DNA of 64,000 bases from Sunxiuqinia elliptica (GTDB taxonomy: Bacteria > Bacteroidota > Bacteroidia > Bacteroidales > Prolixibacteraceae), in the NCBI RefSeq assembly GCF_900113005.1, contig NZ_FONW01000009.1, positions 62,001 to 126,000 of the forward strand. The letters are read 5' to 3'. Both the position numbers and the translations under genes were made by a program. Within the stretch, counting starts at the first letter, position 1. Each line of letters begins with the position of its first letter. Below, piece by piece: positions 1 through 64,000 of the stretch. The notes under the pieces were generated by a model. It ran no database searches, was not told the origin of the DNA, and saw nothing but the letters and a program-made list of their open reading frames with translations.

Positions 1-301
1 CTTCTTTACACAACGGCAGTTTCGAATTAAACGGACCAGTCTTGAACAGGTGAATGATAAACTAGCAAGCCAATTGAACAACTTGCTGAAAAACCAGCAA
101 AAAAGGCTTGAACACATTGAAGGAAAAGTGCGTTTAGTTGATCCAAAAAACGTCTTGAAACGAGGCTACAGTTTAACCTTCAGCAATGGGCAACTGGTTA
201 AGTCTGTCCATCAGTTGCAGCCCGGAGATGAGCTGACAACGCAACTAGCTGATGGCAAAGTAACAAGTAAATTATTAAAACAAAATAACCATGGCAAGTA
301 A
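1..301 (+). CDS. xseA: Exodeoxyribonuclease VII large subunit, C-terminal end (partial)
   Basis: This is the 3' end of a gene that enters from the left edge; the frame is open from base 2 and an internal ATG at 50 is not the start. The large subunit carries the nuclease activity of ExoVII, which degrades single-stranded DNA to short oligonucleotides. The visible part is the conserved tail, with the DPKNVLKRGYSLTF segment and a following GD-rich beta hairpin typical of XseA C-termini. Its stop codon overlaps the start of xseB by 11 bases, which supports translational coupling and the identification. The catalytic region lies outside the window. Confidence 0.93.
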   Translation, partial: FFTQRQFRIKRTSLEQVNDKLASQLNNLLKNQQKRLEHIEGKVRLVDPKNVLKRGYSLTFSNGQLVKSVHQLQPGDELTTQLADGKVTSKLLKQNNHGK

Positions 302-491
302 AAAACCAAGCTATCAGGAAGCAGTAAACGAGATTGATGATATTCTTCAGAAAATTGAAAATGAAGAACTCGATGTTGATGAGTTAGCCGCCAAAGTAAA
401 ACGAGTATCCACCCTCATCAAACTATGTAAAGACAAACTACACAAAACTGAGGCAGAAGTTGAAAACATCCTCAAAGAAATGGAAGACTAA
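291..491 (+). CDS. xseB: Exodeoxyribonuclease VII small subunit
   Basis: A 66-residue acidic helical protein of the usual XseB length. The helix pair beginning YQEAVNEIDDILQKIENEELDVDEL matches the family's coiled hairpin, which wraps the large subunit and is needed for ExoVII assembly in the cytoplasm. The start is the ATG at 291 inside the end of xseA. No further gene follows on this strand; the next gene converges on it. Confidence 0.92.
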   Translation: MASKKPSYQEAVNEIDDILQKIENEELDVDELAAKVKRVSTLIKLCKDKLHKTEAEVENILKEMED

Positions 492-552
492 TCCTTCGTC
501 CTTCATTCAAAATAATTATTGGAACAGGATAGTATCCCGGGGCGATACGAGC

Positions 553-597
553 AAAAAAATAAGCAGCCGGAAAAGCGAAGATCGTGCTTTCCCGGCT
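553..597 (-). terminator. Rho-independent terminator of the beta-barrel gene
   Basis: Arms at 565-576 and 586-597 form a 12-bp stem in minus-strand RNA, with one G-U pair, and a 9-nt loop. A run of seven T follows on the minus strand (554-560). On the plus strand the same stem has an A-C mismatch and no T-run, so it mainly ends the minus-strand gene, although xseB converges here. Confidence 0.7.
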
Positions 598-640
598 ATC
601 TCTATTTACGTGTTAAATACATGTGCAGCTAGTAGGGTCA

Positions 641-1273
641 TTAAAATTTTAAGCCCGCATACAGTCTGATAACAGAGTTTTTAGCATCATCCAAGAAAGC
701 ATAAGAATACCTGTTATCCTTTGCGACAGGAGTTAGACCGAAGGAATAATTAAATCCAACGACGACCATTTGCAGGTCAAAGGCTAAACCGGCTGACAAG
801 CCAAAATCCAGAGAATGAAAGTTATCGCGGTCAATCTCATCTTCTGACTCAAACGCAAAAGCATCCAACACTTCAGCTTCTGTTTTAAAATTGGCATTTG
901 CCAAATAACTCAGATAAGGCCCAAACTGAAACTCAAAATCCCGGGAAAGATTATAGACCAAATACACGGGCAAATCAATGTAATTCAAATTGAATTTGGT
1001 ATCACCTCCTCCAATTCCATTTGTTTCAAAACTCTGCTTCATTCCTTTTGATGAATAAAGTAATTCTGGCTGAATAGCAAATTTTGAATTAAGCGGGATC
1101 TTATTAAAAACACCAACATGAAAACCAAACTTTAAATTTTCATCGTTGTTGCCATCAATTGTCAAAGTTGTCAGGTTAACGCCACCTTTTATTCCAGTCA
1201 CCGGCTCTTGCGCCACGACGTTATGGGTAACCAACAAACACACAACGCTAAACAATAAAATAATCTTCTTCAT
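641..1273 (-). CDS. Outer-membrane beta-barrel protein (PorT-like)
   Basis: A 210-residue protein with a Sec signal peptide (residues 1-21, ending VVAQ). The mature part alternates short amphipathic strands with turns (GIKGGVNLTTL near the start; FGFHVGVF, FAIQPELLYSSKGMK and FGLSAGLAFDL further on). It ends in a strand with terminal Phe (IRLYAGLKF), the usual outer-membrane insertion signal. This is the small outer membrane beta-barrel type common in Bacteroidota. Its physiological role is unknown. It stands alone, followed by its own terminator. Confidence 0.8.
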   Translation of the reverse strand: MKKIILLFSVVCLLVTHNVVAQEPVTGIKGGVNLTTLTIDGNNDENLKFGFHVGVFNKIPLNSKFAIQPELLYSSKGMKQSFETNGIGGGDTKFNLNYIDLPVYLVYNLSRDFEFQFGPYLSYLANANFKTEAEVLDAFAFESEDEIDRDNFHSLDFGLSAGLAFDLQMVVVGFNYSFGLTPVAKDNRYSYAFLDDAKNSVIRLYAGLKF

Positions 1274-1388
1274 TTATTCTTTCAATTAATAGTTCCACAC
1301 TGGTCAGTCCTTTCTTTATAAGCGACCTTTTTTGTTGGTTGCTTGAGTTTATTTCATGTTTCGCATTTTTCAGAATTTTCAGTGAAGC

Positions 1389-2081
1389 CTAGTTCGTTAC
1401 CGAACCAATATCTCCACGCTTAGCAGCCCGCTTTAACTTGTCATTCGCAAAAATGGCCACTTCCACACGCCGGTTTAACCGTCGACCTTCGTCTGTTGCA
1501 TTATCTGCCACGGGTTGCAACTCGCCATAACCTTGTTCAACAACTCGCGTCCCTAACACGCCTTGTCGCATGAGCAAGTTTGCAACAGAACCAGCGCGTT
1601 GCTCCGACAACTTTTGGTTATAAGCCTCACTTCCTCGATCATCGGTATGGCCTTCAATCAACACCTCCGTATCTTCATACTTTTTTAAGGTTTCAGCCAA
1701 GGCCATAATGTTTTCCTGCGAACTTGCCGTTAGCGTAGAAGAATCAAAACCAAATAGAATTCCCGAGTCGAAAGTAATTTTGATCCCTTCTCCTATTCGC
1801 TCAACCGACGCTCCCTCCAAATCTCGACGTAATTCTTCGGCCTGCTTATCCATATAGTTTCCCACCAAGGCTCCAGCTGCTCCGCCAATTACTGCCCCCA
1901 GAATTGCTCCCTTGGCTGTATTGTCTGATTTAGATCCAATCAAACCGCCAATCGTTCCTCCTGCACCTGCACCGATGGCTCCTCCACGCAAAGTTCGCGA
2001 AGTGTTGCAAGCTCCCAGAAAAAGGATAACACTAAAAGTGAGCGAAAAGATCAGGTGTTGTTTAATTTTTAGTTTTTTCAT
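1389..2081 (-). CDS. OmpA-family lipoprotein with glycine zipper
   Basis: A 230-residue lipoprotein. The signal peptide ends in a lipobox, LGAC, with the acylated Cys at residue 25. Residues 32-76 form a glycine-zipper region with repeated GxxxG patterns. Residues about 100-215 are an OmpA-like peptidoglycan-binding domain, seen from the core EGHTDDRGSEAYNQKLSEQRA, where the Asp and Arg bind diaminopimelate. It probably anchors the outer membrane to peptidoglycan and resembles the YiaD/Pal type. The intergenic region on its 5' side is long. Confidence 0.9.
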   Translation of the reverse strand: MKKLKIKQHLIFSLTFSVILFLGACNTSRTLRGGAIGAGAGGTIGGLIGSKSDNTAKGAILGAVIGGAAGALVGNYMDKQAEELRRDLEGASVERIGEGIKITFDSGILFGFDSSTLTASSQENIMALAETLKKYEDTEVLIEGHTDDRGSEAYNQKLSEQRAGSVANLLMRQGVLGTRVVEQGYGELQPVADNATDEGRRLNRRVEVAIFANDKLKRAAKRGDIGSVTN

Positions 2082-2447
2082 AACAATTTATTTCTGATAA
2101 ATTGATAAATAAAGGATTAATAATTGTGCCGTTTTTCCCAGAAATCAACAACATTACATTAAGCCTTTGAACTCAGGAGATTTATTATAAAAAATAATAA
2201 CAAACGTGAGCGAAGCTTGTTCTTTCCTGTGATTCAGTTCATCCACAATTTGAGGCTGATTGTCTACAAATTCCACAAGTATTGAATTCCCCAATTTTCA
2301 GTTTTTTATTAGACAACCCGCGGCATACAAGCCATTTAAATAACTGACCTCCTATTCGGGTACACTTTTCGCATAATTAGGCACCAAAACAAATTCCGAC
2401 CAACGATGATAACCAGACAGTGTGGTCGGCTTAAAACAGAAAAACAC
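2082..2447. other. Divergent intergenic region
   Basis: A 366-bp AT-rich stretch between two divergent envelope genes. It must hold both promoters, but I see no convincing TTTG-N19-TAnnTTTG element on either strand. No RNA gene or coding frame stands out; an upstream ATG at 2406 in frame with the next gene adds only a non-signal-like N-terminus. Confidence 0.5.
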
Positions 2448-2939
2448 ATGAAGAAGAATTTGCTTGTGCTTACCTTATTTCTTTTGATTAGTGGGGCAGC
2501 AATGGCTCAGTATAATTATGCCATTGGATTACGATCAGGAGGCACATCGGGATTGACCTTGAAGAAAAACTACGGGGCCACAGCCATTGAAGGGCTCATT
2601 GGTTTTTGGCACGATGGCTTTAGCGTCACCGCCTTATGGGAGAAAAACCAAATGGCATTTAACGAACCCGGATTAAACTGGGTGTATGGTGTTGGTGGAC
2701 ATATTGCCGTTTATGGCAACGACTTTGACGGCCGTGGTTCTGGCTGGTACGATCATCCACACGATTACGATGATGGAGCCCTTGGACTTGGGATTGATGG
2801 CATTGTCGGTCTGGAATATAAAATCCCCAATGCGCCAATTGCCTTTGGCATTGATCTCAAGCCCTATCTTGAAATTGTAACCGAAGGCGGTGTCCTCTTT
2901 TCCATTGACCCGGGAATTGGTGTCAAAGTTGCTTTTTAA
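2448..2939 (+). CDS. Secreted protein of unknown function, small beta-barrel-like
   Basis: The start is placed at 2448 because the residues from there form a clean signal peptide (MKKNLLVLTLFLLISGAAMAQ). The upstream in-frame ATG at 2406 would put 14 polar residues before it. The mature protein of about 142 residues is rich in Gly, Asp and aromatic residues, with alternating strands (YAIGLRSGGTSGLTLKKNYG, AFGIDLKPYLE) and a final hydrophobic strand ending in Phe. This pattern fits a small outer-membrane or periplasmic beta-barrel. The family is not recognised. A terminator follows directly. Confidence 0.65.
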   Translation: MKKNLLVLTLFLLISGAAMAQYNYAIGLRSGGTSGLTLKKNYGATAIEGLIGFWHDGFSVTALWEKNQMAFNEPGLNWVYGVGGHIAVYGNDFDGRGSGWYDHPHDYDDGALGLGIDGIVGLEYKIPNAPIAFGIDLKPYLEIVTEGGVLFSIDPGIGVKVAF

Positions 2940-2965
2940 CAAACATATAACTGGGAAGAACAACC

Positions 2966-3006
2966 AAAATGTCCGTACCTGTTTGGCAGGGCGGGCATTT
3001 TTTATT
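2966..3006 (+). terminator. Rho-independent terminator
   Basis: A stem pairs 2967-2975 with 2992-3000, with an inner CTG/CAG pairing, and is followed by a T-run at 2998-3003. It lies 27 bases after the stop of the secreted protein gene and converges on the next minus-strand gene. Confidence 0.7.
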
Positions 3007-3011
3007 TCAGT

Positions 3012-3659
3012 CTAAACCATCAACTTGCCAATTTCCCTGCGCACCCTTGGGGGAATTGTTGTTGCCAATACCTCCTGCAAAAAAGCATAGAGCTCCAAGT
3101 TCGTGGCTGGCGAAACCCGACACAGTACCACCAACTCCAAAAAAGCCCATAACAAAAAGTTCTGATGAGATTTACTATTTTCATTCATCCGAAGCGATGC
3201 AATAATTTCACCGACAATACGGTTCGTTAGATCCGGGCGATGTCGGATGATCCGTTCCGAATAGCTAATGCAATACTTTCGCGTGGAGATTTTCTCATCA
3301 TGCAGTTGCTTGTAATAATCCGGAAAAGCCACATCAAACCGTTTGCGCAGATCCATCGGTAATAAGTCAGGCAATAGGTCCATGCCATAATTCCGATGAT
3401 AAGAATTGGGATGCTGAAGCAAGCCAACAAAGTCATCCCAGTAGCGCAAGCAGCCAACGGGATCGGCTGCCGTCACCTGTTGCATAATCCGGTAGGAATG
3501 AAAATACACATTGATGTGTTTGTGCGACACCAACTGCTGCACCACCAAGTCGCGAAACTCCGGGTCAAAGCGGGCACGCTCAACCAACGGATCAATGTCC
3601 ACCTGAGTTTCGCGGACAAGCAACAAATAATCTTCTTCCATCAAATCCTGATCGTTCAT
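3012..3659 (-). CDS. Helical repeat protein of unknown function (HEAT-like)
   Basis: A 215-residue cytoplasmic protein without signal peptide or membrane segment. The sequence is nearly all alpha-helical, with repeated helix pairs such as FRDLVVQQLVSHKHINVYFH, GCLRYWDDFVGLLQHPNSYH and LTNRIVGEIIASLRMNE, the last followed by a helix-rich tail. This suggests a HEAT-repeat-like scaffold as in DNA-alkylation-repair-type or condensin-like adaptors. No catalytic motif is visible and the function is unknown. It is preceded by the nitroreductase gene on the same strand, with a 22-bp gap, so the two may be cotranscribed. Confidence 0.55.
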   Translation of the reverse strand: MNDQDLMEEDYLLLVRETQVDIDPLVERARFDPEFRDLVVQQLVSHKHINVYFHSYRIMQQVTAADPVGCLRYWDDFVGLLQHPNSYHRNYGMDLLPDLLPMDLRKRFDVAFPDYYKQLHDEKISTRKYCISYSERIIRHRPDLTNRIVGEIIASLRMNENSKSHQNFLLWAFLELVVLCRVSPATNLELYAFLQEVLATTIPPRVRREIGKLMV

Positions 3660-3681
3660 AAAAGGTTCTTGTTAAACAGCC

Positions 3682-4602
3682 CTAATTCCAATTAACAACA
3701 GAAGCAAATGTTCTTTTCACCCCCTTTTTATAAGTCCATTGAGGATGTCCTATCAAGATAAACAGGCCCTCTCGACTTTTAAATTTAATCCCATATTTTT
3801 CTCTAAACTTCTTCGCTTTACCTCCATGTTGAATCAAGGGATGCACGCCTCCAACCATACACGTCCCCAGGCCCAGAGACTCTGCCGCATACATAGCTGT
3901 CGTGGCAGCAACAACAGGATCAGCGGGATCAGCATAAGGAGAACCATAAAAATACATTGCTAACGGAGCATCATAAGTCACCAAGTTTGTTCCCTGTCGC
4001 ATTTTTTCAGTATACACCCGAAACAGTGGCTTTACAAAATTCCTGAACACAGCAGCATTAGCCTTCCCCCAGAAAGGTCGCATGAATGCTAAAAACCAAC
4101 CAGAGACCATCCATTGCATTTGCTCAAGGTAATCGCAAAAATCTTTTGCAAAGAGATGATTTTTCTCTTTTGTGCCCAGAACCAGCACATTTACATCAGA
4201 AGGGGGTAAACCCATTGGAGCCATTTTGGCTGCCTCTAAGATTTTCTTTATTTTTTCTGAAGAAACAGGTTCATCCCGAAACTCCCGGATACTCCTCCGG
4301 CGTTGATACAAAGTCTGCAATTCTTCGTATCCTGCTGCCTGCTCTTTTGGCGGTAATTCAAACAGATCTTTAGGTGATAGATACCGACCATTTACTTCAA
4401 TCGCTCCTGATGGGCATATTGCCATACAATGACCACAACCAATACATCCAAAAACAGGTTCTGAAGCCAGACTTACTTTACCATCCTTCAACACCAAACT
4501 TAAATCCTTACAAACATCAATACATTTTCCGCAGCCAATACACTTTTCTGAATCAATTGAAATTCGCGCTTGCTCATTTGTTCGCGTCGTGGGAATAGCC
4601 AT
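3682..4602 (-). CDS. Ferredoxin-nitroreductase fusion protein
   Basis: A 306-residue protein. Residues 15-70 hold two 4Fe-4S clusters of the bacterial ferredoxin type (Cys 21, 24, 27, 31 and Cys 53, 56, 59, 63). Residues about 85-300 are a nitroreductase domain, recognised by RRRSIREFRDEPVSSEKI at its start and a GLGTCMVGG motif later; such domains bind FMN. The architecture is common in anaerobic Bacteroidota and Firmicutes, where these proteins use ferredoxin-type electrons to reduce nitro or quinone-like substrates. The natural substrate is unknown. No signal peptide, so cytoplasmic. Confidence 0.88.
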   Translation of the reverse strand: MAIPTTRTNEQARISIDSEKCIGCGKCIDVCKDLSLVLKDGKVSLASEPVFGCIGCGHCMAICPSGAIEVNGRYLSPKDLFELPPKEQAAGYEELQTLYQRRRSIREFRDEPVSSEKIKKILEAAKMAPMGLPPSDVNVLVLGTKEKNHLFAKDFCDYLEQMQWMVSGWFLAFMRPFWGKANAAVFRNFVKPLFRVYTEKMRQGTNLVTYDAPLAMYFYGSPYADPADPVVAATTAMYAAESLGLGTCMVGGVHPLIQHGGKAKKFREKYGIKFKSREGLFILIGHPQWTYKKGVKRTFASVVNWN

Positions 4603-4692
4603 ATTCTTTATGGTTTTTAGTTAGGTTGATCGTTCTTTTTATCCGTTGAGGTATCAAAAATAGAAACACTGCAAATTAGAACACACTTCACG

Positions 4693-5649
4693 CTATTCTT
4701 CTCCTGAGTTGAGCCAAACCACTTTCTGCTCCGACTGATGTTCCTGCCCAATGATGTCGCGATAAAGCTCGGGGCGGCGTGCTTTCAGATACCGGTATCC
4801 GCCAGCTTGCTGCAATTTCTCTGGCGTAAGGGTTGCCAAGGCAAAGCTATCCTCAAAAGTCTGGCACTCAGCCAACACATCTCCAAACGGATCGACAATC
4901 ATGGAGCAACCATTTTTCAGCTGATCGTCATCCATCCCAATTGGGTTGGAAAACACCGCATAAATGCCATTGTCATAAGCCCGTGCCGGAAGCCATTTCA
5001 TCAGCCAGCCCCGCCCCTTCATGCTCTGAAACTCCAGTCGAAGCGAGGTCGGATCATTTTCCCGATTCTCCCATAAGGCCGGATCAACAAAACCTGCTCC
5101 AGGCCGCGTTGATGGCGTACACATGGTTACATGAGGCATAAACAGAATATCGGCGCCCAACAGTTTGGTCGCCCTTACATTCTCTAGAATGTTGTTGTCG
5201 TAGCAAATCAGAATGCCGCATTTCCAGCCCTTCAAATCAAACACACAATAGGCATCTCCCGGATTCAAATGGGGATTGATAAACGGATGCAGCTTGCGGT
5301 ACTTGGCCACCAAACCATTTTGATCCACACAAACGTAAGCTTTGAACAGCTCATCCTGAGCATCTTTCTCAAACAAGCCAGCCAACACCACAATCTCGTG
5401 CTTCTTCGCAATTTGGGTGAGACGTTGCACACTCTCTCCTTCCGGAATCAACTCCGCCAAGTCCAATAGCTGTTCTTTTGAAAGGTTCCTAGCAAAGGTG
5501 TAGCCCGTAACCGAGCATTCGTGAAACGCAATGGCATCGGCTCCTTGCCGGGCAGCCTCGCCTGCTAATCGATCAATAACACCGAGGTTATAGTTTTTAT
5601 CCCCGCTCCGGTTTTCAAATTGTGCACTCGCTAGTTTTAGTTTTTCCAT
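4693..5649 (-). CDS. Carbon-nitrogen hydrolase (nitrilase superfamily)
   Basis: A 318-residue member of the nitrilase superfamily. The Glu-Lys-Cys triad can be placed at E44 (in AFHECSVTG), K119 (in KYRKLHPF) and C149 (in GILICYDNN). Such enzymes hydrolyse amides, N-carbamoyl compounds or nitriles in the cytoplasm. The HPFINPHLNPGD stretch is seen in the aliphatic-amidase and N-carbamoylputrescine-like branch, but I cannot fix the substrate. It lies 49 bp downstream of an amidase-signature gene on the same strand, so two amide-cleaving enzymes of different folds are probably cotranscribed. Confidence 0.85.
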   Translation of the reverse strand: MEKLKLASAQFENRSGDKNYNLGVIDRLAGEAARQGADAIAFHECSVTGYTFARNLSKEQLLDLAELIPEGESVQRLTQIAKKHEIVVLAGLFEKDAQDELFKAYVCVDQNGLVAKYRKLHPFINPHLNPGDAYCVFDLKGWKCGILICYDNNILENVRATKLLGADILFMPHVTMCTPSTRPGAGFVDPALWENRENDPTSLRLEFQSMKGRGWLMKWLPARAYDNGIYAVFSNPIGMDDDQLKNGCSMIVDPFGDVLAECQTFEDSFALATLTPEKLQQAGGYRYLKARRPELYRDIIGQEHQSEQKVVWLNSGEE

Positions 5650-5698
5650 GGTTCAGTTCGTTTGTGTTTATCGGTTTTTTGGTCAAAAATAGGCTGAT

Positions 5699-7072
5699 CT
5701 AAAGCACTGGTCCATCAAAGGGTCCCAATGCGTTCTCCAGGTATGCAGCAACGGCCAGCGCCACCTCTTCATGCCAAGGCTTTGCAATAATCTGGATGCC
5801 GATGGGTAAGCCTTCCGGCGAAGTTCCTCCGCGAATCACCACCACCGGAAAACCCGTCAGGTTATAACTCATGGAATAACTAAAGGCCCGCAAGTCATCG
5901 CGCAGAACTCCATGATGAACCGCCGGCAACGCATTAACCGGACACAAGATAACATCAAAATTTGCAAAGATTGCCATCATGGAACTACGAAATTTAGCCC
6001 AGTCCATCATCAAGGCATCAAAAGAATCGAAGTCAGTAGGACTAGCAAACTTTAGCCACGGGATTGAATGCTCCGTTGTTCCGGAGTCACGCAACAAACG
6101 GCGGATTGAAGCACCACCGTCAGCAGCCAGCAAGCCCATCATAATTTCGTAAGTACGTTCCACCCCAGCAGGACGCTCTTCTTCAACAAGCAGTCCCCGA
6201 TCAGCCAACAGATTGGCTGCACCACGCACGGCATCAGCAGTTTCATCGGATGGAGCAACGATGCCATTATCCACATGATAAGCCACCTTTAGAGCCTGGA
6301 TGACCACTTGCTCCGGATCGCCAATCGGCGCAGGAACAATGCTCGGATCAATGCCATCGGGGCCGGCAAGCAGCGGAAACAGCAAGCTCAAATCCTCCAC
6401 CGACCGAGTCAACGGCCCGACATGCTGGCAAGCATCCAGCACACCTCCAAAAGGCAAAATATGCCCGGTGCGTGGCACGCGCCCCGAGGTTGGTTTCAGG
6501 GTTGCCAAACCACAACAGTGAGCCGGGTATCTCAGGCTACCACCATAGTCCGTTCCAATATCGAAAGGCGAACCGCCTGCCGCAACGATGGCTGCTGCAC
6601 CACCACTGCTTCCTCCCGGAATGCGGGTCAGGTCATAGGGGTTGTTGCTTGCACCATAAACCAGGTTGGCCGTTTCGTAAGAAAGCGTAAATTCTGATGT
6701 ATTGGTTTTGCCCAGCAAAATAGCTCCGTGTTCCTTCAAGCGGGCAACAACCGTTGCATCCTTTTTAGGAATAGTATTCGCCCGCCCCAAGGTACCGCCT
6801 GCCGACACCAAACCAGCCGAGTCAAACGAATCTTTAATGGTCATTGGGACCCCGTGTAAAGGCCCCCTACATTTTCCGGCAGCCAACTCTTCGTCAGCCC
6901 GCTGAGCTTCCTGTCGGGCCTGATCGCCTGCCAATTGCACGACAGCATTCAATTTCGGATTCACGGCCGCTATGCGTTTTAAAAAAGCCTCAACAACGGC
7001 TGTTGAAGTCAATTCTCTTGTCTTTATTTTTTGGGCGATCGCCCTTACGGATAGTGATGTTATTTCGTTCAT
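5699..7072 (-). CDS. Amidase-signature family amidase
   Basis: A 457-residue amidase-signature enzyme. The Ser-cisSer-Lys triad is visible: K80 (PMTIKDSFD), cis-Ser S155 in the GGSSGG loop, and nucleophile S179 (GTDYGGSLR). The spacings of 75 and 24 residues match those of well-studied members. The enzyme hydrolyses an amide of unknown identity. It is not GatA: no gatB or gatC is nearby, and the C-terminal region is of the general amidase type. It is first in a two-gene unit with the nitrilase-type hydrolase. Confidence 0.88.
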   Translation of the reverse strand: MNEITSLSVRAIAQKIKTRELTSTAVVEAFLKRIAAVNPKLNAVVQLAGDQARQEAQRADEELAAGKCRGPLHGVPMTIKDSFDSAGLVSAGGTLGRANTIPKKDATVVARLKEHGAILLGKTNTSEFTLSYETANLVYGASNNPYDLTRIPGGSSGGAAAIVAAGGSPFDIGTDYGGSLRYPAHCCGLATLKPTSGRVPRTGHILPFGGVLDACQHVGPLTRSVEDLSLLFPLLAGPDGIDPSIVPAPIGDPEQVVIQALKVAYHVDNGIVAPSDETADAVRGAANLLADRGLLVEEERPAGVERTYEIMMGLLAADGGASIRRLLRDSGTTEHSIPWLKFASPTDFDSFDALMMDWAKFRSSMMAIFANFDVILCPVNALPAVHHGVLRDDLRAFSYSMSYNLTGFPVVVIRGGTSPEGLPIGIQIIAKPWHEEVALAVAAYLENALGPFDGPVL

Positions 7073-7190
7073 GTTAATCTTATTTTGGGGTGTGTTGTAC
7101 TTAGCTCCGGCGACTTCTTCAGGCTAGCAAACCCAAAAAAACTTAATTTACCAGAAAGTTTTTGATACCGGAGTACTTCGACTATAATTA

Positions 7191-8285
7191 CTAACGAACC
7201 ACGTTCTCAAATAGTCTATCTATTTTATCATAAAATTCATCGGACTCACCTGTCGTTTTCCATACAATTGTTCCAGCTTCATCAATAATAACTTTGGTCG
7301 GGTACCCCATCACTCCATATTTTTCAGTAATGGTTTCATCTTGCGCGAATAAGTTCACCCAATAAAGGTCATTATCAGCAACTACCTTCTTCCAAGCAAC
7401 CTTATTATCCCTGCAGGCAATACCAATAAAAGTCACCTGATCTTGATACCTCGAATAGTAAGCTTTCATTTTAGGAATCCCTTTCAGACAATACCCACAC
7501 CACGATCCCCAAAATTCCAGAATAACATATTTTCCTCTAAAGTCGGTCAATGAAACACGCTTCCCTTTTTCATCAAACAAGGTAAAATCAGGAGCGATTG
7601 TCCCAGTTTCAGCTTCGTTTAAAATCGTTGAAAGATGAGTACCGAAAAAAGAATGCTGAACTTCTGGTGTAAACGCTTTGAAATGTTTAGCGATTGCATC
7701 CTCTGGAAAACCAGCCAACATCTCAGCAGAACAAATCCAGTTTGGATGTTCAACAATTATTTCTAACATTACCTGTTCTATTTGTTCTTGCTGATGCCTT
7801 AGCCTTAATCCTGTATCTTGTCGAAGTATCAACTTATTGTATTCCTCTTTCAATGCGAATAAACGTTGTGCCACCTGATTTCTCTGTTCACTAATTTCAT
7901 TCCCATAAACCTGATAATTTATTCCATATTCGCCAAGTTTCGCTTTGATAGCTATTTTGTCACCTGGACGGATAAAGAAAAGTAATTCCCGATTCTCTAG
8001 CTTTTTATCACTTGACTTTTCTTCTCCAAAAGCAGCCGTAAACTGATTGCTGTTCATTCGAACTAAATGCCACATGTTCGACTCAAAATCAATGGAGCAC
8101 TCAAACCGTCCATCCATACAGTCCACCTTTTTAAAAATTGGTTTTTCGCCCAACTTTAGAGGTAAAACCAATAGGTTAATACTTGCTTGCTCAATCCCTT
8201 GAATCTCTCCCGATATTGTTGTTTTCTGAGCCTTAGAAACAAGAGTAAAAGAAATACAAACTAGCAAAAGCAAAATATTTTTCAT
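7191..8285 (-). CDS. TlpA-like thiol-disulfide oxidoreductase with DUF4369-type N-terminus
   Basis: A 364-residue exported protein. A signal peptide (1-20, ending SKAQ) is followed by a DUF4369-like beta domain (about 22-125), a helical linker (about 130-225) and a thioredoxin domain (about 230-364). The active site is WCGYC, with Cys 263 and Cys 266, and the cis-Pro loop reads MGYPT. Proteins of this design reduce or isomerise disulfides at the periplasmic face and are numerous in Bacteroidota. Substrates are unknown. It is followed by no partner gene on the same strand for 100 bp. Confidence 0.87.
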   Translation of the reverse strand: MKNILLLLVCISFTLVSKAQKTTISGEIQGIEQASINLLVLPLKLGEKPIFKKVDCMDGRFECSIDFESNMWHLVRMNSNQFTAAFGEEKSSDKKLENRELLFFIRPGDKIAIKAKLGEYGINYQVYGNEISEQRNQVAQRLFALKEEYNKLILRQDTGLRLRHQQEQIEQVMLEIIVEHPNWICSAEMLAGFPEDAIAKHFKAFTPEVQHSFFGTHLSTILNEAETGTIAPDFTLFDEKGKRVSLTDFRGKYVILEFWGSWCGYCLKGIPKMKAYYSRYQDQVTFIGIACRDNKVAWKKVVADNDLYWVNLFAQDETITEKYGVMGYPTKVIIDEAGTIVWKTTGESDEFYDKIDRLFENVVR

Positions 8286-8398
8286 TTTAATCGAGTTAGC
8301 TTTTTTGTGTATTCGACCCCGCGCTGCCGCATCGCTTGGTATCCGTTTATAGCAATAACATCATTCAACCACAAGATACCATCTTGTCGTATCTGGGC

Positions 8399-8965
8399 TT
8401 AAAAAACCATCCTTTCATAAACAATTTCAATGTCCAACATGATCCAGGAGCCTGTCTTAAAGTCGTAGTATTCTTTAGAAATCAATAGTTTTAAATGATC
8501 CGGATCAACAACCTCCAAGTCACTATTGATTGTTACCGTTCTACTGACATCCTCCCTACCATTAGAACCTTGCTCCAGATAACTTTTGTCTTTTAATACA
8601 AATGAATTGTTTTCGTAATGGTAAGTCGTCCAAAACCCATAACTAATATGGTTCGCCCAACCTTCAGAGCCACCGGCTTCGGCATCTGAGCTTAACCATG
8701 TTTTTGGAAAGAAAAATGAAAGCAATTGAGCAGAATTTGTCGAATTCTCGAGCGGCCTAACTTCTAAATCAACGAAGCTGAAGGAAGTAATTTCATCCGT
8801 AAGTTCGTTTGAGCTTGATTTATCGTTGTTCAAATCAACTGCTATATCCGATTTGTACGATACAATCGTATACCGTCCGGTGTATTGCTCAAACTCCTTG
8901 TCTAAAGGATCATCACTACAAGCCACTAAAAATAAGGCAAGTAAAATAATCACGTAAGATTTCAT
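8399..8965 (-). CDS. Lipoprotein of unknown function
   Basis: The start is set at 8965 because from there the protein begins with a proper lipoprotein signal (MKSYVIILLALFLVACSDD), whereas the ATG at 8983 adds six residues. The acylated Cys is residue 16. The mature part of about 170 residues is beta-rich and carries no known catalytic motif; Asp-rich turns (DLNNDKSSSNELTDE) suggest a calycin-like or Ig-like secreted domain. The family is not recognised. It lies between two DUF4369-type genes on the same strand. Confidence 0.6.
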   Translation of the reverse strand: MKSYVIILLALFLVACSDDPLDKEFEQYTGRYTIVSYKSDIAVDLNNDKSSSNELTDEITSFSFVDLEVRPLENSTNSAQLLSFFFPKTWLSSDAEAGGSEGWANHISYGFWTTYHYENNSFVLKDKSYLEQGSNGREDVSRTVTINSDLEVVDPDHLKLLISKEYYDFKTGSWIMLDIEIVYERMVF

Positions 8966-9027
8966 GGACTTTTGATTTATCATGGTTTTGTTTCTAATTA
9001 GTAGCTATGTATTTTGCGGCCCCATTT

Positions 9028-10065
9028 CTAATGATCTTTTTGACTAATTACTTTTTTTATGGGTTCTAAGTATTTTGAAAAGGGGCTATCTGCATACGTT
9101 TCATTGAACTTGTCGATGATTGTAACAAACTCATTTTCTCCTTTTCGTCTTGATTTGGCTATAACATATCTGGCCATATAGTATTCCAAAACTTCATCAT
9201 TAAAGAATTGACTGGCTAATTCCAGTTTATAAGTATGTTCCAATCCTTTTTCACGGTATTCCGAACGGAGTTTCGAAAAATCGGAATAGGGAATTGAGTC
9301 ATATGTTCTTTTCCAATAATATAAATCTAAGAAATCATATAAATTCTTTGTCCCTAGAATATTCTTACTGCTCATAGGGACTAATGCTACAGCTTCCTCC
9401 CAAAACTTGCTTATTGAGTCTGGGACAGCACTATTTTGTCTCATAAACTCTCCTGTATTCATTGAAGCAATTGTACTCAATGCAGTTCCATAGTAAACTT
9501 CCCTATCTGATTTTATCAAGTTAAAAACCTCCTTACTAATCGTTCCTTCTCTTAAGAAATTATTGAGTTTTGAAAGTTCGTCTCGTTTCAAACTTAATAG
9601 ATCGCTCTTAATTCCAGACATATCAGAAGTCTCTCTACTGAAATTATACAAACAAGTCCTAGGATTAGCTTGAAGTAAATTATTGTAAAATTGATGTATT
9701 GTATTATTGCTACATTTTATGGCAAAAGGTTTTTCTTTGGTAATAAGATCAATCGTCAATTCATAAGTCTCACCAGGTTCTGCAACAATCGTTGGGCTTG
9801 TCTCAAAAGCCATTGAACCTTTAACAAGAACAATCACAAAGGAGGGGTTCTCAGTTTGAAAGTGAATATTAAAATTGCCTAAAGAATCGGTATGAGTAGC
9901 GTTTGTTATTCCCCAATCGCAGATCCCTCTTATTGGAGCCGTGTATAAAATCTCGGCCGGCAAGTCTCCTAAGACTTTACCTTTAATTAAAACGTCATTA
10001 CTTTCTGCACGACATAATGTAAAACCAATAAGAATTAGGAATGTAATAAGAACTGTTTGTTTCAT
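9028..10065 (-). CDS. DUF4369-type exported protein lacking the thioredoxin domain
   Basis: The start at 10065 gives a signal peptide (MKQTVLITFLILIGFTLCRA); an upstream ATG at 10092 adds nine residues. The N-terminal beta domain (about 25-115) and the helical middle (about 120-345) follow the plan of TlpA-type proteins of this phylum. The sequence SPFSKYLEPIKK at the end is where such proteins usually pass into the thioredoxin domain, but here a stop follows. No Cys-x-x-Cys is present. It may be a natural domain-loss form that binds or scaffolds, or a truncated gene. The IS element lies upstream, not at the truncated end, so it did not cause the loss. Confidence 0.6.
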   Translation of the reverse strand: MKQTVLITFLILIGFTLCRAESNDVLIKGKVLGDLPAEILYTAPIRGICDWGITNATHTDSLGNFNIHFQTENPSFVIVLVKGSMAFETSPTIVAEPGETYELTIDLITKEKPFAIKCSNNTIHQFYNNLLQANPRTCLYNFSRETSDMSGIKSDLLSLKRDELSKLNNFLREGTISKEVFNLIKSDREVYYGTALSTIASMNTGEFMRQNSAVPDSISKFWEEAVALVPMSSKNILGTKNLYDFLDLYYWKRTYDSIPYSDFSKLRSEYREKGLEHTYKLELASQFFNDEVLEYYMARYVIAKSRRKGENEFVTIIDKFNETYADSPFSKYLEPIKKVISQKDH

Positions 10066-10330
10066 TTTCCAAGCTTTTTTAATGTACAGCAACCTGAGCT
10101 AAGCTTATGAGCTAATGTTAGTCGAACTCAATAAGTTTAACAAATTTGAGTTTAAGCTTATTTCAGGGCCTCTTGTTTTAGTTAGGTCTGTTTTGCTTTC
10201 GCCGATCAATTTACAAAACTTTACAAAATACATGCCTGAGTTAACTCAATTTATTATGTTTCAAGGCAGGTTCTGACCGTTTGAGTATAAAAGGTTTACT
10301 GCCGCGAGAGTGTTAAACCACACGATACAA
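10066..10330. other. Intergenic stretch before the IS element
   Basis: A 265-bp AT-rich stretch between the DUF4369-type gene and the left end of the insertion sequence, presumably holding that gene's promoter. It contains a 10-bp palindrome (GAGTTAACTC). I see no coding frame, and no clear promoter with the Bacteroidota consensus. Confidence 0.4.
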
Positions 10331-10352
10331 CCTAGAATCCGCGGGTATCATT
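10331..10352 (+). repeat. Left terminal inverted repeat of the IS element
   Basis: It begins CCTAGAATCCGCGGGTAT and matches the reverse complement of the right end (CCTAAAATCCGCAGGTAT) with few differences. The boundary is fixed by the target duplication that ends at 10330. Confidence 0.88.
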
Positions 10353-10359
10353 AACAGAA

Positions 10360-10394
10360 GGCTGTAAAACTTTAATGAATAGAGCTTTACAGCC
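10360..10394 (+). promoter_or_regulatory. Hairpin in the transposase leader
   Basis: Arms GGCTGTAAA (10360-10368) and TTTACAGCC (10386-10394) form a perfect 9-bp stem with a 17-nt loop, 43 bases before the transposase start. In several insertion sequences such hairpins block translation of transcripts entering from outside; that role is an inference here. Confidence 0.5.
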
Positions 10395-10437
10395 AAGGTA
10401 TTTTCACCTAAATTGGTGTTGCTAACAAAATACCGAC

Positions 10438-11583
10438 ATGAAGATACTAAATAGCCCGGCGGTTTCGCCATTTGGAGGATTAAACTTTGTTATTGAAGAA
10501 GTACTGAAGTTAAAGGTCAATAAGTTATTCGAAGAAAATATGCCACGATTACCTAAACAAACAACATATAGCTGGTTTGATATTATAATGTCATATTGGT
10601 CAGTTTTCCTATGTGGAGGTGATTGTGCCGAAGATTTGTCAATTAACTTGAAAGATGGTCTTGAGAATAATCCATTCATAAAGATCCCCAGTCCAGATAG
10701 AGTTCTAAACCGTCTAAAGTCATTATCTGTACCTGCCAAATATTTCTCAACTCAAAGAGGACGAAAAGAACATCATTTCTCAGTAGCTGAACAGTTAAAC
10801 CGAGTAAACCTAAAGTTACTTTTACGATTGCCCGGATTTGGAAAAGACAATGTAGTTCTGGATTATGACAACACCATAATTTTCACAGAGAAAGCAGATT
10901 CAGAGCGGACTTATAAAAAGGAAAATGGATATAATCCTGGTGTTGGCTTAATAGGCCATCATATTGTTTACGTTGAAAACAGAAATGGAAAAAGCAATGC
11001 ACATATTTTGCAACATGAAACCATTGATCGCATGACGGCCTTGTTAAATGAAGCCGGGATTAATATTGATGCTATAAGAGCGGATTCAGCTTCATTCACA
11101 TATGACATCATCAAATCGATGGAAAAAGCAGCGAAGCGAATCTTTGTCAGAGCCAGAATGACAACTGGCATTGAAAAAGCAATCTCTAAAATTAAGAACT
11201 GGGAAGAAGTAAGCCTTGCCGATGATATAGTACTAAGGGGCTCTACTTGCTTTACTCCATTTGAACGCAAAGCAAGAGGTAATAAGAGCAAACAATCTAC
11301 TCTTAAAGAATATCGGATCGTGGTAACCAAACAGGCCCGACCAGACAGACAACTGAACTTGTTTACAGGAGAAGCATACAACTATAGCATAATAATGACC
11401 AATGACTTTGAATTAACCAATGATGAAGTTGTGTTTTTCTATAATGCCAGGGGAGCAAGTGAAAGAGAGTTTGATTTATTAAAAAACGATTTTGGCTGGA
11501 ATAAAATGCCATTTTCAAAACTGGAGCAGAATACAGTATTCCTGATAATTATGGCAATGTGTAAAATATATATGTGCACATGA
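10438..11583 (+). CDS. IS1380-family transposase, frameshifted near the 3' end
   Basis: The frame gives 381 residues. The DDE plan of the family is visible: a first Asp in VLDYDNT (142 or 144), a second Asp in IRADSASF (D216), and the Glu in YNARGASEREFD (E344), which is the family's YxxR...E motif. The protein ends abruptly with KIYMCT. Adding one A to the AAAA run at 11563-11566 would instead continue as NIYVHMIGRF and on to a natural stop at 11735. This gives 432 residues, the normal family length, with a basic tail. The copy is therefore either inactivated by a 1-base deletion or uses slippage at the A run. Confidence 0.88.
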   Translation: MKILNSPAVSPFGGLNFVIEEVLKLKVNKLFEENMPRLPKQTTYSWFDIIMSYWSVFLCGGDCAEDLSINLKDGLENNPFIKIPSPDRVLNRLKSLSVPAKYFSTQRGRKEHHFSVAEQLNRVNLKLLLRLPGFGKDNVVLDYDNTIIFTEKADSERTYKKENGYNPGVGLIGHHIVYVENRNGKSNAHILQHETIDRMTALLNEAGINIDAIRADSASFTYDIIKSMEKAAKRIFVRARMTTGIEKAISKIKNWEEVSLADDIVLRGSTCFTPFERKARGNKSKQSTLKEYRIVVTKQARPDRQLNLFTGEAYNYSIIMTNDFELTNDEVVFFYNARGASEREFDLLKNDFGWNKMPFSKLEQNTVFLIIMAMCKIYMCT

Positions 11584-11735
11584 TTGGAAGATTTTCAAGA
11601 CTGACAAGTATTTTATCTCCTAATTTCAGAATCAAGAAGTTCATCTTCCGCTTCATATGCATACCTGCTAAATGGGTGCGTTCGGGTAGAACAAGAAAAC
11701 TAAGACTGTACGGTTCAGTCGCATTTAAAACTTAA
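11565..11735 (+). pseudogene. Displaced 3' end of the IS1380 transposase
   Basis: In the frame one base away from the main transposase frame, codons from 11568 read IYVHMIGRFSRLTS and end with GRTRKLRLYGSVAFKT before TAA at 11733-11735. A short basic C-terminus of this kind is typical of the family, so this segment is the natural end of the upstream gene and not a separate gene. Confidence 0.8.
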
Positions 11736-11929
11736 AACAATAATAAATGAACAGGGCAAATTTTAAATAATTCTGATTGATAAGCCATGCTTAAGTGGAA
11801 TCCTATGCTGTCAATTTTGAGGTGATGCTCTAATGTGATTTTTCAAGCACAGTTTTGCTCAAAAATTGATTAAAGTCACACTATGATTATTAATAAATCA
11901 AGGCAGTATACTCAAAATCCTCATGCTAA

Positions 11930-11951
11930 AATTATACCTGCGGATTTTAGG
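11930..11951 (-). repeat. Right terminal inverted repeat of the IS element
   Basis: On the minus strand it starts CCTAAAATCCGCAGGTAT and mirrors the left end. It is followed on the plus strand by the second TACAA target copy at 11952-11956. The 194 bases between the transposase stop and this repeat hold no gene that I can see. Confidence 0.88.
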
Positions 11952-11974
11952 TACAATCGTGCGGGAGCAAGGGA

Positions 11975-11997
11975 CTCCTCCTTGAAAAAAGGAGGAG
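11975..11997. other. Perfect hairpin downstream of tamB
   Basis: Arms CTCCTCCTT (11975-11983) and AAGGAGGAG (11989-11997) form a 9-bp stem with a 5-nt loop, 47 bases after the tamB stop in the direction of its transcription. There is no clear T-run on either strand, so it may protect the 3' end or act as a weak terminator. Confidence 0.45.
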
Positions 11998-12043
11998 AAA
12001 AGACTACCGTTGGCATGTACAGGTTCGGAATCAGCCTGGCAGC

Positions 12044-15000
12044 TTACTTGGCGTCAAACTTAAAGATTACATCGAAACCACTGTCGCGCGAAGAGTTGTT
12101 GAGTTGGAAAAACAGGAATCGGAACAGCTCATATTCCAGCTTGACTTCATACTTGGCCATGTCTTTTTCGTCGGTTTCGCCAAAGCGTTGTTCATAACTC
12201 ACAAATAAATCGTTGGTAATGTATTTCCCCACCACCACCGTGGCGTTATCAAAGCTACCGTCACTCTTCACTTCAATGTAGTCCACATCGAGCTTGTTCC
12301 CCAAAAAGTTGGTTAACTGCGACGAAAGAATGGAGGCCGCAGCCTGCCCGGCAATATCGCCTGCACCAGCCACATTCTCCTGTTGATCCATGGTGAGCTC
12401 GTTCATGCTTTTGCCGAACAAAATATACGACAGCGCATCGCCTTCGCTAACACTGCTGCCATCCAGGCTAAAGGCCACTGCCGGATCGTCGGGCGTACCA
12501 CTAATCCGAACGCTTAGCTCCTGCTGCACGCGTTGGGCATTCCGGAAGGGGTACTTGGCAGTTATATCCAAGTTCGGAGTCAGTTCTTCACCTCCTTCAA
12601 AACGGATGGAACCTTCATCGATCATAAAGGTTTTACCCAGCAAGTCATACTGCCCCCGCACAATCTCCACAACCCCAAAAAGCTCAAAGAACTCCTTATT
12701 TTTGACAAACTCCAGGTCACCCGAAATCTCGATGTGCATATCTTCATTTTTGATCCAGGTATTCTTCGGAATTTTGATACGAGCTTTCCCCGTTAGCTTG
12801 TCAAAATAGTCGAAGCTGAAGGTATCCACCGGAGCCAGTTCCTCGGTGCTTATTCCCAAAGTATCCCGATCCCGGCTCATCGCTTCCAGTTCGCGCATCA
12901 GAATTGGGCGAGGCATTTCCGGTGTAGTCATCCGCCCCATCATATTGAAAATGGCCGGCAGGTAAATTTCGCCTTGCGGAATCGTCAGATCACTGCTAAA
13001 GCGAACTTCATCCTTGACGCCTCCCAAGCGGGCATCGCCCGAAACTTCAAAATTAAACTGCTTATGGTTAACCGGGTTGAAACGATTAAACAACAACTCA
13101 ATATTTGAATCGCTGATATCGCCCTTATAAAAATCAGAATTAAAATCGATGGTTCCCGTACCGGTCAGGGTGCCATCTTCAGAACGAACCAGCAGGGTAT
13201 CCAACACCATCTGGTTTCGGAGGAAGTTGAGCTTGAATAACAGCTCGCTGTAGTCCACGCCATACTCCGGCATTTTTATCGCCCCATTGCTCAATCGTAA
13301 ATCTCCTTTCGGATTGGGCGACTCCACCGTTCCGTTTACTGTGACAGCTCCGTTTAACTCGCCCCGAATATCTTCCGTTACGCGAAAGGACTGCAAAATC
13401 GCCAATGGGAATTGCTCCACAAGCAATTGAAAATCGACCGAATCCTTCGGATTAAACTGAACGGCCATACTATCCAAACGCAACTGCAAAGGCACAAAAC
13501 CCGTTGCCTCAATGCGTCCGCTATCTTGTGGAACAATGCGGCTATCCACTTCAAAACGGGACGCAGCATAACGCATTTTCCCTTTCAACTCGCGCAAGGG
13601 ATAGTCATTCAACGCGGCTCCCTGCACTTCAAAATTACCATCGAGCACCGGAGCATCAGCCGTTCCCGACACAGCCAAATCAGCCTGAAACATTCCAGCT
13701 ACGTCAAGCTCTTGCCCGGTCAATGCCATCCAAGGGGCAATGGCTACCCGATCGATCTTCAGCTTGAAATCTTCTTCTCCATTTAAGCGAATCACTCCCG
13801 ATGCCAGCAGGTACTGGCTGGTATCAGCAGTTCCCGATGCCATTTTTAACTGATCAAGCCGATAGCTAACCGAATCGATCTCCAAAGTAGCCGGTCCTTC
13901 CTGCAAAGTCATTTGCTGTTCGTAATAAGCGATCATCCAATCGTCCAGGCGAATTCGTAAGATATCGCCCAACTCCACCCCGGCTTTCAATTCCGTTTGG
14001 AGGGTTTCATTTCCGAGCCATCCACGCACACCTATGGAGTCCAATGCTCCATCGACTGCCATACTAATTGAATCTAGCTTGAGTTCTCCGACCAGCACCT
14101 CCTGCACCAACAAATCAGCCTGAAAAGAGGTATCAGCCTTGCTCAGCAAAGCTTGCGCCTGCATGTCCATTTGCTGCAAGCTGATTGTCTGATAGCGCGT
14201 CTCATTCAGCATCAAGTCTGCATCAAGCGCCAGCGAGTCCATAGTGCCCTGCAAATGAGCCTGCAGCTCACCACTCGTTTGCAGGCTATCCAGCGGAATC
14301 CATTGGGCAAATTCATTCAAGTTTGCAAAAGTCCCTTTCAAACGCAGATCAGACAACGAGCGTAAACTGTAGTTCCCAACAGCCTGCAGCTGCACAGCCT
14401 GCGATTTCAGCTCCAAAGAATCAATCTGCAAATTTTCATCAGCATAGTTAACCCGAGCCAACAAGGTATCCAGTTTGAGCTCCATCAGGCTTGAGGGCCC
14501 CATGCTGATTACTGCCTGAACAGCAGCTTTGTTCAGTTCAATTCCTTTCCCTTCAACTTGAGCAGTCAAATTCAAATCCGTTTGCAGTGTATCATTGCCC
14601 AGTAATGGAGCCAGATTTAATTTCGAGGTTTCCAGCTTTAACTGGTAAGTGGGATCAGCTAGCACCTGCTTGGCATCAGCCCAAAGGTGCAACGCTCCAA
14701 AGTCGCCCCCGCCCTCCACTTCAGCTGTCACATCACCTGCTTTCAACGAAGCATCAATTCCCAAGCGATCAACCGGGCGACTTTGAACCAGCAAATCCTG
14801 AAAAGTTCCCTGCATGTTGATTACTGCTTTTTTCGGATCCAGACCTTTTCCGTTAACCTTCAATTGCCCATTAATCCGATAGTCCAAGGTGGAATCTCCC
14901 ATCCAGTGGGCTAGATCAATATTTTCAAGTTCACCATTCAATACATACTGAAGCTCAACCTTTTGGTCACCAAAAATAAAATCCCCAAAATTAGGGGCTT

Positions 15001-15943
15001 GCAAGTTTAGTCGAATCTGTTGCTTCTCTTCGGCAAGACTTAGGTCTGCAATCAATGCCGGGCCATCCATCGACGCCTCCAACTTAAACACAGGATTTGC
15101 CGGCAAGCTAAATCCCGGGATGAAAAAGGCAAACTCCTGAATACGCAATGGGGCGGTTTCCAGTTTTGCCGTTCCTTTAGTTTGTGGTTGCTCCTGGTAA
15201 TCAGCCTGGGCATCCAACTGGTTTCGGGCCGTTTTCAAACGAAAATCTGCTAACCGGATATTGGTTGAGTCCCGCTTTAAATCAAAAGCCAACTCCTTTA
15301 GCTCCATCGTTGGATTCATGGTTTGAAAAAAGAAGTTTTCCAGCCTTATAACTTGCTGAGCTGATGATAAGCTCAGGGTTGCAGCCAGGTTAAGCCCGTT
15401 AATTTCACGGGGGATGATGCTGTCCAGAGCCTGTGTCCGAACCTGTCCTTCCTCCAACTCCAGTTTATCCAGCACAATCATCCACGGACTTGCCTCCTGC
15501 GTTGTTTCTGGCTCTTCATCTGGCTCTTCGGTCGGTAACATCAAATGTTGAACATTCCAAGATGAATCAGCCTGCTGCTCCAAGAACACGTATGGTTTTT
15601 CCAGATGAACCCACTGTACTTCCAGCCGTTGATCGAGCAAGGCCCAAAGGTTATACGCCAAATCAAGTTGATCAAGCCGGGCGACCGTATCCCCTTCATT
15701 GGTTAGCGTCAGATCCTGTAATTGCAGGTGAGTGAAAAAGTTTCCATCCACTTGACCAACCGAAAACTCGCCATTCAACATAGCCGAAACCTGCTCTCCA
15801 GCCACACGCGCCAATTTTTTCTTAACCATTGGCGTTTGCAGCAACAAGCCTGCCAGTAATACCACAAACAGAATCAGCCCCAGCACACCTGCTAAAGCCC
15901 ATAAGCCATATTTTACTCCTTTTCTCACCTGATCCTTTGTCAT
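12044..15943 (-). CDS. tamB: TamB-like translocation and assembly module protein
   Basis: A 1299-residue protein of the AsmA/TamB class. One N-terminal membrane anchor (about residues 14-37) is followed by a very long beta-rich periplasmic region, predicted to form a groove that carries hydrophobic material such as lipids across the envelope. The C-terminal DUF490-type domain includes the conserved GDALSYILFGKSMNEL stretch and ends with a beta-strand. It lies 8 bp downstream of the tamA-like gene on the same strand, the standard pairing. The length is within the range seen for TamB homologues. The insertion sequence landed behind this gene and leaves it intact. Confidence 0.92.
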   Translation of the reverse strand: MTKDQVRKGVKYGLWALAGVLGLILFVVLLAGLLLQTPMVKKKLARVAGEQVSAMLNGEFSVGQVDGNFFTHLQLQDLTLTNEGDTVARLDQLDLAYNLWALLDQRLEVQWVHLEKPYVFLEQQADSSWNVQHLMLPTEEPDEEPETTQEASPWMIVLDKLELEEGQVRTQALDSIIPREINGLNLAATLSLSSAQQVIRLENFFFQTMNPTMELKELAFDLKRDSTNIRLADFRLKTARNQLDAQADYQEQPQTKGTAKLETAPLRIQEFAFFIPGFSLPANPVFKLEASMDGPALIADLSLAEEKQQIRLNLQAPNFGDFIFGDQKVELQYVLNGELENIDLAHWMGDSTLDYRINGQLKVNGKGLDPKKAVINMQGTFQDLLVQSRPVDRLGIDASLKAGDVTAEVEGGGDFGALHLWADAKQVLADPTYQLKLETSKLNLAPLLGNDTLQTDLNLTAQVEGKGIELNKAAVQAVISMGPSSLMELKLDTLLARVNYADENLQIDSLELKSQAVQLQAVGNYSLRSLSDLRLKGTFANLNEFAQWIPLDSLQTSGELQAHLQGTMDSLALDADLMLNETRYQTISLQQMDMQAQALLSKADTSFQADLLVQEVLVGELKLDSISMAVDGALDSIGVRGWLGNETLQTELKAGVELGDILRIRLDDWMIAYYEQQMTLQEGPATLEIDSVSYRLDQLKMASGTADTSQYLLASGVIRLNGEEDFKLKIDRVAIAPWMALTGQELDVAGMFQADLAVSGTADAPVLDGNFEVQGAALNDYPLRELKGKMRYAASRFEVDSRIVPQDSGRIEATGFVPLQLRLDSMAVQFNPKDSVDFQLLVEQFPLAILQSFRVTEDIRGELNGAVTVNGTVESPNPKGDLRLSNGAIKMPEYGVDYSELLFKLNFLRNQMVLDTLLVRSEDGTLTGTGTIDFNSDFYKGDISDSNIELLFNRFNPVNHKQFNFEVSGDARLGGVKDEVRFSSDLTIPQGEIYLPAIFNMMGRMTTPEMPRPILMRELEAMSRDRDTLGISTEELAPVDTFSFDYFDKLTGKARIKIPKNTWIKNEDMHIEISGDLEFVKNKEFFELFGVVEIVRGQYDLLGKTFMIDEGSIRFEGGEELTPNLDITAKYPFRNAQRVQQELSVRISGTPDDPAVAFSLDGSSVSEGDALSYILFGKSMNELTMDQQENVAGAGDIAGQAAASILSSQLTNFLGNKLDVDYIEVKSDGSFDNATVVVGKYITNDLFVSYEQRFGETDEKDMAKYEVKLEYELFRFLFFQLNNSSRDSGFDVIFKFDAK

Positions 15944-15951
15944 TTATTTTG

Positions 15952-17787
15952 CTAAAACGCTTGTCCTACACTAATAAAAAATTGGGGACTCTTCTTCTCG
16001 TTCCAAACAGGGAACCCCAAATCGAACCTGATAGGGCCAATGGGCGTGTCGATACGCAAACCACCACCGGCGGCATAAGCCAGGTCGTTCAATTGGTAAT
16101 CGTAAGCAGCTTCCCACACATTCCCCCCATCCATGAAAGCCACTCCACTCACCCGCCAAAACAGCGGATAACGTATCTCCAGGTTTGCTTCTAAAATACT
16201 CTTTCCCCCCAAAGGTGTTCCACTCTCACGCTTGGGCCCCAACTCCGATCGGTTCCACCCGCGAATGGAATTACTTCCTCCCGAATAGAAACGGTCCTCA
16301 ACGGGGATAAAACCATTGGAATCTGCCGAGCTAATTCCCCCAGCCATCAGCCGGGTCGCCAACACCCCATCTCCTAATTTCTGGTAATGACGAATATCTC
16401 CCCAAAAGCGGGTATAGTTAAAATCGCTGCCAAACAAGTGTCCGTTTACTTTCAAGCCGAGCGAAAGGTTAAAGCCCTCCCGAGGTGTAAACTTAGGGCT
16501 TGAATTATCAAATACGGTGCTCAGCAAAATCCCCGATTTGTCGTAAGGAAATTTGTCGCTCTCCACATCAACAAGCTCACTGTCACCTGCCTCAATTTGC
16601 TGTTCTACATTTTCAAGATAGTAGGTTAAGGTGCTGCTCAGCCAACTATTGAAACGATAAGTCACCGGAACATTAATTCCATACGTCCGCGTTTCATAAC
16701 CAGGCTCCGAGTTCCGAATGATAAACGGATTAAGGGTGATTGTACTTTTAGGGCTGAAAAACTGGGGCTGAATCCACTTCAAGCTAGCGTGGTACGGAAC
16801 CAAAGCCGAATGCTTTAAGTACAAGTTAATGCGTCGGGCTCCCCCCAGAAATCCCCGGTAATTTAAATCGAGGAACGTTCGAAACTTATCTTCCGTTCCA
16901 TAACCAAAGCCAACGCGAGAACTCAAACGGGGTGCTTCTTCAACATACAGCGTCACCGGAATTGGGCTCCTCAGGCTGTCCCGCTCCTTTATGGGCAAGA
17001 CCGAAACAATTCGGAAGAGTTGCAGTTGATAAAGATTCTCGCGGGTGTCATTCAATAACGATTGGTTATAAAGCTTGCCATTTTCATACACCAACTGCTT
17101 CTGCAGGAAATCAGTTTCCACATGTTTGTTTCCCAAAATGGAAGTCTCGCCAAAATAGCAAACAGGCCCCGTTTTCACTTGGTAATTAATGTCTGTTTGT
17201 AAAGTATCCGAACTCAGTTCCAAGTCATAGTCCACCTCAACATAAGCATAACCTAAATTGCGAAAGGCATTGGCAATTACCAGCACATCCTGCTTGATTG
17301 CTTCGTCGCGAAAACGAGCTCCTGACTTTAATTCCAGTTCACGAGCCACCTTCCTGCGCAACGAATCCAGGTCAATCTCCTTTAATTCTTCAGTTTCGAG
17401 GATATCGACCTTATTGACCAAAACCGGTTCTCCTTCATCAACCTGAATCCGAAGTTTGACAATTTGCTTTTCGTCATCAATCTGCAAAGGAGCCAAGCTG
17501 GCTTTTGCCTTCAAAAAACCTTCGGTTTGGTAAATAGCCACTAAGCGCTGCAAGTCTAAATCAACCAGACGCTGATTAAACAAGAAGGGTTGCTTCTTCG
17601 TAATCAGCTTTTCCAGGGAGGATACTTCTTTGAGCGCCAGCTGATCAAGCAGCACATCTTCTTCCAGCGTTTTATTTCCATGAAAAACCACACTTCGCAC
17701 TTCGAAATTCTCCTGCGCCAACAAATTCAGGTTAAGCACAACACTCAACCACCCTATCAATCCCAAAATCCGAAGTATCTTTATCAT
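15952..17787 (-). CDS. tamA: TamA-like BamA/Omp85-family outer-membrane protein
   Basis: A 611-residue Omp85-family protein. The signal peptide (about 1-24, ending LLAQ) is followed by about three POTRA-like domains (about 25-260) and a C-terminal 16-strand beta-barrel (about 270-611). The barrel holds the lid-lock motif as SNSIRGWNRSELGP, with a later AFMDGGNVWE turn, and ends in Phe. Together with the adjacent tamB it should span the envelope and assist protein or lipid delivery to the outer membrane. The gene is too short and too distant in context to be the essential BamA. Confidence 0.9.
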   Translation of the reverse strand: MIKILRILGLIGWLSVVLNLNLLAQENFEVRSVVFHGNKTLEEDVLLDQLALKEVSSLEKLITKKQPFLFNQRLVDLDLQRLVAIYQTEGFLKAKASLAPLQIDDEKQIVKLRIQVDEGEPVLVNKVDILETEELKEIDLDSLRRKVARELELKSGARFRDEAIKQDVLVIANAFRNLGYAYVEVDYDLELSSDTLQTDINYQVKTGPVCYFGETSILGNKHVETDFLQKQLVYENGKLYNQSLLNDTRENLYQLQLFRIVSVLPIKERDSLRSPIPVTLYVEEAPRLSSRVGFGYGTEDKFRTFLDLNYRGFLGGARRINLYLKHSALVPYHASLKWIQPQFFSPKSTITLNPFIIRNSEPGYETRTYGINVPVTYRFNSWLSSTLTYYLENVEQQIEAGDSELVDVESDKFPYDKSGILLSTVFDNSSPKFTPREGFNLSLGLKVNGHLFGSDFNYTRFWGDIRHYQKLGDGVLATRLMAGGISSADSNGFIPVEDRFYSGGSNSIRGWNRSELGPKRESGTPLGGKSILEANLEIRYPLFWRVSGVAFMDGGNVWEAAYDYQLNDLAYAAGGGLRIDTPIGPIRFDLGFPVWNEKKSPQFFISVGQAF

Positions 17788-18128
17788 AGAAATTCATTTC
17801 GTTGATCAAATTAACTGAATTCTTTTCAGCTCCAAAAAGGTTCTCGGCTGATTCTTTTTCCATCAAACAGGACTTGCCTTCAATTTTTAGGAAATACCAA
17901 TATCATACCAGTCGCCAAACGAATTAAACGCCAACTTTCCCACTTTATTTTCGGGGATAATTTTCCACACCATTCCCCAAAATACGGGGATTTTTAAATG
18001 CGTGAAACAATTATTACTGCTACCAAACAACCAGATTAAGCACTTGTTTGGAAATGGCACAATTCTTTCAGTTCGTTTTTATCATTGAAAGAGATTAAAA
18101 ACAAGTTACGCCAAAAAAACGAAAGCTC
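17788..18128. other. Divergent intergenic region
   Basis: A 341-bp stretch between the divergent tamA-like gene and the AI-2E-type permease gene. It must hold both promoters. It includes a short GGGGAT/ATTCCCC inverted pair around 17973-17992. No clear promoter of the Bacteroidota consensus and no coding frame were found. Confidence 0.45.
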
Positions 18129-19229
18129 GTGAACAGACAAACGTTAACCACAACCGCTCTAAGTCTTTTTATCGCATCGTTATTGATTGCCGTGTTGATT
18201 CTAGCCAAAGATATTCTCATCCCGTTAGCAGTCAGTGTTTTCTTTGCCTATCTGCTTTATCCCTTGTCTTGGGCCATCGAGCGGCGTGGCGTTCATCGCA
18301 TTTTGGCCATTTTACTAGTTATCCTTCTTGCCCTTTTGGTATTAGGGGGTGCTGCCTTGTTTTTAAGTCTTGAGGTTTCGAATGCCCACATTGACCTGAC
18401 CGAGCTGAAACAACAGGTTGACCAAAAAGCCGATGTCGTTCAGCGAGTAATGGAAACCCGACTGGGAGTTGATACCAGCACAATGGACCGTTACCTCAGC
18501 AAAGCTTCGGAGAGTATTTTCAATTCATGGCAGTCGGCTATTGGTAGTTTATTTACGGCAACCACAACAACCATTTTTCAATTAGGATTATTGCCGGTGT
18601 ACACATTTTTTCTGTTGTTTTATCGAACCAAAACAGCTTACTTCATCTTTAAACTGACCGGACGCGAGAACAAACGACAGACCTTGCATATTTTGCGAGA
18701 AGTCTCACAAGTGACCACCCGTTACATGGGCGGTTTGTTGATTGTAGTGCTTATTCTGGCCATCCTCAACTCAACAGGGCTGCTGCTTATCGGTGTGCCC
18801 CATGCTTTGGTTTTTGGCGTGTTGGCAGCACTACTCAACCTCATTCCATACATTGGAACTTTCCTGGGTGGACTAATCCCCATTCTTTACGTGCTTTTCA
18901 GTACGTCCGATCCGTTTCAGATGATGCTCAAAGTATTTATTCTTTTTGCCATCGTTCAGTTTCTGGAAAACAACCTAATAACCCCCAACATTGTCGGGAG
19001 CAACATTCGCATTAACCCACTGGCCATTATCATCAGCTTGCTAGTTGCCAATCTAATTTGGGGAATTGCAGGGATGCTTATTGCCGTGCCGTGCCTCGCC
19101 ATTGCCAAGATTGTGATGCGCAACGTTGAAGCATTAGAACCTTGGGCTTACCTAATTAGCGACCGGGGTGTTGCCCCTTATGAAATTTCCTTTAAACGAA
19201 TTTGGAACAAGCTTACAAAACGTCGATAG
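18129..19229 (+). CDS. AI-2E family transporter (permease)
   Basis: A 366-residue integral membrane protein starting with GTG. About eight membrane segments are seen: two to three at the N-terminus (residues 8-80), a hydrophilic helical insert (85-140), and five to six C-terminal segments with the family hallmark region VFGVLAALLNLIPYIGTFLGG and a conserved NNLITPNIVG. Members export quorum signals, sodium-proton or small organic molecules; the substrate cannot be told from sequence. The next gene starts one base after its stop, so they form an operon. Confidence 0.87.
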   Translation: MNRQTLTTTALSLFIASLLIAVLILAKDILIPLAVSVFFAYLLYPLSWAIERRGVHRILAILLVILLALLVLGGAALFLSLEVSNAHIDLTELKQQVDQKADVVQRVMETRLGVDTSTMDRYLSKASESIFNSWQSAIGSLFTATTTTIFQLGLLPVYTFFLLFYRTKTAYFIFKLTGRENKRQTLHILREVSQVTTRYMGGLLIVVLILAILNSTGLLLIGVPHALVFGVLAALLNLIPYIGTFLGGLIPILYVLFSTSDPFQMMLKVFILFAIVQFLENNLITPNIVGSNIRINPLAIIISLLVANLIWGIAGMLIAVPCLAIAKIVMRNVEALEPWAYLISDRGVAPYEISFKRIWNKLTKRR

Positions 19230-19230
19230 T

Positions 19231-20169
19231 ATGAATACGCATTCTTTCAAACGCAAAACAAAAAACGCCTGGACCATCCTTCGAAAATCATTCAGCCACT
19301 TCGGAGCCAATAACCCAGTGAATCTTGCTGGAACAACTGCTTACTTTGCCATTTTTTCTATCGCTCCCATTTTGGTCATTATTGTTTCCGTCTTTGGCTT
19401 TTTTGCCGGAGACCTTGCGATGAGAACCAAACTATTTGCAGAACTCGAAGTACTCATTGGAAATGAAAGTACACGTTTGCTTAAAAATGCAATCGACAAT
19501 TACCAAATTACCGAACACAGTGGTTTGGGCGCCATCATTGGCGTTGTTTTCTTTCTCGTTTCGGCAACGACCTTATTCACCATGTTGCAAAACTCTATTA
19601 ACTACATCTGGCGTATCCGTGTCAAATCCAATTTAAAACTGAGTATTTTAAAACTCATAAAAGATCGCCTGCTATCGTTTGGAGTCATCCTTAGCTTAGG
19701 CTTTGTTCTTCTTATATCGTTAATTGTCGATGCCTCCATTGCTTTTTTAAAAGATTTTTTAGCAACTTACCTGAATCCGAACTGGATTGTTTTGGCACAA
19801 ATTGCCAATATTGTTTTATCCCTTGCCATTATTGCCGGAGTTTTCACACTGATCTACCGCTATTTGCCCGATGTTCGGGTAAAGTGGAGTGCCAGCTGGT
19901 TTGGAGGAAGTCTGACGGCTATTTTCTTTGTTGGCGGTAAGTTCATTATTGGCTTACTTATCGGAAGTAGTAATCTTGGAGCTGTTTACGGAGCAGCCAG
20001 CTCTTTCATCATCATTTTAGTCTGGATTTACTTTGCCTCTCTTATTTTCTATTTTGGCGTTGAGTTGACTCACCAGTATAGCCGGTTCTACAAACACCGC
20101 AACACGCCGGTTAATTATGCCACTCCCTTCGAAATTACGCCGATTGGTTCTGTTCAAAATAAGGCATAA
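19231..20169 (+). CDS. YihY/BrkB family inner-membrane protein
   Basis: The start at 19231 lies one base after the stop of the upstream gene; an in-frame ATG at 19168 inside that gene is less likely. The 312-residue product has six membrane segments and the family signature, with NPVNLAGTTAYFAIFSIAPI at the first segment and GAVYGAASSFIIILVWIYF near the last. YihY-type proteins were once called RNase BN but are membrane proteins of unknown function, in some cases linked to virulence or lipid transport. Cotranscribed with the AI-2E-type permease. Confidence 0.88.
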   Translation: MNTHSFKRKTKNAWTILRKSFSHFGANNPVNLAGTTAYFAIFSIAPILVIIVSVFGFFAGDLAMRTKLFAELEVLIGNESTRLLKNAIDNYQITEHSGLGAIIGVVFFLVSATTLFTMLQNSINYIWRIRVKSNLKLSILKLIKDRLLSFGVILSLGFVLLISLIVDASIAFLKDFLATYLNPNWIVLAQIANIVLSLAIIAGVFTLIYRYLPDVRVKWSASWFGGSLTAIFFVGGKFIIGLLIGSSNLGAVYGAASSFIIILVWIYFASLIFYFGVELTHQYSRFYKHRNTPVNYATPFEITPIGSVQNKA

Positions 20170-20229
20170 AAAAACGAACTGACCAGCAATTCGCTTCTTC
20201 TAAACGATAAAGATCATAAGCTATTCAAG

Positions 20230-20376
20230 CTATCTTCCCCTGATAATTGAAATCAGGATTGAAATGATGGCCAAACCTAAAAGCAAGTGAATTAAATGCC
20301 CAAGTGAATAGACAAAAAATCCAAAGATCCAACCGATCACCAAGATGACTGCAATCAAATACAATAATGATCTCAT
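20230..20376 (-). CDS. Small membrane protein, lmo0937/DUF5670-like
   Basis: A 48-residue protein starting at the CAT (minus ATG) at 20374-20376. It reads MRSLLYLIAVILVIGWIFGF, then a second hydrophobic segment (HLIHLLLGLAIISILISI) and ends IIRGR. Two short membrane helices joined by a Gly-rich turn and a basic C-terminus fit the lmo0937 family of stress-associated small membrane proteins. Its start is one base after the CsbD stop, a common pairing in Bacteroidota. Confidence 0.8.
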   Translation of the reverse strand: MRSLLYLIAVILVIGWIFGFFVYSLGHLIHLLLGLAIISILISIIRGR

Positions 20377-20377
20377 A

Positions 20378-20566
20378 CTAGCTTAATTGTTTAATTTCTT
20401 CAATTAATTCAGCTCTTGCCTTTCCAGTTTTCTCCTGAAGACGACCTAATAGTTCGTCTTCTTTTCCTTCAATATAACGAAGGTCGTCATCGGTTAATTC
20501 AGCATAGCGCTGTTTAAATTTTCCTTTCAAAATATTCCAATTTCCTTTTATTTCCAGTTTATCCAT
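20378..20566 (-). CDS. CsbD-family stress protein
   Basis: A 62-residue hydrophilic helical protein. It matches the CsbD/YjbJ family from [20 protein letters not shown] through the acidic middle ([18 protein letters not shown]) to the final helix. Expression of relatives rises in general stress and on entering stationary phase, but the biochemical role is unknown. It is followed one base later by the lmo0937-like gene, so the two form a small stress unit. Confidence 0.9.
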
Positions 20567-20757
20567 AATTTCCTATTTTATTGTGATTATTGTTTTTATT
20601 AATAGATCGTTAGATTTTCAGACATCAGACAGACTATCAGACATTTATAATCTCTTAACTTACAACACTTATCAAAGCACATAGCAAAACATCAAAGTAT
20701 TAAATATCAATCAATTACAAAATATTCATGAATTTTTTTTAAGAGCTATTAGGGTGT

Positions 20758-20964
20758 TTAGGTCCGCTTAGGCTTAGCCATGGCTAAAACAATACCGACA
20801 ACCAACACGACAGCACTCACAATCACGGGATTCCAGTTGGCTTTACTAACGGCAACATCCACACCTAAAACATTAAAACTTTCAGAATCATTCAAAGCTT
20901 GAATTCCAAATATTGCGAGACCAATGATTCCTAGAACTAACAAAACAATGCCTACTATTTTCAT
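20758..20964 (-). CDS. Small two-helix membrane protein (DUF3185-like)
   Basis: A 68-residue protein with two membrane helices (about 4-22 and 47-64). They are separated by a short polar loop with a conserved-looking SFNVLGVDVAVSKANW, and the protein ends with a basic tail (AKPKRT). It resembles DUF3185-type proteins found near CsbD genes. It lies 191 bp upstream of csbD on the same strand, and that gap is AT-rich. Function unknown; membership of a general-stress group is an inference from context. Confidence 0.6.
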   Translation of the reverse strand: MKIVGIVLLVLGIIGLAIFGIQALNDSESFNVLGVDVAVSKANWNPVIVSAVVLVVGIVLAMAKPKRT

Positions 20965-21254
20965 AATTTTAAATTTTTTAAGATTATGCCAGATATAATG
21001 AGAAAATCATGCCATCTACCAATTCGTACAAACCCCAACTCCGTTTAAAATCCCTTTATAATCAACCAACAAAGAGTAAATTAAAGGATCGCGACCTGTT
21101 CCTGAATCATCCAAAACATGTGGTTATTCGTTCCACAAACTGAGGCGAAGACTCCTCAATCCTAAAAAAAGGGGTAGCTGTTAATCAATCTTTTATAAGC
21201 TTTGGCCTCGAAATTGCAACCCACCTCGCTAAAAACAGGTAAAACCACAACAGC

Positions 21255-22811
21255 ATGGCACTTATTGGAGCAATTATTAAGAAGGCAATTGAGTTGGGGC
21301 ATTCGCTTAGCTCTACCAAAGAGTTTCATGAGAAACAGCAGCGAGTTTTGCATGAGCTGCTGGTAAAAGCAAAAGACACCCAATTTGGAAAATTCTTCCA
21401 GTTTCAGGATATTCTCTTAGGCCAAGACCTTTCCAAAGCATTTGCATCGCGGGTGCCTTTCTTTGATTATCACCAGATGGAGGCTAACTGGTGGTATCGA
21501 CTTCATCAAGGAGAAGAGAATGTGAGCTGGCCGGGTAAGCCAGCCTACTTCGCTTTAAGCTCTGGCACAACAGGCAAAAAAAGCAAGCGGATACCCGTTA
21601 CCGACGAAATGCTCAACGCCATTCGTATGGCCGGGATTAAGCAGGTAGGAGCAACTGCAAACTTTAACTTGCCTCCCTCCTTCTTCGAAAAAGAAATACT
21701 CATGCTTGGAAGCTCCACAAAACTGAACCAGCGGAATGGTTATTTAGAAGGAGAAATTAGTGGAATCAGTGCCAGCAACATCCCCGCTTGGTTTAAAGGC
21801 TTTTATCGCCCGGGAGAAGAAATTTCGAAAATTAATGATTGGGATGAACGGGTGCTGGAGATTGCCAAAAGGGCTAAAGAATGGGACATTGGTGCCATCA
21901 GCGGAATTCCGAGCTGGCTAGAGCTGATGATGAAAAAAGTAATGGACTACCATCACGCCAAAACCATTCATGAGATATGGCCCAACCTGCAGGTGTACAC
22001 CACCGGAGGCGTTGCCTTTGAACCTTTTGAGAAAAATTTCAATCGACTTTTTGCACATCCCATCACAATTATTGACACCTATTTTGCTTCCGAAGGTTTT
22101 CTGGCTTTTCAGGAACGGCCAGACACCCGCGCCATGAAACTTCTGGTTGACAACGGTATCTATTTCGAATTTGTTCCCTTCGAACCAGAGAACATTCAGG
22201 AGGACGGCTCATTAGTTCCTGATGCACCGGTTCTTAGTTTAACTGAAGTACAGGAAGAACAAGACTATGTTCTGCTCATTAGCACTGTTGCCGGACTTTG
22301 GCGATACGTCATTGGAGACACCATTCGGTTCACCAATGTGGATCGGGCAGAAATTAAGATCACGGGACGAACTAAGTTTTTCCTCAATGTCGTTGGCTCA
22401 CAACTTTCAGTTCAAAAAATGAATGAAGCCATGCTTGAAATCGAAAAGCAATTTGACATGACCATCTCTGAGTTTACGGTGGCAGCGATCCAGCGTCAAG
22501 GAGAATATCATCACTGTTGGTATTTGGGAACCGACTCCCGCTTGCCGGCAAAAAAACTAGAGGAAACTTTAGATCATCTATTGAAGGAAGCGAATAAAAA
22601 CTATCGTGTTGCCCGGTCGAAAGCACTGAAAGGCCTTGAAGTTCGCCTGATTCCCAGTGCTTGCTTCCACGATTGGAATGCCCAAAACAAGAAGAAAGGC
22701 GGTCAAGTAAAAATGGAGAAAGTCATGAATGAAAATAGATTTCAGAAATGGGAAACCTTCGTTAGGGAATGGCTCAATACCCATTCATCCGTCAATGTAG
22801 AGCACCGCTAG
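21255..22811 (+). CDS. GH3-family acyl-adenylating enzyme (auxin-responsive GH3-like)
   Basis: A 518-residue cytoplasmic protein of the GH3 branch of the adenylate-forming enzymes. Motif 1 is SSGTTGKKSKRIPVT (residues 102-116), motif 2 is YFASEGFLAF, and motif 3 is WRYVIGDTIRF. In plants GH3 enzymes join jasmonate, auxin or other acids to amino acids through an acyl-adenylate. Bacterial members are common in Bacteroidota but their substrates are unknown. The gene stands alone between divergent or distant neighbours, so context does not suggest an acid or amine partner. Confidence 0.88.
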   Translation: MALIGAIIKKAIELGHSLSSTKEFHEKQQRVLHELLVKAKDTQFGKFFQFQDILLGQDLSKAFASRVPFFDYHQMEANWWYRLHQGEENVSWPGKPAYFALSSGTTGKKSKRIPVTDEMLNAIRMAGIKQVGATANFNLPPSFFEKEILMLGSSTKLNQRNGYLEGEISGISASNIPAWFKGFYRPGEEISKINDWDERVLEIAKRAKEWDIGAISGIPSWLELMMKKVMDYHHAKTIHEIWPNLQVYTTGGVAFEPFEKNFNRLFAHPITIIDTYFASEGFLAFQERPDTRAMKLLVDNGIYFEFVPFEPENIQEDGSLVPDAPVLSLTEVQEEQDYVLLISTVAGLWRYVIGDTIRFTNVDRAEIKITGRTKFFLNVVGSQLSVQKMNEAMLEIEKQFDMTISEFTVAAIQRQGEYHHCWYLGTDSRLPAKKLEETLDHLLKEANKNYRVARSKALKGLEVRLIPSACFHDWNAQNKKKGGQVKMEKVMNENRFQKWETFVREWLNTHSSVNVEHR

Positions 22812-23017
22812 CTGGTCCTTGCCTTGTTGCGGATTTATTCTACAGTATGCGAAAGAATATCTACAAAGCTTAGCCAGACACAACAGGCTAAACTCACACA
22901 ACACCCACTCATAAACAGGCAGTTAAGGTGTATTTTTTACATTTTGGGTGTTTTTGGCATCATTTTCCAATATACCTTTTACACAAACAAGTAAACCCCT
23001 AAAAAATAGTTATTGGT

Positions 23018-23446
23018 ATGAAACGAAAGATGACCTTTACCTTAACGATAATGACCTTCATTTTGGGAAGTATTTTTTACGCTTGCCAACCCAAGACCAA
23101 CAATGATTCTTCGATTGTTGAAAAGGCCGAGCAAAAACTTAACCAGCTGGAGCAAAATCTAAGTGAATTGGATCAGGATGATCCGGATTTCAAGAAAAAG
23201 CTGAAGCAAGAACTGGAAGCCTTTGATGAATCAATGGAAGAATTGGGTGAGCAGCTTGAAGAAACAGGCGAAGATGCCAATGGAGAGCTTCAACAAGCTT
23301 TAAACAAAATTCAAGGGAAAAGCCAAACGCTTCATGAAAAACTGAAAGCCTGGACCGACCAAGCTGGCGATGAAGTTGAAGATGCAGGTCAGGAAATTAA
23401 AGACGAATTTAAGGATTTAAAGAAATCATTAAAAGATTTGGACTAG
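23018..23446 (+). CDS. Small coiled-coil lipoprotein
   Basis: A 142-residue lipoprotein with a signal peptide and lipobox at IFYAC (acylated Cys 23). The mature part is one long charged alpha-helix, probably a coiled coil, with repeated heptads (EQKLNQLEQNLSELDQDDPD, LKQELEAFDESMEELGEQ and later LKDLKKSLKD). It resembles small envelope stress proteins that coat peptidoglycan or the outer membrane. No catalytic motif. A strong terminator follows the stop. Confidence 0.7.
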   Translation: MKRKMTFTLTIMTFILGSIFYACQPKTNNDSSIVEKAEQKLNQLEQNLSELDQDDPDFKKKLKQELEAFDESMEELGEQLEETGEDANGELQQALNKIQGKSQTLHEKLKAWTDQAGDEVEDAGQEIKDEFKDLKKSLKDLD

Positions 23447-23485
23447 TGATAGGTTCAATGTTCATTTTGGTTTAGTTAGTTCTGG

Positions 23486-23516
23486 CAGGCAACATTAAGA
23501 ATGTTGCCTGTTTTTA
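23486..23516 (+). terminator. Rho-independent terminator of the coiled-coil lipoprotein gene
   Basis: Perfect 11-bp stem CAGGCAACATT (23486-23496) with AATGTTGCCTG (23500-23510), a 3-nt loop, then TTTTTATTTT. It lies 40 bases after the stop and also separates the gene from the convergent SUI1 gene. Confidence 0.85.
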
Positions 23517-23531
23517 TTTTAGAGACTACCA

Positions 23532-23876
23532 TCAACCGCCCGAGCGTTTGGGCTTATAGCCTTCCTGCTGCAAAAGTTTCATTACCTGCTCCCGAAAATC
23601 GCCCTGAATAAGAATCTCCCCCTCTTTGGCCGAGCCACCTACTCCACATTTAGTTTTCAGCATTTTGCCAAGGGATTTTAAATCGTCTTCAGTTCCGACA
23701 AAGCCCGTAATCAAGGTTACAGCTTTCCCCTTTCGATTGCGCTTATCCAGGCTCACCCGCAACTTCTGTTGTTGTGGAGGTAAAGTTTCCTGCGTTTCTT
23801 CTTGCTCATTTTCGTATTCAAAATCGGGGTTGGTTGAGAAAACAACACCCAATCGTTCTTTCCAATCGTTTGCCAT
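23532..23876 (-). CDS. SUI1/eIF1-like translation factor (YciH family)
   Basis: The start at 23876 gives 114 residues; an upstream ATG at 23933 adds 19 residues that look non-native. The C-terminal half is an SUI1 domain: VSLDKRNRKGKAVTLITGF, then LGKMLKTKCGVGGSAKEGE and a final helix with EQVMKLLQQEGYKPKRSGG. In E. coli YciH affects start-codon fidelity on the 30S subunit. The N-terminal half is acidic and poorly conserved. It converges on the lipoprotein gene upstream. Confidence 0.87.
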   Translation of the reverse strand: MANDWKERLGVVFSTNPDFEYENEQEETQETLPPQQQKLRVSLDKRNRKGKAVTLITGFVGTEDDLKSLGKMLKTKCGVGGSAKEGEILIQGDFREQVMKLLQQEGYKPKRSGG

Positions 23877-24006
23877 AGCTCTTTTGCTTTGATGCAAAAA
23901 TAAAAAGAATAGTTGAAGCTTCCGATTCAGCAACAGCTTAATGCATTTTTATATGAACCTTTTAAGGATGGATTGGTTGCTGTAGTTAATGAATTAGACC
24001 CAAAAC

Positions 24007-24549
24007 ATGACACACCTGATAGAAGTAAATAGCCAGGAGGATATTCTCCCAGACTACCGTCAAACTCCGATTGGCTTACTGTTGGAGTATCAAAATCTGA
24101 ACCGACGTTTTACCCATTACCAATCGCCGAAACTACTGATTGGAATGTGCATGGATAATCGGAAAAACCTATGGATTCCGGATAACTTTGCCTTTGTTAT
24201 TCGCTCAGGAGGAGCCAACTTGTTTTACCACGAATTTCAGGTGTCTTATGCTATTGGCGTTGGTGGAGTTCAGCACATTGCCCTGATTGGACACACCCAT
24301 TGCGAAATGGTGCAGCTTGATAACCGGAAAGAGAAATTTATTCAGGGAATGATAAAGAATGCAGGATGGAAAGAAGACACCGCTCAAATGCATTTTGAAA
24401 ACCTGTCGCCATTTTTTGAAATTGGCAATGCCGTTGATTTCTTAGTTGCCGAAGCAAAACGATTGCGCCGTCGCTACCCCAAGGTAACTATTGCTCCCTT
24501 ATTTTTTGACACCGAAAGCAGTAAGCTTTCTCAAATTGTAGTTGAATAA
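24007..24549 (+). CDS. Beta-class carbonic anhydrase-like protein
   Basis: A 180-residue protein with the beta-carbonic-anhydrase zinc site: C48 in GMCMDNRK (with D50 and R52 as the Asp-Arg pair) and H96/C99 in GHTHCEM. The family interconverts CO2 and bicarbonate. The protein is shorter than classical members, about the size of the minimal type, and no signal peptide is present. It stands between the SUI1 gene and a TonB-dependent receptor gene that runs the other way. Confidence 0.8.
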   Translation: MTHLIEVNSQEDILPDYRQTPIGLLLEYQNLNRRFTHYQSPKLLIGMCMDNRKNLWIPDNFAFVIRSGGANLFYHEFQVSYAIGVGGVQHIALIGHTHCEMVQLDNRKEKFIQGMIKNAGWKEDTAQMHFENLSPFFEIGNAVDFLVAEAKRLRRRYPKVTIAPLFFDTESSKLSQIVVE

Positions 24550-24579
24550 CCCCCAGAGCATAGGCGTACTCCAGGGGTT
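24548..24579 (-). terminator. Candidate terminator-like hairpin
   Basis: Arms at 24548-24558 and 24569-24579 pair over 11 positions on the minus strand (two are G-U pairs), but there is no clear T-run. It lies 41 bases after the TonB-dependent receptor stop and right at the end of the convergent carbonic-anhydrase gene, so it may end one or both transcripts. Confidence 0.4.
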
Positions 24580-24620
24580 CTCCAATGAATCTAAAACTTG
24601 AATAAAAATTCCGTTAACAA

Positions 24621-27026
24621 TTAAAATGTCAATGTCAAGCCTGTCATAAAATTGATTCCGGCTTGAGGGTAATAATAGGCCCAGGTTTTCTCCACCCCTT
24701 CTTGATACCAATTACCACCATAACCATTGTTTGAATACTCTTCATCCAACAAGTTATTAACCTGAACAAACAAGTTGATTTTGCTGAAAAAAGATTCTTT
24801 CAATGTTAAGTCGCCACGCAGGTTATTTACAAAGTAGGCATCAATTTTACGATCCTCGCTGGATGTATTATCAAAATACTGTTTGCCAACATACTTTGTA
24901 ATCAGGCTGAATTTAAGAATCTTCGCCGGTTCGTAAGCCAGGATACTACTTCCCATTGTCTCGGGTGAATAAGCAATATTGGTTGTTCCTAGATACTTCG
25001 ATCCTTCACTTGCAACTCCTTCTGCATCATAATAGGTTGCATATTCAATGTAGTCCTTGATTTTGTTACTGCTCAAAGTAAAGTTAAAATCCCAATTCAG
25101 ATTAGGAAGTACTTTCACCCCACCAACAAATTCCACTCCGGCGCGGTAGCTTTTATCCACATTGGTCATGATACTGCTCCCCACATTGTTCTTCTCCCCT
25201 GTAGGAACCAACTGGTCATGATAGTACATGTAATAAAGGTTTACACCGAAAGCTGCTTTCGTGGAACTGTACTTATAGCCCAATTCATAGTCATACAACG
25301 ACTCCGAACGAGGAGTTGAACTAGGGTCTCCCTTAGCCTCTTTAAAAATCGTTCTAGTGGGTTCACGATGTCCTATTCCAAAAGAGAAATAGGCCTCTTG
25401 GTTTTGAGCAAGCTCATAGAACAATCCCATTTTGGGATTGAAAAAATCATACTCATGTGTTTGATCCAAGGCAAGCAAGTCATCATCTTGCCCCCTCATC
25501 TCGTAATTAATTCTACGATATTGCAAGTCCCCATAAACATTAAGCTGCTTAGTCAACTGACAATTCAATTTTCCAAAGACATTGAAATCAGTTTTTTCGC
25601 CCACATTGAAATACCATTCGTGTCCTTTTTCTGTATTTCCAGCGTTCCGCATCCAAATAATACGGCCAAAGTGATCACCGTCATACTTATTCCAGGCACC
25701 TCCCAAACTTGCATTCAGATTATTTCGATTATAATTCAAAGAAAAAGTGGCTCCATAAAAATCATTATCCAACCACTTCCGGCGAATCAAATCAGTCTGT
25801 TCCAGCGTCTGATCACCAATGACTACATTTTCCAATCCATAGTCAGCATAGGACTCATCTTCTTTGTACTGCTCGTAGTAACCTTCACCGTCCGTATAGT
25901 GCAAGCCCAGATTAATATTCGTAAATGGATTTAACTGACTGGAATAAAATACTTGGTAGTGATCTTGAAAATAATTATCCGTCTGATCTTTATAATACCG
26001 TTTATTCCCGAATTCATCGGTGTACTCGCCAGCAGGATTATATCTCCGATCTTCTTCCGGATTTGGGTTTCCCCACCAACTAATTCCTGTATGCTGGTTG
26101 CCGCTAATAATATTAGCCTTGATAATACTCTTCTCGGTATAGTATGCCACACTGATAAAGTAAGACTCATGATCGACAAAAGCATAATCGACATAACCAT
26201 CTGAGTTGAGCTTGGAGTAACGTGCATCAACCGTAAACTTACCATCAATAAGACCAGTACCGGCTTTTACACTATTTTTATTGGTTCCGAATGAGCCAAC
26301 CAAACTCTGCACTTCAGCGTAAGGTTCTCCATTAAATGTTTCAGTCTGGAAATTGATGGTTGCCCCAAAAGCGGCAGCTCCATTAGTAGAGGTACCCACC
26401 CCTCGCTGAATCTGCACATTATCAACAGAACTGGCGAAGTCTGGCATGTTTACCCAGAAAGCTCCTTGTGATTCTGAATCATTTAGCGGAATTCCATTGA
26501 CTGTGACATTGATTCGGGTAGGATCTGTTCCTCTAATTCGAAGAGCAGAATAGCCAATCCCCGTTCCGGCTTCTGACGAAGTTACCACTGAAGGAGAAAG
26601 TCCCAGAAGATAAGGAATATCCTGACCAGCAGACTGTGCTTCGATATCCTCACGACTCAAATCTGTAACAGCAACCGGCGTTTTCGCTCCCGCCCGAGTT
26701 GCTGAAACAATCACCTCTTCCGCAAGAATATCTAGCGGTACCAAAACCACATTTTTGACAACGTTCTTGGTAACGTTCAAATTCACACGTTGAGCTTCGT
26801 AGCCCATGTAAGAAACTCGGAGTGTATAATTTCCGGCTTTTACATTTTCAAACTTATAAGCTCCGCCAACATCAGTTGAGGTCCCTTTATAAGTTCCGGA
26901 TAGCACTAAGTTAGCACCAACCAATTCTTCACCCGATTCGTTTGTCACTACTCCCGAGACCGAGAACTGTGCAAAAGAATACACAAATAAACACTGCATA
27001 AACAGCATTAATCCTAATCTTTTCAT
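24621..27026 (-). CDS. TonB-dependent receptor, probably for thiamine or a thiamine precursor
   Basis: An 801-residue outer-membrane receptor. The signal peptide (about 1-19, ending FAQ) is followed by a carboxypeptidase-regulatory-like domain (about 22-100), the plug (about 115-230, with the LRIRGTDPTRINVTVNG segment) and a 22-strand beta-barrel ending in Phe. The gene is preceded by a TPP riboswitch, which argues that the receptor imports thiamine or a pyrimidine/thiazole precursor through TonB energy. No thi genes are nearby, so the link rests on the riboswitch. Confidence 0.88.
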   Translation of the reverse strand: MKRLGLMLFMQCLFVYSFAQFSVSGVVTNESGEELVGANLVLSGTYKGTSTDVGGAYKFENVKAGNYTLRVSYMGYEAQRVNLNVTKNVVKNVVLVPLDILAEEVIVSATRAGAKTPVAVTDLSREDIEAQSAGQDIPYLLGLSPSVVTSSEAGTGIGYSALRIRGTDPTRINVTVNGIPLNDSESQGAFWVNMPDFASSVDNVQIQRGVGTSTNGAAAFGATINFQTETFNGEPYAEVQSLVGSFGTNKNSVKAGTGLIDGKFTVDARYSKLNSDGYVDYAFVDHESYFISVAYYTEKSIIKANIISGNQHTGISWWGNPNPEEDRRYNPAGEYTDEFGNKRYYKDQTDNYFQDHYQVFYSSQLNPFTNINLGLHYTDGEGYYEQYKEDESYADYGLENVVIGDQTLEQTDLIRRKWLDNDFYGATFSLNYNRNNLNASLGGAWNKYDGDHFGRIIWMRNAGNTEKGHEWYFNVGEKTDFNVFGKLNCQLTKQLNVYGDLQYRRINYEMRGQDDDLLALDQTHEYDFFNPKMGLFYELAQNQEAYFSFGIGHREPTRTIFKEAKGDPSSTPRSESLYDYELGYKYSSTKAAFGVNLYYMYYHDQLVPTGEKNNVGSSIMTNVDKSYRAGVEFVGGVKVLPNLNWDFNFTLSSNKIKDYIEYATYYDAEGVASEGSKYLGTTNIAYSPETMGSSILAYEPAKILKFSLITKYVGKQYFDNTSSEDRKIDAYFVNNLRGDLTLKESFFSKINLFVQVNNLLDEEYSNNGYGGNWYQEGVEKTWAYYYPQAGINFMTGLTLTF

Positions 27027-27060
27027 TGTTATTTGATAATTTGGTTAAATAATAACCAAT

Positions 27061-27160
27061 GAGGTAGGAAACGGATTTCCTTTCGCCCTCCCTACGCCGG
27101 TACTAACCGGATCAGGTTCTTTGGGTATGATCTCAGTCCGTTATTTGGACACCCCATTGC
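27061..27160 (-). promoter_or_regulatory. TPP riboswitch (THI element)
   Basis: On the minus strand the region reads GGGGTG, then ACTGAGATCATACCC, GAACCTGATCCGGTTAGTACCGGCGTAGGGA, in several segments. These are the conserved CUGAGA and ACCUGAUC...UAGUACCGGCGUAGGGA parts of the thiamine pyrophosphate aptamer. The core spans about 27085-27157. It ends about 60 bases before the receptor start. A small inverted pair AGGAAA/TTTCCT at 27066-27081 follows the aptamer and may be part of the expression platform that hides the ribosome site when TPP is bound. Confidence 0.92.
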
Positions 27161-27173
27161 GTAAATGTTGCGA

Positions 27174-27181
27174 CAAAGGTA
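27174..27181 (-). promoter_or_regulatory. Promoter -7 box for the riboswitch-receptor transcript
   Basis: On the minus strand the motif TACCTTTG fits the Bacteroidota -7 consensus TAnnTTTG and lies just upstream of the riboswitch. A perfect TTTG box at the usual spacing is not seen, so only the -7 element is supported. Confidence 0.45.
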
Positions 27182-27412
27182 TAAAGAAAATACTAACCGA
27201 CGATTCCAAATAGTTCCCAACAGAACCAACAAACTGAAATTATTTCATAATCAACCATTTAATCCATGTAAAATTGTCTTAACATAGGACAAAATGTCAA
27301 TCGTATTCATCATAACGATAGGTGAAAAAACTTTTTTTGAGTCTGGTACATCCTTTGATCTCTAGTTGTCGTAATCATTCATGTAAAACAAAAGTTAAAG
27401 GAGGATTTAGCC

Positions 27413-27847
27413 ATGTTACCATTGATTAGACAAAAAAGAAATGTTCCGAACTTATTCGACGATTTTTTTGGAAGGAATTTTTGGAATGATGTCTTTGAAA
27501 AACCAGAATGGAGCTCAAATCCAGCCGTAAATGTTTACGAAAAGAAAGATGATTTCGAAATTGAGGTGGCTGCACCCGGACTGGAAAAAGGAGACTTTCA
27601 TATTGATCTAAAAGACAATGTTCTGACGGTTTCTTCGGAGAAAAAGGAAAGTAAGGAAGAAAAAGAAGATGGAAAGGTTGTTTTCACTGAATTCAACTAT
27701 TCAACATTCAGCCGTTCATTCCGTTTACCGGAAGGTATTGATGTCAATAACATTAAAGCCACACACAAAAATGGTGTTCTAAAAGTGATCCTTCCTAAAA
27801 GGGAAGAGTACAAACAACAAGCACCACGCATGATTGAAATTTCATAA
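27413..27847 (+). CDS. Hsp20/alpha-crystallin small heat-shock protein
   Basis: A 144-residue small heat-shock chaperone. The alpha-crystallin domain covers about 35-140, with the family marks AAPGLEKGDFHIDLKDN, a FRLPEGID stretch and the conserved ATHKNGVLKVILPK near the end. It holds unfolding proteins in the cytoplasm. A perfect AAAGGAGG Shine-Dalgarno sequence (27397-27404) stands 8 bases before the ATG, which is unusual in this phylum. A terminator follows. Confidence 0.93.
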   Translation: MLPLIRQKRNVPNLFDDFFGRNFWNDVFEKPEWSSNPAVNVYEKKDDFEIEVAAPGLEKGDFHIDLKDNVLTVSSEKKESKEEKEDGKVVFTEFNYSTFSRSFRLPEGIDVNNIKATHKNGVLKVILPKREEYKQQAPRMIEIS

Positions 27848-27879
27848 TTTAGTTAGGTTTAGTTTAGTTAGTAATTCTG

Positions 27880-27905
27880 AAGCCTCGCTCTACAGCGGGG
27901 CTTTC
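27880..27905. terminator. Bidirectional terminator
   Basis: Arms AAGCCTCGCT (27880-27889) and AGCGGGGCTT (27894-27903) pair over 10 bp (one G-U) with a 4-nt loop, followed by TTCTTTATT on the plus strand. It ends the Hsp20 transcript and lies next to the stop of a convergent minus-strand gene. Confidence 0.75.
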
Positions 27906-27906
27906 T

Positions 27907-28566
27907 TTATTGCATCTGGCTTGATAGAATCTCGAAATTGCTGTTACGACATACTGCCCGCAAGCTTTTTAATTCAGACTTACTTCGCACCCCAATAATC
28001 CCATATACCGGTTTTCCTGGCATTAAAATCTGGTTCGCCAGTTGAAAATTCATTAACTCGTCTTTTAGCGTTGAGTTTTCCTTAACCCGAAAATCATCAA
28101 CTTGTTCCGCAACAGACATGGTAATGGACTCATGCTCCACGCCATCGTCATAATCGTCATCATCAACACTTTCGTAAATCGCCTGCTCAATTAAGACTAT
28201 TGGTAGAAACAAAATCATCAATGGAGAAAAGCGCTGCCTAACTTTTTTGGCCAACCACTCATTGTGTAGTAACTCCACCTGCTCATCACCATTAAAAAAG
28301 GCTAGTTGCGTTCCATGGATTGGTTGCTTGCTGTTGTTGATTAGACGAATGCTGACAACATGAATATTCTTTCGTTTTGCCCAACGTGCCCCTTGCTTGT
28401 TGTTGGTTTTTTCAAGAATATTATCAACATAACTAAAACTCAACTGGTCATCCATTTGCCCCACAGGATATGACCAATCCTGAACACGCGTAAGCGTTCG
28501 ATGTTTCACAGCGCAAGAGCAACAGGACACCACGAGCAGAAAAATCAATATTCTCTTTATAAACAT
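27907..28566 (-). CDS. Lipoprotein of unknown function with one internal hydrophobic segment
   Basis: A 219-residue protein. The signal peptide carries a Cys-rich lipobox region (VVSCCSCAVKH), so the mature N-terminus is probably a lipid-modified Cys. A strongly hydrophobic stretch at about residues 110-130 (FSPLMILFLPIVLIEQAIYE) is followed by an acidic cluster (SVDDDDYDDGVEHE). The C-terminal third is beta-rich. No known family is recognised. It stands alone between Hsp20 and the CorA-like gene. Confidence 0.6.
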   Translation of the reverse strand: MFIKRILIFLLVVSCCSCAVKHRTLTRVQDWSYPVGQMDDQLSFSYVDNILEKTNNKQGARWAKRKNIHVVSIRLINNSKQPIHGTQLAFFNGDEQVELLHNEWLAKKVRQRFSPLMILFLPIVLIEQAIYESVDDDDYDDGVEHESITMSVAEQVDDFRVKENSTLKDELMNFQLANQILMPGKPVYGIIGVRSKSELKSLRAVCRNSNFEILSSQMQ

Positions 28567-28670
28567 AGACTCAATACAAAAGAGCGTCTAAGTTAACAAA
28601 AATATAAAATGAACCGAGCGCAATGATTCTTCTTAACAATTTTTATGCCCTGCCTTTATGAATGAATTAT

Positions 28671-29636
28671 TTACAACCACTTGTTGCGTTTAAAAAGCCA
28701 AAACTGAAACCCAAGAATTACGAGTAGCAACAAAATAAACCAACTAAAAGCCAAGGGGTTTTCAGCGATTGGAATACCAGCCAAGTTCACGCCAAGCAAG
28801 CCCGTAAAAAAGCCAAGAGGAAGGAAAAAAGCAGCAACAATGGAAAGCACATACATGCGTTTGTTCATCTGCTCATTTTGCCGGTTATACAAGGTTTCCT
28901 GGCTAACTGTTCCCATATCGCGGGCAGCATCCAGCATTTCGATGTACCGTAAAAGCTGATCGGTAATCTCACGAAAACGCAATTGCTGTTTCGAGCTTAT
29001 CCAACTGGTTTTTTCCAATTGAATTTTCAACAAAGCATCACGTTGGGGAATTAAAAATCGTTTCAGCTGAATAATTTGACGGCGAAGGTTATGAATTTCG
29101 ATGCGGTAATCGTGCTCTTCGTTGTCCAGCACCTGCTCTTCAATTTCTGCTGAAGCTTCTTCAATGTCTTCCATCACATCGCCCATTCTGAAAATGAGTC
29201 TTTCGCACAAAAACACTAAAAAATGCCCGACAGATTTTGGAGCCTGTCCTAACTCAATTTGCTCGGCAACATCGTTGACCGACCAAATTCCACGTCGCTG
29301 ACAACTAATAATCCGATTCTTACTAATCAACAACCGTACGGCCACCATGTCTTCCGGATCAGCTCCTTCCGCCAAGTTCACTCCGCGCAGAATGATCAGC
29401 ATATCATCGTTCGAGATGGACATTCGCGGGCGTGTGGCCTCTTTCAATAACGCCTCGACAAAAAGCTCATCCAGCCCTTCCAGGGACCGGATTGTCGTGG
29501 TCGTTTCCGGATCACTCAAATCAAACTGCAACCACTGATAGGCATCAGTTGGTATTTCCTTCGACAGCTCTTTTTCAGCAACTACTTCGTGCTTTCTTGC
29601 CGAAGGGTAAATCGTGTATCCATGAATCAAAGCCAT
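28671..29636 (-). CDS. CorA/ZntB-family cation transporter
   Basis: A 321-residue member of the CorA metal-ion transporter family. A large cytoplasmic alpha/beta domain (1-255) precedes two C-terminal membrane helices. The loop signature between them is GVN (residues 282-284, LLGVNLAGIP) instead of GMN. Such variants with GxN are seen in ZntB-type zinc and other members. The transported ion is uncertain: Mg2+ is possible, Zn2+ is also possible. There is no metal-related neighbour. Confidence 0.85.
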   Translation of the reverse strand: MALIHGYTIYPSARKHEVVAEKELSKEIPTDAYQWLQFDLSDPETTTTIRSLEGLDELFVEALLKEATRPRMSISNDDMLIILRGVNLAEGADPEDMVAVRLLISKNRIISCQRRGIWSVNDVAEQIELGQAPKSVGHFLVFLCERLIFRMGDVMEDIEEASAEIEEQVLDNEEHDYRIEIHNLRRQIIQLKRFLIPQRDALLKIQLEKTSWISSKQQLRFREITDQLLRYIEMLDAARDMGTVSQETLYNRQNEQMNKRMYVLSIVAAFFLPLGFFTGLLGVNLAGIPIAENPLAFSWFILLLLVILGFQFWLFKRNKWL

Positions 29637-29701
29637 ATTCTAATGAGTTTACGTTCACTCAAGATACAAAGGATTTATGATTTGTGAGAAACAAAAATGA
29701 T

Positions 29702-30730
29702 TTAGCGAGTTGCTTCTTTGAACGTCCGTTTGCGTTCGAGATAAAATTTCCAGATGATACTTTTACAAAGCATCTCAGCGTGCCACTGCGGCTCTGCGAT
29801 TTTTTTCAACTCGAGGCGTTTGTTTCGTAAAGTCCGGTGTGAATGATAAAAAGCGTAGTGCGCCCGAAAAACGCTAAAAAAGCCCCGCCAATTCAACTCA
29901 CTCAGCAATTTGAAGGCTGCAACCCCATCCAACAGCATCCGAACCATAAGAACCTTATAAAACTTCCTTCGAGGAAGGTTTTTATAAAGCAACCACAAGC
30001 TATTCCGAAAATTTAGAAAAAGTTTCTTTGGATTATCATATGACAGGGTTCCACCTCCAAGGTGATAGACTTTACTATATGGCGTAAACTGAATTTTATA
30101 CCCCATATTCTTCAAGCGCCAGCAAATATCAATCTCTTCCATATGGGCCCAAAAGTCTGAGTCGAAACCACCTGCCTTGTGGAAGTAATTGGCCCGAACG
30201 GCCATGCAAGCACCTGTTGCCCAAAAAATATTGGTCACCTGGTCAAACTGACCATGATCTTTTTCCATCACGTTCAGAATCCGTCCCCGGCAAAAAGGAA
30301 AGCCTAGCTGATCAATAAATCCACCTGCAGCTCCCGCATACTCAAACTCATCTTTGCGGTGCCAGCTCAACACTTTGGGCTGTACTGCAGCAATCGTCGA
30401 ATCTGCCTCCATCAACTCAATCATCGGATCAATCCAGTCTGGGCTTACTTCTACATCCGAATTCAACAAGATGTAGTAGTCAGCCTCCACCTGTTGCAAT
30501 GCCAAGTTATAGCCTTTTGCAAAACCATGATTTTCGTTTAACTGAATAATTTGTACTTGGGGATAATTTTCTTGTAGAAAGCGCACTGAATCATCATCAG
30601 ACTGGTTATCAGCAACAATAACATCAACACCATCGCCCTGGCTGTATTGAACAACAGAGGGAAGGTACTGTTCTAGCAGCTTACGACCATTCCAATTTAA
30701 AATAACAATAGCAACACGCGATGAATTCAT
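29702..30730 (-). CDS. Family 2 glycosyltransferase
   Basis: A 342-residue GT2-type glycosyltransferase. The N-terminus (VAIVILNWNGRKLLEQYLP) is the nucleotide-binding beta-alpha unit. VIVADNQSDDDSV has the first Asp, and ILLNSDVEVSPDWI carries the metal-binding DxD-like motif. An acceptor-side HMEEIDICWRLKNMGYKIQF segment follows. The family transfers sugars to cell-surface glycans such as rhamnan or lipopolysaccharide; donor and acceptor are unknown. It is 14 bp downstream of the small helical gene at 30745. Confidence 0.85.
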   Translation of the reverse strand: MNSSRVAIVILNWNGRKLLEQYLPSVVQYSQGDGVDVIVADNQSDDDSVRFLQENYPQVQIIQLNENHGFAKGYNLALQQVEADYYILLNSDVEVSPDWIDPMIELMEADSTIAAVQPKVLSWHRKDEFEYAGAAGGFIDQLGFPFCRGRILNVMEKDHGQFDQVTNIFWATGACMAVRANYFHKAGGFDSDFWAHMEEIDICWRLKNMGYKIQFTPYSKVYHLGGGTLSYDNPKKLFLNFRNSLWLLYKNLPRRKFYKVLMVRMLLDGVAAFKLLSELNWRGFFSVFRAHYAFYHSHRTLRNKRLELKKIAEPQWHAEMLCKSIIWKFYLERKRTFKEATR

Positions 30731-30744
30731 GCCCGCAAATATAA

Positions 30745-31215
30745 TCAGGAAATCAGAATACGGGACAGAATACTGATAAGATTTTCCTTTTCCAATTTAC
30801 TTAATACTTCCTGAACTTTAGCGAGTTTATTCTTTTTGCCAGCTTCGATGATCGCCCTGATTTCTTTGTATTGCTTCCCAGTCAATTCCTCTTCCATCAG
30901 CTCCCATGCCTTTTCTGCCGACGACTCTTGCCGTGGAAGCCCAAGGCTTTCAAGCTCCATAATTGCAGCTTCAAGCACTTCATCCGCCTGCATCTTTACC
31001 GGATCATCCGATTTCTCGTTTCCGGTTGCATCGCGCAAATTCCAACTGGAGTAGTCGTATTTCAAGTCAGCAATCATTTTCACAATAAGATGATCGGCAC
31101 CAAAAATACGCTGAAGAAATAGCATGGTCTGACTTTTCCATGCTTCCAGGTCAAAACTTTTTTCATTCAGTTTTTCCTGTTGTTTTCGGAGTAAGGCAAT
31201 TTCTTTCTCGGCCAT
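30745..31215 (-). CDS. Helical protein of unknown function
   Basis: A 156-residue cytoplasmic protein, almost all helical. It has charged N-terminal heptads (EKEIALLRKQQEKLNEK), then a Trp-rich middle (AWKSQTMLFLQRIFGADHLI) and two more charged helices (EEELTGKQYKEIRAIIEAG). The AWKSQTMLFLQRIFG pattern reminds me of a short helical segment found before effector domains in some bacterial proteins, but no effector domain is present here. I do not assign a function. It is followed by the glycosyltransferase gene. Confidence 0.5.
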   Translation of the reverse strand: MAEKEIALLRKQQEKLNEKSFDLEAWKSQTMLFLQRIFGADHLIVKMIADLKYDYSSWNLRDATGNEKSDDPVKMQADEVLEAAIMELESLGLPRQESSAEKAWELMEEELTGKQYKEIRAIIEAGKKNKLAKVQEVLSKLEKENLISILSRILIS

Positions 31216-31411
31216 GGCTTGCTTTTTCCTGCAATTTAGTTGATTACTGAACTATGTACAATAGCAAGACAAAAAAAACCGCTCGGGTTTAATCGAAATT
31301 GCTTGATTATTTCTTCATCCAGAAGCTAAAATCATCAGTTCCAACCTTAGACATCAGATCTCAGCCAATAGCGATTTGACCATCCATCCCTACCAATAAA
31401 CCAAACTTTTT

Positions 31412-32209
31412 TTAATGAGCTCCTAAAAACTGATTTACTTTTTTGAAGAAATCGGGGAAATAATTCGCATTCGAGGCAACAATCTCCTTTCCAAACAGGA
31501 AGTTATTTTCTCCTTTAAAGTCACAAACTTTACCTCCAGCTTCCTTGATCAGCAGAATTCCCGCGGCAACATCCCAAGCATGCAGCGCGTGCTCAAAAAA
31601 GCCATCAAAACGGCCGCAAGCCACATAAGCCAAATCAACTGCAGCCGATCCCATCCGGCGCATCCCCCGGGTTTCAATCATAAAAAATTCGAGCAATTTG
31701 AGGTAGTCGCTCAACATTTCAAAATTGTAATACGGAAAACCTGTTGCCAGTAAAGCATCTTCATGTGTGGCACTTTTTGAAACGGCAATACGTTCGCCAT
31801 TCAACCAAGCACCACCATCTTTCCATGCGGAAAACAATTCATCCTGCCCCACTTCGTACACAACACCTACAATCGGTTCTTCTCCATCAACTAAAGCAAT
31901 GGACACCGAATGAGGAAACAGGCCATGAATGAAGTTGGTTGTTCCATCCAAGGGGTCAACCACCCACTTTAGCTGTTCATCGGTTGCCGAAGCTGTTCCC
32001 TCCTCGGTAATGAAGCCAGCCTCAGGGAGTAGCGCTTTCAGCTCTTCAACAATCATGCGCTCAGCATTCTTATCTACATAAGTCACTAAACTTGCTTTTC
32101 CCTTCAACTCAATATCATCGGTCGTTATCTTCTGCCGTTCTTCACGAATAAACTGCCCGGCCTTTTTAGCAATCGTTTCAACTTGCTGACAAATAACTTG
32201 TAGATCCAT
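31412..32209 (-). CDS. Inositol-1-monophosphatase family protein
   Basis: A 265-residue enzyme of the inositol monophosphatase family. The metal site is seen in ITEEGTAS (Glu), WVVDPLDGTTNFIHG (the DPLDGT signature) and WDVAAGILLIKEAGG (the WD motif). It dephosphorylates inositol phosphate, fructose-1,6-bisphosphate or 3'-phosphoadenosine 5'-phosphate; the exact substrate is not fixed by sequence. The length is normal for SuhB-type proteins. It lies 26 bp after mtaB on the same strand, so the two may be cotranscribed. Confidence 0.87.
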   Translation of the reverse strand: MDLQVICQQVETIAKKAGQFIREERQKITTDDIELKGKASLVTYVDKNAERMIVEELKALLPEAGFITEEGTASATDEQLKWVVDPLDGTTNFIHGLFPHSVSIALVDGEEPIVGVVYEVGQDELFSAWKDGGAWLNGERIAVSKSATHEDALLATGFPYYNFEMLSDYLKLLEFFMIETRGMRRMGSAAVDLAYVACGRFDGFFEHALHAWDVAAGILLIKEAGGKVCDFKGENNFLFGKEIVASNANYFPDFFKKVNQFLGAH

Positions 32210-32235
32210 GGTTTGAATTTTGTTCCGAAATTCGC

Positions 32236-33537
32236 TTAAAGAACAACGACTTCAAAATTTCCCACGTTATTTATTTCTGAAAGTCTCACCGATCTCACTT
32301 GGTTAACCAACTCTGGATCGAAAGGGGTTTCAACTCGAAGGTAATTATCCGTAAACCCATGTAAAACATCCTGATGGCTTTCATTCTCAAACAACACCGA
32401 GCGCACTTCACCAACATGCTTTTCATAGAACGCATGTAGTTTTTTATCGGACAACTGAATTAACTGTCGGGTGCGGGCTTTACGCTCATCAACGGGAACT
32501 ACCGGTTTCAAATCCAAGGCTTTTGTTCCCGGCCGTTCCGAATATGGAAAGGCATGTAGCTGCGTCACCTCCAGATCGCGAACAAACTCATAACCATCCA
32601 GAAATAATTCTTCGGTTTCGCCATTCGGACCTGCAATAATGTCCACGCCAATAAAAGCATCAGGTAAAACCGAACGAATTTTATTGATCCGATCAGCAAA
32701 TAAATCACGTTTATATTTACGCTTCATCAACTCCAATACTTCATCAGATCCAGACTGAAGGGGCAGGTGAAAATGAGGAGCTATTCGCTTTGAAACAGCA
32801 ACCAGATCAATGATTTCATCGGTCAGCAAGTTCGGTTCTACCGAGGAAATTCGAATACGCTCCAAGCCGTCAACTTCATCCAAGGCCCGAAGTAAATCAA
32901 TGAATTTCTCATTTGTGCTTTTACCAAAGTCACCAATATTCACCCCGGTAAGAATGATCTCTTTGATTCCGTTTGCGACTGTTTCACGAGCTTTCTCAAC
33001 CGTATTGACAATGGTATCATTCCGACTTCGCCCGCGTGCAAAAGGAATCGTACAATAGGTACAAAAGTAGTCGCAGCCATCTTGCACCTTCAGGAAGCTC
33101 CGCGTGCGGTCTCCCCACGATGCTGCGTGGTGATAATCCCGGTTCTGGTTTTGAGATTTCAACAACAAAAAGGGCTCTTCTCGCTTCTGCAAGCCATCAA
33201 AGAAGTCGGTCATCCGAAACTTGGCATTCGTTCCCAAAATGTAATCAACACCTTCGATATGGCTGATGGTGTCCGCTTGTAACTGCGCATAACATCCCGT
33301 CACAACAACGATCGCCTTCGGGTTTCGACGGATAGCCTGCCGGATAATATTCCGGCTTTTTTTATCACTCTCCGATGTCACCGAACAAGAGTTGATCACA
33401 TATACATCAGCGACTTCCTTAAAATCAACCCGTTCAAATCCTTTCACCTCAAAATGTCGCGCGATGGTCGATGTTTCTGAGAAGTTAAGTTTGCATCCTA
33501 AGGTAAAGAATGCTGCCTTTTTGCCTGAAAAATCCAT
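32236..33537 (-). CDS. mtaB: tRNA (t6A37) methylthiotransferase MtaB
   Basis: A 433-residue radical-SAM methylthiotransferase. The UPF0004 domain has Cys in LGCKLNFSET, NSCSVTSESD and VVTGCYAQL. The radical-SAM cluster is CDYFCTYC, followed by TIPFARGRSRN. A C-terminal TRAM-like segment is present. MtaB adds a methylthio group to N6-threonylcarbamoyladenosine at position 37 of tRNAs reading ANN codons. The length and the FCTYC form fit MtaB better than MiaB or RimO. Confidence 0.88.
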   Translation of the reverse strand: MDFSGKKAAFFTLGCKLNFSETSTIARHFEVKGFERVDFKEVADVYVINSCSVTSESDKKSRNIIRQAIRRNPKAIVVVTGCYAQLQADTISHIEGVDYILGTNAKFRMTDFFDGLQKREEPFLLLKSQNQNRDYHHAASWGDRTRSFLKVQDGCDYFCTYCTIPFARGRSRNDTIVNTVEKARETVANGIKEIILTGVNIGDFGKSTNEKFIDLLRALDEVDGLERIRISSVEPNLLTDEIIDLVAVSKRIAPHFHLPLQSGSDEVLELMKRKYKRDLFADRINKIRSVLPDAFIGVDIIAGPNGETEELFLDGYEFVRDLEVTQLHAFPYSERPGTKALDLKPVVPVDERKARTRQLIQLSDKKLHAFYEKHVGEVRSVLFENESHQDVLHGFTDNYLRVETPFDPELVNQVRSVRLSEINNVGNFEVVVL

Positions 33538-33600
33538 GAAATATCGTTCTTGAAATAATCGGGCAAAAGTATAAAAAAAGTCAGGAAACGAGCTATTTAC

Positions 33601-34938
33601 TTACAATAAATCGCTCGCAAGTTCAGCCAAATAACTTCGTTCACCTTTGACTAAATTGACATGTGAAAACAAATCCTGGCTCCTCATCTTATCGGTCATG
33701 TAAGCCAAACCATTTGATTTCATGTCCAGATAAGGGGAATCGATCTGCTGCATATCTCCCGTAAATACCATTTTTGTTCCTTCACCTGCTCGGGTAATAA
33801 TGGTTTTGATTTCATGTGGAGTCAAGTTCTGCGCCTCATCAACAATAAAGAATGCATTCGATAAACTCCGCCCACGAATGTACGCCAGTGGGGTAATAAT
33901 CAGTCGCTCTTCTTTGAGCAGTTCTTCAATCTTCTGATATTCCTGACTCCGTGGATTAAAAGCATGCTTTATAACCGAGAGGTTGTCAAACAAAGGTTGC
34001 ATGTACGGACTGATTTTCTCGGTGGCATCGCCTGGCAAATACCCCAAGTCGCGGTTACTTAAAGCCACAATTGGCCGCGCGAGAAGAATCTGCTCATACT
34101 GCTTGTTTTGTTCCAAGGCAGCCGCTAAAGCCAAGAGCGTTTTTCCGGTTCCGGCTTTCCCGGTTAAGGACACCAACTTGATATCGGGATTTAAAAGTGA
34201 ATTCAAACTAAAGGTTTGTTCGGCATTTCGTGGTTTTATTCCATAGGCCACCTTCTTTTCAACCCGAACAACTCGTTGCGAATTGCTATCGAAACGAGCC
34301 AAAACACTCGATTTATTCCCTTTTAAAATGAAATATTCATTGGGGACTGGCTTTTCTTTCAAGCTCGAGTCTGCAATGGCAATAGATCCTTCGTCATACA
34401 AACGTTCGATCAATTGATCCTCATAACTTTCCAGTTCAGTAATGCTCTTTTCAAAAACCTGCGGATCCTTGATTTTATCATTCTGGTAATCTTCAGACAT
34501 GAGTCCTAAAGACTTCGCCTTCATTCTTAGATTGATATCTTTTGAAACCAGAATGGTACTCCGATCGGCATGCTCATTCTTTATAAATTCGGCAACAGCC
34601 AAAATCCGGTGATCTGGAATGTCTTCTTTAAACGATTGCTTCATGGCATCAGTAAATGGCTTTCCGGTAGCGATAATTAATTTTCCCAATCCTTCGCCCA
34701 ACTGAATACCACCATTAAAAAGCTTTTCACCAACAATTCCATCCAAAATTCTTACAAATTCTCGTGCTTGAAAGTTGATCGGATCGTTTCCACGCTTAAA
34801 TTTGTCGAGTTCTTCCAACACCGTCAAGGGAATAATGATATCATTATCTTTGAACTGATAAATACAGGTGTGATCGTGAAGAATAACATTTGTATCAAGT
34901 ACAAATATTTTTGAGTTAACTGGCTTTTTTGTTTTCAT
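33601..34938 (-). CDS. PIN-PhoH family ATPase/ribonuclease
   Basis: A 445-residue protein in two parts. The N-terminal PIN domain (about 10-150) starts KIFVLDTNVILHDHTCIYQF with its first catalytic Asp. The C-terminal PhoH ATPase domain (about 235-445) has Walker A (LTGKAGTGKTLLAL) and Walker B (FFIVDEAQNLTPHE). This PhoH2-type architecture acts as a helicase-coupled ribonuclease in some bacteria and is often linked to phosphate or stress response. A divergent gene, folC, starts 126 bp away. Confidence 0.9.
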   Translation of the reverse strand: MKTKKPVNSKIFVLDTNVILHDHTCIYQFKDNDIIIPLTVLEELDKFKRGNDPINFQAREFVRILDGIVGEKLFNGGIQLGEGLGKLIIATGKPFTDAMKQSFKEDIPDHRILAVAEFIKNEHADRSTILVSKDINLRMKAKSLGLMSEDYQNDKIKDPQVFEKSITELESYEDQLIERLYDEGSIAIADSSLKEKPVPNEYFILKGNKSSVLARFDSNSQRVVRVEKKVAYGIKPRNAEQTFSLNSLLNPDIKLVSLTGKAGTGKTLLALAAALEQNKQYEQILLARPIVALSNRDLGYLPGDATEKISPYMQPLFDNLSVIKHAFNPRSQEYQKIEELLKEERLIITPLAYIRGRSLSNAFFIVDEAQNLTPHEIKTIITRAGEGTKMVFTGDMQQIDSPYLDMKSNGLAYMTDKMRSQDLFSHVNLVKGERSYLAELASDLL

Positions 34939-35064
34939 AGCACTTGGTTTTGCTTTCCCATAAATGTAGGAAAAATAGGATGACTTGATTCCAGAGGTGC
35001 TTCAAAAACACAGCAGATAGTTATCAACAAATTTTTGCAAAAAACAGTAAATAGCTGATTAATA

Positions 35065-36366
35065 ATGACAAGTTATAAACAGACTCTTGATTTTCTATAT
35101 AACCGGCTGCCCATGTACCAACGAACAGGTCCGGCAGCCTATAAAAACACCCTTGGCAACACCCTCGTTTTGGATGAGTTGTTCAAGCACCCGCACACCC
35201 ATTTTAAGACCATTCACGTTGCAGGAACGAATGGCAAAGGCTCCAGCTCTCACCAACTGGCCTCAGTCCTTCAGGAAGCCGGCTATAAAGTTGGCCTCTA
35301 CACTTCCCCCCACTTGATTGATTTTCGGGAGCGTATCCGGGTAAATGGGCAGCTCATTCCGGAGGCTGATGTTGTTGGTTTTGTTAATGAATTTCTTCGA
35401 CTAAATGAAGAAGCTGCAATTGAACCCTCTTTTTTTGAAATGACCGTTGCCATGGCTTTTGACTTCTTCAGAAAAAGTCAGGTTGACATTGCCGTCATTG
35501 AAGTTGGCCTTGGGGGGCGACTTGATTCTACCAACATTATTCACCCCGAAGTTTCATTGATTACCAACATCAGCCTTGATCACACGGCACTACTAGGAAA
35601 CTCAATTGCCGAAATTGCCGAAGAAAAAGCCGGCATTATCAAAACAAACGTACCCGTAGTCATTTCAGAAAGCAACGAAGCTTATAATGAAGTATTCCAG
35701 CACAAAGCCGAAGCGATGAATACAAGCATCTCTTTTGCTGACAAGGAATACCAAGCAAACTATGCCATGTTTTCACCGGAAGGAAAGCAGATTTTCAACT
35801 TTCACCAACGGGGAGAGTTGGTTTTCCCGGATTTAAAACTTGACCTGCTGGGCAATTATCAACGACATAACCTTGCCGGCGTGCTAAAAACACTAGAATT
35901 ACTCCAGGAAAGCGGATGGGCAATCAGCCAACAAGCAATTTACGAAGGTCTAGCCAAGGTAACTGCCAATACCGGCCTTCGCGGACGATGGGAAGTTGTG
36001 GGTAACAACCCGCTCATGATTTGTGACACCGCCCACAATGAGGCAGGCCTAACAGCCATCGTCGCTCAATTAAAAGCTACTCCCTGGAAACGACTACACA
36101 TTGTATTGGGCATGGTCAATGACAAAAAACTGGACGACGTACTGGCCATTCTTCCCCGTGAAGCCAACTATTTTTTCACCCAGGCAAAAATCCCCAGAGC
36201 TCTTCCTGCTGAGGAATTGGTAGACAAAGCCGCCCAAGCAGGCTTAACGGGAGTAAGTATTTCTTCTGTTGCTGAAGCAGTTGCCGAAGCTCAATCGCAA
36301 GCAACACCAGAAGACCTTATCTATATTGGGGGAAGTACCTTTGTTGTGGCTGATTATTTTTCCTAA
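35065..36366 (+). CDS. folC: Folylpolyglutamate/dihydrofolate synthase
   Basis: A 433-residue bifunctional ligase. The P-loop is in the HVAGTNGKGSSSH stretch (residues about 52-64), and a second signature is SLDHTALLGNSIAEIAEEKAG. The C-terminal Mur-ligase-type domain includes ICDTAHNEAG. It attaches glutamate to dihydropteroate and to folates using ATP in the cytoplasm. It is followed directly by the promoter of the first tRNA-Val gene. Confidence 0.93.
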   Translation: MTSYKQTLDFLYNRLPMYQRTGPAAYKNTLGNTLVLDELFKHPHTHFKTIHVAGTNGKGSSSHQLASVLQEAGYKVGLYTSPHLIDFRERIRVNGQLIPEADVVGFVNEFLRLNEEAAIEPSFFEMTVAMAFDFFRKSQVDIAVIEVGLGGRLDSTNIIHPEVSLITNISLDHTALLGNSIAEIAEEKAGIIKTNVPVVISESNEAYNEVFQHKAEAMNTSISFADKEYQANYAMFSPEGKQIFNFHQRGELVFPDLKLDLLGNYQRHNLAGVLKTLELLQESGWAISQQAIYEGLAKVTANTGLRGRWEVVGNNPLMICDTAHNEAGLTAIVAQLKATPWKRLHIVLGMVNDKKLDDVLAILPREANYFFTQAKIPRALPAEELVDKAAQAGLTGVSISSVAEAVAEAQSQATPEDLIYIGGSTFVVADYFS

Positions 36367-36382
36367 CTTTTTTCATTTTTGT

Positions 36383-36413
36383 TTTGGTTGCGAAAAAAAA
36401 GGATTTATATTTG
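36383..36413 (+). promoter_or_regulatory. Promoter of the first tRNA-Val gene
   Basis: A TTTG box at 36383-36386 is followed after exactly 19 bases by TATATTTG at 36406-36413, which matches the Bacteroidota TTTG-N19-TAnnTTTG promoter. The transcription start should fall at about 36420, just before the hairpin described below. Confidence 0.85.
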
Positions 36414-36420
36414 CATCGCC

Positions 36421-36447
36421 TTTCTGAAAAGGAGGTGAGTTCAGAAA
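36421..36447 (+). ncRNA. tRNA-Val leader hairpin with a Shine-Dalgarno loop (copy 1)
   Basis: A perfect 8-bp stem (TTTCTGAA with TTCAGAAA) with an 11-nt loop that reads AAGGAGGTGAG. The loop equals the full complement of the 16S rRNA 3' tail. It lies between the promoter and the tRNA, so it should be part of the pre-tRNA leader that RNase P removes. It is not an mRNA leader: no start codon lies in a sensible position. Role unknown; listed because its structure is exact and duplicated. Confidence 0.5.
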
Positions 36448-36453
36448 ACATTC

Positions 36454-36528
36454 GGGCGGTTAGCTCAGTTGGTTCAGAGCACTTGGTTTACACCCAAGGG
36501 GTCGGGGGTTCGACTCCCTCACCGCCCA
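36454..36528 (+). tRNA. tRNA-Val (anticodon TAC), copy 1
   Basis: The 75-nt cloverleaf folds from GGGCGGT (acceptor 5' strand), a D arm (GCTC...GAGC), an anticodon arm with CTTGG-TTTACAC-CCAAG, so anticodon TAC, and a T arm with the TTCGA loop. It closes with ACCGCCC and an A discriminator; CCA is not encoded. It reads the GUA and related valine codons. Confidence 0.96.
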
Positions 36529-36529
36529 C

Positions 36530-36562
36530 AAAGAGGAATACAGCGATGTGTTCCTCTTTTTT
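36530..36562 (+). terminator. Terminator of the first tRNA-Val gene
   Basis: Arms AAGAGGAA (36531-36538) and TTCCTCTT (36551-36558) pair perfectly and run into a T tract to 36562. It stands 3 bases after the tRNA end. Confidence 0.85.
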
Positions 36563-36869
36563 ATGCTCCAAACTTTATAGAAACCGACAAGTCAATCACT
36601 CCAGGAACTTCCGACATTCACACCTAAACGCATTTGCATTCTTTGAAGCTCCTTTAAAACAATAGAATTCTCCGAAAACATAAAGACTTATCAAGTAAAA
36701 ATCGAGCGGTTCCCTGCCCGAATGAACGGTCAGACGGGGACTTCCTCACCGCCCACAAGCAATGTGTTCTTTTTTTTGTGCTAAACTTTAAGAAAGCTTC
36801 TAAAACGATTAAATAGTCCTCCCCTCTCCACCAAATTTTTCATTTTTTTCATTAATTCTCGCTCTTATT
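36563..36869. other. Spacer between two tRNA-Val genes
   Basis: A 307-bp stretch with no coding frame that stands out. It holds the decayed tRNA remnant at 36704-36755, the terminator-like remnant after it, and the promoter-proximal side of the second copy. Confidence 0.6.
36704..36755 (+). pseudogene. Decayed tRNA-Val remnant
   Basis: The 5' edge (GAGCGGTT) resembles the tRNA start with one change. The 3' part (CTTCCTCACCGCCCAC) matches the T-arm and acceptor end of the complete tRNAs, and the following GCAATGTGTTC and T run match their terminator downstream arm. The middle, including the anticodon arm, is missing. It is therefore a shortened third copy that can no longer fold. An alternative is an attachment-site scar, because tRNA 3' ends are common integration sites, but no integrase is nearby. 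Confidence 0.65.
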
Positions 36870-36900
36870 TTTGGTATCGTGAAAAAAGGATTTATATTTG
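36870..36900 (+). promoter_or_regulatory. Promoter of the second tRNA-Val gene
   Basis: TTTG at 36870-36873, 19 bases, then TATATTTG at 36893-36900, identical in spacing to copy 1. Upstream sequence differs between the copies, so the promoter lies near the left edge of the duplicated block. Confidence 0.85.
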
Positions 36901-36907
36901 CATCGCC

Positions 36908-36934
36908 TTTCTGAAAAGGAGGTGAGTTCAGAAA
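36908..36934 (+). ncRNA. tRNA-Val leader hairpin with a Shine-Dalgarno loop (copy 2)
   Basis: Identical to copy 1: the 8-bp stem TTTCTGAA/TTCAGAAA with loop AAGGAGGTGAG at 36916-36926, between promoter and tRNA. Because the whole block is duplicated, identity alone does not prove selection on the hairpin. Confidence 0.5.
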
Positions 36935-36940
36935 ACATTC

Positions 36941-37015
36941 GGGCGGTTAGCTCAGTTGGTTCAGAGCACTTGGTTTACACCCAAGGGGTCGGGGGTTCGA
37001 CTCCCTCACCGCCCA
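36941..37015 (+). tRNA. tRNA-Val (anticodon TAC), copy 2
   Basis: Identical over 75 nt to copy 1, with the same TAC anticodon and TTCGA T-loop, and no encoded CCA. The duplicated block runs from shortly before the promoter -7 box through the terminator. Confidence 0.96.
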
Positions 37016-37016
37016 C

Positions 37017-37051
37017 AAAAGAGGAATACAGCAATGTGTTCCTCTTTTTTT
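37017..37051 (+). terminator. Terminator of the second tRNA-Val gene
   Basis: The same AAGAGGAA/TTCCTCTT stem as in copy 1, with one base different in the loop, and a longer T tract ending at 37051. Confidence 0.85.
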
Positions 37052-37083
37052 ATGCTTTAAACTTTCGCAAAAAATAGCCCCTA

Positions 37084-37119
37084 GCAAAAAAAGAGAAACA
37101 CCCCAAAGTGTCTCTCTTT
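37084..37119 (-). terminator. Terminator of the nagB operon
   Basis: On the minus strand the arms at 37108-37119 and 37090-37101 pair over 12 bp (one G-U) with a 6-nt loop and run into seven T. It lies 74 bases after the NagB-like stop and closes the long minus-strand operon that begins near 45058. Confidence 0.8.
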
Positions 37120-37192
37120 CTATTTAAACAAAACAGCTTACTCGAACCGTAAAACTTAACCCGAATCAATTTTTAGACGCTCTACAACTTCA

Positions 37193-37972
37193 TCAAAGCA
37201 TTTCTTTAAGTTTTAAATCAGCCGAAGAAAGCCGGTCCAGGTATAAAATCGCATGTGGATGCTCCCGAAGTATTGTCGCTGGGCATGCCGTAGATATCTC
37301 CTGATTCAGCGTGTTAAACACCGCTTTGGCCTTTTGAATTCCTGGGACAACACAACTAATTTTTTTAGCGCGCATAATCGCAGGAATTGTCAACGAAAGC
37401 GCCTCTTTTGGCACATCACTCAAGGTCGGGAACCAGCCCTCGCCCAACTGCTGAAGCCGACAGGCCTCATCCAATTCAACCACTTTCACCAGTTTCGGAT
37501 CGTTAAAATCAGCTACCGGAGGATCATTAAAGGCAATGTGTCCATTTTCACCAATCCCAATACAGGCAACATCAATCGAGTGTCCCTTAAGCAGTTTTTC
37601 ATAACGAGCCACTTCTGCATCCACATCCGGAGCATCTCCATTCAGATAATGTACCTCGCGGGGATTAACCTTCTCCAGAATACGCTCTTTCAAATATTTT
37701 CGAAAGCTTGCTGGATGTGTTTCCGGAAGATCCTTGTACTCATCCAAATGAAACACGGTAACCTTTTGCCAGTCGATTGTCTGCTTTTGCAGGTGTTCCA
37801 AAAATTTAAACTGAGAAGCGCCCGTTGCCAAAATCAGATTAGCAACACCTCTCTGAGCAATCGCCTCTTGCAAAATTCCAGCAACAGATTTAGCGGCTAC
37901 CTGCCCAATGATATCATTTGTTTCAAACAATTTCACTTCAAGCTTATCGGCCTGAAAATTTATATTTTTCAT
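37193..37972 (-). CDS. NagB-like glucosamine-6-phosphate deaminase/isomerase family protein
   Basis: A 259-residue cytoplasmic protein of the NagB/6-phosphogluconolactonase fold. The phosphosugar site FHLDEYKDLPETHP keeps the Asp (D77) that acts as base in NagB. The next motif reads GIGENGHIAFNDPP, so the second catalytic Asp of E. coli NagB (D141) is Asn (N143) and E148 is Asp (D150), while the ring-opening His (H145) is kept. This form recurs in divergent NagB-like proteins. Deamination or isomerisation of a related phosphosugar is likely, but classical GlcN-6-P deaminase activity is not certain. It is the last gene of an operon with nagA and an Nramp-fold transporter. Confidence 0.82.
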   Translation of the reverse strand: MKNINFQADKLEVKLFETNDIIGQVAAKSVAGILQEAIAQRGVANLILATGASQFKFLEHLQKQTIDWQKVTVFHLDEYKDLPETHPASFRKYLKERILEKVNPREVHYLNGDAPDVDAEVARYEKLLKGHSIDVACIGIGENGHIAFNDPPVADFNDPKLVKVVELDEACRLQQLGEGWFPTLSDVPKEALSLTIPAIMRAKKISCVVPGIQKAKAVFNTLNQEISTACPATILREHPHAILYLDRLSSADLKLKEML

Positions 37973-38007
37973 GTTAATTCGATTTAAGATAAAGTAACGA
38001 AGGGGTG

Positions 38008-39246
38008 TTAAAACAATTCAGCGATTGCAAACCAACTGGTTACAAAGGAGAAAAGTACGACAGCCAGAATTCCAACATTTTCCTTGAGTTTAGCATGATT
38101 CTTTCCCATCAATGCAGGACGATTGATCAATAACAAAATTGGAATAGCAACAGCCGGTAAAATAACAGCCTGAAAAGCCTGAGAGAACACCATTAAGGCG
38201 GGAGGTCGCTGCTCCAGGAAGATCGTTCCAAAAGCAAATATCATGGCCACAAAAATCAAGACACGAGATTGCGTCGATTTTGTGTTTCGGGGTTTTCCTG
38301 AATAATCGGCAATTAACCAGGGAGCAATTAACACAATTGGAAAGATTGTTGATAAACCAGCTCCAACAATTCCCAAAATCAGAACAAAAGCGGCCACATT
38401 CCCGCCAATTGGAGCAAACAGATGAATCATCTCAACTGTATTTTCCAACTTCAAGCCCATCACATGGAGCGTACCGGCTGCCACAGCCATAATCACCCCA
38501 CTCAAAAACAACATCATTGACGCAGAAACAAAGGCATCTTTCTTTTCATCCTTGAGGTTATTAATTGTCCAGCCCTTCTCGGCAACTACTGAGCTTCGCA
38601 TGATGAATACCGCAGCAGAACAGGTGGTACCAGCAATGGCTGCGACCAAACCCAAAGCTCCGGGCGTATCTGGAATTCCGGGAACCAACCCTTCAGTAAG
38701 GGTTGAAAAATCAGGTTGAACCATAAAAAACACCACGATAAACGACAGCCCCATAAAAATTACAAAGACAGTCAGTGCTTTCTCGAAGGTTTTATACTGG
38801 CCAAACCACAACAACAAATACAAGCCCACAGCCAACACCAAAATAATCCATCCACGCGACACCATCAAGTCGTTAAACAACAGCCGAATGGCTTCCTGAA
38901 CCAAATCAGCCACAATGCCCATCACGCCCATTAAAGCCAGTAATTCACCAATAATCAGAGCCGCAAGGATATACAAAGCCAACACCCAGCCATACCGAAA
39001 TTCGTGCTTGATATTATACAAAGCAGTTTTGCCGGAAACCAGCGTCACCTTACCATAGGCAACCATCAAGATGAAGGTAAAAACACAGGACAGCACCAAG
39101 GCCCAAAAAAGCTCCATCCCAAACTCTGCCCCTGTTTTGGCCATGGTCGTCACACTTCCCGTACCAATATTATAGCCAATAAGAAACAAGCCTGGACCTA
39201 CGGCAGCGAGAGCCAGTTTTATTTTATACCAAATTTTTTTATCCAT
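38008..39246 (-). CDS. Nramp-fold transporter lacking the metal-binding motifs
   Basis: A 412-residue membrane protein with 11 predicted helices and the Nramp fold. Helix 1 keeps the GPG (17-19) start, but where Nramp metal transporters have DPGN this one has GTGS (residues 28-31, in GYNIGTGS). In helix 6 the MPHN site is replaced by SAAV in the GTTCSAAVFIMRSSVV stretch. The residues that bind Mn2+ or Fe2+ are thus absent. It lies between the nagA-type and nagB-type genes, so import of an amino sugar or derivative is a reasonable inference. It is not likely to be a metal transporter. Confidence 0.8.
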   Translation of the reverse strand: MDKKIWYKIKLALAAVGPGLFLIGYNIGTGSVTTMAKTGAEFGMELFWALVLSCVFTFILMVAYGKVTLVSGKTALYNIKHEFRYGWVLALYILAALIIGELLALMGVMGIVADLVQEAIRLLFNDLMVSRGWIILVLAVGLYLLLWFGQYKTFEKALTVFVIFMGLSFIVVFFMVQPDFSTLTEGLVPGIPDTPGALGLVAAIAGTTCSAAVFIMRSSVVAEKGWTINNLKDEKKDAFVSASMMLFLSGVIMAVAAGTLHVMGLKLENTVEMIHLFAPIGGNVAAFVLILGIVGAGLSTIFPIVLIAPWLIADYSGKPRNTKSTQSRVLIFVAMIFAFGTIFLEQRPPALMVFSQAFQAVILPAVAIPILLLINRPALMGKNHAKLKENVGILAVVLFSFVTSWFAIAELF

Positions 39247-39290
39247 TCTGTTTAGTTCGATTAGTTTTTTGTCACCAGAGCAGGTTCAAT

Positions 39291-40535
39291 TTACTTTTGC
39301 TCGTAAACCAACTGCCCCCCAACATAGGTTTTCTGAATATCAATCCGGTAGTCATTCAAACTAAAAACAATCAGGTCAGCACGCTTACCCGGCTCTAAAA
39401 CACCACGATCATTCAATCCATACAATTTGGCAGGATTAGTACTGGCCATTTGAACAGCTTGCGCCAACGTACAGCCCGTCACTTCCATGATGTGTCCAAC
39501 TCCCTTGGTCATTGCTGAAGCCGATCCGTACAACACGTTTTGCGCCGGATACCGAAGCATTCCCTCTTCAGTCAGCTCGATTGTCTCCCCGGTTTGCGTC
39601 TTGTATATCCCCGGATCCAGGGCGGCATAACTTGTTACATCCGAAGTAATAATCGTTCGGTCAACTCCCTTGGTCTGGTAAAAAGTCTGAATTTCTTCAG
39701 GAAGCAAATGAAAACCATCGCAAATAATACTGATCATAAAACGTTGATCAGCCAATTGCGACCAGAAGGGATTCCGATGCCGATTAATCATATTCGCAGC
39801 ACCATTTCCAAGGTGAGTTGCTATTTTAGCACCACGATCAATGGCAGCTGTCACCACATCGGCCGGTGCATTATGATGTCCCAAAGCCACAACAATGCCC
39901 GCGCGGCTACACTGACTTACAAAGTCAAGACCACCCTCCAACTCAGGCGCTAAAGTCACCTGCAAAATTTTATTATCTGCAGCCTCTATCAGCTCTGTGA
40001 ATCGTTTCCAATCAGGCAATTCAACAAACTTTTTGGGATGCGCTCCCCGGTAGCCATCTTCGGGATTGATATAGGGGCCTTCCATGTGAAAGCCAGGAAT
40101 TGAGCCCAACAACTTCGGATCATCAGAAGCCTTTGCTAAAATCTTCAAATTCTTGATCAGCAACTCATGATCATTCGTAGTCAAGGTCGGCAAATAAGTG
40201 GTCACCCCCTTTTTCCATAACTCCTGCGTGGCTTTTTCAACACCAGCAAAAGTCAAATCACTTCCTCCAAAAGAAAATGAAATGCCTGCAAAACCATTCA
40301 CCTGGTTATCGATAAACCCTGGTGCAATGTAAACAGCCGGAGCTCCCTCGGGCAGTTTCTCCAAACGAACAATCTCCTGAATCTTTCCATCCTCAAGCTG
40401 AATTTCCACCGGAGACTGATCATAATAAAGCAAGCCCACGATTCTATCGCCAGCCCAAGCACTATTCAGTACAAAAGAGGCCAACAAAAAGAAGAGTACT
40501 TTATTTGTTTTAATCTGATATTTATTTCGTTTCAT
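39291..40535 (-). CDS. NagA-like deacetylase with an N-terminal signal peptide
   Basis: A 414-residue amidohydrolase related to N-acetylglucosamine-6-phosphate deacetylase. The barrel motifs are PGFIDNQVNG (the Gln-x-Asn type of E. coli NagA), FHMEGPYINPEDGYRGAH (metal Glu), ALGHHNAP, ATHLGNGA and the active-site Asp in ITSDVTSYAA. Before them lies a signal peptide (residues about 13-29, ending NSAWA), so the enzyme should act in the periplasm, where phosphorylated sugars are not expected. Together with the altered NagB-like gene this points to a related but different substrate. Confidence 0.83.
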   Translation of the reverse strand: MKRNKYQIKTNKVLFFLLASFVLNSAWAGDRIVGLLYYDQSPVEIQLEDGKIQEIVRLEKLPEGAPAVYIAPGFIDNQVNGFAGISFSFGGSDLTFAGVEKATQELWKKGVTTYLPTLTTNDHELLIKNLKILAKASDDPKLLGSIPGFHMEGPYINPEDGYRGAHPKKFVELPDWKRFTELIEAADNKILQVTLAPELEGGLDFVSQCSRAGIVVALGHHNAPADVVTAAIDRGAKIATHLGNGAANMINRHRNPFWSQLADQRFMISIICDGFHLLPEEIQTFYQTKGVDRTIITSDVTSYAALDPGIYKTQTGETIELTEEGMLRYPAQNVLYGSASAMTKGVGHIMEVTGCTLAQAVQMASTNPAKLYGLNDRGVLEPGKRADLIVFSLNDYRIDIQKTYVGGQLVYEQK

Positions 40536-40545
40536 CTTATTGGTT

Positions 40546-42141
40546 TTAAACGATTTTTCGATTTACCTCATCCCATTGAACCATCCGTTTTTCGACATAG
40601 GACTGATGAGCCATAATGCAGGCTATGCCTTCCTCATAAGCCATTTCGATATTGGCACTTGGCTCATTTCCGTTGCGAATGCAGTTAATCCATTCGCGAA
40701 CATGAAGGTGAGTAACATCTATACGCCGCCCATTAACGGTCGTTGTGGTTAAACCGCGTGAGGCATAATACCGCTCGCTTGCAGAACTCACGGCATCGAT
40801 TTGTCCAGCCTCCGGGTTAAAAGAAATCATCGGCGCTGACGGATCAATCACACCTGACTGAATCCCTTCAGCATAGCGCGTCGAATTTCGATCGGCCGTA
40901 ATAATGGCATTATTTCCCAACTCCATGGAACCGTCATGCCCCATAAATACCCGACCACGACCACGGCTGGACGCCAAATTTCCGCTATACATCAGCGTAA
41001 GATCTTTATCCGGATATTCAAAAACGCAATGCAACGAATCCGGCATCTCACGGTTGTCCTTCCAGTAATAAATTCCACCAGACGACATCACCGATTTTGG
41101 AATCCCGATACGAAGCAACTGATTCACCGCATCGAATTCATGCGTAAACAGCTGACCAATCATTCCAGAGTCATAATCGAACCATTTGGTCCAATTATAA
41201 TACCGATCCGCACTGAAAGGTGCGTACGGTGCCTCTCCCAGCCATTGCTTCCAATCAATCGTCTGCTCATTGCCCGGCTTAGGATTTCCTTTGGCATCCA
41301 AATGCCTGATCCACGCACCACTCGCCGTATTCCGATTGGAGGTTGTCTCAACCAAGGTAATTTTTCCCAATAGGTTTCGCTTAATAATTTCTTTGGCCTG
41401 CTTAAAAACAATGCTTTGCGTGATTTGGTGCCCCAGCTGAAAAACAACACCCGATTGCTTAACGGTTTCATACAGTTCATTCAGCTCATCTTCTTTCAAA
41501 GCAACACTTTTCTCGCAATAAATATGTTTTCCTGCTTTAGCGGCATCAATGGCAATTCGTGCATGATGATGATCCGGCGTAGCGATCAAAACAGCATCAA
41601 TTGAATCGTCCGCCAACATTTCGTGATAAGTTCGGTAGCGTTTTACCGGCAAAGCGGCAGCACCATCACCACCAGGCCTGACCTTATTACTTGCAGTATC
41701 AATCCCGTTTTGAGCATGCTCATCAAACACATCACATATTCCGGTAATGGCCACATTCAGATATTCCTGCTGCAACCAATCATTCAACAACTTTCGTTTT
41801 TTCCAGCTTTCCGTATCCGTGGGATGCATAAATCCCAAGGCATGAGAAAGCTGCCGGGCACGAGTTCCAAAGCCAATAAATCCAAGCCGAATAAGATCGC
41901 CCGAAGGCTTTGCATTTCCATAATCCATTTTCGGAAACTCAATATCATCAAGCCCAAGCTCGCGAACAATCTGCTTGCGCTTATCGGCTTCGTAGTTAGT
42001 CTTTCTCAAAATCTCAAAGCCCAACAATCCGGCTACCGGAACACCCGCCAATGCTTTTAAAACCGTTCGGCGTTTCATTCCTTCCGCCCGTTTATTTTCA
42101 TTGGAAGTATTGGTCTTTTCCTGTTTTCTTTTTTCGGTCAT
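40546..42141 (-). CDS. Tat-targeted Gfo/Idh/MocA family protein
   Basis: A 531-residue protein. A Tat-type signal (MKRRTVLKALAGVPVAGLLG) follows about 20 extra N-terminal residues. The Rossmann domain begins LIRLGFIGFGTRARQLS, and the catalytic-loop motif is CEKS (HIYCEKSVALKEDE) in place of the usual EKP. The C-terminal Gfo/Idh domain has the HEFDAVNQLLRIG segment. Proteins of this type in Bacteroidota oxidise or rearrange glycosides with a tightly bound NAD. It overlaps the DoxX gene by 4 bases. Confidence 0.85.
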   Translation of the reverse strand: MTEKRKQEKTNTSNENKRAEGMKRRTVLKALAGVPVAGLLGFEILRKTNYEADKRKQIVRELGLDDIEFPKMDYGNAKPSGDLIRLGFIGFGTRARQLSHALGFMHPTDTESWKKRKLLNDWLQQEYLNVAITGICDVFDEHAQNGIDTASNKVRPGGDGAAALPVKRYRTYHEMLADDSIDAVLIATPDHHHARIAIDAAKAGKHIYCEKSVALKEDELNELYETVKQSGVVFQLGHQITQSIVFKQAKEIIKRNLLGKITLVETTSNRNTASGAWIRHLDAKGNPKPGNEQTIDWKQWLGEAPYAPFSADRYYNWTKWFDYDSGMIGQLFTHEFDAVNQLLRIGIPKSVMSSGGIYYWKDNREMPDSLHCVFEYPDKDLTLMYSGNLASSRGRGRVFMGHDGSMELGNNAIITADRNSTRYAEGIQSGVIDPSAPMISFNPEAGQIDAVSSASERYYASRGLTTTTVNGRRIDVTHLHVREWINCIRNGNEPSANIEMAYEEGIACIMAHQSYVEKRMVQWDEVNRKIV

Positions 42142-42641
42142 TTCACACCTCCGTTTCTTCTTGTTCTCAACCGTTGAATTATGGCATCCAGCCCAACAAC
42201 TGCACTTGTAGGAAATACGGCAAGCACCACCAAGGCAATTGATTCGAACAAGGTTTTATCGACAATTAGATTGTTGCCATCCACAGGGCGCGCGTATTCC
42301 ACTCCAATCAAAGGAGGACAAGTGAGATAATAGGTAAAAACTAAGATTGCACCTGCCCATGCGGCGGTTCGAGCACAAATTCCGAGGAGCAGACCAACTC
42401 CAATCGCGATCAATCCCCAGGTGTTTAAGAAGTCCACAGTTGATAAAACAGTCGGATGAGAAGTTACCCAGCCGGCAAAACCGGACATTATTCCTTGTGC
42501 CTGCTGTAGAAAACCAAGAGACGACCAATCGGGATTTAGCAACTTGGCAATTCCTTCGTAGAGAATATGCCAGCCAATCAGCCATCTCAACAAGACCAAA
42601 GAATAGGTTTGTAGTTTCGTATAGTTAGTTTCGTATTTCAT
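42138..42641 (-). CDS. DoxX family membrane protein
   Basis: A 167-residue protein with four membrane helices; the first reads YSLVLLRWLIGWHILYEGI, and later ones include GLIAIGVGLLLGICARTAAW. The family covers quinol-linked subunits and small permeases, and DoxX-like genes often stand next to exported Gfo/Idh proteins. A possible role is to pass electrons from the exported NAD(P)-dependent enzyme to the membrane; this is an inference from neighbourhood. Start overlaps the end of the upstream operon partner through ATGA. Confidence 0.82.
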   Translation of the reverse strand: MKYETNYTKLQTYSLVLLRWLIGWHILYEGIAKLLNPDWSSLGFLQQAQGIMSGFAGWVTSHPTVLSTVDFLNTWGLIAIGVGLLLGICARTAAWAGAILVFTYYLTCPPLIGVEYARPVDGNNLIVDKTLFESIALVVLAVFPTSAVVGLDAIIQRLRTRRNGGVK

Positions 42642-42666
42642 CTCGTTAAATCAGGTTTTGTCTCAA

Positions 42667-44010
42667 TCAAAGCTTCATTTCCCAACCTTTTTCATAGCGT
42701 CGCGACCACAATTTTTCAGCGTCCCGATCTTTTACGATGTGCCCATTTTGAGGATCAATATCCAACGAATGACCAACTCGTTGGGCAATATTTCCAAGTT
42801 GAACCAACAAGGTACTCTTGTGTCCCGAGTCGATATCAGAATGAAGTTGAGCGCCTTTTAAAATACCATCGAAAAAATTCTGAATATGAAGCGCATCCAA
42901 CTGCTGAGCAGGACTAGCCGCATTACGAGGATCAATTTTGTCTTTATCCACGACCTTCTTCAATTCTTTTCCACTCACATCAAACAAGGTATAACCATTT
43001 CCACCTGTAATCAGCACCGAACCTTTGTCTCCAAAGAACTGAGCGCCAACCGAACTTCCTTCAATCGAACGGGCATTACAGCTTCGGCCTTCCCAAGTCA
43101 TTGTAAATCCGCCCGGGAAATCAAGACTAATCACCTGCGTATCGGGAGTTTCCCAATCATCCTGATAATGAAAACGACCACCGTTGGAGCTCACCCGATT
43201 TGGATAATCCACTTCCATTCCCCATCGCAAAAGGTCAACCATATGCGTTCCGTTATTCAGTGCCTCACCCGTTCCCCAATGCCAGAACCAGTGCCAATTG
43301 TAATGCACATAATTGTCCTTGAAAGCTCTTCGCGGAGCTGGTCCTTGCCACAAATCCCAATTCAACCAATCAGGAACTGCCGCTTCTTTTCCAACCCCAA
43401 TCGGACCTCTCTTATTAGTGTACCAGCTTTTCCCAAAATACGGTTTGCCAATCGCTCCGGACTGTATTTCCTTGATTGCCTCAACAACATTGGGCCACGA
43501 GCGTCGCTGATTTCCCATCTGCAACACCTGTCCGTATTTTGCGGCAGCCTGCACCAATATCTCGCCCTCTTCAGGACTATGGCTACATGGCTTTTCCAGG
43601 TAAACATGCTTGCCTGCCTTCATGGCCAATAAAGCCGCTGGCGCGTGCCAATGGTCAGGCGTGGCAACCACGATTGCATCCATATCTTTCGCTTCCAAGG
43701 CATTTCTAAAATCGGGCATGGCCTTTGGTTTTGAACCGGTAATTTTTGCAACAGCATCGATACACTTTGCCGCAGCTCGCGTATCCACATCGCTCACATA
43801 AACCAGGTTGCAGTTTTTCTGCATGGCAAAATTTTGCGCCAGCGCATTTCCCCGGGAATTAACTCCCATTACGCCAACATTGATGCGCTCATTCGCCCCA
43901 GCAATATTGCGATAGCTTCGCGCACTAAACCCAGGCAACACACCTCCAACTGTCAAGGCTGCCGTTCCTAAAACTGTTTTTCGGATAAAATCTCTTCTAT
44001 TATTTTCCAT
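42667..44010 (-). CDS. Tat-targeted Gfo/Idh/MocA oxidoreductase
   Basis: A 447-residue protein with a Tat signal (NNRRDFIRKTVLGTAALTVG, then a cleavage region ending SA). The Rossmann fold begins INVGVMGVNSRGNAL and the catalytic EKP motif is present (VYLEKPCSHSPEEGE). A His- and Trp-rich segment (NYVHYNWHWFWHWGTGEALN) is typical of this Bacteroidota subgroup. The reaction is unknown: probably an NAD-dependent oxidation, epimerisation or redox-assisted glycoside cleavage in the periplasm. Confidence 0.87.
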   Translation of the reverse strand: MENNRRDFIRKTVLGTAALTVGGVLPGFSARSYRNIAGANERINVGVMGVNSRGNALAQNFAMQKNCNLVYVSDVDTRAAAKCIDAVAKITGSKPKAMPDFRNALEAKDMDAIVVATPDHWHAPAALLAMKAGKHVYLEKPCSHSPEEGEILVQAAAKYGQVLQMGNQRRSWPNVVEAIKEIQSGAIGKPYFGKSWYTNKRGPIGVGKEAAVPDWLNWDLWQGPAPRRAFKDNYVHYNWHWFWHWGTGEALNNGTHMVDLLRWGMEVDYPNRVSSNGGRFHYQDDWETPDTQVISLDFPGGFTMTWEGRSCNARSIEGSSVGAQFFGDKGSVLITGGNGYTLFDVSGKELKKVVDKDKIDPRNAASPAQQLDALHIQNFFDGILKGAQLHSDIDSGHKSTLLVQLGNIAQRVGHSLDIDPQNGHIVKDRDAEKLWSRRYEKGWEMKL

Positions 44011-44029
44011 GATCTATTTCTTTTATTTA

Positions 44030-45058
44030 TTAAAACCTGAGTGCTTTTTTACTCTCTTTTTCTGCCTTTTTAACCACTGACTCGACCGACACTGGAATGC
44101 CGCCTTTCTTTTTACTTAGATCAGCAGCTTCCATAAAAGCCAAAATTTCCAGGGTTTCGGCTGGCTGCACCGGCACTTCCCCTGTTTCAAAAAAGTGAAT
44201 GATATCCTCTAAAAGCGGATTGTAGCCATTGTATGAACCAAGCTTAACAATACTTTTCTCGCCAAAGATGGTTCCACCATAATCTCCTTTTCCTGCACGC
44301 AATCCTCTGAAAGAACCGATTCGTCCATCTTTCCAAGTTCCTACAGCCACATCGGTATCTTCAGTTGTTATGCGTACAACCGTTTGGCAACCTACTCCCA
44401 TTGCCGTAAAGAGCGTTTCTACGCCATGAATGCCATACCAGAAGAAATCCGGATGACTGGGCTCCGTTTTGCATGGGCTGTATGCTTCAGCACCCAATAC
44501 TTTTCCGGCAGCACCACTTTTAACGTCATCCATCCCTTTAATGTAGCGTAAAGAAGAAGCAGAGAAAGTAGGAACGCCATAATGACGAGATGCCTCGAAA
44601 ATAGCCATTGCATCAGCCAGAGAAGCCGCCATTGGCTTGTCGATAAACATGCGTTTCCCAGCTTTTAAAACAGGAAGTGCCTGCTCCAAGTGCCTGCGTC
44701 CATCGTTAGTTTCCAAAAGCACCACATCCACTTTTGTCAAAAGTTCATCCACAGAGCCAACAATCTCCACCCCATAGGTTTGAATTTGCTCGGTATAGCC
44801 TTCAATCCGATCGACTGAGGACTGGATATCCAAACTACCTTTAGGATAGGCAGCCACAACTTTATACCCTTTAAATTGCCCGCCGGCATCAGCACCATTC
44901 AATGCCTTGGTAAATGCAATACTATGAGAGGTATCCAAGCCGATAATTCCCACTCTCTTGCCCTGAGATCCAGAATTTCCAGCCATTGCATAGCTAGTCA
45001 ACCCAAGCCCAACTCCTGCCAAAGTTGTTGTTTTAATAAAGTTTCGTCGGTTTATCAT
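44030..45058 (-). CDS. Tat-targeted Gfo/Idh/MocA family protein
   Basis: A 342-residue protein with a Tat-type signal (INRRNFIKTTTLAGVGLGL, ending AMA). The dinucleotide region reads GKRVGIIGLDTSHSIAFTKA, and the catalytic loop is DKP (RMFIDKPMAAS). It is the first gene of the operon, with a promoter and candidate operator upstream. It is the shortest of the three Gfo/Idh proteins of the locus, and the three are only distantly alike, so they are probably not recent duplicates. Confidence 0.85.
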   Translation of the reverse strand: MINRRNFIKTTTLAGVGLGLTSYAMAGNSGSQGKRVGIIGLDTSHSIAFTKALNGADAGGQFKGYKVVAAYPKGSLDIQSSVDRIEGYTEQIQTYGVEIVGSVDELLTKVDVVLLETNDGRRHLEQALPVLKAGKRMFIDKPMAASLADAMAIFEASRHYGVPTFSASSLRYIKGMDDVKSGAAGKVLGAEAYSPCKTEPSHPDFFWYGIHGVETLFTAMGVGCQTVVRITTEDTDVAVGTWKDGRIGSFRGLRAGKGDYGGTIFGEKSIVKLGSYNGYNPLLEDIIHFFETGEVPVQPAETLEILAFMEAADLSKKKGGIPVSVESVVKKAEKESKKALRF

Positions 45059-45118
45059 ATTTTATTGATTTAGTTTTTATCGCGTTAGTTATTAGCTTCA
45101 AAGAGTTTTATCTTCAAA

Positions 45119-45149
45119 CAAAAATAGAAAATAAAAACATTTACACAAT
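45119..45149 (-). promoter_or_regulatory. Promoter of the Gfo/Idh-nag operon
   Basis: On the minus strand a -33 box ATTG (45146-45149) is followed after 19 bases by TATTTTTG (45119-45126), which fits TAnnTTTG. It lies 61 bases before the first Gfo/Idh start, and its -33 end overlaps the candidate LacI-type operator. Confidence 0.6.
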
Positions 45150-45155
45150 CGTTTG
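45146..45155 (+). promoter_or_regulatory. Candidate LacI-type operator 1
   Basis: CAATCGTTTG is a near-palindrome centred on CG, the usual centre of LacI-family operators. It overlaps the -33 box of the downstream promoter, so a bound LacI protein would block transcription. Confidence 0.5.
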
Positions 45156-45353
45156 TTTAAATTCATTCAAATGTTTTACAATATCTTTATCCAAAAAAAA
45201 TTTAGGACAGTTGACCTTTTCAATGTTTGATTTTAAAATTAAACAAACACACAAACACCACTAATAGAATAAATTAAAAGCAAACAAAGACATATTTATA
45301 GCTGATATTTGGTCGATTATTCTTTATAACAAATCAGTCAACTTAGATTAAGA

Positions 45354-45363
45354 CAAACGATTG
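45354..45363 (+). promoter_or_regulatory. Candidate LacI-type operator 2
   Basis: CAAACGATTG is the exact reverse complement of operator 1, 208 bp away, and 49 bp after the lacI-type stop. A pair of such sites would allow DNA looping. Between them the 353-bp intergenic stretch (45059-45411) is AT-rich and shows no gene. Confidence 0.5.
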
Positions 45364-45411
45364 CGTAAAATTATTCATTTAATCCTCTAAAATAGATTTA
45401 TTGATCAACAC

Positions 45412-46452
45412 TTAATTTGATTGAATTTTCATGGTCGATTCTCGCACAACCAAGTCATTTCGTATGGTAATAGTTTCAGAGGCAACAGTCTCTTGCTTCT
45501 CATCAATCTGGCGAATTAATAGGCGCGCAGCAGCTTGTCCCATCTCAAAAGCATGATCATCAATCGTGGTTAACGCAGGGCTGACAATCAATGAGGTCGG
45601 TGTATTACTAAAGCCAACAACGGCAATATCCTCAGGAACTTTTTTCCCTTGCTTCGTAATTGTTTGAATGGCACTGATTGCACTCGTATCGTTGGAACAA
45701 AAAATTCCATCAAGCGCTGCATCGCTTTCCAAAAAATGAGCAACGGCCTGCTCCCCTTCCATGCGACTCAAATCCTCGGTATAGTAGATCAATTTCTCAG
45801 ACTGCTCCAATTGGTGTTTCCGAAGGGCCTCTTGATAGCCTCGAAGTCGGTCTCGAAAAATGGCGACCTTCTGATTGCCGGCAATATGGGCAATTCGCTT
45901 ACAGCCGATTGAAATAAGGTGCTCCGTTGCCTTCATCGCCGCACCAAAATCATCGATGATCACTTTATGGGTTTCAATTTCATCACACACCCGATCAAAA
46001 AAGACCAACGGAACATTGTTGTCTTTAAAAACAGCCAAATGGTCATAGTTATCGGTTTCCATTGCCAAACAAGCAATTACCCCATCAGCCTGACTAGAGA
46101 GCAACATTCGGGCATTCTCCTTCTCCCGCTCATAAGAGTTATTCGACTGAAAAATAATCACATAATAACCGGCCTTACTCGCCACCTCTTCAATTCCTGC
46201 AATTGCTGATGACTGGAAATAACGATCGATCCGCGGAATAATAACACCAATCAGATTTGTTCTATTCCGACGAAGGTTTGAAGCCACCGAATTTGGATAG
46301 TATCCCAGCTTTTTGGCTAATTTATGAACCTCTGCAGTTCGCTTTTTACCAATGCTTGGATGGTTCTGCAACGCTCTGGAAATCGTCGAAGGCGAAACCC
46401 CTAAGCGCTCAGCCATCTCTTTTATGCTCACTTTTGATTTTCTCATAGCCAA
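45412..46452 (-). CDS. LacI-family transcriptional regulator
   Basis: A 346-residue regulator. The N-terminal helix-turn-helix reads VSIKEMAERLGVSPSTISRA, followed by the hinge helix (NSVASNLRRNRTN). The rest is a periplasmic-binding-protein-like sugar domain (about 62-340) with the usual VGFSNTPTS segment. It probably senses a sugar or its product and controls the neighbouring operons; candidate operators lie next to the downstream promoter, and an 8-bp palindrome AATCGATT with CG centre is upstream of its own start (46531-46538). Confidence 0.92.
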   Translation of the reverse strand: MAMRKSKVSIKEMAERLGVSPSTISRALQNHPSIGKKRTAEVHKLAKKLGYYPNSVASNLRRNRTNLIGVIIPRIDRYFQSSAIAGIEEVASKAGYYVIIFQSNNSYEREKENARMLLSSQADGVIACLAMETDNYDHLAVFKDNNVPLVFFDRVCDEIETHKVIIDDFGAAMKATEHLISIGCKRIAHIAGNQKVAIFRDRLRGYQEALRKHQLEQSEKLIYYTEDLSRMEGEQAVAHFLESDAALDGIFCSNDTSAISAIQTITKQGKKVPEDIAVVGFSNTPTSLIVSPALTTIDDHAFEMGQAAARLLIRQIDEKQETVASETITIRNDLVVRESTMKIQSN

Positions 46453-46674
46453 ATAAACTCTGGAATCTTATAGACTTTAATTTATGAAGTTAACCCACAA
46501 AGTAACAAGAAAAATCAACATCTTTTAAATAATCGATTTTATCCTGAGTTTGGACTGAGAATAACTCATATCCTCTCCTTGCATTCAACCTGTTGTTCTT
46601 CTTAAATAAAACTTTTGAGCCTCTTCAACAACTAGTTCTTCTTTCAAAGTATATGTTAATACATCGGCTTTCAT

Positions 46675-46715
46675 GCTGGAACATTAAGAGGATAAGTTCC
46701 ACTTAATATTCCAGC
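46675..46715 (-). terminator. Long hairpin after susD
   Basis: Arms at 46675-46688 and 46702-46715 pair over 14 bp in minus-strand RNA (one G-U), with a 13-nt loop, 18 bases after the SusD stop. On the plus strand the stem has one mismatch, so it is adapted to the minus-strand transcript. It lacks a good T-run and may stabilise the 3' end as much as terminate. Confidence 0.6.
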
Positions 46716-46733
46716 CTGAATATTTTAGTTACT

Positions 46734-48452
46734 CTAATAGCCCTGATTTTGAGGAAATTCTGCATCAACATTCAGGTCAATCTGACTTTGCGGAATTGGC
46801 CACAACTTATTATGATCTTGGATTCTGGCCCCTGGAAAAATGGGATTGCTATTATATTTTCTTGTTCTTTCCACTAACTTCCCCATTCTTCTTAAAATGA
46901 TATGACGCCAGTGCTCACACCAAAGCTCTCTTGCATATTCATCCAAGATATAATCGTAGGTTACACTTTCTGCTGAAACTGCTGAAGCATTAGATCTACT
47001 TCTAATTTTATTGATATCATCTGCAGCAAGATCTGCACGGTCAATCGCTAGATAAGCCTCGGCTCGCACAAGAAGTGTCTCTGCAAATCGTAAAGCATAT
47101 GCATCTTTATGGGTTATACCACCCCCTGCTCGATGTGGTTGTTCAAAGTAATTACAAGCATCTCCAAACTTACTGTGCCATGGAAATATGTATTGATTTG
47201 TATCTCTCAGACCATCCCTTGCCCCATCTTCATATAAGCTAAAATCTATTTTTTGCTTATCGAACGAAGAAGCCGGATTATCAAAGTAGAAATTCCTTTT
47301 GATATTATGCTCCGCATTTCTCAAATCATTATCCCAATCGCTTGCCCAAATATCATAATAAGAATAATTGGTTCCCCGCATCGTAGCTACAGGCCTACTT
47401 AGTGTATCATTGTAGCCTGTGTATTTGCCTTCGTACATAATTCCTAAGAAGGCAGGATACCCATCTGGCGTATTCCCCATCCTGAAATATGAAGGGCCAA
47501 AAATATAACCACTGCCATTCCTTGAACCTCCTGTCAAAAACGGTTCAACCTGAATAACCCACATCGCCTCTTTATTTTCTGCCAAGTTGTGATTTCCAAA
47601 GCCATAAAGATCATAGAAGGGATCGCCAGCTCCAAATACATCATTATCAAGCCTTGTTCCAAAACGCTCAGTCATTAGATGATAGTCATAATCATCAATA
47701 GCATGAGTAGCTGCTTCTACTGCCAATTGTGGATTTTTTTGTTCCAGGTAAGTTTCGGCTAAATAGTGCCAAGCAACTCCTTGAGTTATTCGTCCTGGAG
47801 CAGCTTCGCTTCCAGGGGGTGGCAAATGCTCGGTTCCAAATTTGAAATCGTCTTCCATTAGCTTATGAATTTTAGCCACTGGATCCCTTACAAAATCAGC
47901 CCTAGCTGATTTTACAGGCTCTTCTAGAAGCGGAATATCTCCATAAGTTGAGACTAACGAGCGATATGCCCAAGCTCGAAAAAATCGAGCTTCTGCCAAG
48001 TAAACGTTCCGTGGTTCACTCGAAAACACCTCCTCTTCAGCTTTTTCAATACTCTCAATAAGTAAATTTGCCCGAGCAATTATTCGGAAACCAGTGTTCC
48101 AATAGTCTTCTACCTCCTTTGATGAAGGGGTCAAATAAGTGACATAATCGACTAAATAACGGTTTGTTCCCGGGTCTTCACCAAAATACCCTAGATCAGC
48201 TCCCAGCCCACGATAAGTAAGCATAGTTGTAAATCGAGTCATGGCATAAAAAGCCTCGCGCACTTCAGTATGTAGCCCAGAGATTCCCTGTCGAATTCCA
48301 TCCTCTGTTAAATACGAGTTTTCAGGAGTCAAAAAGCTTAGCGGATTTTCCTCAAGAACGTCTTCGTTACAAGAAGAAAAAAGAAACAGAATAGCCATAA
48401 ACCATCCGCCTATTTTTTTCATTTCAATCATATATTTTTTCATTTCAATCAT
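46734..48452 (-). CDS. SusD/RagB-family outer-membrane glycan-binding lipoprotein
   Basis: A 572-residue lipoprotein; the annotated ATG at 48452 is followed in frame by three further ATGs, and the last (48422, MKKIGGWFMAILFLFSSCNED) gives the best signal peptide, with the acylated Cys in FSSC. The N-terminal RagB/SusD domain includes EARFFRAWAYRSLVSTYGDIP and a TPR-rich core; the C-terminal SusD domain has YALRFAETLLVRAEAYL. It covers the SusC barrel and binds the glycan at the cell surface. A 33-bp gap separates it from SusC. Confidence 0.93.
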   Translation of the reverse strand: MIEMKKYMIEMKKIGGWFMAILFLFSSCNEDVLEENPLSFLTPENSYLTEDGIRQGISGLHTEVREAFYAMTRFTTMLTYRGLGADLGYFGEDPGTNRYLVDYVTYLTPSSKEVEDYWNTGFRIIARANLLIESIEKAEEEVFSSEPRNVYLAEARFFRAWAYRSLVSTYGDIPLLEEPVKSARADFVRDPVAKIHKLMEDDFKFGTEHLPPPGSEAAPGRITQGVAWHYLAETYLEQKNPQLAVEAATHAIDDYDYHLMTERFGTRLDNDVFGAGDPFYDLYGFGNHNLAENKEAMWVIQVEPFLTGGSRNGSGYIFGPSYFRMGNTPDGYPAFLGIMYEGKYTGYNDTLSRPVATMRGTNYSYYDIWASDWDNDLRNAEHNIKRNFYFDNPASSFDKQKIDFSLYEDGARDGLRDTNQYIFPWHSKFGDACNYFEQPHRAGGGITHKDAYALRFAETLLVRAEAYLAIDRADLAADDINKIRSRSNASAVSAESVTYDYILDEYARELWCEHWRHIILRRMGKLVERTRKYNSNPIFPGARIQDHNKLWPIPQSQIDLNVDAEFPQNQGY

Positions 48453-48485
48453 TTTTTAGGTTTAATCATTGATTTCAATCAAAAA

Positions 48486-51400
48486 TCATAAACTGAACCG
48501 GACTCCTGCCGTAACATTACGCATCACGGGGAAATTACTGATCCCACTTTCTGGGTCCCAACCTTCCCACTTCGTCCAGGTATATGGATTCTTACTGGAA
48601 ATATAGACCTGACAATTCTTCATACCTAAACGTCCTAAAGTCTCTTTACTAAAAGAGTAAGCTAGAGAGACATCCTGTAATCGGACAAAACTCCGACTTT
48701 GATGGATACCACTCTGTTGAGCAGGGCTATTATATATTCCGGTTGCATTATTTACCCCATTATCAGGAGTCCAATATGGGCGTACAGCTGTTTGATTTTT
48801 TCGAAGCACATCATCGGCAACCCAATCAACATTTGTAGCACTTGCATTATCTTCTAAATAATACTTATCTCCTCCTTGTATCGAATTAATTAAAAAAGAA
48901 AAAGAAAAGTTTTTATACACAAAGCTGTTACTAATACTAAAACGATAGCTTGGAGATTTATAACCTATGATTTTTCTGTCATTGGATGGGTCAATGGCAT
49001 TATCATCATTCTGATCGACATAACGGAACTGCCCAGGATACCAACCATCCAAAATCTCTCCTCGATAGAGTTCCTCTTCAGTCCACACGCCTCCAGCCAT
49101 CTCATAATCATAAATTGCGCCAATAGACTCTCCTACAAACCAAGAGTTCCCAATATCCATATCCTCCTCATCACCATATAGTTTAGTAATCTTATCTCGA
49201 TTCAACGAGAATGTGAAATTCGTCTCCCAACGAAGATCCCGATCCAGGTTTAAAGAACGTAACTCAATCTCAATTCCTTTATTTTCAATTCCTCCAATAT
49301 TGGCCCAAACGCTATTAAATCCAGAACTCCGAGGTAAGCCTCTGGTAACCAAAACATCATTCGTAACTGCCTTGTAAACATCAACTGAACCTGTTATTTT
49401 CTGATCTAAAATACCCCAATCAATACCAAGGTTCAACGAGTTGGTTTTTTCCCAACGAAGATCTTGATTGCTCAATGTGGTAGGATACATAGCTACAGCT
49501 GTTTCAGCTCCGTAGATGTAGTAATTTGTTCCCATTCTTGCTAAACTTGCATACCGACCAATCCCTTGGTTTCCATTCACACCATATGAGGTTCTCAATT
49601 TCAAATAAGATTGATCGAAACGTTCCTTCCAAAAAGGTTCTTCTGACATAACCCAAGCCAAAGAAACCGAAGGAAACATTGCCCACTTATTATCGGCCCC
49701 AAATCCGGAGAACCCATCTTTTCGAATAGTTCCAGTGATCATGTACCGAGATTTATAGCTGTAATTTAAGCGCGCCATATAAGAAATACTGCTTTCTTCC
49801 CAAGCCGAGGAGCCTACATCATAAATTGTTCCGAGCCCCATATTATTATAACCTAAAAGTTCATTCTCAAACTGACTTGCCTCAAGGCTTGAAGCACTTC
49901 CCTTTCGGTTTTCCCGACTAACCAGGAAAGTTGAATTTACCCGATGATCATTGAAATCTCTTTGGTAAGTGATAATATTATTTACAATCCAGTCTCTTCC
50001 TTCAGTTGGTTCTTTTACTGCTCTTCCTTTGTTGGTGGCACCACCTGTCGTCGATGCCGGATAAAAAGTATTATTATTCCGATTGTTGTAACGATGAGAA
50101 TAATTTAATTCGTTAGTCAACCCTTTCACCCATGGAATGGATATTTTGGCCCTAACTGTCAGATTTAATTCATTGCGCACATCTTCATTATCAATTTCTA
50201 AATATTGAAGCGGATAGGGCATATACTGCTCTTGTGTCAAATACATATCAAAAGCAGGTTTTCCAATATAGTTGTTAGCCAACGGGCTCGCAACTCGAGC
50301 ATCAGCCAGACTTGCCGGGACTCCTGAATAATCTAAATAAGAATAAGAAGTAACAAGATTCAATGTCAACCAATCAGTCACTTCGCTCTCCAAATTATTG
50401 TGAAAGGTAAATCGGCTAAATTTATCATTCAACTGAATTCCTTCTTCTTCTGCCATTGATGCTGATAAGTAGTAATTGACTTTATCAGTAGCTCTTCCCG
50501 ACAAGCTTAGGTTGTAATTCTGAATAGGAGCAACTTGTAAAACTTCATCCACCCAGTTGATTGAATTCCCTGCCATGTAATTATCTCTTTCTTCCTGGGT
50601 GCGCAGTCGCTGAGCCACAATCTCGCGATTCATTACATCCGGTCTTACTGGTTTCCCTGCACTACTTGTTGGATTAGTTCGATACCAACCATACAGTTCC
50701 TGTTGATAATAATAATCAGCCAACCGAATGGCATACTGTTCCCCATCCATCACTTTCATGGGATTATTTGTCATATCCTGATACCCGTAATACATACTAA
50801 AGGCGAGTACGGGTTTATCTGTTTTTCCTTTTTTCGTTGTGATAAGAATTACTCCATTAGCAGATCTGGATCCGTAAACAGCAGCAGCACTCGCATCTTT
50901 TAAAACGTCAATTGATTCAACATCGCTAATATTAATAGATGCCATTGATCCATTGTAAATGATACCATCTACAACAATCAGAGGACTTGAACTTGCGGAC
51001 AAAGATGTTTGTCCTCGAATTGAAAAGGACGGCTGTCCACCAGCTCCCCCGCGTGCTTCGATGTTAACACCAGCAGAACTACCGGAAAGCGTTTCCAATA
51101 AATTCATGTTCGCCTGATTCTCTTTATCATCCATTGATATTCGTTTGACAGAGCCGGTTAAATCACTTTTTTTCATGGTTCCATATCCAACCGCAACAAC
51201 TTCGTCTAACCCAATAGCCTCGTCAGTCATTTTAATTGAAATTTGGCGCTGGTCAATGACAGTGAATTCAACCGTCTTCATCCCAATAAATGAGAATTGC
51301 AATACGGTATTTTGAGAGATATCCATAAGCCTAAAACGACCATCTGTATCAGTCACTGTTCCTTTAGAAGTTCCTTTTACTAATACCGCAACACCTGGAA

Positions 51401-51839
51401 GCGGAAAACCGTCCATATCTGTCACTTGTCCGGAAACGCTTGTTGCATCTTGTTTTACTTGGCTAAAGTTATTTTGCCCATTTTGAGAGATCACAATGAT
51501 TCGATCCATTATTTTGTAGGAATACAACTCTTTATCCAGGATCCTGTCCATTACGTTCTCAATTCTGGTTCCCTCAATCTCTAATGAGTACCTCTTCTCC
51601 AAGTTAAGTTCATCCGCTTTAAACAAAAAGCCGTATTCAGTTAATCGTTCGATCTCTTCTAATACTTCGATGATTGAAGCGTTTCTCACATTCAAATCAA
51701 ATCGAATATTTTGAGAATAGGTTTTGGCAGCCATAACCATTACGGAGAGAAACAAGAACAAGGTTGTCAGTTTCATAATCACTAATAATTTCACTATCCC
51801 AAGCCGTTTACAGGCTCGGAAAAACCGTTTTTTCTTCAT
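48486..51839 (-). CDS. SusC/RagA-family TonB-linked outer-membrane transporter with STN domain
   Basis: A 1117-residue protein. A long signal region is followed by an STN domain (about 45-115, FDLNVRNASIIEVLEEIERL), a carboxypeptidase-regulatory-like domain (about 133-205, SVSGQVTDMDGFPLPGVAVL), the plug (about 215-345, with IDVLKDASAAAVYGSRSANG) and a large barrel ending in SL. An N-terminal STN domain goes with FecR-sigma signalling: the periplasmic domain contacts FecR when substrate is bound. It pairs with SusD to import a glycan. Confidence 0.95.
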   Translation of the reverse strand: MKKKRFFRACKRLGIVKLLVIMKLTTLFLFLSVMVMAAKTYSQNIRFDLNVRNASIIEVLEEIERLTEYGFLFKADELNLEKRYSLEIEGTRIENVMDRILDKELYSYKIMDRIIVISQNGQNNFSQVKQDATSVSGQVTDMDGFPLPGVAVLVKGTSKGTVTDTDGRFRLMDISQNTVLQFSFIGMKTVEFTVIDQRQISIKMTDEAIGLDEVVAVGYGTMKKSDLTGSVKRISMDDKENQANMNLLETLSGSSAGVNIEARGGAGGQPSFSIRGQTSLSASSSPLIVVDGIIYNGSMASINISDVESIDVLKDASAAAVYGSRSANGVILITTKKGKTDKPVLAFSMYYGYQDMTNNPMKVMDGEQYAIRLADYYYQQELYGWYRTNPTSSAGKPVRPDVMNREIVAQRLRTQEERDNYMAGNSINWVDEVLQVAPIQNYNLSLSGRATDKVNYYLSASMAEEEGIQLNDKFSRFTFHNNLESEVTDWLTLNLVTSYSYLDYSGVPASLADARVASPLANNYIGKPAFDMYLTQEQYMPYPLQYLEIDNEDVRNELNLTVRAKISIPWVKGLTNELNYSHRYNNRNNNTFYPASTTGGATNKGRAVKEPTEGRDWIVNNIITYQRDFNDHRVNSTFLVSRENRKGSASSLEASQFENELLGYNNMGLGTIYDVGSSAWEESSISYMARLNYSYKSRYMITGTIRKDGFSGFGADNKWAMFPSVSLAWVMSEEPFWKERFDQSYLKLRTSYGVNGNQGIGRYASLARMGTNYYIYGAETAVAMYPTTLSNQDLRWEKTNSLNLGIDWGILDQKITGSVDVYKAVTNDVLVTRGLPRSSGFNSVWANIGGIENKGIEIELRSLNLDRDLRWETNFTFSLNRDKITKLYGDEEDMDIGNSWFVGESIGAIYDYEMAGGVWTEEELYRGEILDGWYPGQFRYVDQNDDNAIDPSNDRKIIGYKSPSYRFSISNSFVYKNFSFSFLINSIQGGDKYYLEDNASATNVDWVADDVLRKNQTAVRPYWTPDNGVNNATGIYNSPAQQSGIHQSRSFVRLQDVSLAYSFSKETLGRLGMKNCQVYISSKNPYTWTKWEGWDPESGISNFPVMRNVTAGVRFSL

Positions 51840-51915
51840 AGTTTTGTTTGATTTTTGTTAATAAACAGGTTATGGTGACCCGCTAAAATTACCATAGCCC
51901 AAAAAATTCAAAATC

Positions 51916-51943
51916 ATACCGAGATGTTTGCGCATCTCGGTAT
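51916..51943 (-). terminator. Hairpin between fecR and susC
   Basis: A perfect 11-bp stem (ATACCGAGATG with CATCTCGGTAT) and 6-nt loop lie in the 178-bp gap after the FecR stop and before the SusC start. On the minus strand a T-rich stretch follows. It may end part of the sigma-fecR transcripts before susC. Confidence 0.6.
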
Positions 51944-52017
51944 TTCTAGTTCAGGTTAATTGGTTTATTCCATAGGCATATTAAAATAGTTGTTGTACTT
52001 ATCTCCTTTATTTGGGT

Positions 52018-53010
52018 TTAGTATAGGATGATCACATCTGCCTTTTCGACATTCTCAATAATCTTATAATCAAAATCAGTTGCTGCTTTTAGAACTTTCA
52101 GTACGTGTTGTGCAGTCGTGGTTTTTTTAATATTTCCTGTAAAACGATAATCGCGCAAGGCTTCATTTTCAAACTTGAATTCGACCCCATACCACCGGCT
52201 TAGTTCATTAAAAATATCTTCCAAACGCTCATCTCTGATTACAAATTTGCCGTCGCGCCATGCTGATAAAACATGAGAGGAGAGCGATCTTAACTCCATC
52301 CGTTTTTCCTCTTTCAGATACAATGCACTTTCTCCCGGAGTCAAACTCAAAATCCGACTTCCTTCATTCGATAAAATATCAGCTTCGCCCTCAACAAGCG
52401 ATGTTTCAATAAAATTATCCTCCGGGTAAGCTTTTATATTGAAGGTTGTTCCCAAGTCGCGTACGATGAGCTTACCGGTTTTTACAATGAATGGAAAATC
52501 TTCACGATGGGCAATCTGGAAGTAAGCTTCTCCAATCAGCGTTGCTTGGCGTTCCTTCTTTTTATGGTTCTCCCGAAAGCTTAATTTTGAGTCAGAATTC
52601 AACCAGATTTTGGTTCCATCAGCTAACTCAATGACACTGACACTCCCTTTCGTTGCCATAAATTGCTGTGTTTGAGAATACTTATTCTCAAGATTCCCTT
52701 GTGAAATGAAATAACCAACTGCCCCACTAAGCCCAATCACCACAATTAAAATGGCAGCATACCTGAAAGCAACTTTGAGAGTCGTGTTAAGAACCTTTTT
52801 TCTTCCTTTTTTCACCTTCCACCAAATCTCATTGAATTCAGCGTCCTCATCAATTTTCGTATTCTTAATTGAAGTTCTTAACCATAAGCTTTTTAATTCC
52901 ATGAAAAGTTCTTCCTGCTTCTTATCTTGCTCTAACTGCTTGTAGAAAACTTCCTTCTCTTCGTCTGATGCCTCACCTGTAAGTATATGTAGTAATAAAT
53001 CTTCGCTCAT
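52018..53010 (-). CDS. FecR-family anti-sigma factor
   Basis: A 330-residue protein with one membrane helix (about 83-105, RYAAILIVVIGLSGAVGYFI). The cytoplasmic N-terminus should hold the sigma factor, and the periplasmic part has the FecR domain (KGSVSVIELADGTKIWLNSD) and a DUF4974-type C-terminus (RLEDIFNELSRWYGVEFKFE). It passes the signal from SusC to the ECF sigma factor. It lies 91 bp downstream of the sigma gene. Confidence 0.93.
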   Translation of the reverse strand: MSEDLLLHILTGEASDEEKEVFYKQLEQDKKQEELFMELKSLWLRTSIKNTKIDEDAEFNEIWWKVKKGRKKVLNTTLKVAFRYAAILIVVIGLSGAVGYFISQGNLENKYSQTQQFMATKGSVSVIELADGTKIWLNSDSKLSFRENHKKKERQATLIGEAYFQIAHREDFPFIVKTGKLIVRDLGTTFNIKAYPEDNFIETSLVEGEADILSNEGSRILSLTPGESALYLKEEKRMELRSLSSHVLSAWRDGKFVIRDERLEDIFNELSRWYGVEFKFENEALRDYRFTGNIKKTTTAQHVLKVLKAATDFDYKIIENVEKADVIILY

Positions 53011-53101
53011 TTCATGCTTCTTTATGAATGAACAAACAAGAATCCTGTTACCCTAATAAAAAAGTGAATAATTTCTGATAAAAGATGAATGAAGAAGGTT
53101 G

Positions 53102-53680
53102 TTAATCCAGGAAATTGGTCAATATCATGATCAAAGGGAGGTAGTCTTTCAATTCCTTGCGTAGAATTTTTAACGCTTTGGTTAAGTGGGCTTCAACGGT
53201 TTTCAATGTTACGCCAAGCTTCGCCGCAATTTCTTTATTCTTTAAATCTTCGAAGCGACTCATTTTAAAAACTGCACGACAATGTTCCGGTAGGTTTTCG
53301 ATGGCGCGATCAATATTCTCTTTCAACTCCTCAAACTCCAAGTAACTCCCTGATACTTTCATCAGACTTTCATACTGATAATGAATTTCCATCCATTTTA
53401 TTTGCTCATGATGCTTTAATAAAATCTGACGCCGCTTGAGAATATTTAAGCTGTTATTTTTAACTAAGGTGAATAAAAAGTTTTTTAGATTTGAATCCTG
53501 ATCGATTTCACTTCGGACTTCCCACAACTTTACAAATGCCTCTTGAACAACTCCTTTAGCTTCCGCCGTATCTCCCAAATAGTACTTACTTAAATGGCAA
53601 AGGGGTTGATAATATTTATCGTAAACCTCCCGAAAGCTGCTTTTTTGATCCTTTGATAAAGAAAATAGTTGCTCGTGCAT
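53102..53680 (-). CDS. ECF RNA polymerase sigma factor (FecI-like)
   Basis: A 192-residue sigma-70 factor of the ECF group. Region 2 begins near FREVYDKYYQPLCHLSKYYL and includes AKGVVQEAFVKLWEV. Region 4 has a helix-turn-helix (MSRFEDLKNKEIAAKLGVTL, continuing KTVEAHLTKAL). It is held by FecR until the SusC receptor is loaded and should then switch on the glycan locus. It is first in the sigma-fecR-susC-susD unit. Confidence 0.93.
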   Translation of the reverse strand: MHEQLFSLSKDQKSSFREVYDKYYQPLCHLSKYYLGDTAEAKGVVQEAFVKLWEVRSEIDQDSNLKNFLFTLVKNNSLNILKRRQILLKHHEQIKWMEIHYQYESLMKVSGSYLEFEELKENIDRAIENLPEHCRAVFKMSRFEDLKNKEIAAKLGVTLKTVEAHLTKALKILRKELKDYLPLIMILTNFLD

Positions 53681-53697
53681 AGCGATAAATGAGTAAT

Positions 53698-53728
53698 CAA
53701 AGATAAAAAAAACGCACTGCGAAACAAC
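53698..53728 (-). promoter_or_regulatory. Promoter of the sigma-fecR-susCD unit
   Basis: On the minus strand GTTG (53725-53728), 19 bases, then TATCTTTG (53698-53705) fits TTTG-N19-TAnnTTTG with one change in the first box. It lies 18 bases upstream of the sigma-factor start. Confidence 0.55.
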
Positions 53729-53895
53729 CAGTTACTAAGTATCCTCAACAATTCTACTTAACTAAAACGAAATCCTGTGCGTAAAGCAATCCGAAATATT
53801 ACTCTGTTTATCCGATTTCAAAAATTCCAGATAATATCATTCCAGTAAACAGTCCCCCCACTTCAATCTAAATATAATTAATTCATTTACTATGA
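53729..53895. other. Intergenic stretch between the sigma unit and the MFS terminator
   Basis: The AT-rich region between the sigma-factor promoter and the terminator of the MFS operon. The full gap between coding regions is 53681-54002 (322 bp). I see no further gene in it. Confidence 0.4.
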
Positions 53896-53953
53896 ATAAA
53901 AAAAAGACTTTACTTGGAAACATGACGAGCATATTTCAACAAGTAAAGTCTTT
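53896..53953 (-). terminator. Rho-independent terminator of the catabolic operon
   Basis: A perfect 14-bp inverted pair, 53903-53916 (AAAGACTTTACTTG) with 53940-53953, encloses a 23-nt loop. On the minus strand it runs into eight T. It lies 50 bases after the MFS stop and separates this operon from the sigma-susCD unit. Confidence 0.85.
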
Positions 53954-54002
53954 CTCAATTGAGTTAGCAACAATAATCCTTCTATTGCTCCACAATCATC
54001 TC

Positions 54003-55427
54003 CTACTGTTTCGCCTGCTCCATCCAGTAACGCTCAATTTCTTCGAGGCTTTTTCCTTTGGTTTCAGGAATAAGTTTGTGAAAGAAGATCGTGCCAACCA
54101 AGCAGAATGCTGCAAAGGTGAAAAAGCCAGCTCCCATGCCAACATTTGCCACATACCACGGGAAAAGGAAAGCTGCTGCAAAGTTGGTTCCCCAGTTGGC
54201 GAAGGTGGCCAACGACATGGCTCTTCCTCGAATGTGCGTTGGATAAATTTCGCCAATAATTACCCAAATGACCGCATTGATCGAAAGCGCTAAACTACCA
54301 ATGTAAATACAAAGCAAGACCACGGTCCAAATGCCCGATGCAATGTCGGTTACAAACAAGGTTCCGATGGCACAAAGCGAAACAAAGACGGCCGTCATAC
54401 CACCAATCAGCAAAGGCCGACGTCCCCAGCTATCAATTTTAGTCAGCGCAATAACGGTAAAAATCAAGTTAATCATTCCAATCAGCACTTGAAATTGAAC
54501 GGCATTATCCAAGGCAAAACCAGCTCCCTCAAGGATGGTTGGGCCATAGTAAATTACGATATTCACCCCGGTAAACTGACCAAACACAGAAAGGCCAATA
54601 CCTACTGCCAATGCACGTCGCATCCCTGGTTTTAACAACTCCCGGATTCCGACATCCTTTTTCTTGTCCTCCTTTTTAGGGTGAAGGAGTTTTTCATCCA
54701 ACTCGCCATTAATACGTTTCAACAAGGCTACACCTTTATCAATAAAGCCTTTATCAATCAACCAACGTGGGCTTTCAGGCACAAAAAACAATAACAGAAT
54801 AAACAGTCCACAAGGAACCATTTCTGCCGCAAACATCCCCCGCCAAATCTCAGTATTAAACACTTTTTGCAAGATTCCGTGCGTGAAAATATTATCAGGA
54901 GAAGCTGCATAACGCAACAAAGCCCAGTTTGAAAAATACGCCAACAAAATCCCCAGTACGATGGACAACTGATACAAAGCCACCAGGCGTCCGCGTATTT
55001 TTGCAGGGGCAAATTCAGAAATATACATGGGAGAAAGTACTGAAGCCATTCCAACGCCTAGTCCTCCAACCAAACGTGCAACAATCAATAACGTAAAACT
55101 TGGTGGTACGGAGGAGAAAAAAGCGGACACAAAGAACAACAACGCAGCCAAAATCAAAATGGGTTTTCGCCCGAAACGGTCACTCAATGTTCCAGCAATA
55201 AAAGCACCAACAATGGCTCCGATTAACGCAGAGCTCCCGAACCAACCGACCATCAATTTCGACAAACCAAATTGGGTTTCCACCATTCCGAAGGTTCCCG
55301 AAATTACGGCTGTATCAAAGCCAAAAAGGACTCCACCCAGCGAAGCGACAAAACAGGTTAAGCCTAATAAAGTCTTGGTTTTCTGCCCATCAGAAGCTGA
55401 TGATTCCTTCAATTTTACCTTATTCAT
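54003..55427 (-). CDS. MFS sugar porter
   Basis: A 474-residue protein with 12 membrane helices of the sugar-porter family. Marks are GFDTAVISGTFG (helix 1), GTLSDRFGRKP (loop 2-3), PESPRWLIDKG (loop 6-7), and PETKGKSLEEIE at the end. It imports a monosaccharide or sugar acid by proton symport. It is last in the operon that also encodes DUF4855, DUF4434 and the unknown lipoprotein, so its substrate is probably the product of these proteins. Confidence 0.92.
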   Translation of the reverse strand: MNKVKLKESSASDGQKTKTLLGLTCFVASLGGVLFGFDTAVISGTFGMVETQFGLSKLMVGWFGSSALIGAIVGAFIAGTLSDRFGRKPILILAALLFFVSAFFSSVPPSFTLLIVARLVGGLGVGMASVLSPMYISEFAPAKIRGRLVALYQLSIVLGILLAYFSNWALLRYAASPDNIFTHGILQKVFNTEIWRGMFAAEMVPCGLFILLLFFVPESPRWLIDKGFIDKGVALLKRINGELDEKLLHPKKEDKKKDVGIRELLKPGMRRALAVGIGLSVFGQFTGVNIVIYYGPTILEGAGFALDNAVQFQVLIGMINLIFTVIALTKIDSWGRRPLLIGGMTAVFVSLCAIGTLFVTDIASGIWTVVLLCIYIGSLALSINAVIWVIIGEIYPTHIRGRAMSLATFANWGTNFAAAFLFPWYVANVGMGAGFFTFAAFCLVGTIFFHKLIPETKGKSLEEIERYWMEQAKQ

Positions 55428-55483
55428 TTTCGTTTAGATTTATAGTTTTCTAGTTACGTTAATTTTTGATTCTTAAATTAAAC

Positions 55484-56491
55484 TCATTTAAAGACATAAG
55501 TTCCTTCCCAAAAAACCAACTCTCCTTTCTTTAGTTTCAGGTTCTTCCCATTTACCAGATTAAAGTATGATTTCCCGTAATCCGCAGAAAAAGCCCGCGC
55601 CAAACCATCGGCTAAATAGTCAAATGTGCCCAGGCCCTTTTCCGTATTCAGAATAAGTTCCAACTCATATTTCCCCTGTTCTCCGCTCAGAATGACTCGA
55701 TTGACTGCGTCATTTTTCACACATGAGTTGTTGGTTCGTACCGGCTCTGTATTCATGATCTCCGTTGGAGAAGCATAACTCACCGAATCGAAAACAGCGA
55801 AGTTCTGACTTTGCATCCCATAATAACGATGAATCACCACATCGTTTAGGGCGGTAATGGTTACACGAACCTTGATTGAACAATTAGACAGCACCTGATA
55901 ATTAACAGACTCCTGAAGCAGGTAGTTTCCTGTTCCCGGATTATCATAGCCTTGAATTAAATTCACAACATTCAAACTTACCAGCTCACTCATTCCTGAG
56001 AAACCGGAACTCTTTGGCTCGCCATCAACCGTCACTGCTACACGCTTTGTCATGGCTGTTGGCTCGCCGGTCCCATCTCCATTTGAACCGTGCCACCCTC
56101 CTGTAAATTGTTTGGGCCGATCACTGGTGGCATTCTCCAATAGACTTACATGATACGGGCCAACCCAATCTGTCGCTGAAGGAAATTCGAGAGCATACGG
56201 CTTCTCTTCAGATATTACAGACGAGGTATCGTAAGCAAGCTTTCCTAGGGCAAAAATCTGATTAACGCCACAAGGAAAAAACGCTACCTCCAACTGCTTG
56301 TCTGGAAGCTGAAACTCACAGCTCAAGTGACCTTCAGAATAAACCACAGCGAATTTTTCAGCTTGCTCCTGAGAGCTATTTCGCTGCCCACAAGCAAACA
56401 ACCCGACGATCAGCCCAATCATCCAAAAGCCTTGCTGCTTCTGCTGCCAAAGCCGACGACAAAGAGTTAAGTTTATTCCAAAATGAGTCAC
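55484..56491 (-). CDS. Lipoprotein of unknown function, carbohydrate locus
   Basis: A 335-residue exported lipoprotein with a lipobox in VGLFACGQ (Cys 34 if the start at 56491 is right; an internal ATG gives the shorter MIGLIVGLFACGQ). The mature protein is beta-rich, with motifs such as FTGGWHGSNGDGTGEPTAMT and FNLVNGKNLKLKKGE, and lacks a recognised catalytic site. The fold is probably a galactose-mutarotase-like or beta-sandwich domain, as in other PUL-associated proteins; this is a guess. It lies 10 bp after the DUF4434 gene. Confidence 0.6.
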   Translation of the reverse strand: MTHFGINLTLCRRLWQQKQQGFWMIGLIVGLFACGQRNSSQEQAEKFAVVYSEGHLSCEFQLPDKQLEVAFFPCGVNQIFALGKLAYDTSSVISEEKPYALEFPSATDWVGPYHVSLLENATSDRPKQFTGGWHGSNGDGTGEPTAMTKRVAVTVDGEPKSSGFSGMSELVSLNVVNLIQGYDNPGTGNYLLQESVNYQVLSNCSIKVRVTITALNDVVIHRYYGMQSQNFAVFDSVSYASPTEIMNTEPVRTNNSCVKNDAVNRVILSGEQGKYELELILNTEKGLGTFDYLADGLARAFSADYGKSYFNLVNGKNLKLKKGELVFWEGTYVFK

Positions 56492-56501
56492 GCTATCCGG
56501 T

Positions 56502-57542
56502 TTATTTTATCGCTTTATGCTCGCGCAATTGCGTATATAATTTTGTTGAATCCGGATGCCCCGCAAACGCTTTTGATCCTGGCTTGTTCATCATTCCAAT
56601 GTACTGGTAAATCAAAATCTTTTCGACATAAGGAGACACAGCTTCCAGCTGTTGAATCACACGCTCGGCAGGTGCTGGAAGCAATGCGCTGTTGTATACT
56701 TTTCCTTCAAAACGGAATACCTCAACATCGGCCCAAAGACGCGATTTAGCCGCCTTTTTATGCATCTTGTATAAATTTTCGAAGAAGCCGGCACTTTCCT
56801 CGACCTGAGTCTTCTCCACTCCAATTTCATCCTGGTAAGCAATAAAATCGACATCCAGTTGTTCCAGCTGGCGTACGTATTGATCATCAGCCTTCACATT
56901 GCGCGTTCCGTAGGGAGCAATCAAGGTTTTTGCTTTAGGCATCAGCTTAGCTGCCTCGGCCGAAGATTCATTCACATAATTGATAAAGAAGTCGTCGTAA
57001 TGCCCGTAAATACCGGTTTCATTCGGATAATACCATCCGTAAAAACTTTTGTGATGCCCATACTTTTCGGCCAGTTCATTCATGGCTTTCAAGCGCAATT
57101 TATTCACCTCCCGATCCTGCATCAACATGGCTGGTTTGGTCCATTCGCCAAAGAAACCATTGCTCACAAAAAAGCGGAGCCCATATTTATCGGCGGCAGT
57201 CAGCACTACTTCCAATGGATCTTCACAGCCCATTTCATGCTTTGGCAGCAATGAAGTCGGATAAAAGCTTTTGCCGTAAATAGCCACATCCAGCAATACC
57301 AGGTAACGCATGCCGGCATCGGCAATCTCTTTTACTTTAGCATCCCACTGCTCAGCCGTAAATTTTTCCAAAGTCGGGTTCCAATACTTCCCTTCTACAG
57401 CACTATGATGTTGAAACTCAAACCATGATCCTTCAATCGGTTTAATTCCTGACTTCTTTCTTGCCGCAGCCTGTACTTCCAATAAAAAAGGGCTGGCTAA
57501 AGCCATCGTCCCCATGGTTCTTAAAAAATTCTTTCGGTTCAT
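56502..57542 (-). CDS. DUF4434-like TIM-barrel protein (glycoside-hydrolase-like)
   Basis: A 346-residue exported protein; the N-terminus MNRKNFLRTMGTMALASPFL is a Tat- or Sec-type signal. The DUF4434-like barrel runs from GSWFEFQHHSAVEGKYWNP, through AGMRYLVLLDVAIYGKSF and FYGWYYPNETGIYGHY (two acidic groups near the expected active site), to ILIYQYIGMMNKPGS. Members are thought to act as glycoside hydrolases, but the substrate is not known. It overlaps the DUF4855 gene by 4 bases. Confidence 0.78.
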   Translation of the reverse strand: MNRKNFLRTMGTMALASPFLLEVQAAARKKSGIKPIEGSWFEFQHHSAVEGKYWNPTLEKFTAEQWDAKVKEIADAGMRYLVLLDVAIYGKSFYPTSLLPKHEMGCEDPLEVVLTAADKYGLRFFVSNGFFGEWTKPAMLMQDREVNKLRLKAMNELAEKYGHHKSFYGWYYPNETGIYGHYDDFFINYVNESSAEAAKLMPKAKTLIAPYGTRNVKADDQYVRQLEQLDVDFIAYQDEIGVEKTQVEESAGFFENLYKMHKKAAKSRLWADVEVFRFEGKVYNSALLPAPAERVIQQLEAVSPYVEKILIYQYIGMMNKPGSKAFAGHPDSTKLYTQLREHKAIK

Positions 57543-58609
57543 TTCTTTAAAAATCGTTTATCTTTTCGCTCAATAATCAACTTGGCCAGACGATCCATCA
57601 ATGCTTTATCCTTCGGATTGTTCGACTTTGAAAAACGGTAAACACCATTTCCTCCCTCATAATAAGCAATTGAAGCCTGTTCAAATACCCCGTTTTTTTC
57701 ATAAGCATCGATATACGCCTCCAAACGAGTGCTGAAGCCAGACTCATGATCTGCCAAGGCCCGGCCATCAAACTCCATTTCCAATCCCATATTTTTTTCG
57801 CGGGCAAAAGCACAGGTTTGCTCCAGGCGTTCGTCGGCAATGTCTTTATTGAAAAAGTGGTTGGGTTGAATCCAGGCAAAGTCAAATTTATATTCAGCCC
57901 AGTCTCCACGTCCCGGGGCTGTCCAGTAAGGAATCCAGTAAAATTGAAGCCCTTTGGATCGAATGTAGTCTCCTAGTGGAATTAAAATATCGGCACAACC
58001 ACGCACATCCTCATCCACCCAATAGAACCCTTTCAACTCCAAGTGCTGGTAGTTTTCTTGCTCATAACGTTCCAGGAAACGATCGATATACCATTTTCCG
58101 GCAGTCAGTCGATCTTCTTGCTTACGGAAGTCCAGCTTTTGCCCATCAATTTCCCCCCAATCCTCTTGATTCAATATGGGGGAAGGAATACCAGAAATTA
58201 GCTTGTGTTTAAAACCAGGAGCTCCAATTTCCTGAATTTGCTCTTCAATACACTGATTTAAGGCAGAGAAAGCTTTATCCTTTTCAAACCGACGATCGAG
58301 TAACCATTCCCACTCCGGCTTCCGCGCATTCAGTTTATCGTAGCCCGGGGCATAATTTCGCCCCTGGCCATCTTTAAACTCTAAAAACAAGAAACCATCA
58401 AACAACCAATTTTTCTCCCCTTGCTGATTTTCATGCACCACATAAGGTAAAAACTGATCCTTTGTCCACTCCATCGGACGGTGTGTTCCTCCTTGATAAA
58501 TCAGCACTAAATCTGCAATATCAATTTTACCATAAGGACCACTCCCAAAGGCTGATAAACAAAAAATAAACTGAATAAAAAGCGTTGAGATGGAAACAAA
58601 GAAGTTCAT
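57539..58609 (-). CDS. DUF4855-like exported protein
   Basis: The start at 58609 (MNFFVSISTLFIQFIFCLSA) gives a signal peptide, and an upstream ATG at 58675 is less likely. The 356-residue product begins with DLVLIYQGGTHRPMEW and continues NWLFDGFLFLEFKD, both DUF4855-like. A barrel-type segment follows, with KGFYWVDEDVRG and FDFAWIQPNHFFNKD. It probably acts on a glycan or sugar lactone in the periplasm or at the surface; no mechanism is known. Cotranscribed with the DUF4434 gene. Confidence 0.72.
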   Translation of the reverse strand: MNFFVSISTLFIQFIFCLSAFGSGPYGKIDIADLVLIYQGGTHRPMEWTKDQFLPYVVHENQQGEKNWLFDGFLFLEFKDGQGRNYAPGYDKLNARKPEWEWLLDRRFEKDKAFSALNQCIEEQIQEIGAPGFKHKLISGIPSPILNQEDWGEIDGQKLDFRKQEDRLTAGKWYIDRFLERYEQENYQHLELKGFYWVDEDVRGCADILIPLGDYIRSKGLQFYWIPYWTAPGRGDWAEYKFDFAWIQPNHFFNKDIADERLEQTCAFAREKNMGLEMEFDGRALADHESGFSTRLEAYIDAYEKNGVFEQASIAYYEGGNGVYRFSKSNNPKDKALMDRLAKLIIERKDKRFLKK

Positions 58610-58702
58610 TTCAAAAAAGTTTAGTTGGTTTACGCTTGATAAATAAACTAATTTATTTCCAGAAAAGTAAAGCAAAATCTAAAAATATTTAGTTTTTACT
58701 TT

Positions 58703-58718
58703 ATATTTTATAAAATAT
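58703..58718. repeat. 16-bp perfect palindrome upstream of the DUF4855 gene
   Basis: ATATTTTATAAAATAT is fully symmetric, in the 139-bp gap between the DapA-family stop and the DUF4855 start. It could be a regulator site or part of a weak terminator, or chance in AT-rich DNA. Confidence 0.35.
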
Positions 58719-58748
58719 TTTACAAACCTTATTTTATTGACTTTCACT

Positions 58749-59813
58749 TTACCTCCAACTCTCCAAATGACTCTTAACAAATGCATCATCATTTAAATGA
58801 GGATAGGCCTCATAAACGCGGTCAATCTCCTCCTTCTGCCCCGGTGACAGGGCTTCATCTTCATTCAAAGTCCAAATGCCTTCCAAAAGTCCTTGGCGTC
58901 TTAAAACTTCATGAATACCAGTAATGCATCCCTGAAAGTTATTTGCCACATCGAAAAAGGCCGCATTACAATCGGTAATTTGATTGGCTAAAGCCAATGC
59001 CGACGGCATATCTCCGTTCAGTTGTCCGGAATGCACCTTCTCTAACAATTGAACAGCGGTGTGTGTCCAAACGGCCCAATGCCCCAGCAAACCACCTACA
59101 ACTCGTTTACGAAACACCTGACCTTTCACAACCGTTTGATATTCCGACAATAGATCCACCAAAATATTATCGTCATTTCCGGTATAAAGTGCAATTTCAT
59201 TGTTTCTTCCGGATTCTGCCACGCCACGAACAACATCCAAGGTTTGATACCGATTAAATGGAGCCATTTTAATTGCAATCACATTATCAATCCGGGCAAA
59301 TTCGCGCCAAAAATCCACATCCAATTTTCGTCCGCCAACTGCTGGTTGCAGATAAAAGCCAACAACAGGCATCTCCGCTGCAACAGCACGGCAATGCTTG
59401 ATAATCTCCTCATTTGATGCTTCTTTAAATGCAGCGACACTCAACAACACAGCATGGTAGCCATATTTTTTTGCGGTTTGAGCTTCGCAAACTGCTTGTT
59501 GGGTATTCCCAATTACCCCTGCCAGCCGAATAATGGGTTTCTGCGTTCTTTTAACAAAGCGATTAAATTCCTCCTGCGCAATCTCAAGCACCGATTCAAA
59601 CAAATTGAATTCAGGCAGGCGAATCACAAATTGCGTGGTATGAACGGCCACTGCCACCCCGCCTGCTCCCGCATTCAGGTAGTAGCGCATTAACAATCGC
59701 TGACGCCCCACATCCAGCTCCCTGTCTTTGTTTAGGGCAAGGGGCAGCGCAGGAATCACTGTTCCTTGATTTAAAATATCAATGATCTCCTTAGGTAGTT
59801 CGTTTTTATGCAT
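58749..59813 (-). CDS. DapA/N-acetylneuraminate-lyase family aldolase
   Basis: A 354-residue class I aldolase of the DHDPS family. The Schiff-base Lys is K182 (IAIKMAPFN), 28 residues after the catalytic Tyr Y154 (GFYLQPAVGG), the same spacing as in DapA. The usual GTTGE loop is replaced by VHTTQF (residues 57-62). Such members cleave or join pyruvate-containing sugar acids. The C-terminal extension is longer than in DapA. It lies 13 bp after the SDR gene. Confidence 0.87.
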   Translation of the reverse strand: MHKNELPKEIIDILNQGTVIPALPLALNKDRELDVGRQRLLMRYYLNAGAGGVAVAVHTTQFVIRLPEFNLFESVLEIAQEEFNRFVKRTQKPIIRLAGVIGNTQQAVCEAQTAKKYGYHAVLLSVAAFKEASNEEIIKHCRAVAAEMPVVGFYLQPAVGGRKLDVDFWREFARIDNVIAIKMAPFNRYQTLDVVRGVAESGRNNEIALYTGNDDNILVDLLSEYQTVVKGQVFRKRVVGGLLGHWAVWTHTAVQLLEKVHSGQLNGDMPSALALANQITDCNAAFFDVANNFQGCITGIHEVLRRQGLLEGIWTLNEDEALSPGQKEEIDRVYEAYPHLNDDAFVKSHLESWR

Positions 59814-59826
59814 GGTCTTTATTGAT

Positions 59827-60864
59827 TTAGTATTTTCCGTCTCTTACTTCAAAGTGGGTTGGTTTCCCAAGCAATTTGCCATCTCCCTTCATCCAGGCTG
59901 CTGTCCATTCAATTAGTTGATCGACCGGCACCACTGGAGGACCAAATCGCTCCGTTGCCTTTTTGGCATTGCTCAACAAAGCTGTTTCAGCCTCCTTCCC
60001 TACAAAAACAGGCTCAATTCCGAATAAGACACCAAATTGTTTAGCCACTTCCCGAACCGAAAGTATTTCCTGTCCGGTAATATTGAAAATTGCCGCTGGA
60101 GGACGAAGTTCCGCCAAGGATTGCAAAACCATGTTATTGGCATCTCCCTGCCAAATCACATTGAAATACCCCATCGACAAATCAATTTCTTGCTTGTTTT
60201 TCACCTTCGTTGCGATATCGACTAAAACGCCATAATGTGGTTCAACAGCATAATTTAAGCGAATTAACGCAACCGGAGTCTGGTACTTGCGGCTACCATA
60301 CTCAAACATTCTTTCGCGCCCCAAACAAGATTGCGCATATTCCCCCGTCGGCATCGGCGGATCTGTTTCTACTGAACCTCCACTTTGTACTGATACCAGC
60401 GGATACACACATCCTGTTGAATAAGCGACGATATTGGAATCTTTAAAATATTCAGCCACTAAAGCCGGCAAATACGTATTCATGGCCCAGGTAAGTCCAA
60501 GGTTCTCTTCTGAGCCGAACTTCATTCCCGCTAAAAAAAAGACATTCTTCACTTTAGGAAGCTGCTCTAGAAAATTACGATCCAGCAAATCTCCCTGAAA
60601 GGTTTCGATCCCCAAACGCTCAATCCACGTTTTTTCGCTGGCATTGCTAAACCGGGAAACACCGATAATACGCTTCTTCACACCTGCAAGCTTACAAGCC
60701 CGCTGTGCCATGTGAGCCAAGGATGGCCCTATTTTTCCGGCAATTCCTAAAAAGATGATGTCCCCTTCTAAGCTTTTGAATAGCTCTATAACTTCAGAAG
60801 ATGGACGAGACAGCAATTCTTCCAATTGCTTTTCATCACTAATTTTTTGCGGATACAATTCCAT
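59827..60864 (-). CDS. Extended SDR (NAD-dependent epimerase/dehydratase) with altered YxxxK
   Basis: A 345-residue Rossmann-fold protein of the extended SDR class. The NAD-binding GxxGxxG is G40-G43-G46 (FLGIAGKIG), and the Ser/Thr site is YSTGCVYP (149-150). The catalytic motif that should be YxxxK reads Y176-A-Q-S-C180, so Lys is replaced by Cys. Without this Lys the normal hydride chemistry would be impaired, so the protein may bind NAD and do another step. Start overlaps nothing; it is 2 bp after the M20 gene. Confidence 0.82.
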   Translation of the reverse strand: MELYPQKISDEKQLEELLSRPSSEVIELFKSLEGDIIFLGIAGKIGPSLAHMAQRACKLAGVKKRIIGVSRFSNASEKTWIERLGIETFQGDLLDRNFLEQLPKVKNVFFLAGMKFGSEENLGLTWAMNTYLPALVAEYFKDSNIVAYSTGCVYPLVSVQSGGSVETDPPMPTGEYAQSCLGRERMFEYGSRKYQTPVALIRLNYAVEPHYGVLVDIATKVKNKQEIDLSMGYFNVIWQGDANNMVLQSLAELRPPAAIFNITGQEILSVREVAKQFGVLFGIEPVFVGKEAETALLSNAKKATERFGPPVVPVDQLIEWTAAWMKGDGKLLGKPTHFEVRDGKY

Positions 60865-60866
60865 AA

Positions 60867-61988
60867 CTATATTTCTCCTTTCAAAATGATCTTTTTATAA
60901 ATTTCAATAGCCTCCATGATGTTCTCCGTAAAACAATACTCATCGTCTTTATGAGCCATTTCAGGCAGACCGGGCCCTAGAATAACGGTGGGAGCACCAT
61001 CAAAAGCAGCTTGCAACACAGCACCATCTGTTAGGTATGGCAATGATTTTGGTGGAATGTCTGCAGAATCGTCAAGTCCGCAAGCCCGATAAACGGAATG
61101 GACAAATGAGTCATTGGCGTGGGTTGAAACAGCAGGAAGATCAACCAATACCCCAATGCGAACGTCCTCTCCCAGCTCGCCTTTGAGTCTTGCTAATAGC
61201 TCGTTATGATCGGAACAGGACGTTGAACGGATATCAATGGTGAACTCTGCAAAATCAGCAACAGAATTAAGATTTAAGCCACCTCGAACCGTTCCCACAT
61301 TAATTGTTGGCCATCCCAATAACCCATCTTCAGGTTCCGAAAACTTAAAACGCTCCGCCTTCAACAGGGCACGCGCAACCTTATAAATAGCATTGTCTCC
61401 CAAGTGTGGCATGGAAGAATGTGCGGTTCGTCCCTGAGCAGTGACGCGTAAATACAGACCTCCTTTATGCCCAATGGCTGGGATATTTGCTGTTGGTTCA
61501 CCCACCACAATTCCCCTTGCTTTTCCCAAATGTTTCATATGCTCAACCAAATGAGCCGCTCCCTGACAACCAGTTTCCTCTCCAGCAGTAAGCAAGAGCC
61601 GAACAGCAGCATCTGGGTTTTCAGTAACAGCCAGAATAGCCGCAACTACCATGGCTGCCACACCGCTCTTCATATCACTGGCTCCCCGTCCAAATAACTT
61701 TCCCTCTTTGATCTCGCCTCCCAACGGATCTTCGTTCCAGTTCCCAACGTCAAAAGGGACCGTATCAAAATGTCCAGAAAAGATTACCGAAGAATCATCG
61801 GTTGCCCTTGCATTTTCCGCAACAAGATGTAAACGGTTTTCTCCAAAAGAGTAGTACACTACATGAAACCCATTTTCCTCCAAAAGCTCACCAACGACTT
61901 TTGCAGCTTGTGCTTCATTTCCCGGAGGATTGACTGTGTTTAACTCGACAAGTTTCTGAGTCAACAATATGGCATCACTTGCATTCAT
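60867..61988 (-). CDS. M20-family deacylase/peptidase (ArgE/DapE-like)
   Basis: A 373-residue metallohydrolase of the M20 family. Metal ligands are H73 and D75 (SGHFDTVP), D105 (GRGASDMKSG) and E137/E138 (TAGEETG). The lid domain sits in the middle. Relatives remove acyl groups from amino acids and amino sugars, or split dipeptides. In this operon a deacylation of an N-acyl amino sugar acid or similar is likely; the substrate is not fixed. It lies 11 bp after the Nramp-fold gene. Confidence 0.87.
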   Translation of the reverse strand: MNASDAILLTQKLVELNTVNPPGNEAQAAKVVGELLEENGFHVVYYSFGENRLHLVAENARATDDSSVIFSGHFDTVPFDVGNWNEDPLGGEIKEGKLFGRGASDMKSGVAAMVVAAILAVTENPDAAVRLLLTAGEETGCQGAAHLVEHMKHLGKARGIVVGEPTANIPAIGHKGGLYLRVTAQGRTAHSSMPHLGDNAIYKVARALLKAERFKFSEPEDGLLGWPTINVGTVRGGLNLNSVADFAEFTIDIRSTSCSDHNELLARLKGELGEDVRIGVLVDLPAVSTHANDSFVHSVYRACGLDDSADIPPKSLPYLTDGAVLQAAFDGAPTVILGPGLPEMAHKDDEYCFTENIMEAIEIYKKIILKGEI

Positions 61989-61999
61989 TTTCGGTTATC

Positions 62000-63229
62000 T
62001 TATAGGGATTGAATAAAACTGATAATCTTAGCATACATAAAGTACACCATCACACAGATAAGCAGAAAACCCAAAATAGCCAGGGTATTTTGTAGTTTAC
62101 CGTTTTTCAGTTTTCCCATCACCATTTTTCGATTGACAATTAATAGAATACCAATAGCAATAAGAGGAACGGCCAAAATGGATGAGGCCTGCGCCAAAAT
62201 TAAGGCGTAAACGACATTCCCTTTGAAAAAAACAGCAATTAGCATTCCCACCAAAAGAATGACTACCGTGAATAACTTTGGCATCTTTTCGTTCATCGAC
62301 CGACCGAGCCCCAAGCCATCAGCCAGCAAACCACCCCCCATTACGGCGTTAACCATCAGGGAAGAGAAAGCTGCTGCACACAAGCCAAAGCTAAATATCA
62401 CCTTGGCATAGCGTCCAAATAACGATTCCAGTTGTAGAGCCATATCAGCAGCAGAATTAACGACAATTCCAAGTGGATTGAGCACTGCAGCCGAGGTAAT
62501 AATCACCAAAGCAGAAATGATTGCCAATAAAGAAATTCCCATATAGGTGTCATTCTGTGCCTTTTTAGCATCCGCAATTTTCCAGCCTTTATCCTGCGCT
62601 AAATAGGATTGGTACAGTGCTCCATTCAACACAAAGGTTGTTGCAACAAGCGCGGCCACCACATCCAAATCTCCTAGTGAAAAAGACTTAGGGACAAAGC
62701 CTTGAGCGACTTGTCCCATATCCGGACGCGCCAAAATTAGATTGAATAGAAAAGCCAAGATCATAATCATGACCATTCCCATCATGAGCTTCTCCAATAT
62801 TTTATACAGGTTACCCGCTCGAAAAACCAGCAACATTCCCAAAGGGGTAAATATAAAAGGCCACACTCGTTCATCAACGCCAGTTATTCCTTCCATGGCA
62901 ATCCCAATCCCCAGGTTATTCCCAAACTGAAAGCTTGATGCTGAAAGGAATGCACAAATTCCAATAACCACCGAAAACCATCGCCCATAAGTTACTGCGA
63001 TCTGCTGCAAGATGGATCGCTCGTGTGAAATTCCAAACCGCAAGGACATGGAAGTATAGGCAACCATTGATATGGCAGCCACCACAATCACCCACAAAAA
63101 GGCATAGCCATAAACCGATCCAATTCGGGATGCAACCGTAATACTTCCCGGTCCCAAGGCAGCCGAAGCGACAATAAATCCGGGACCAACCGATCGAATA
63201 ATTTGCTTTACACGTTCACCTATACTCAT
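62000..63229 (-). CDS. Nramp-fold transporter lacking the metal-binding motifs
   Basis: A 409-residue membrane protein with 11 predicted helices and the Nramp fold. Helix 1 starts GPGFIVASAALGPGS: the metal motif DPGN is replaced by GPGS (residues 26-29). In helix 6 the MPHN site is replaced by VLNG (ATTFVLNGALYQSYL). The protein is thus unlikely to carry Mn2+ or Fe2+. It is in an operon with a DapA-family lyase, an SDR, an M20 deacylase and an enolase-superfamily enzyme, so import of an organic substrate is the better inference. It is a distant relative of the Nramp-fold protein at 38008. Confidence 0.82.
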   Translation of the reverse strand: MSIGERVKQIIRSVGPGFIVASAALGPGSITVASRIGSVYGYAFLWVIVVAAISMVAYTSMSLRFGISHERSILQQIAVTYGRWFSVVIGICAFLSASSFQFGNNLGIGIAMEGITGVDERVWPFIFTPLGMLLVFRAGNLYKILEKLMMGMVMIMILAFLFNLILARPDMGQVAQGFVPKSFSLGDLDVVAALVATTFVLNGALYQSYLAQDKGWKIADAKKAQNDTYMGISLLAIISALVIITSAAVLNPLGIVVNSAADMALQLESLFGRYAKVIFSFGLCAAAFSSLMVNAVMGGGLLADGLGLGRSMNEKMPKLFTVVILLVGMLIAVFFKGNVVYALILAQASSILAVPLIAIGILLIVNRKMVMGKLKNGKLQNTLAILGFLLICVMVYFMYAKIISFIQSL

Positions 63230-63263
63230 GGTATCCTTCTATTTTTTTATCTGATTTTTCAGA

Positions 63264-64000
63264 CTATATTTTTCCAAACAAATCATTGTAATGCGTTGGT
63301 AATTTAAAGATACCACCACTGCTTTCGTAAAAATCCGGCCCGGTTGAGAATAAACCATCTCTCACATCACCCAAACGCTGATTGCTTATTGGCAAATAGC
63401 TTTTCATGGTCTTCCAGTTTTTATAATTCTGAGCACCGTTACTTTCGAGTAGCCCCAACCCGTTTAATCCTGGAAAGGTTTTTAGTCTGGCCGCAATGTT
63501 TTTATTCCACTCAACCAAAATGGGGTTTACAGTAAGGTCGGCACAAAAACAAGGAATATTTTGCTCGGTGGCCGCCTTCGCAATTTTCATGGTCATGCTT
63601 AAAGTCTTCGCAATTGGCTTAAGTGCGATTGCCCGATAGCCCATCTTAATTCGGGTTATTGTATCCACATCGGTATGCGCACTCTCGTCGGCAGCCAAAC
63701 GCACAGGAATGTCAGAAACATCAATTTGCAATTCTTCGGGGAAAGGCTCTTCCACAATTGTAATTTGATCAAAGGCTCCAATCTTTTGGGCATGTTCCAG
63801 AAACCGTAAAAAAGTCTCTTTTGACTCATACCGACCATTCGCATCAAAATAATAAGGAAGCTTTCCATTGTATGTATGTGGCGTTCTAACATCTTTCAAA
63901 ACCTCATGGATCGAGCCAAGACGCTCCATATCTTTCTGTAACATTTCTTGCTGCGTGCCAGGCTGACCAAGTTTTATTTTCATAAAGAAATGCCCATCGG
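63264..64000 (-). CDS. Enolase-superfamily enzyme (mandelate racemase/muconate-lactonising type), 3' part
   Basis: The frame is open past 64000, so the gene is cut by the window edge; the ATG at 63983 is internal. The visible end has the KxK catalytic motif (FFMKIKLGQ), metal ligands in YYFDANGRY (Asp), ITIVEEPFPEE (Glu) and AADESAHTDVD (Glu/Asp), and the capping tail. It removes or moves a proton next to a carboxylate, as in sugar-acid dehydratases and epimerases. It is 34 bp before the Nramp-fold gene and is the first visible gene of the operon. Confidence 0.82.
   Translation of the reverse strand, partial: DGHFFMKIKLGQPGTQQEMLQKDMERLGSIHEVLKDVRTPHTYNGKLPYYFDANGRYESKETFLRFLEHAQKIGAFDQITIVEEPFPEELQIDVSDIPVRLAADESAHTDVDTITRIKMGYRAIALKPIAKTLSMTMKIAKAATEQNIPCFCADLTVNPILVEWNKNIAARLKTFPGLNGLGLLESNGAQNYKNWKTMKSYLPISNQRLGDVRDGLFSTGPDFYESSGGIFKLPTHYNDLFGKI

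Follow-up and report, generated by a model that had tools for sequence, protein, structure and literature searches.

Organisation and extent of the locus

At the end of the window (the whole stretch of DNA analysed, 64 kb), ORF calls combined with a Pfam search confirmed a nine-gene run on the minus strand (Table 1). All nine genes listed in the initial annotation proved to be real, the enolase-like one being without a Pfam match. With the ATG start of the DUF4855 gene, the intergenic gaps (from the MFS gene to the enolase-like gene) are 56, 10, −4, 139, 13, 2, 11, and 34 bp; the spacing reported earlier (2–56 bp, with 139 bp before DUF4855) thus stands, apart from one 4-bp overlap. The strong terminator described at the end of the run was also recovered, as a hairpin of −35.4 kcal/mol (z −5.7; 0 of 200 shuffles equally stable), which a simple pattern scan did not list.

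Table 1. Features of the minus-strand run, in the coordinates of the window.
Feature	Position	Strand	Evidence and remarks
MFS sugar porter	54003-55427	minus	Pfam Sugar_tr, 1.2e-110; glycan module
Lipoprotein, unknown family	55484-56491	minus	Lipobox by eye; no Pfam match; glycan module
DUF4434 protein	56502-57542	minus	Pfam DUF4434, 5.7e-59; Tat-like signal by eye; glycan module
DUF4855 protein	57539-58675 (TTG) or from ATG 58609	minus	Pfam DUF4855, 3.5e-98; signal peptide by eye; glycan module
DapA/NanA-superfamily lyase	58749-59813	minus	Pfam DHDPS, 2.1e-13; Schiff-base Lys182 and Tyr154
Extended SDR	59827-60864	minus	Pfam Epimerase, 7.4e-10; cofactor motif and catalytic Tyr, without catalytic Lys
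M20 (ArgE/DapE-like) deacylase	60867-61988	minus	Pfam M20, 2.3e-28; signal peptide absent by eye
Nramp-fold importer	62000-63229	minus	Pfam Nramp, 2.9e-64; helix-1 motif GPGS, not DPGN
Enolase-superfamily protein, C-terminal part	63264 to beyond 64000	minus	244 of 460 aa inside the window; no Pfam match
Rho-independent-type terminator	about 53900-53956	minus	Hairpin and U run 3′ of the MFS gene, end of run

The same-strand run extends about 13 kb upstream beyond the end of the window, which holds the 3′ part of an operon-like SusC/SusD locus. The gene set initially described is therefore genuine but truncated by the window edge, as SusC/SusD, two Gfo/Idh genes, DoxX, an esterase-like gene, and the regulators belong to it too. 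The full order is: ECF sigma, FecR, SusC, SusD, Gfo/Idh, DoxX, esterase-like, Gfo/Idh, enolase-superfamily, Nramp-fold, M20, SDR, DapA-family, DUF4855, DUF4434, lipoprotein, and MFS, with both Gfo/Idh genes of the Gfo/Idh/MocA type. SusC (TonB plug and barrel) and SusD (SusD_RagB) are adjacent on the same strand, 27 bp apart by coordinates, i.e., the arrangement that defines a SusCD polysaccharide utilisation locus at the gene level. The locus resembles such loci of Bacteroidota in its SusC/SusD pair, ECF sigma/FecR regulators, exported enzymes, and MFS porter, but it differs from them in that none of the operon's own genes was recognised as belonging to a known CAZyme family and in the presence of an uncharacterised catabolic core. 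The earlier glycan-use reading is supported by this SusCD-type setting, in which surface proteins and importers are encoded together with a deacylase and a DapA-type lyase.

Two separately conserved modules and their genomic context

The locus joins two modules that are conserved apart from each other, a catabolic core (SDR and DapA-family protein) and a glycan module (DUF4855, DUF4434, lipoprotein, MFS, and esterase). The core was followed in 84 loci, including the best 80 of 570 relatives and many Bradyrhizobium representatives; they occupy at most 83 places, as L015 and L032 are one contig. Genes in high-GC core loci were called by a codon-usage script, and L023 has no called DapA gene. In this set, which includes the best 80 of 570 relatives, tblastn found the SDR alongside DapA, in one contig stretch and on one strand, in 72 of the 83 other loci (73 of 84 if the window is counted); of the 71 SDR genes that were called, 68 are no farther than 2.5 kb from DapA. 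The other 11 of the 83 show no SDR, and in three of the 83 DapA lies within 1.5 kb of a contig start. Annotated plasmid loci (nine examined, of 20 records) have the SDR neighbour in every case, and the two genes stand side by side in more than ten phyla. No description of this pair was found among the open-access PubMed Central papers searched.

The company of the core varies. Nramp-fold and M20 proteins accompany it in Bacteroidota, and 22 alphaproteobacterial core loci carry an NMT1-type ABC importer and a GNAT protein, with no hexosamine genes recognised. Across the core loci (again with the best 80 of 570 relatives included), only 18 of 84 have M20 and 17 of 84 have Nramp, an enolase was found near three of the 83 others, and DUF4855, DUF4434, and the lipoprotein were absent near the core in all 83. 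DUF4855 and the DapA-family protein co-occur in two of 395 genomes of the phylum (the genome studied here and G359), and in G359 they lie on different contigs. The glycan module recurs, without the core, in one distant genome (G571), where the lipoprotein homolog adjoins DUF4434/DUF4855. The complete set was thus found in no other genome searched (83 other core loci; 395 phylum genomes). The initial annotation had proposed one pathway with exactly this gene set and had named non-recurrence as grounds for giving it up; a single conserved pathway of that composition was accordingly rejected, the modules being conserved apart, and a weaker form of the idea survives. Searches against solved structures produced no significant match for the lipoprotein pair, DUF4434, or DUF4855, and among the open-access PubMed Central papers searched, one contained a bare mention of the DUF families. 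Both families would be given their first context if the reading developed below is true.

N-acetylhexosamines are suggested by the genes around both modules. Five of 50 core loci have GH20 genes beside them, where the GH20 counts in their 49 genomes would predict 0.45; this test was chosen after the data had been seen (P about 1e-4 for five loci, 1e-3 for four), and the five cannot be treated as independent (L019 and L020 represent one genus, L020 and L024 one genome). GH20 also occurs beside the second core copy of the genome studied here (L013) and in the glycan-module locus L146. An operon of Armatimonadota (L047) combines NagA-like and NagB-like enzymes with an MLE-type enolase, the SDR, and DapA, while a NagA-like enzyme is encoded in core locus L027, an N-acetylglucosamine (GlcNAc) 2-epimerase gene adjoins DUF4855 in L149 and DUF4434 in L150, and NAGPA is present in a further locus (C22) of the genome studied. 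In the next-door operon (37193-53680) another Nramp-fold protein is accompanied by NagA-like, NagB-like, and Gfo/Idh proteins. Moreover, going by locus tags in a published table (PMC10434189), the DUF4855 protein BT0442 of B. thetaiotaomicron is encoded near DUF5009 and an alpha-N-acetylglucosaminidase. The amino-sugar flavour originally ascribed to the locus is therefore supported. The neighbour tally used below comprises 99 proteins, hand-picked from 131 listed plus two of L027, the alphaproteobacterial loci being left out.

Active-site residues of the enzymes and the carrier

The DapA-family protein exceeds the Pfam DHDPS cut-off (50.1 vs 22.1 bits) and falls far below the NCBIfam equivalog cut-offs for NanA (36.6/382 bits), DapA (31.9/206), and KdgD (25.5/374). 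The family traced across phyla is defined by this protein. Among relatives that include the best 80 of 570, Lys182 and Tyr154 are kept in 82 of 82 and Thr60 in 81 of 82. It shares with the NanA/DHDPS superfamily the fold, the Schiff-base Lys, the Tyr, and the Thr-Thr carboxylate site, NanA and DHDPS being its best solved relatives; however, this relationship reaches only E 1e-8, the NCBIfam scores stay below cut-offs, and the protein has signatures of its own (AVAVHTTQF, GFYLQPAVGG, YTGNDDN, and GGLLGHW).

The SDR was assigned to the extended SDRs by fold and cofactor motif. Its model (pLDDT 94) aligned to TerB by VIA-align with Z 31.6 and rmsd 2.4 over 291 aligned positions. In loci including the best 80 of 570 relatives, Gly40/43/46 of the GxxGxxG motif and Tyr176 are present in 71 of 71, while Lys occurs at position 180 in none of the 71 (Cys in 64), and the YxxxK catalytic pair is thus incomplete.

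In the M20 protein, the metal ligands and catalytic Glu (His73, Asp75, Asp105, Glu137, Glu138, Glu164, and His346) are kept in 17 of 17 sequences, with a score below the NCBIfam ArgE/DapE cut-off (TIGR01910, 205.7 vs 217.6 bits). Judged by their residues, both this enzyme and the DapA-family lyase look active.

The Nramp protein lies above the cut-offs of Pfam Nramp (217.8 vs 29.8 bits) and NCBIfam Nramp_1 (82.7 vs 50 bits), and its NCBIfam label, also above cut-off, is 'divalent metal transporter'. The canonical metal-binding motif of Nramp helix 1 is DPGN. Among the 15 of 19 sequences in which this motif was readable (L015 and L032 being one contig), GPGS was found in 13, GTGS in one, GPSK in one, and DPGN in none. 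A role as metal importer was rejected on these motif grounds, despite the automatic annotation.

The enolase-superfamily protein had no match in Pfam or, by phmmer, in the PDB; Foldseek, run with a weak model (mean pLDDT 59, pTM 0.59), assigned the fold with E 9.3e-12 and probability 1.00. It is probably exported, as an N-terminal RR motif and a lipobox were recognised by eye. A KxK motif, D/E/D metal ligands, and a strand-6 Lys characterise the muconate-lactonising (MLE) subgroup, which comprises epimerases and cycloisomerases and not sugar-acid dehydratases. The corresponding residues (Lys223, Lys225, Asp268, Glu300, Asp320, and Lys343, assigned by eye) are kept in four of four homologs, and the enolases of L047 and L101 carry the same set, also by eye. 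By its residues, the protein is therefore of epimerase and not of sugar-acid-dehydratase type, and the dehydratase role originally given to it was discarded on this basis. A dehydratase-looking MR_MLE enzyme is present in some core loci (L034).

A candidate amino-sugar acid pathway and its alternatives

We tentatively favour, at somewhat below even chances, a surface-glycan locus through which an N-acyl amino-sugar acid is imported and degraded without phosphorylation, a DapA-type lyase carrying out the last step. In this view, the locus forms the distal half of a SusC/SusD operon controlled by a dedicated ECF sigma/FecR pair. Surface and periplasmic proteins (DUF4855, DUF4434, the lipoprotein, and the esterase-like protein) would act on an N-acetylhexosamine-containing glycan, and exported Gfo/Idh enzymes, which resemble glycoside 3-dehydrogenases, might oxidise the released sugars. 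The exported enolase-superfamily protein may be an epimerase for N-acyl amino acids that acts on the carbon beside the carboxylate; its substrate here would be an N-acyl amino-sugar acid. This acid would be imported by the Nramp-fold carrier, which has lost its metal ligands, and stripped of its acyl group by M20 in the cytoplasm; the SDR would then oxidise or otherwise rearrange it, and the DapA-family enzyme could cleave a keto acid, not phosphorylated beforehand, through a Lys182 Schiff base into an aldehyde and either pyruvate or a closely related compound. Cleavage of an N-acylated acid by the DapA-family enzyme, as suggested earlier, is retained with better context evidence (GH20, NagA/NagB, and GlcNAc 2-epimerase), dehydration by the enolase-family enzyme having been dropped. 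The gene order, family membership, kept and lost residues, cross-phylum pairing, and hexosamine neighbours are observed, while all substrates, the sequence of reactions, the way transport runs, what the SDR does, and the point of nitrogen loss are inferred. As the operon has no ammonia-lyase, PLP deaminase, or kinase genes, the loss of nitrogen is unaccounted for. The alphaproteobacterial core loci with no recognised hexosamine genes, the loci showing no SDR, the small share of loci with M20, Nramp, or an enolase, the 'divalent metal transporter' label, and the weak enolase model also speak against this reading.

A close precedent for this logic may be seen in the ong pathway of Pseudoalteromonas prydzensis, which acts on N-acetyl-D-glucosaminate from oxidised chitin. 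As described in PMC9537276, it resembles the scheme in its outer-membrane receptor, inner-membrane importer, cytoplasmic deacetylation before phosphorylation, and keto-deoxy acid, as well as in a periplasmic hexosaminidase, here present in some relatives of the core. The differences are that the ong importer is of the SSS type and not Nramp-fold, that the ong pathway includes a PLP deaminase (OngC), RidA, and a KDG kinase (KdgK), none of them in this operon, and that it lacks an SDR and a DapA-family lyase, both found here. OngB, of which a structure is described (PMC12017989), is a D-aminoacylase-type amidohydrolase, in contrast to the M20 enzyme. No OngB-type D-aminoacylase, OngC, or KdgK appeared among the Pfam/NCBIfam calls of the operon.

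The kept residues of the DapA-type lyase, together with the dehydratase-looking enzyme of L034, would suit a version along the lines of the initial annotation, in which the enolase-family enzyme dehydrates a sugar acid (neutral or uronic), the DapA-family one splits the product, and M20 removes an O- or N-acyl decoration; the epimerase/lactonising residues of the window, L047, and L101 enolases and the hexosamine-type neighbours make it improbable. Similarly small is the chance that the core ends a 3-keto-glycoside route, in which Gfo/Idh enzymes oxidise C3 of a glycoside and, after elimination, SDR and DapA act on the keto-sugar. Gfo/Idh proteins make up 14 of the 99 neighbours, five of them matching BT_2158 'glycoside 3-dehydrogenase', and they occur in five of the nine plasmid loci, where a sugar phosphate isomerase occurs in four; DUF1080 appears in the contexts of L099 and L048 (the latter by eye). 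However, wherever scores were given, the Gfo/Idh matches fall well short of the family cut-off (133.3 vs 750 bits for the operon's own), and Thr59-Thr60 with Lys182 of the DapA-family protein suit a 2-keto carboxylate.

An amino-acid pathway without any sugar, in which GNAT acylates, the enolase racemises, M20 deacylates, and SDR/DapA degrade the L-amino acid, is considered unlikely as well, even with GNAT found at 30 of 84 core loci (24 by stricter labels), class III aminotransferases in three of the 99 neighbours, and a serine dehydratase in L075 (by eye). Only three of the 84 loci have both GNAT and M20 (L016, L028, and L078; both GNAT counts refer to loci including the best 80 of 570 relatives), and the operon in the window has no GNAT and stands in a SusCD, GH20, and Gfo/Idh context. 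Its precedent is the N-succinylamino acid racemase route (PMC8762209, which describes the GNAT activity and cites Sakai 2006); the GNAT/enolase epimerase/deacylase toolkit and the enolase residues are alike, but here the enolase is exported, GNAT is missing from the operon, and an SDR and DapA are added. That the two modules have unrelated jobs on different substrates and are merely co-transcribed would fit their conservation apart; with hexosamine enzymes recurring near both and the MFS and Nramp-fold importers sharing one run, we regard this, too, as unlikely. A nonulosonic-acid or Kdo lyase was also considered, and the kinase or synthase context of such an enzyme was not seen.

As for the N-acyl amino-sugar acid reading, its boldest form is doubtful, i.e., an undescribed cross-phylum non-phosphorylated route with an exported enolase alpha-epimerase, an Nramp-fold acid carrier (with a GxGS helix break in place of metal ligands), an L-type M20, a Lys-less SDR, and a new DapA-family lyase. 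The alpha-epimerase would turn a D-like carbon L-like, so that an L-type M20 deacylase could act. If the amino-sugar acid reading is right, a family of Nramp-fold proteins annotated as metal importers would have to be re-read as organic-acid carriers, and the uncharacterised SDR-DapA pair, seen in over ten phyla, would be tied to the turnover of amino sugars; even without a substrate, this pair offers two purifiable enzymes, which makes the question directly testable.

Extent of the operon and its neighbours

The nine genes listed in the initial annotation (enolase-superfamily enzyme, Nramp-fold importer, M20 deacylase, SDR, DapA-family lyase, DUF4855, DUF4434, lipoprotein, and MFS porter) were confirmed in place and on the minus strand; they are tightly spaced, and the run ends in a strong terminator. 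Gene reading past the window edge revealed that the same-strand run starts about 13 kb further upstream, outside the window. By Pfam, it has ECF sigma factor, FecR, SusC, SusD, Gfo/Idh/MocA, DoxX, esterase-like alpha/beta hydrolase (scores at or under the cut-offs), and a second Gfo/Idh/MocA in that order, and the full enolase-like protein follows. Intergenic distances in this upstream part are 79, 174, 39, 24, and 131 bp, and the whole run is likely a single predicted transcript. As a PUL the operon is ordinary; its core, a second and similar copy of which lies on contig C12 of the same genome, is less so.

The operon directly downstream encodes a DoxX-like protein (38% to that of the first operon), a further Nramp-fold protein (GTGS motif; 25% to its counterpart there), a secreted-looking NagA-like enzyme just over the cut-off (227.1 vs 225.65 bits), and a NagB-like enzyme under it (145.7 vs 236.9 bits). 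The cluster on the upstream side looks like one for the use of phosphorylated mannan or an anchor glycan.

Features of the operon, its neighbours, and related loci
Feature	Coordinates	Content
Second operon, directly downstream	window 37193-53680	own SusCD and ECF/FecR, LacI, three Gfo/Idh
Upstream-side cluster	L007:5621-15454 (G000:C9:139120-148953)	same-strand Gfo/Idh, MGH1-like glycosidase, metallophosphoesterase, alkaline phosphatase, GH92; small protein without Pfam match, phosphodiesterase-like by eye
Lipoprotein family	window 55484-56491; L146:1928-2902	common FTGGWHGxNGDGTGxPTA motif
Contig C22 of the same genome	L006:8797-15626; L008:1936-8129	three DUF4855 domains (two in one protein), NAGPA, two GHL10, DUF4434, FAD oxidoreductase
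Paenibacillus core	L075:11049-12659	core, then genes resembling by eye both parts of L-serine dehydratase

Separate occurrence of the core and the glycan module

Bacterial genomes were scanned by pattern with four DapA-family proteins, and the best 80 of 570 relatives, together with three more loci, were analyzed with tblastn: the SDR was found on the DapA strand in 72 of these 83 loci, M20 near DapA in 17, an Nramp-fold protein in 16, and an enolase-like protein in three. None of the 83 had any of the glycan-module proteins (DUF4855, DUF4434, lipoprotein, MFS porter, esterase-like). Clustering that included the window's own locus (84 loci, the best 80 of 570 relatives among them) gave SDR in 73, GNAT in 30, M20 in 18, and Nramp in 17. 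The median SDR-DapA distance is 157 bp (≤2.5 kb for 68 of 71 called SDR genes). By the taxonomic labels given to them in this analysis, the cores belong to Bacteroidota, Pseudomonadota, Planctomycetota, Verrucomicrobiota, Lentisphaerota, Armatimonadota, Bacillota, Acidobacteriota, Chlorobiota, Calditrichota, KSB1, UBP13, and others, and plasmid loci add Actinomycetota. In all nine plasmid loci examined (of 20 records) an SDR-type neighbour is adjacent to DapA or one gene off, with Gfo/Idh in five, sugar phosphate isomerase/epimerase in four, and GNAT in three.

The glycan module is kept in another, distant genome (G571), apart from the core. Besides GH20, GH92, and a phosphoesterase, one of its contigs encodes proteins related to those of the operon: an esterase-like protein (54%), an MFS porter (38%), a lipoprotein (34%, over 283 aa), three DUF4855 proteins (28-31%), and a DUF4434 protein (26%). 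No SDR, DapA, M20, Nramp, or enolase relative was found there (E 1e-5, within 37 kb), nor any DapA relative genome-wide at 1e-60. DUF4855 occurs in five of the 395 phylum-group genomes searched, DUF4434 in 24 above cut-off (36 at E 0.001), and the DapA family in five (three of 198 in the order). DUF4855 and DapA co-occur only in the window's own genome and in G359, where they lie on separate contigs (C66 and C1). Because the modules occur apart, the full gene set, whose co-occurrence had been proposed as a check of the pathway, is not a conserved unit in the genomes searched. The lipoprotein family has no match in Pfam or PDB.

Proteins of the core

In the DapA family, Lys182, Tyr154, His58, Gln61, Arg65, Asp214, and His245 are present in 82/82 sequences; its closest solved relatives are NanA and DHDPS (~1e-8), and it scores below the cut-off for every named function. 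The SDR retains the cofactor glycines and Tyr176 (71/71), with Cys (64), Ala (3), Val (2), Thr (1), or Ser (1) where Lys is expected. Its predicted model (pLDDT 94) aligns best with TerB (Z 31.6), sugar-nucleotide epimerases and dehydratases following within about 4 Z units. Catalytic residues of M20 are intact (17/17). Nramp proteins are expected to carry a DPGN motif, replaced here by GPGS, GTGS, or GPSK in all 15 readable copies (of 19); GxGS presumably resembles the helix breaks seen in amino-acid carriers elsewhere in this superfamily. The enolase-like protein keeps KxK, D, E, D, K (4/4), weakly matches N-acetyl-D-Glu racemase and Ala-Glu epimerase in NCBIfam, and has a predicted enolase fold (Foldseek on a weak model), with top matches mixing cycloisomerases, dehydratases, and dipeptide epimerases. 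Among core-adjacent enolases, those of loci L047 and L101 have this pattern and that of L034 lacks it (by eye).

Amino-sugar context and the putative pathway

In the mechanism judged most likely, SusC/SusD would take up an N-acetylhexosamine-containing glycan, which would be trimmed. An N-acyl amino-sugar acid would be epimerised outside the cell; the Nramp-fold carrier would bring it in, M20 would take off the acyl group, the SDR would alter the product, and the DapA-family lyase would split it. An epimerase paired with an L-type deacylase would be a second way of deacylating such an acid.

GH20 is the sole recurring glycosidase family among 99 hand-picked core-neighbour proteins (six members). 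Five of the six fall in the 50 loci with genome-wide GH20 counts, vs 0.45 expected there, in a test chosen post hoc on partly related loci. NagA-like, NagB-like, enolase, SDR, and DapA genes are consecutive in L047, and L027 has one NagA-like gene. The second operon in the window, with its NagA- and NagB-like enzymes, adds to this context. Near DUF4855 or DUF4434, there are GlcNAc 2-epimerase family proteins (L149 and L150), DUF5009 (L150), GH20 (L146), and the phosphodiester glycosidase NAGPA (C22); in B. thetaiotaomicron, alpha-N-acetylglucosaminidase is so placed by locus tag, according to a table in PMC10434189.

The mechanism has two weak points: the operon encodes no deaminase, and alphaproteobacterial cores (22/84 loci) are accompanied by NMT1-type ABC importers and GNAT, with no hexosamine gene recognised at these loci. 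Their gene set (NMT1-type binding protein, TetR, permease, SDR, GNAT, DapA, and ATPase in L066, L083, L085, and relatives) suggests import of a small acid. The pathway initially proposed is partly supported, its gene observation standing and its conserved set not; that the operon serves amino-sugar-acid breakdown is possible, at slightly less than even chances. A cross-phylum, non-phosphorylated N-acyl amino-sugar acid pathway combining an exported epimerase, L-type M20, Nramp-fold carrier, SDR, and DapA-family lyase seems unlikely. The L-serine dehydratase-like genes of the Paenibacillus locus might provide the deamination step otherwise missing.
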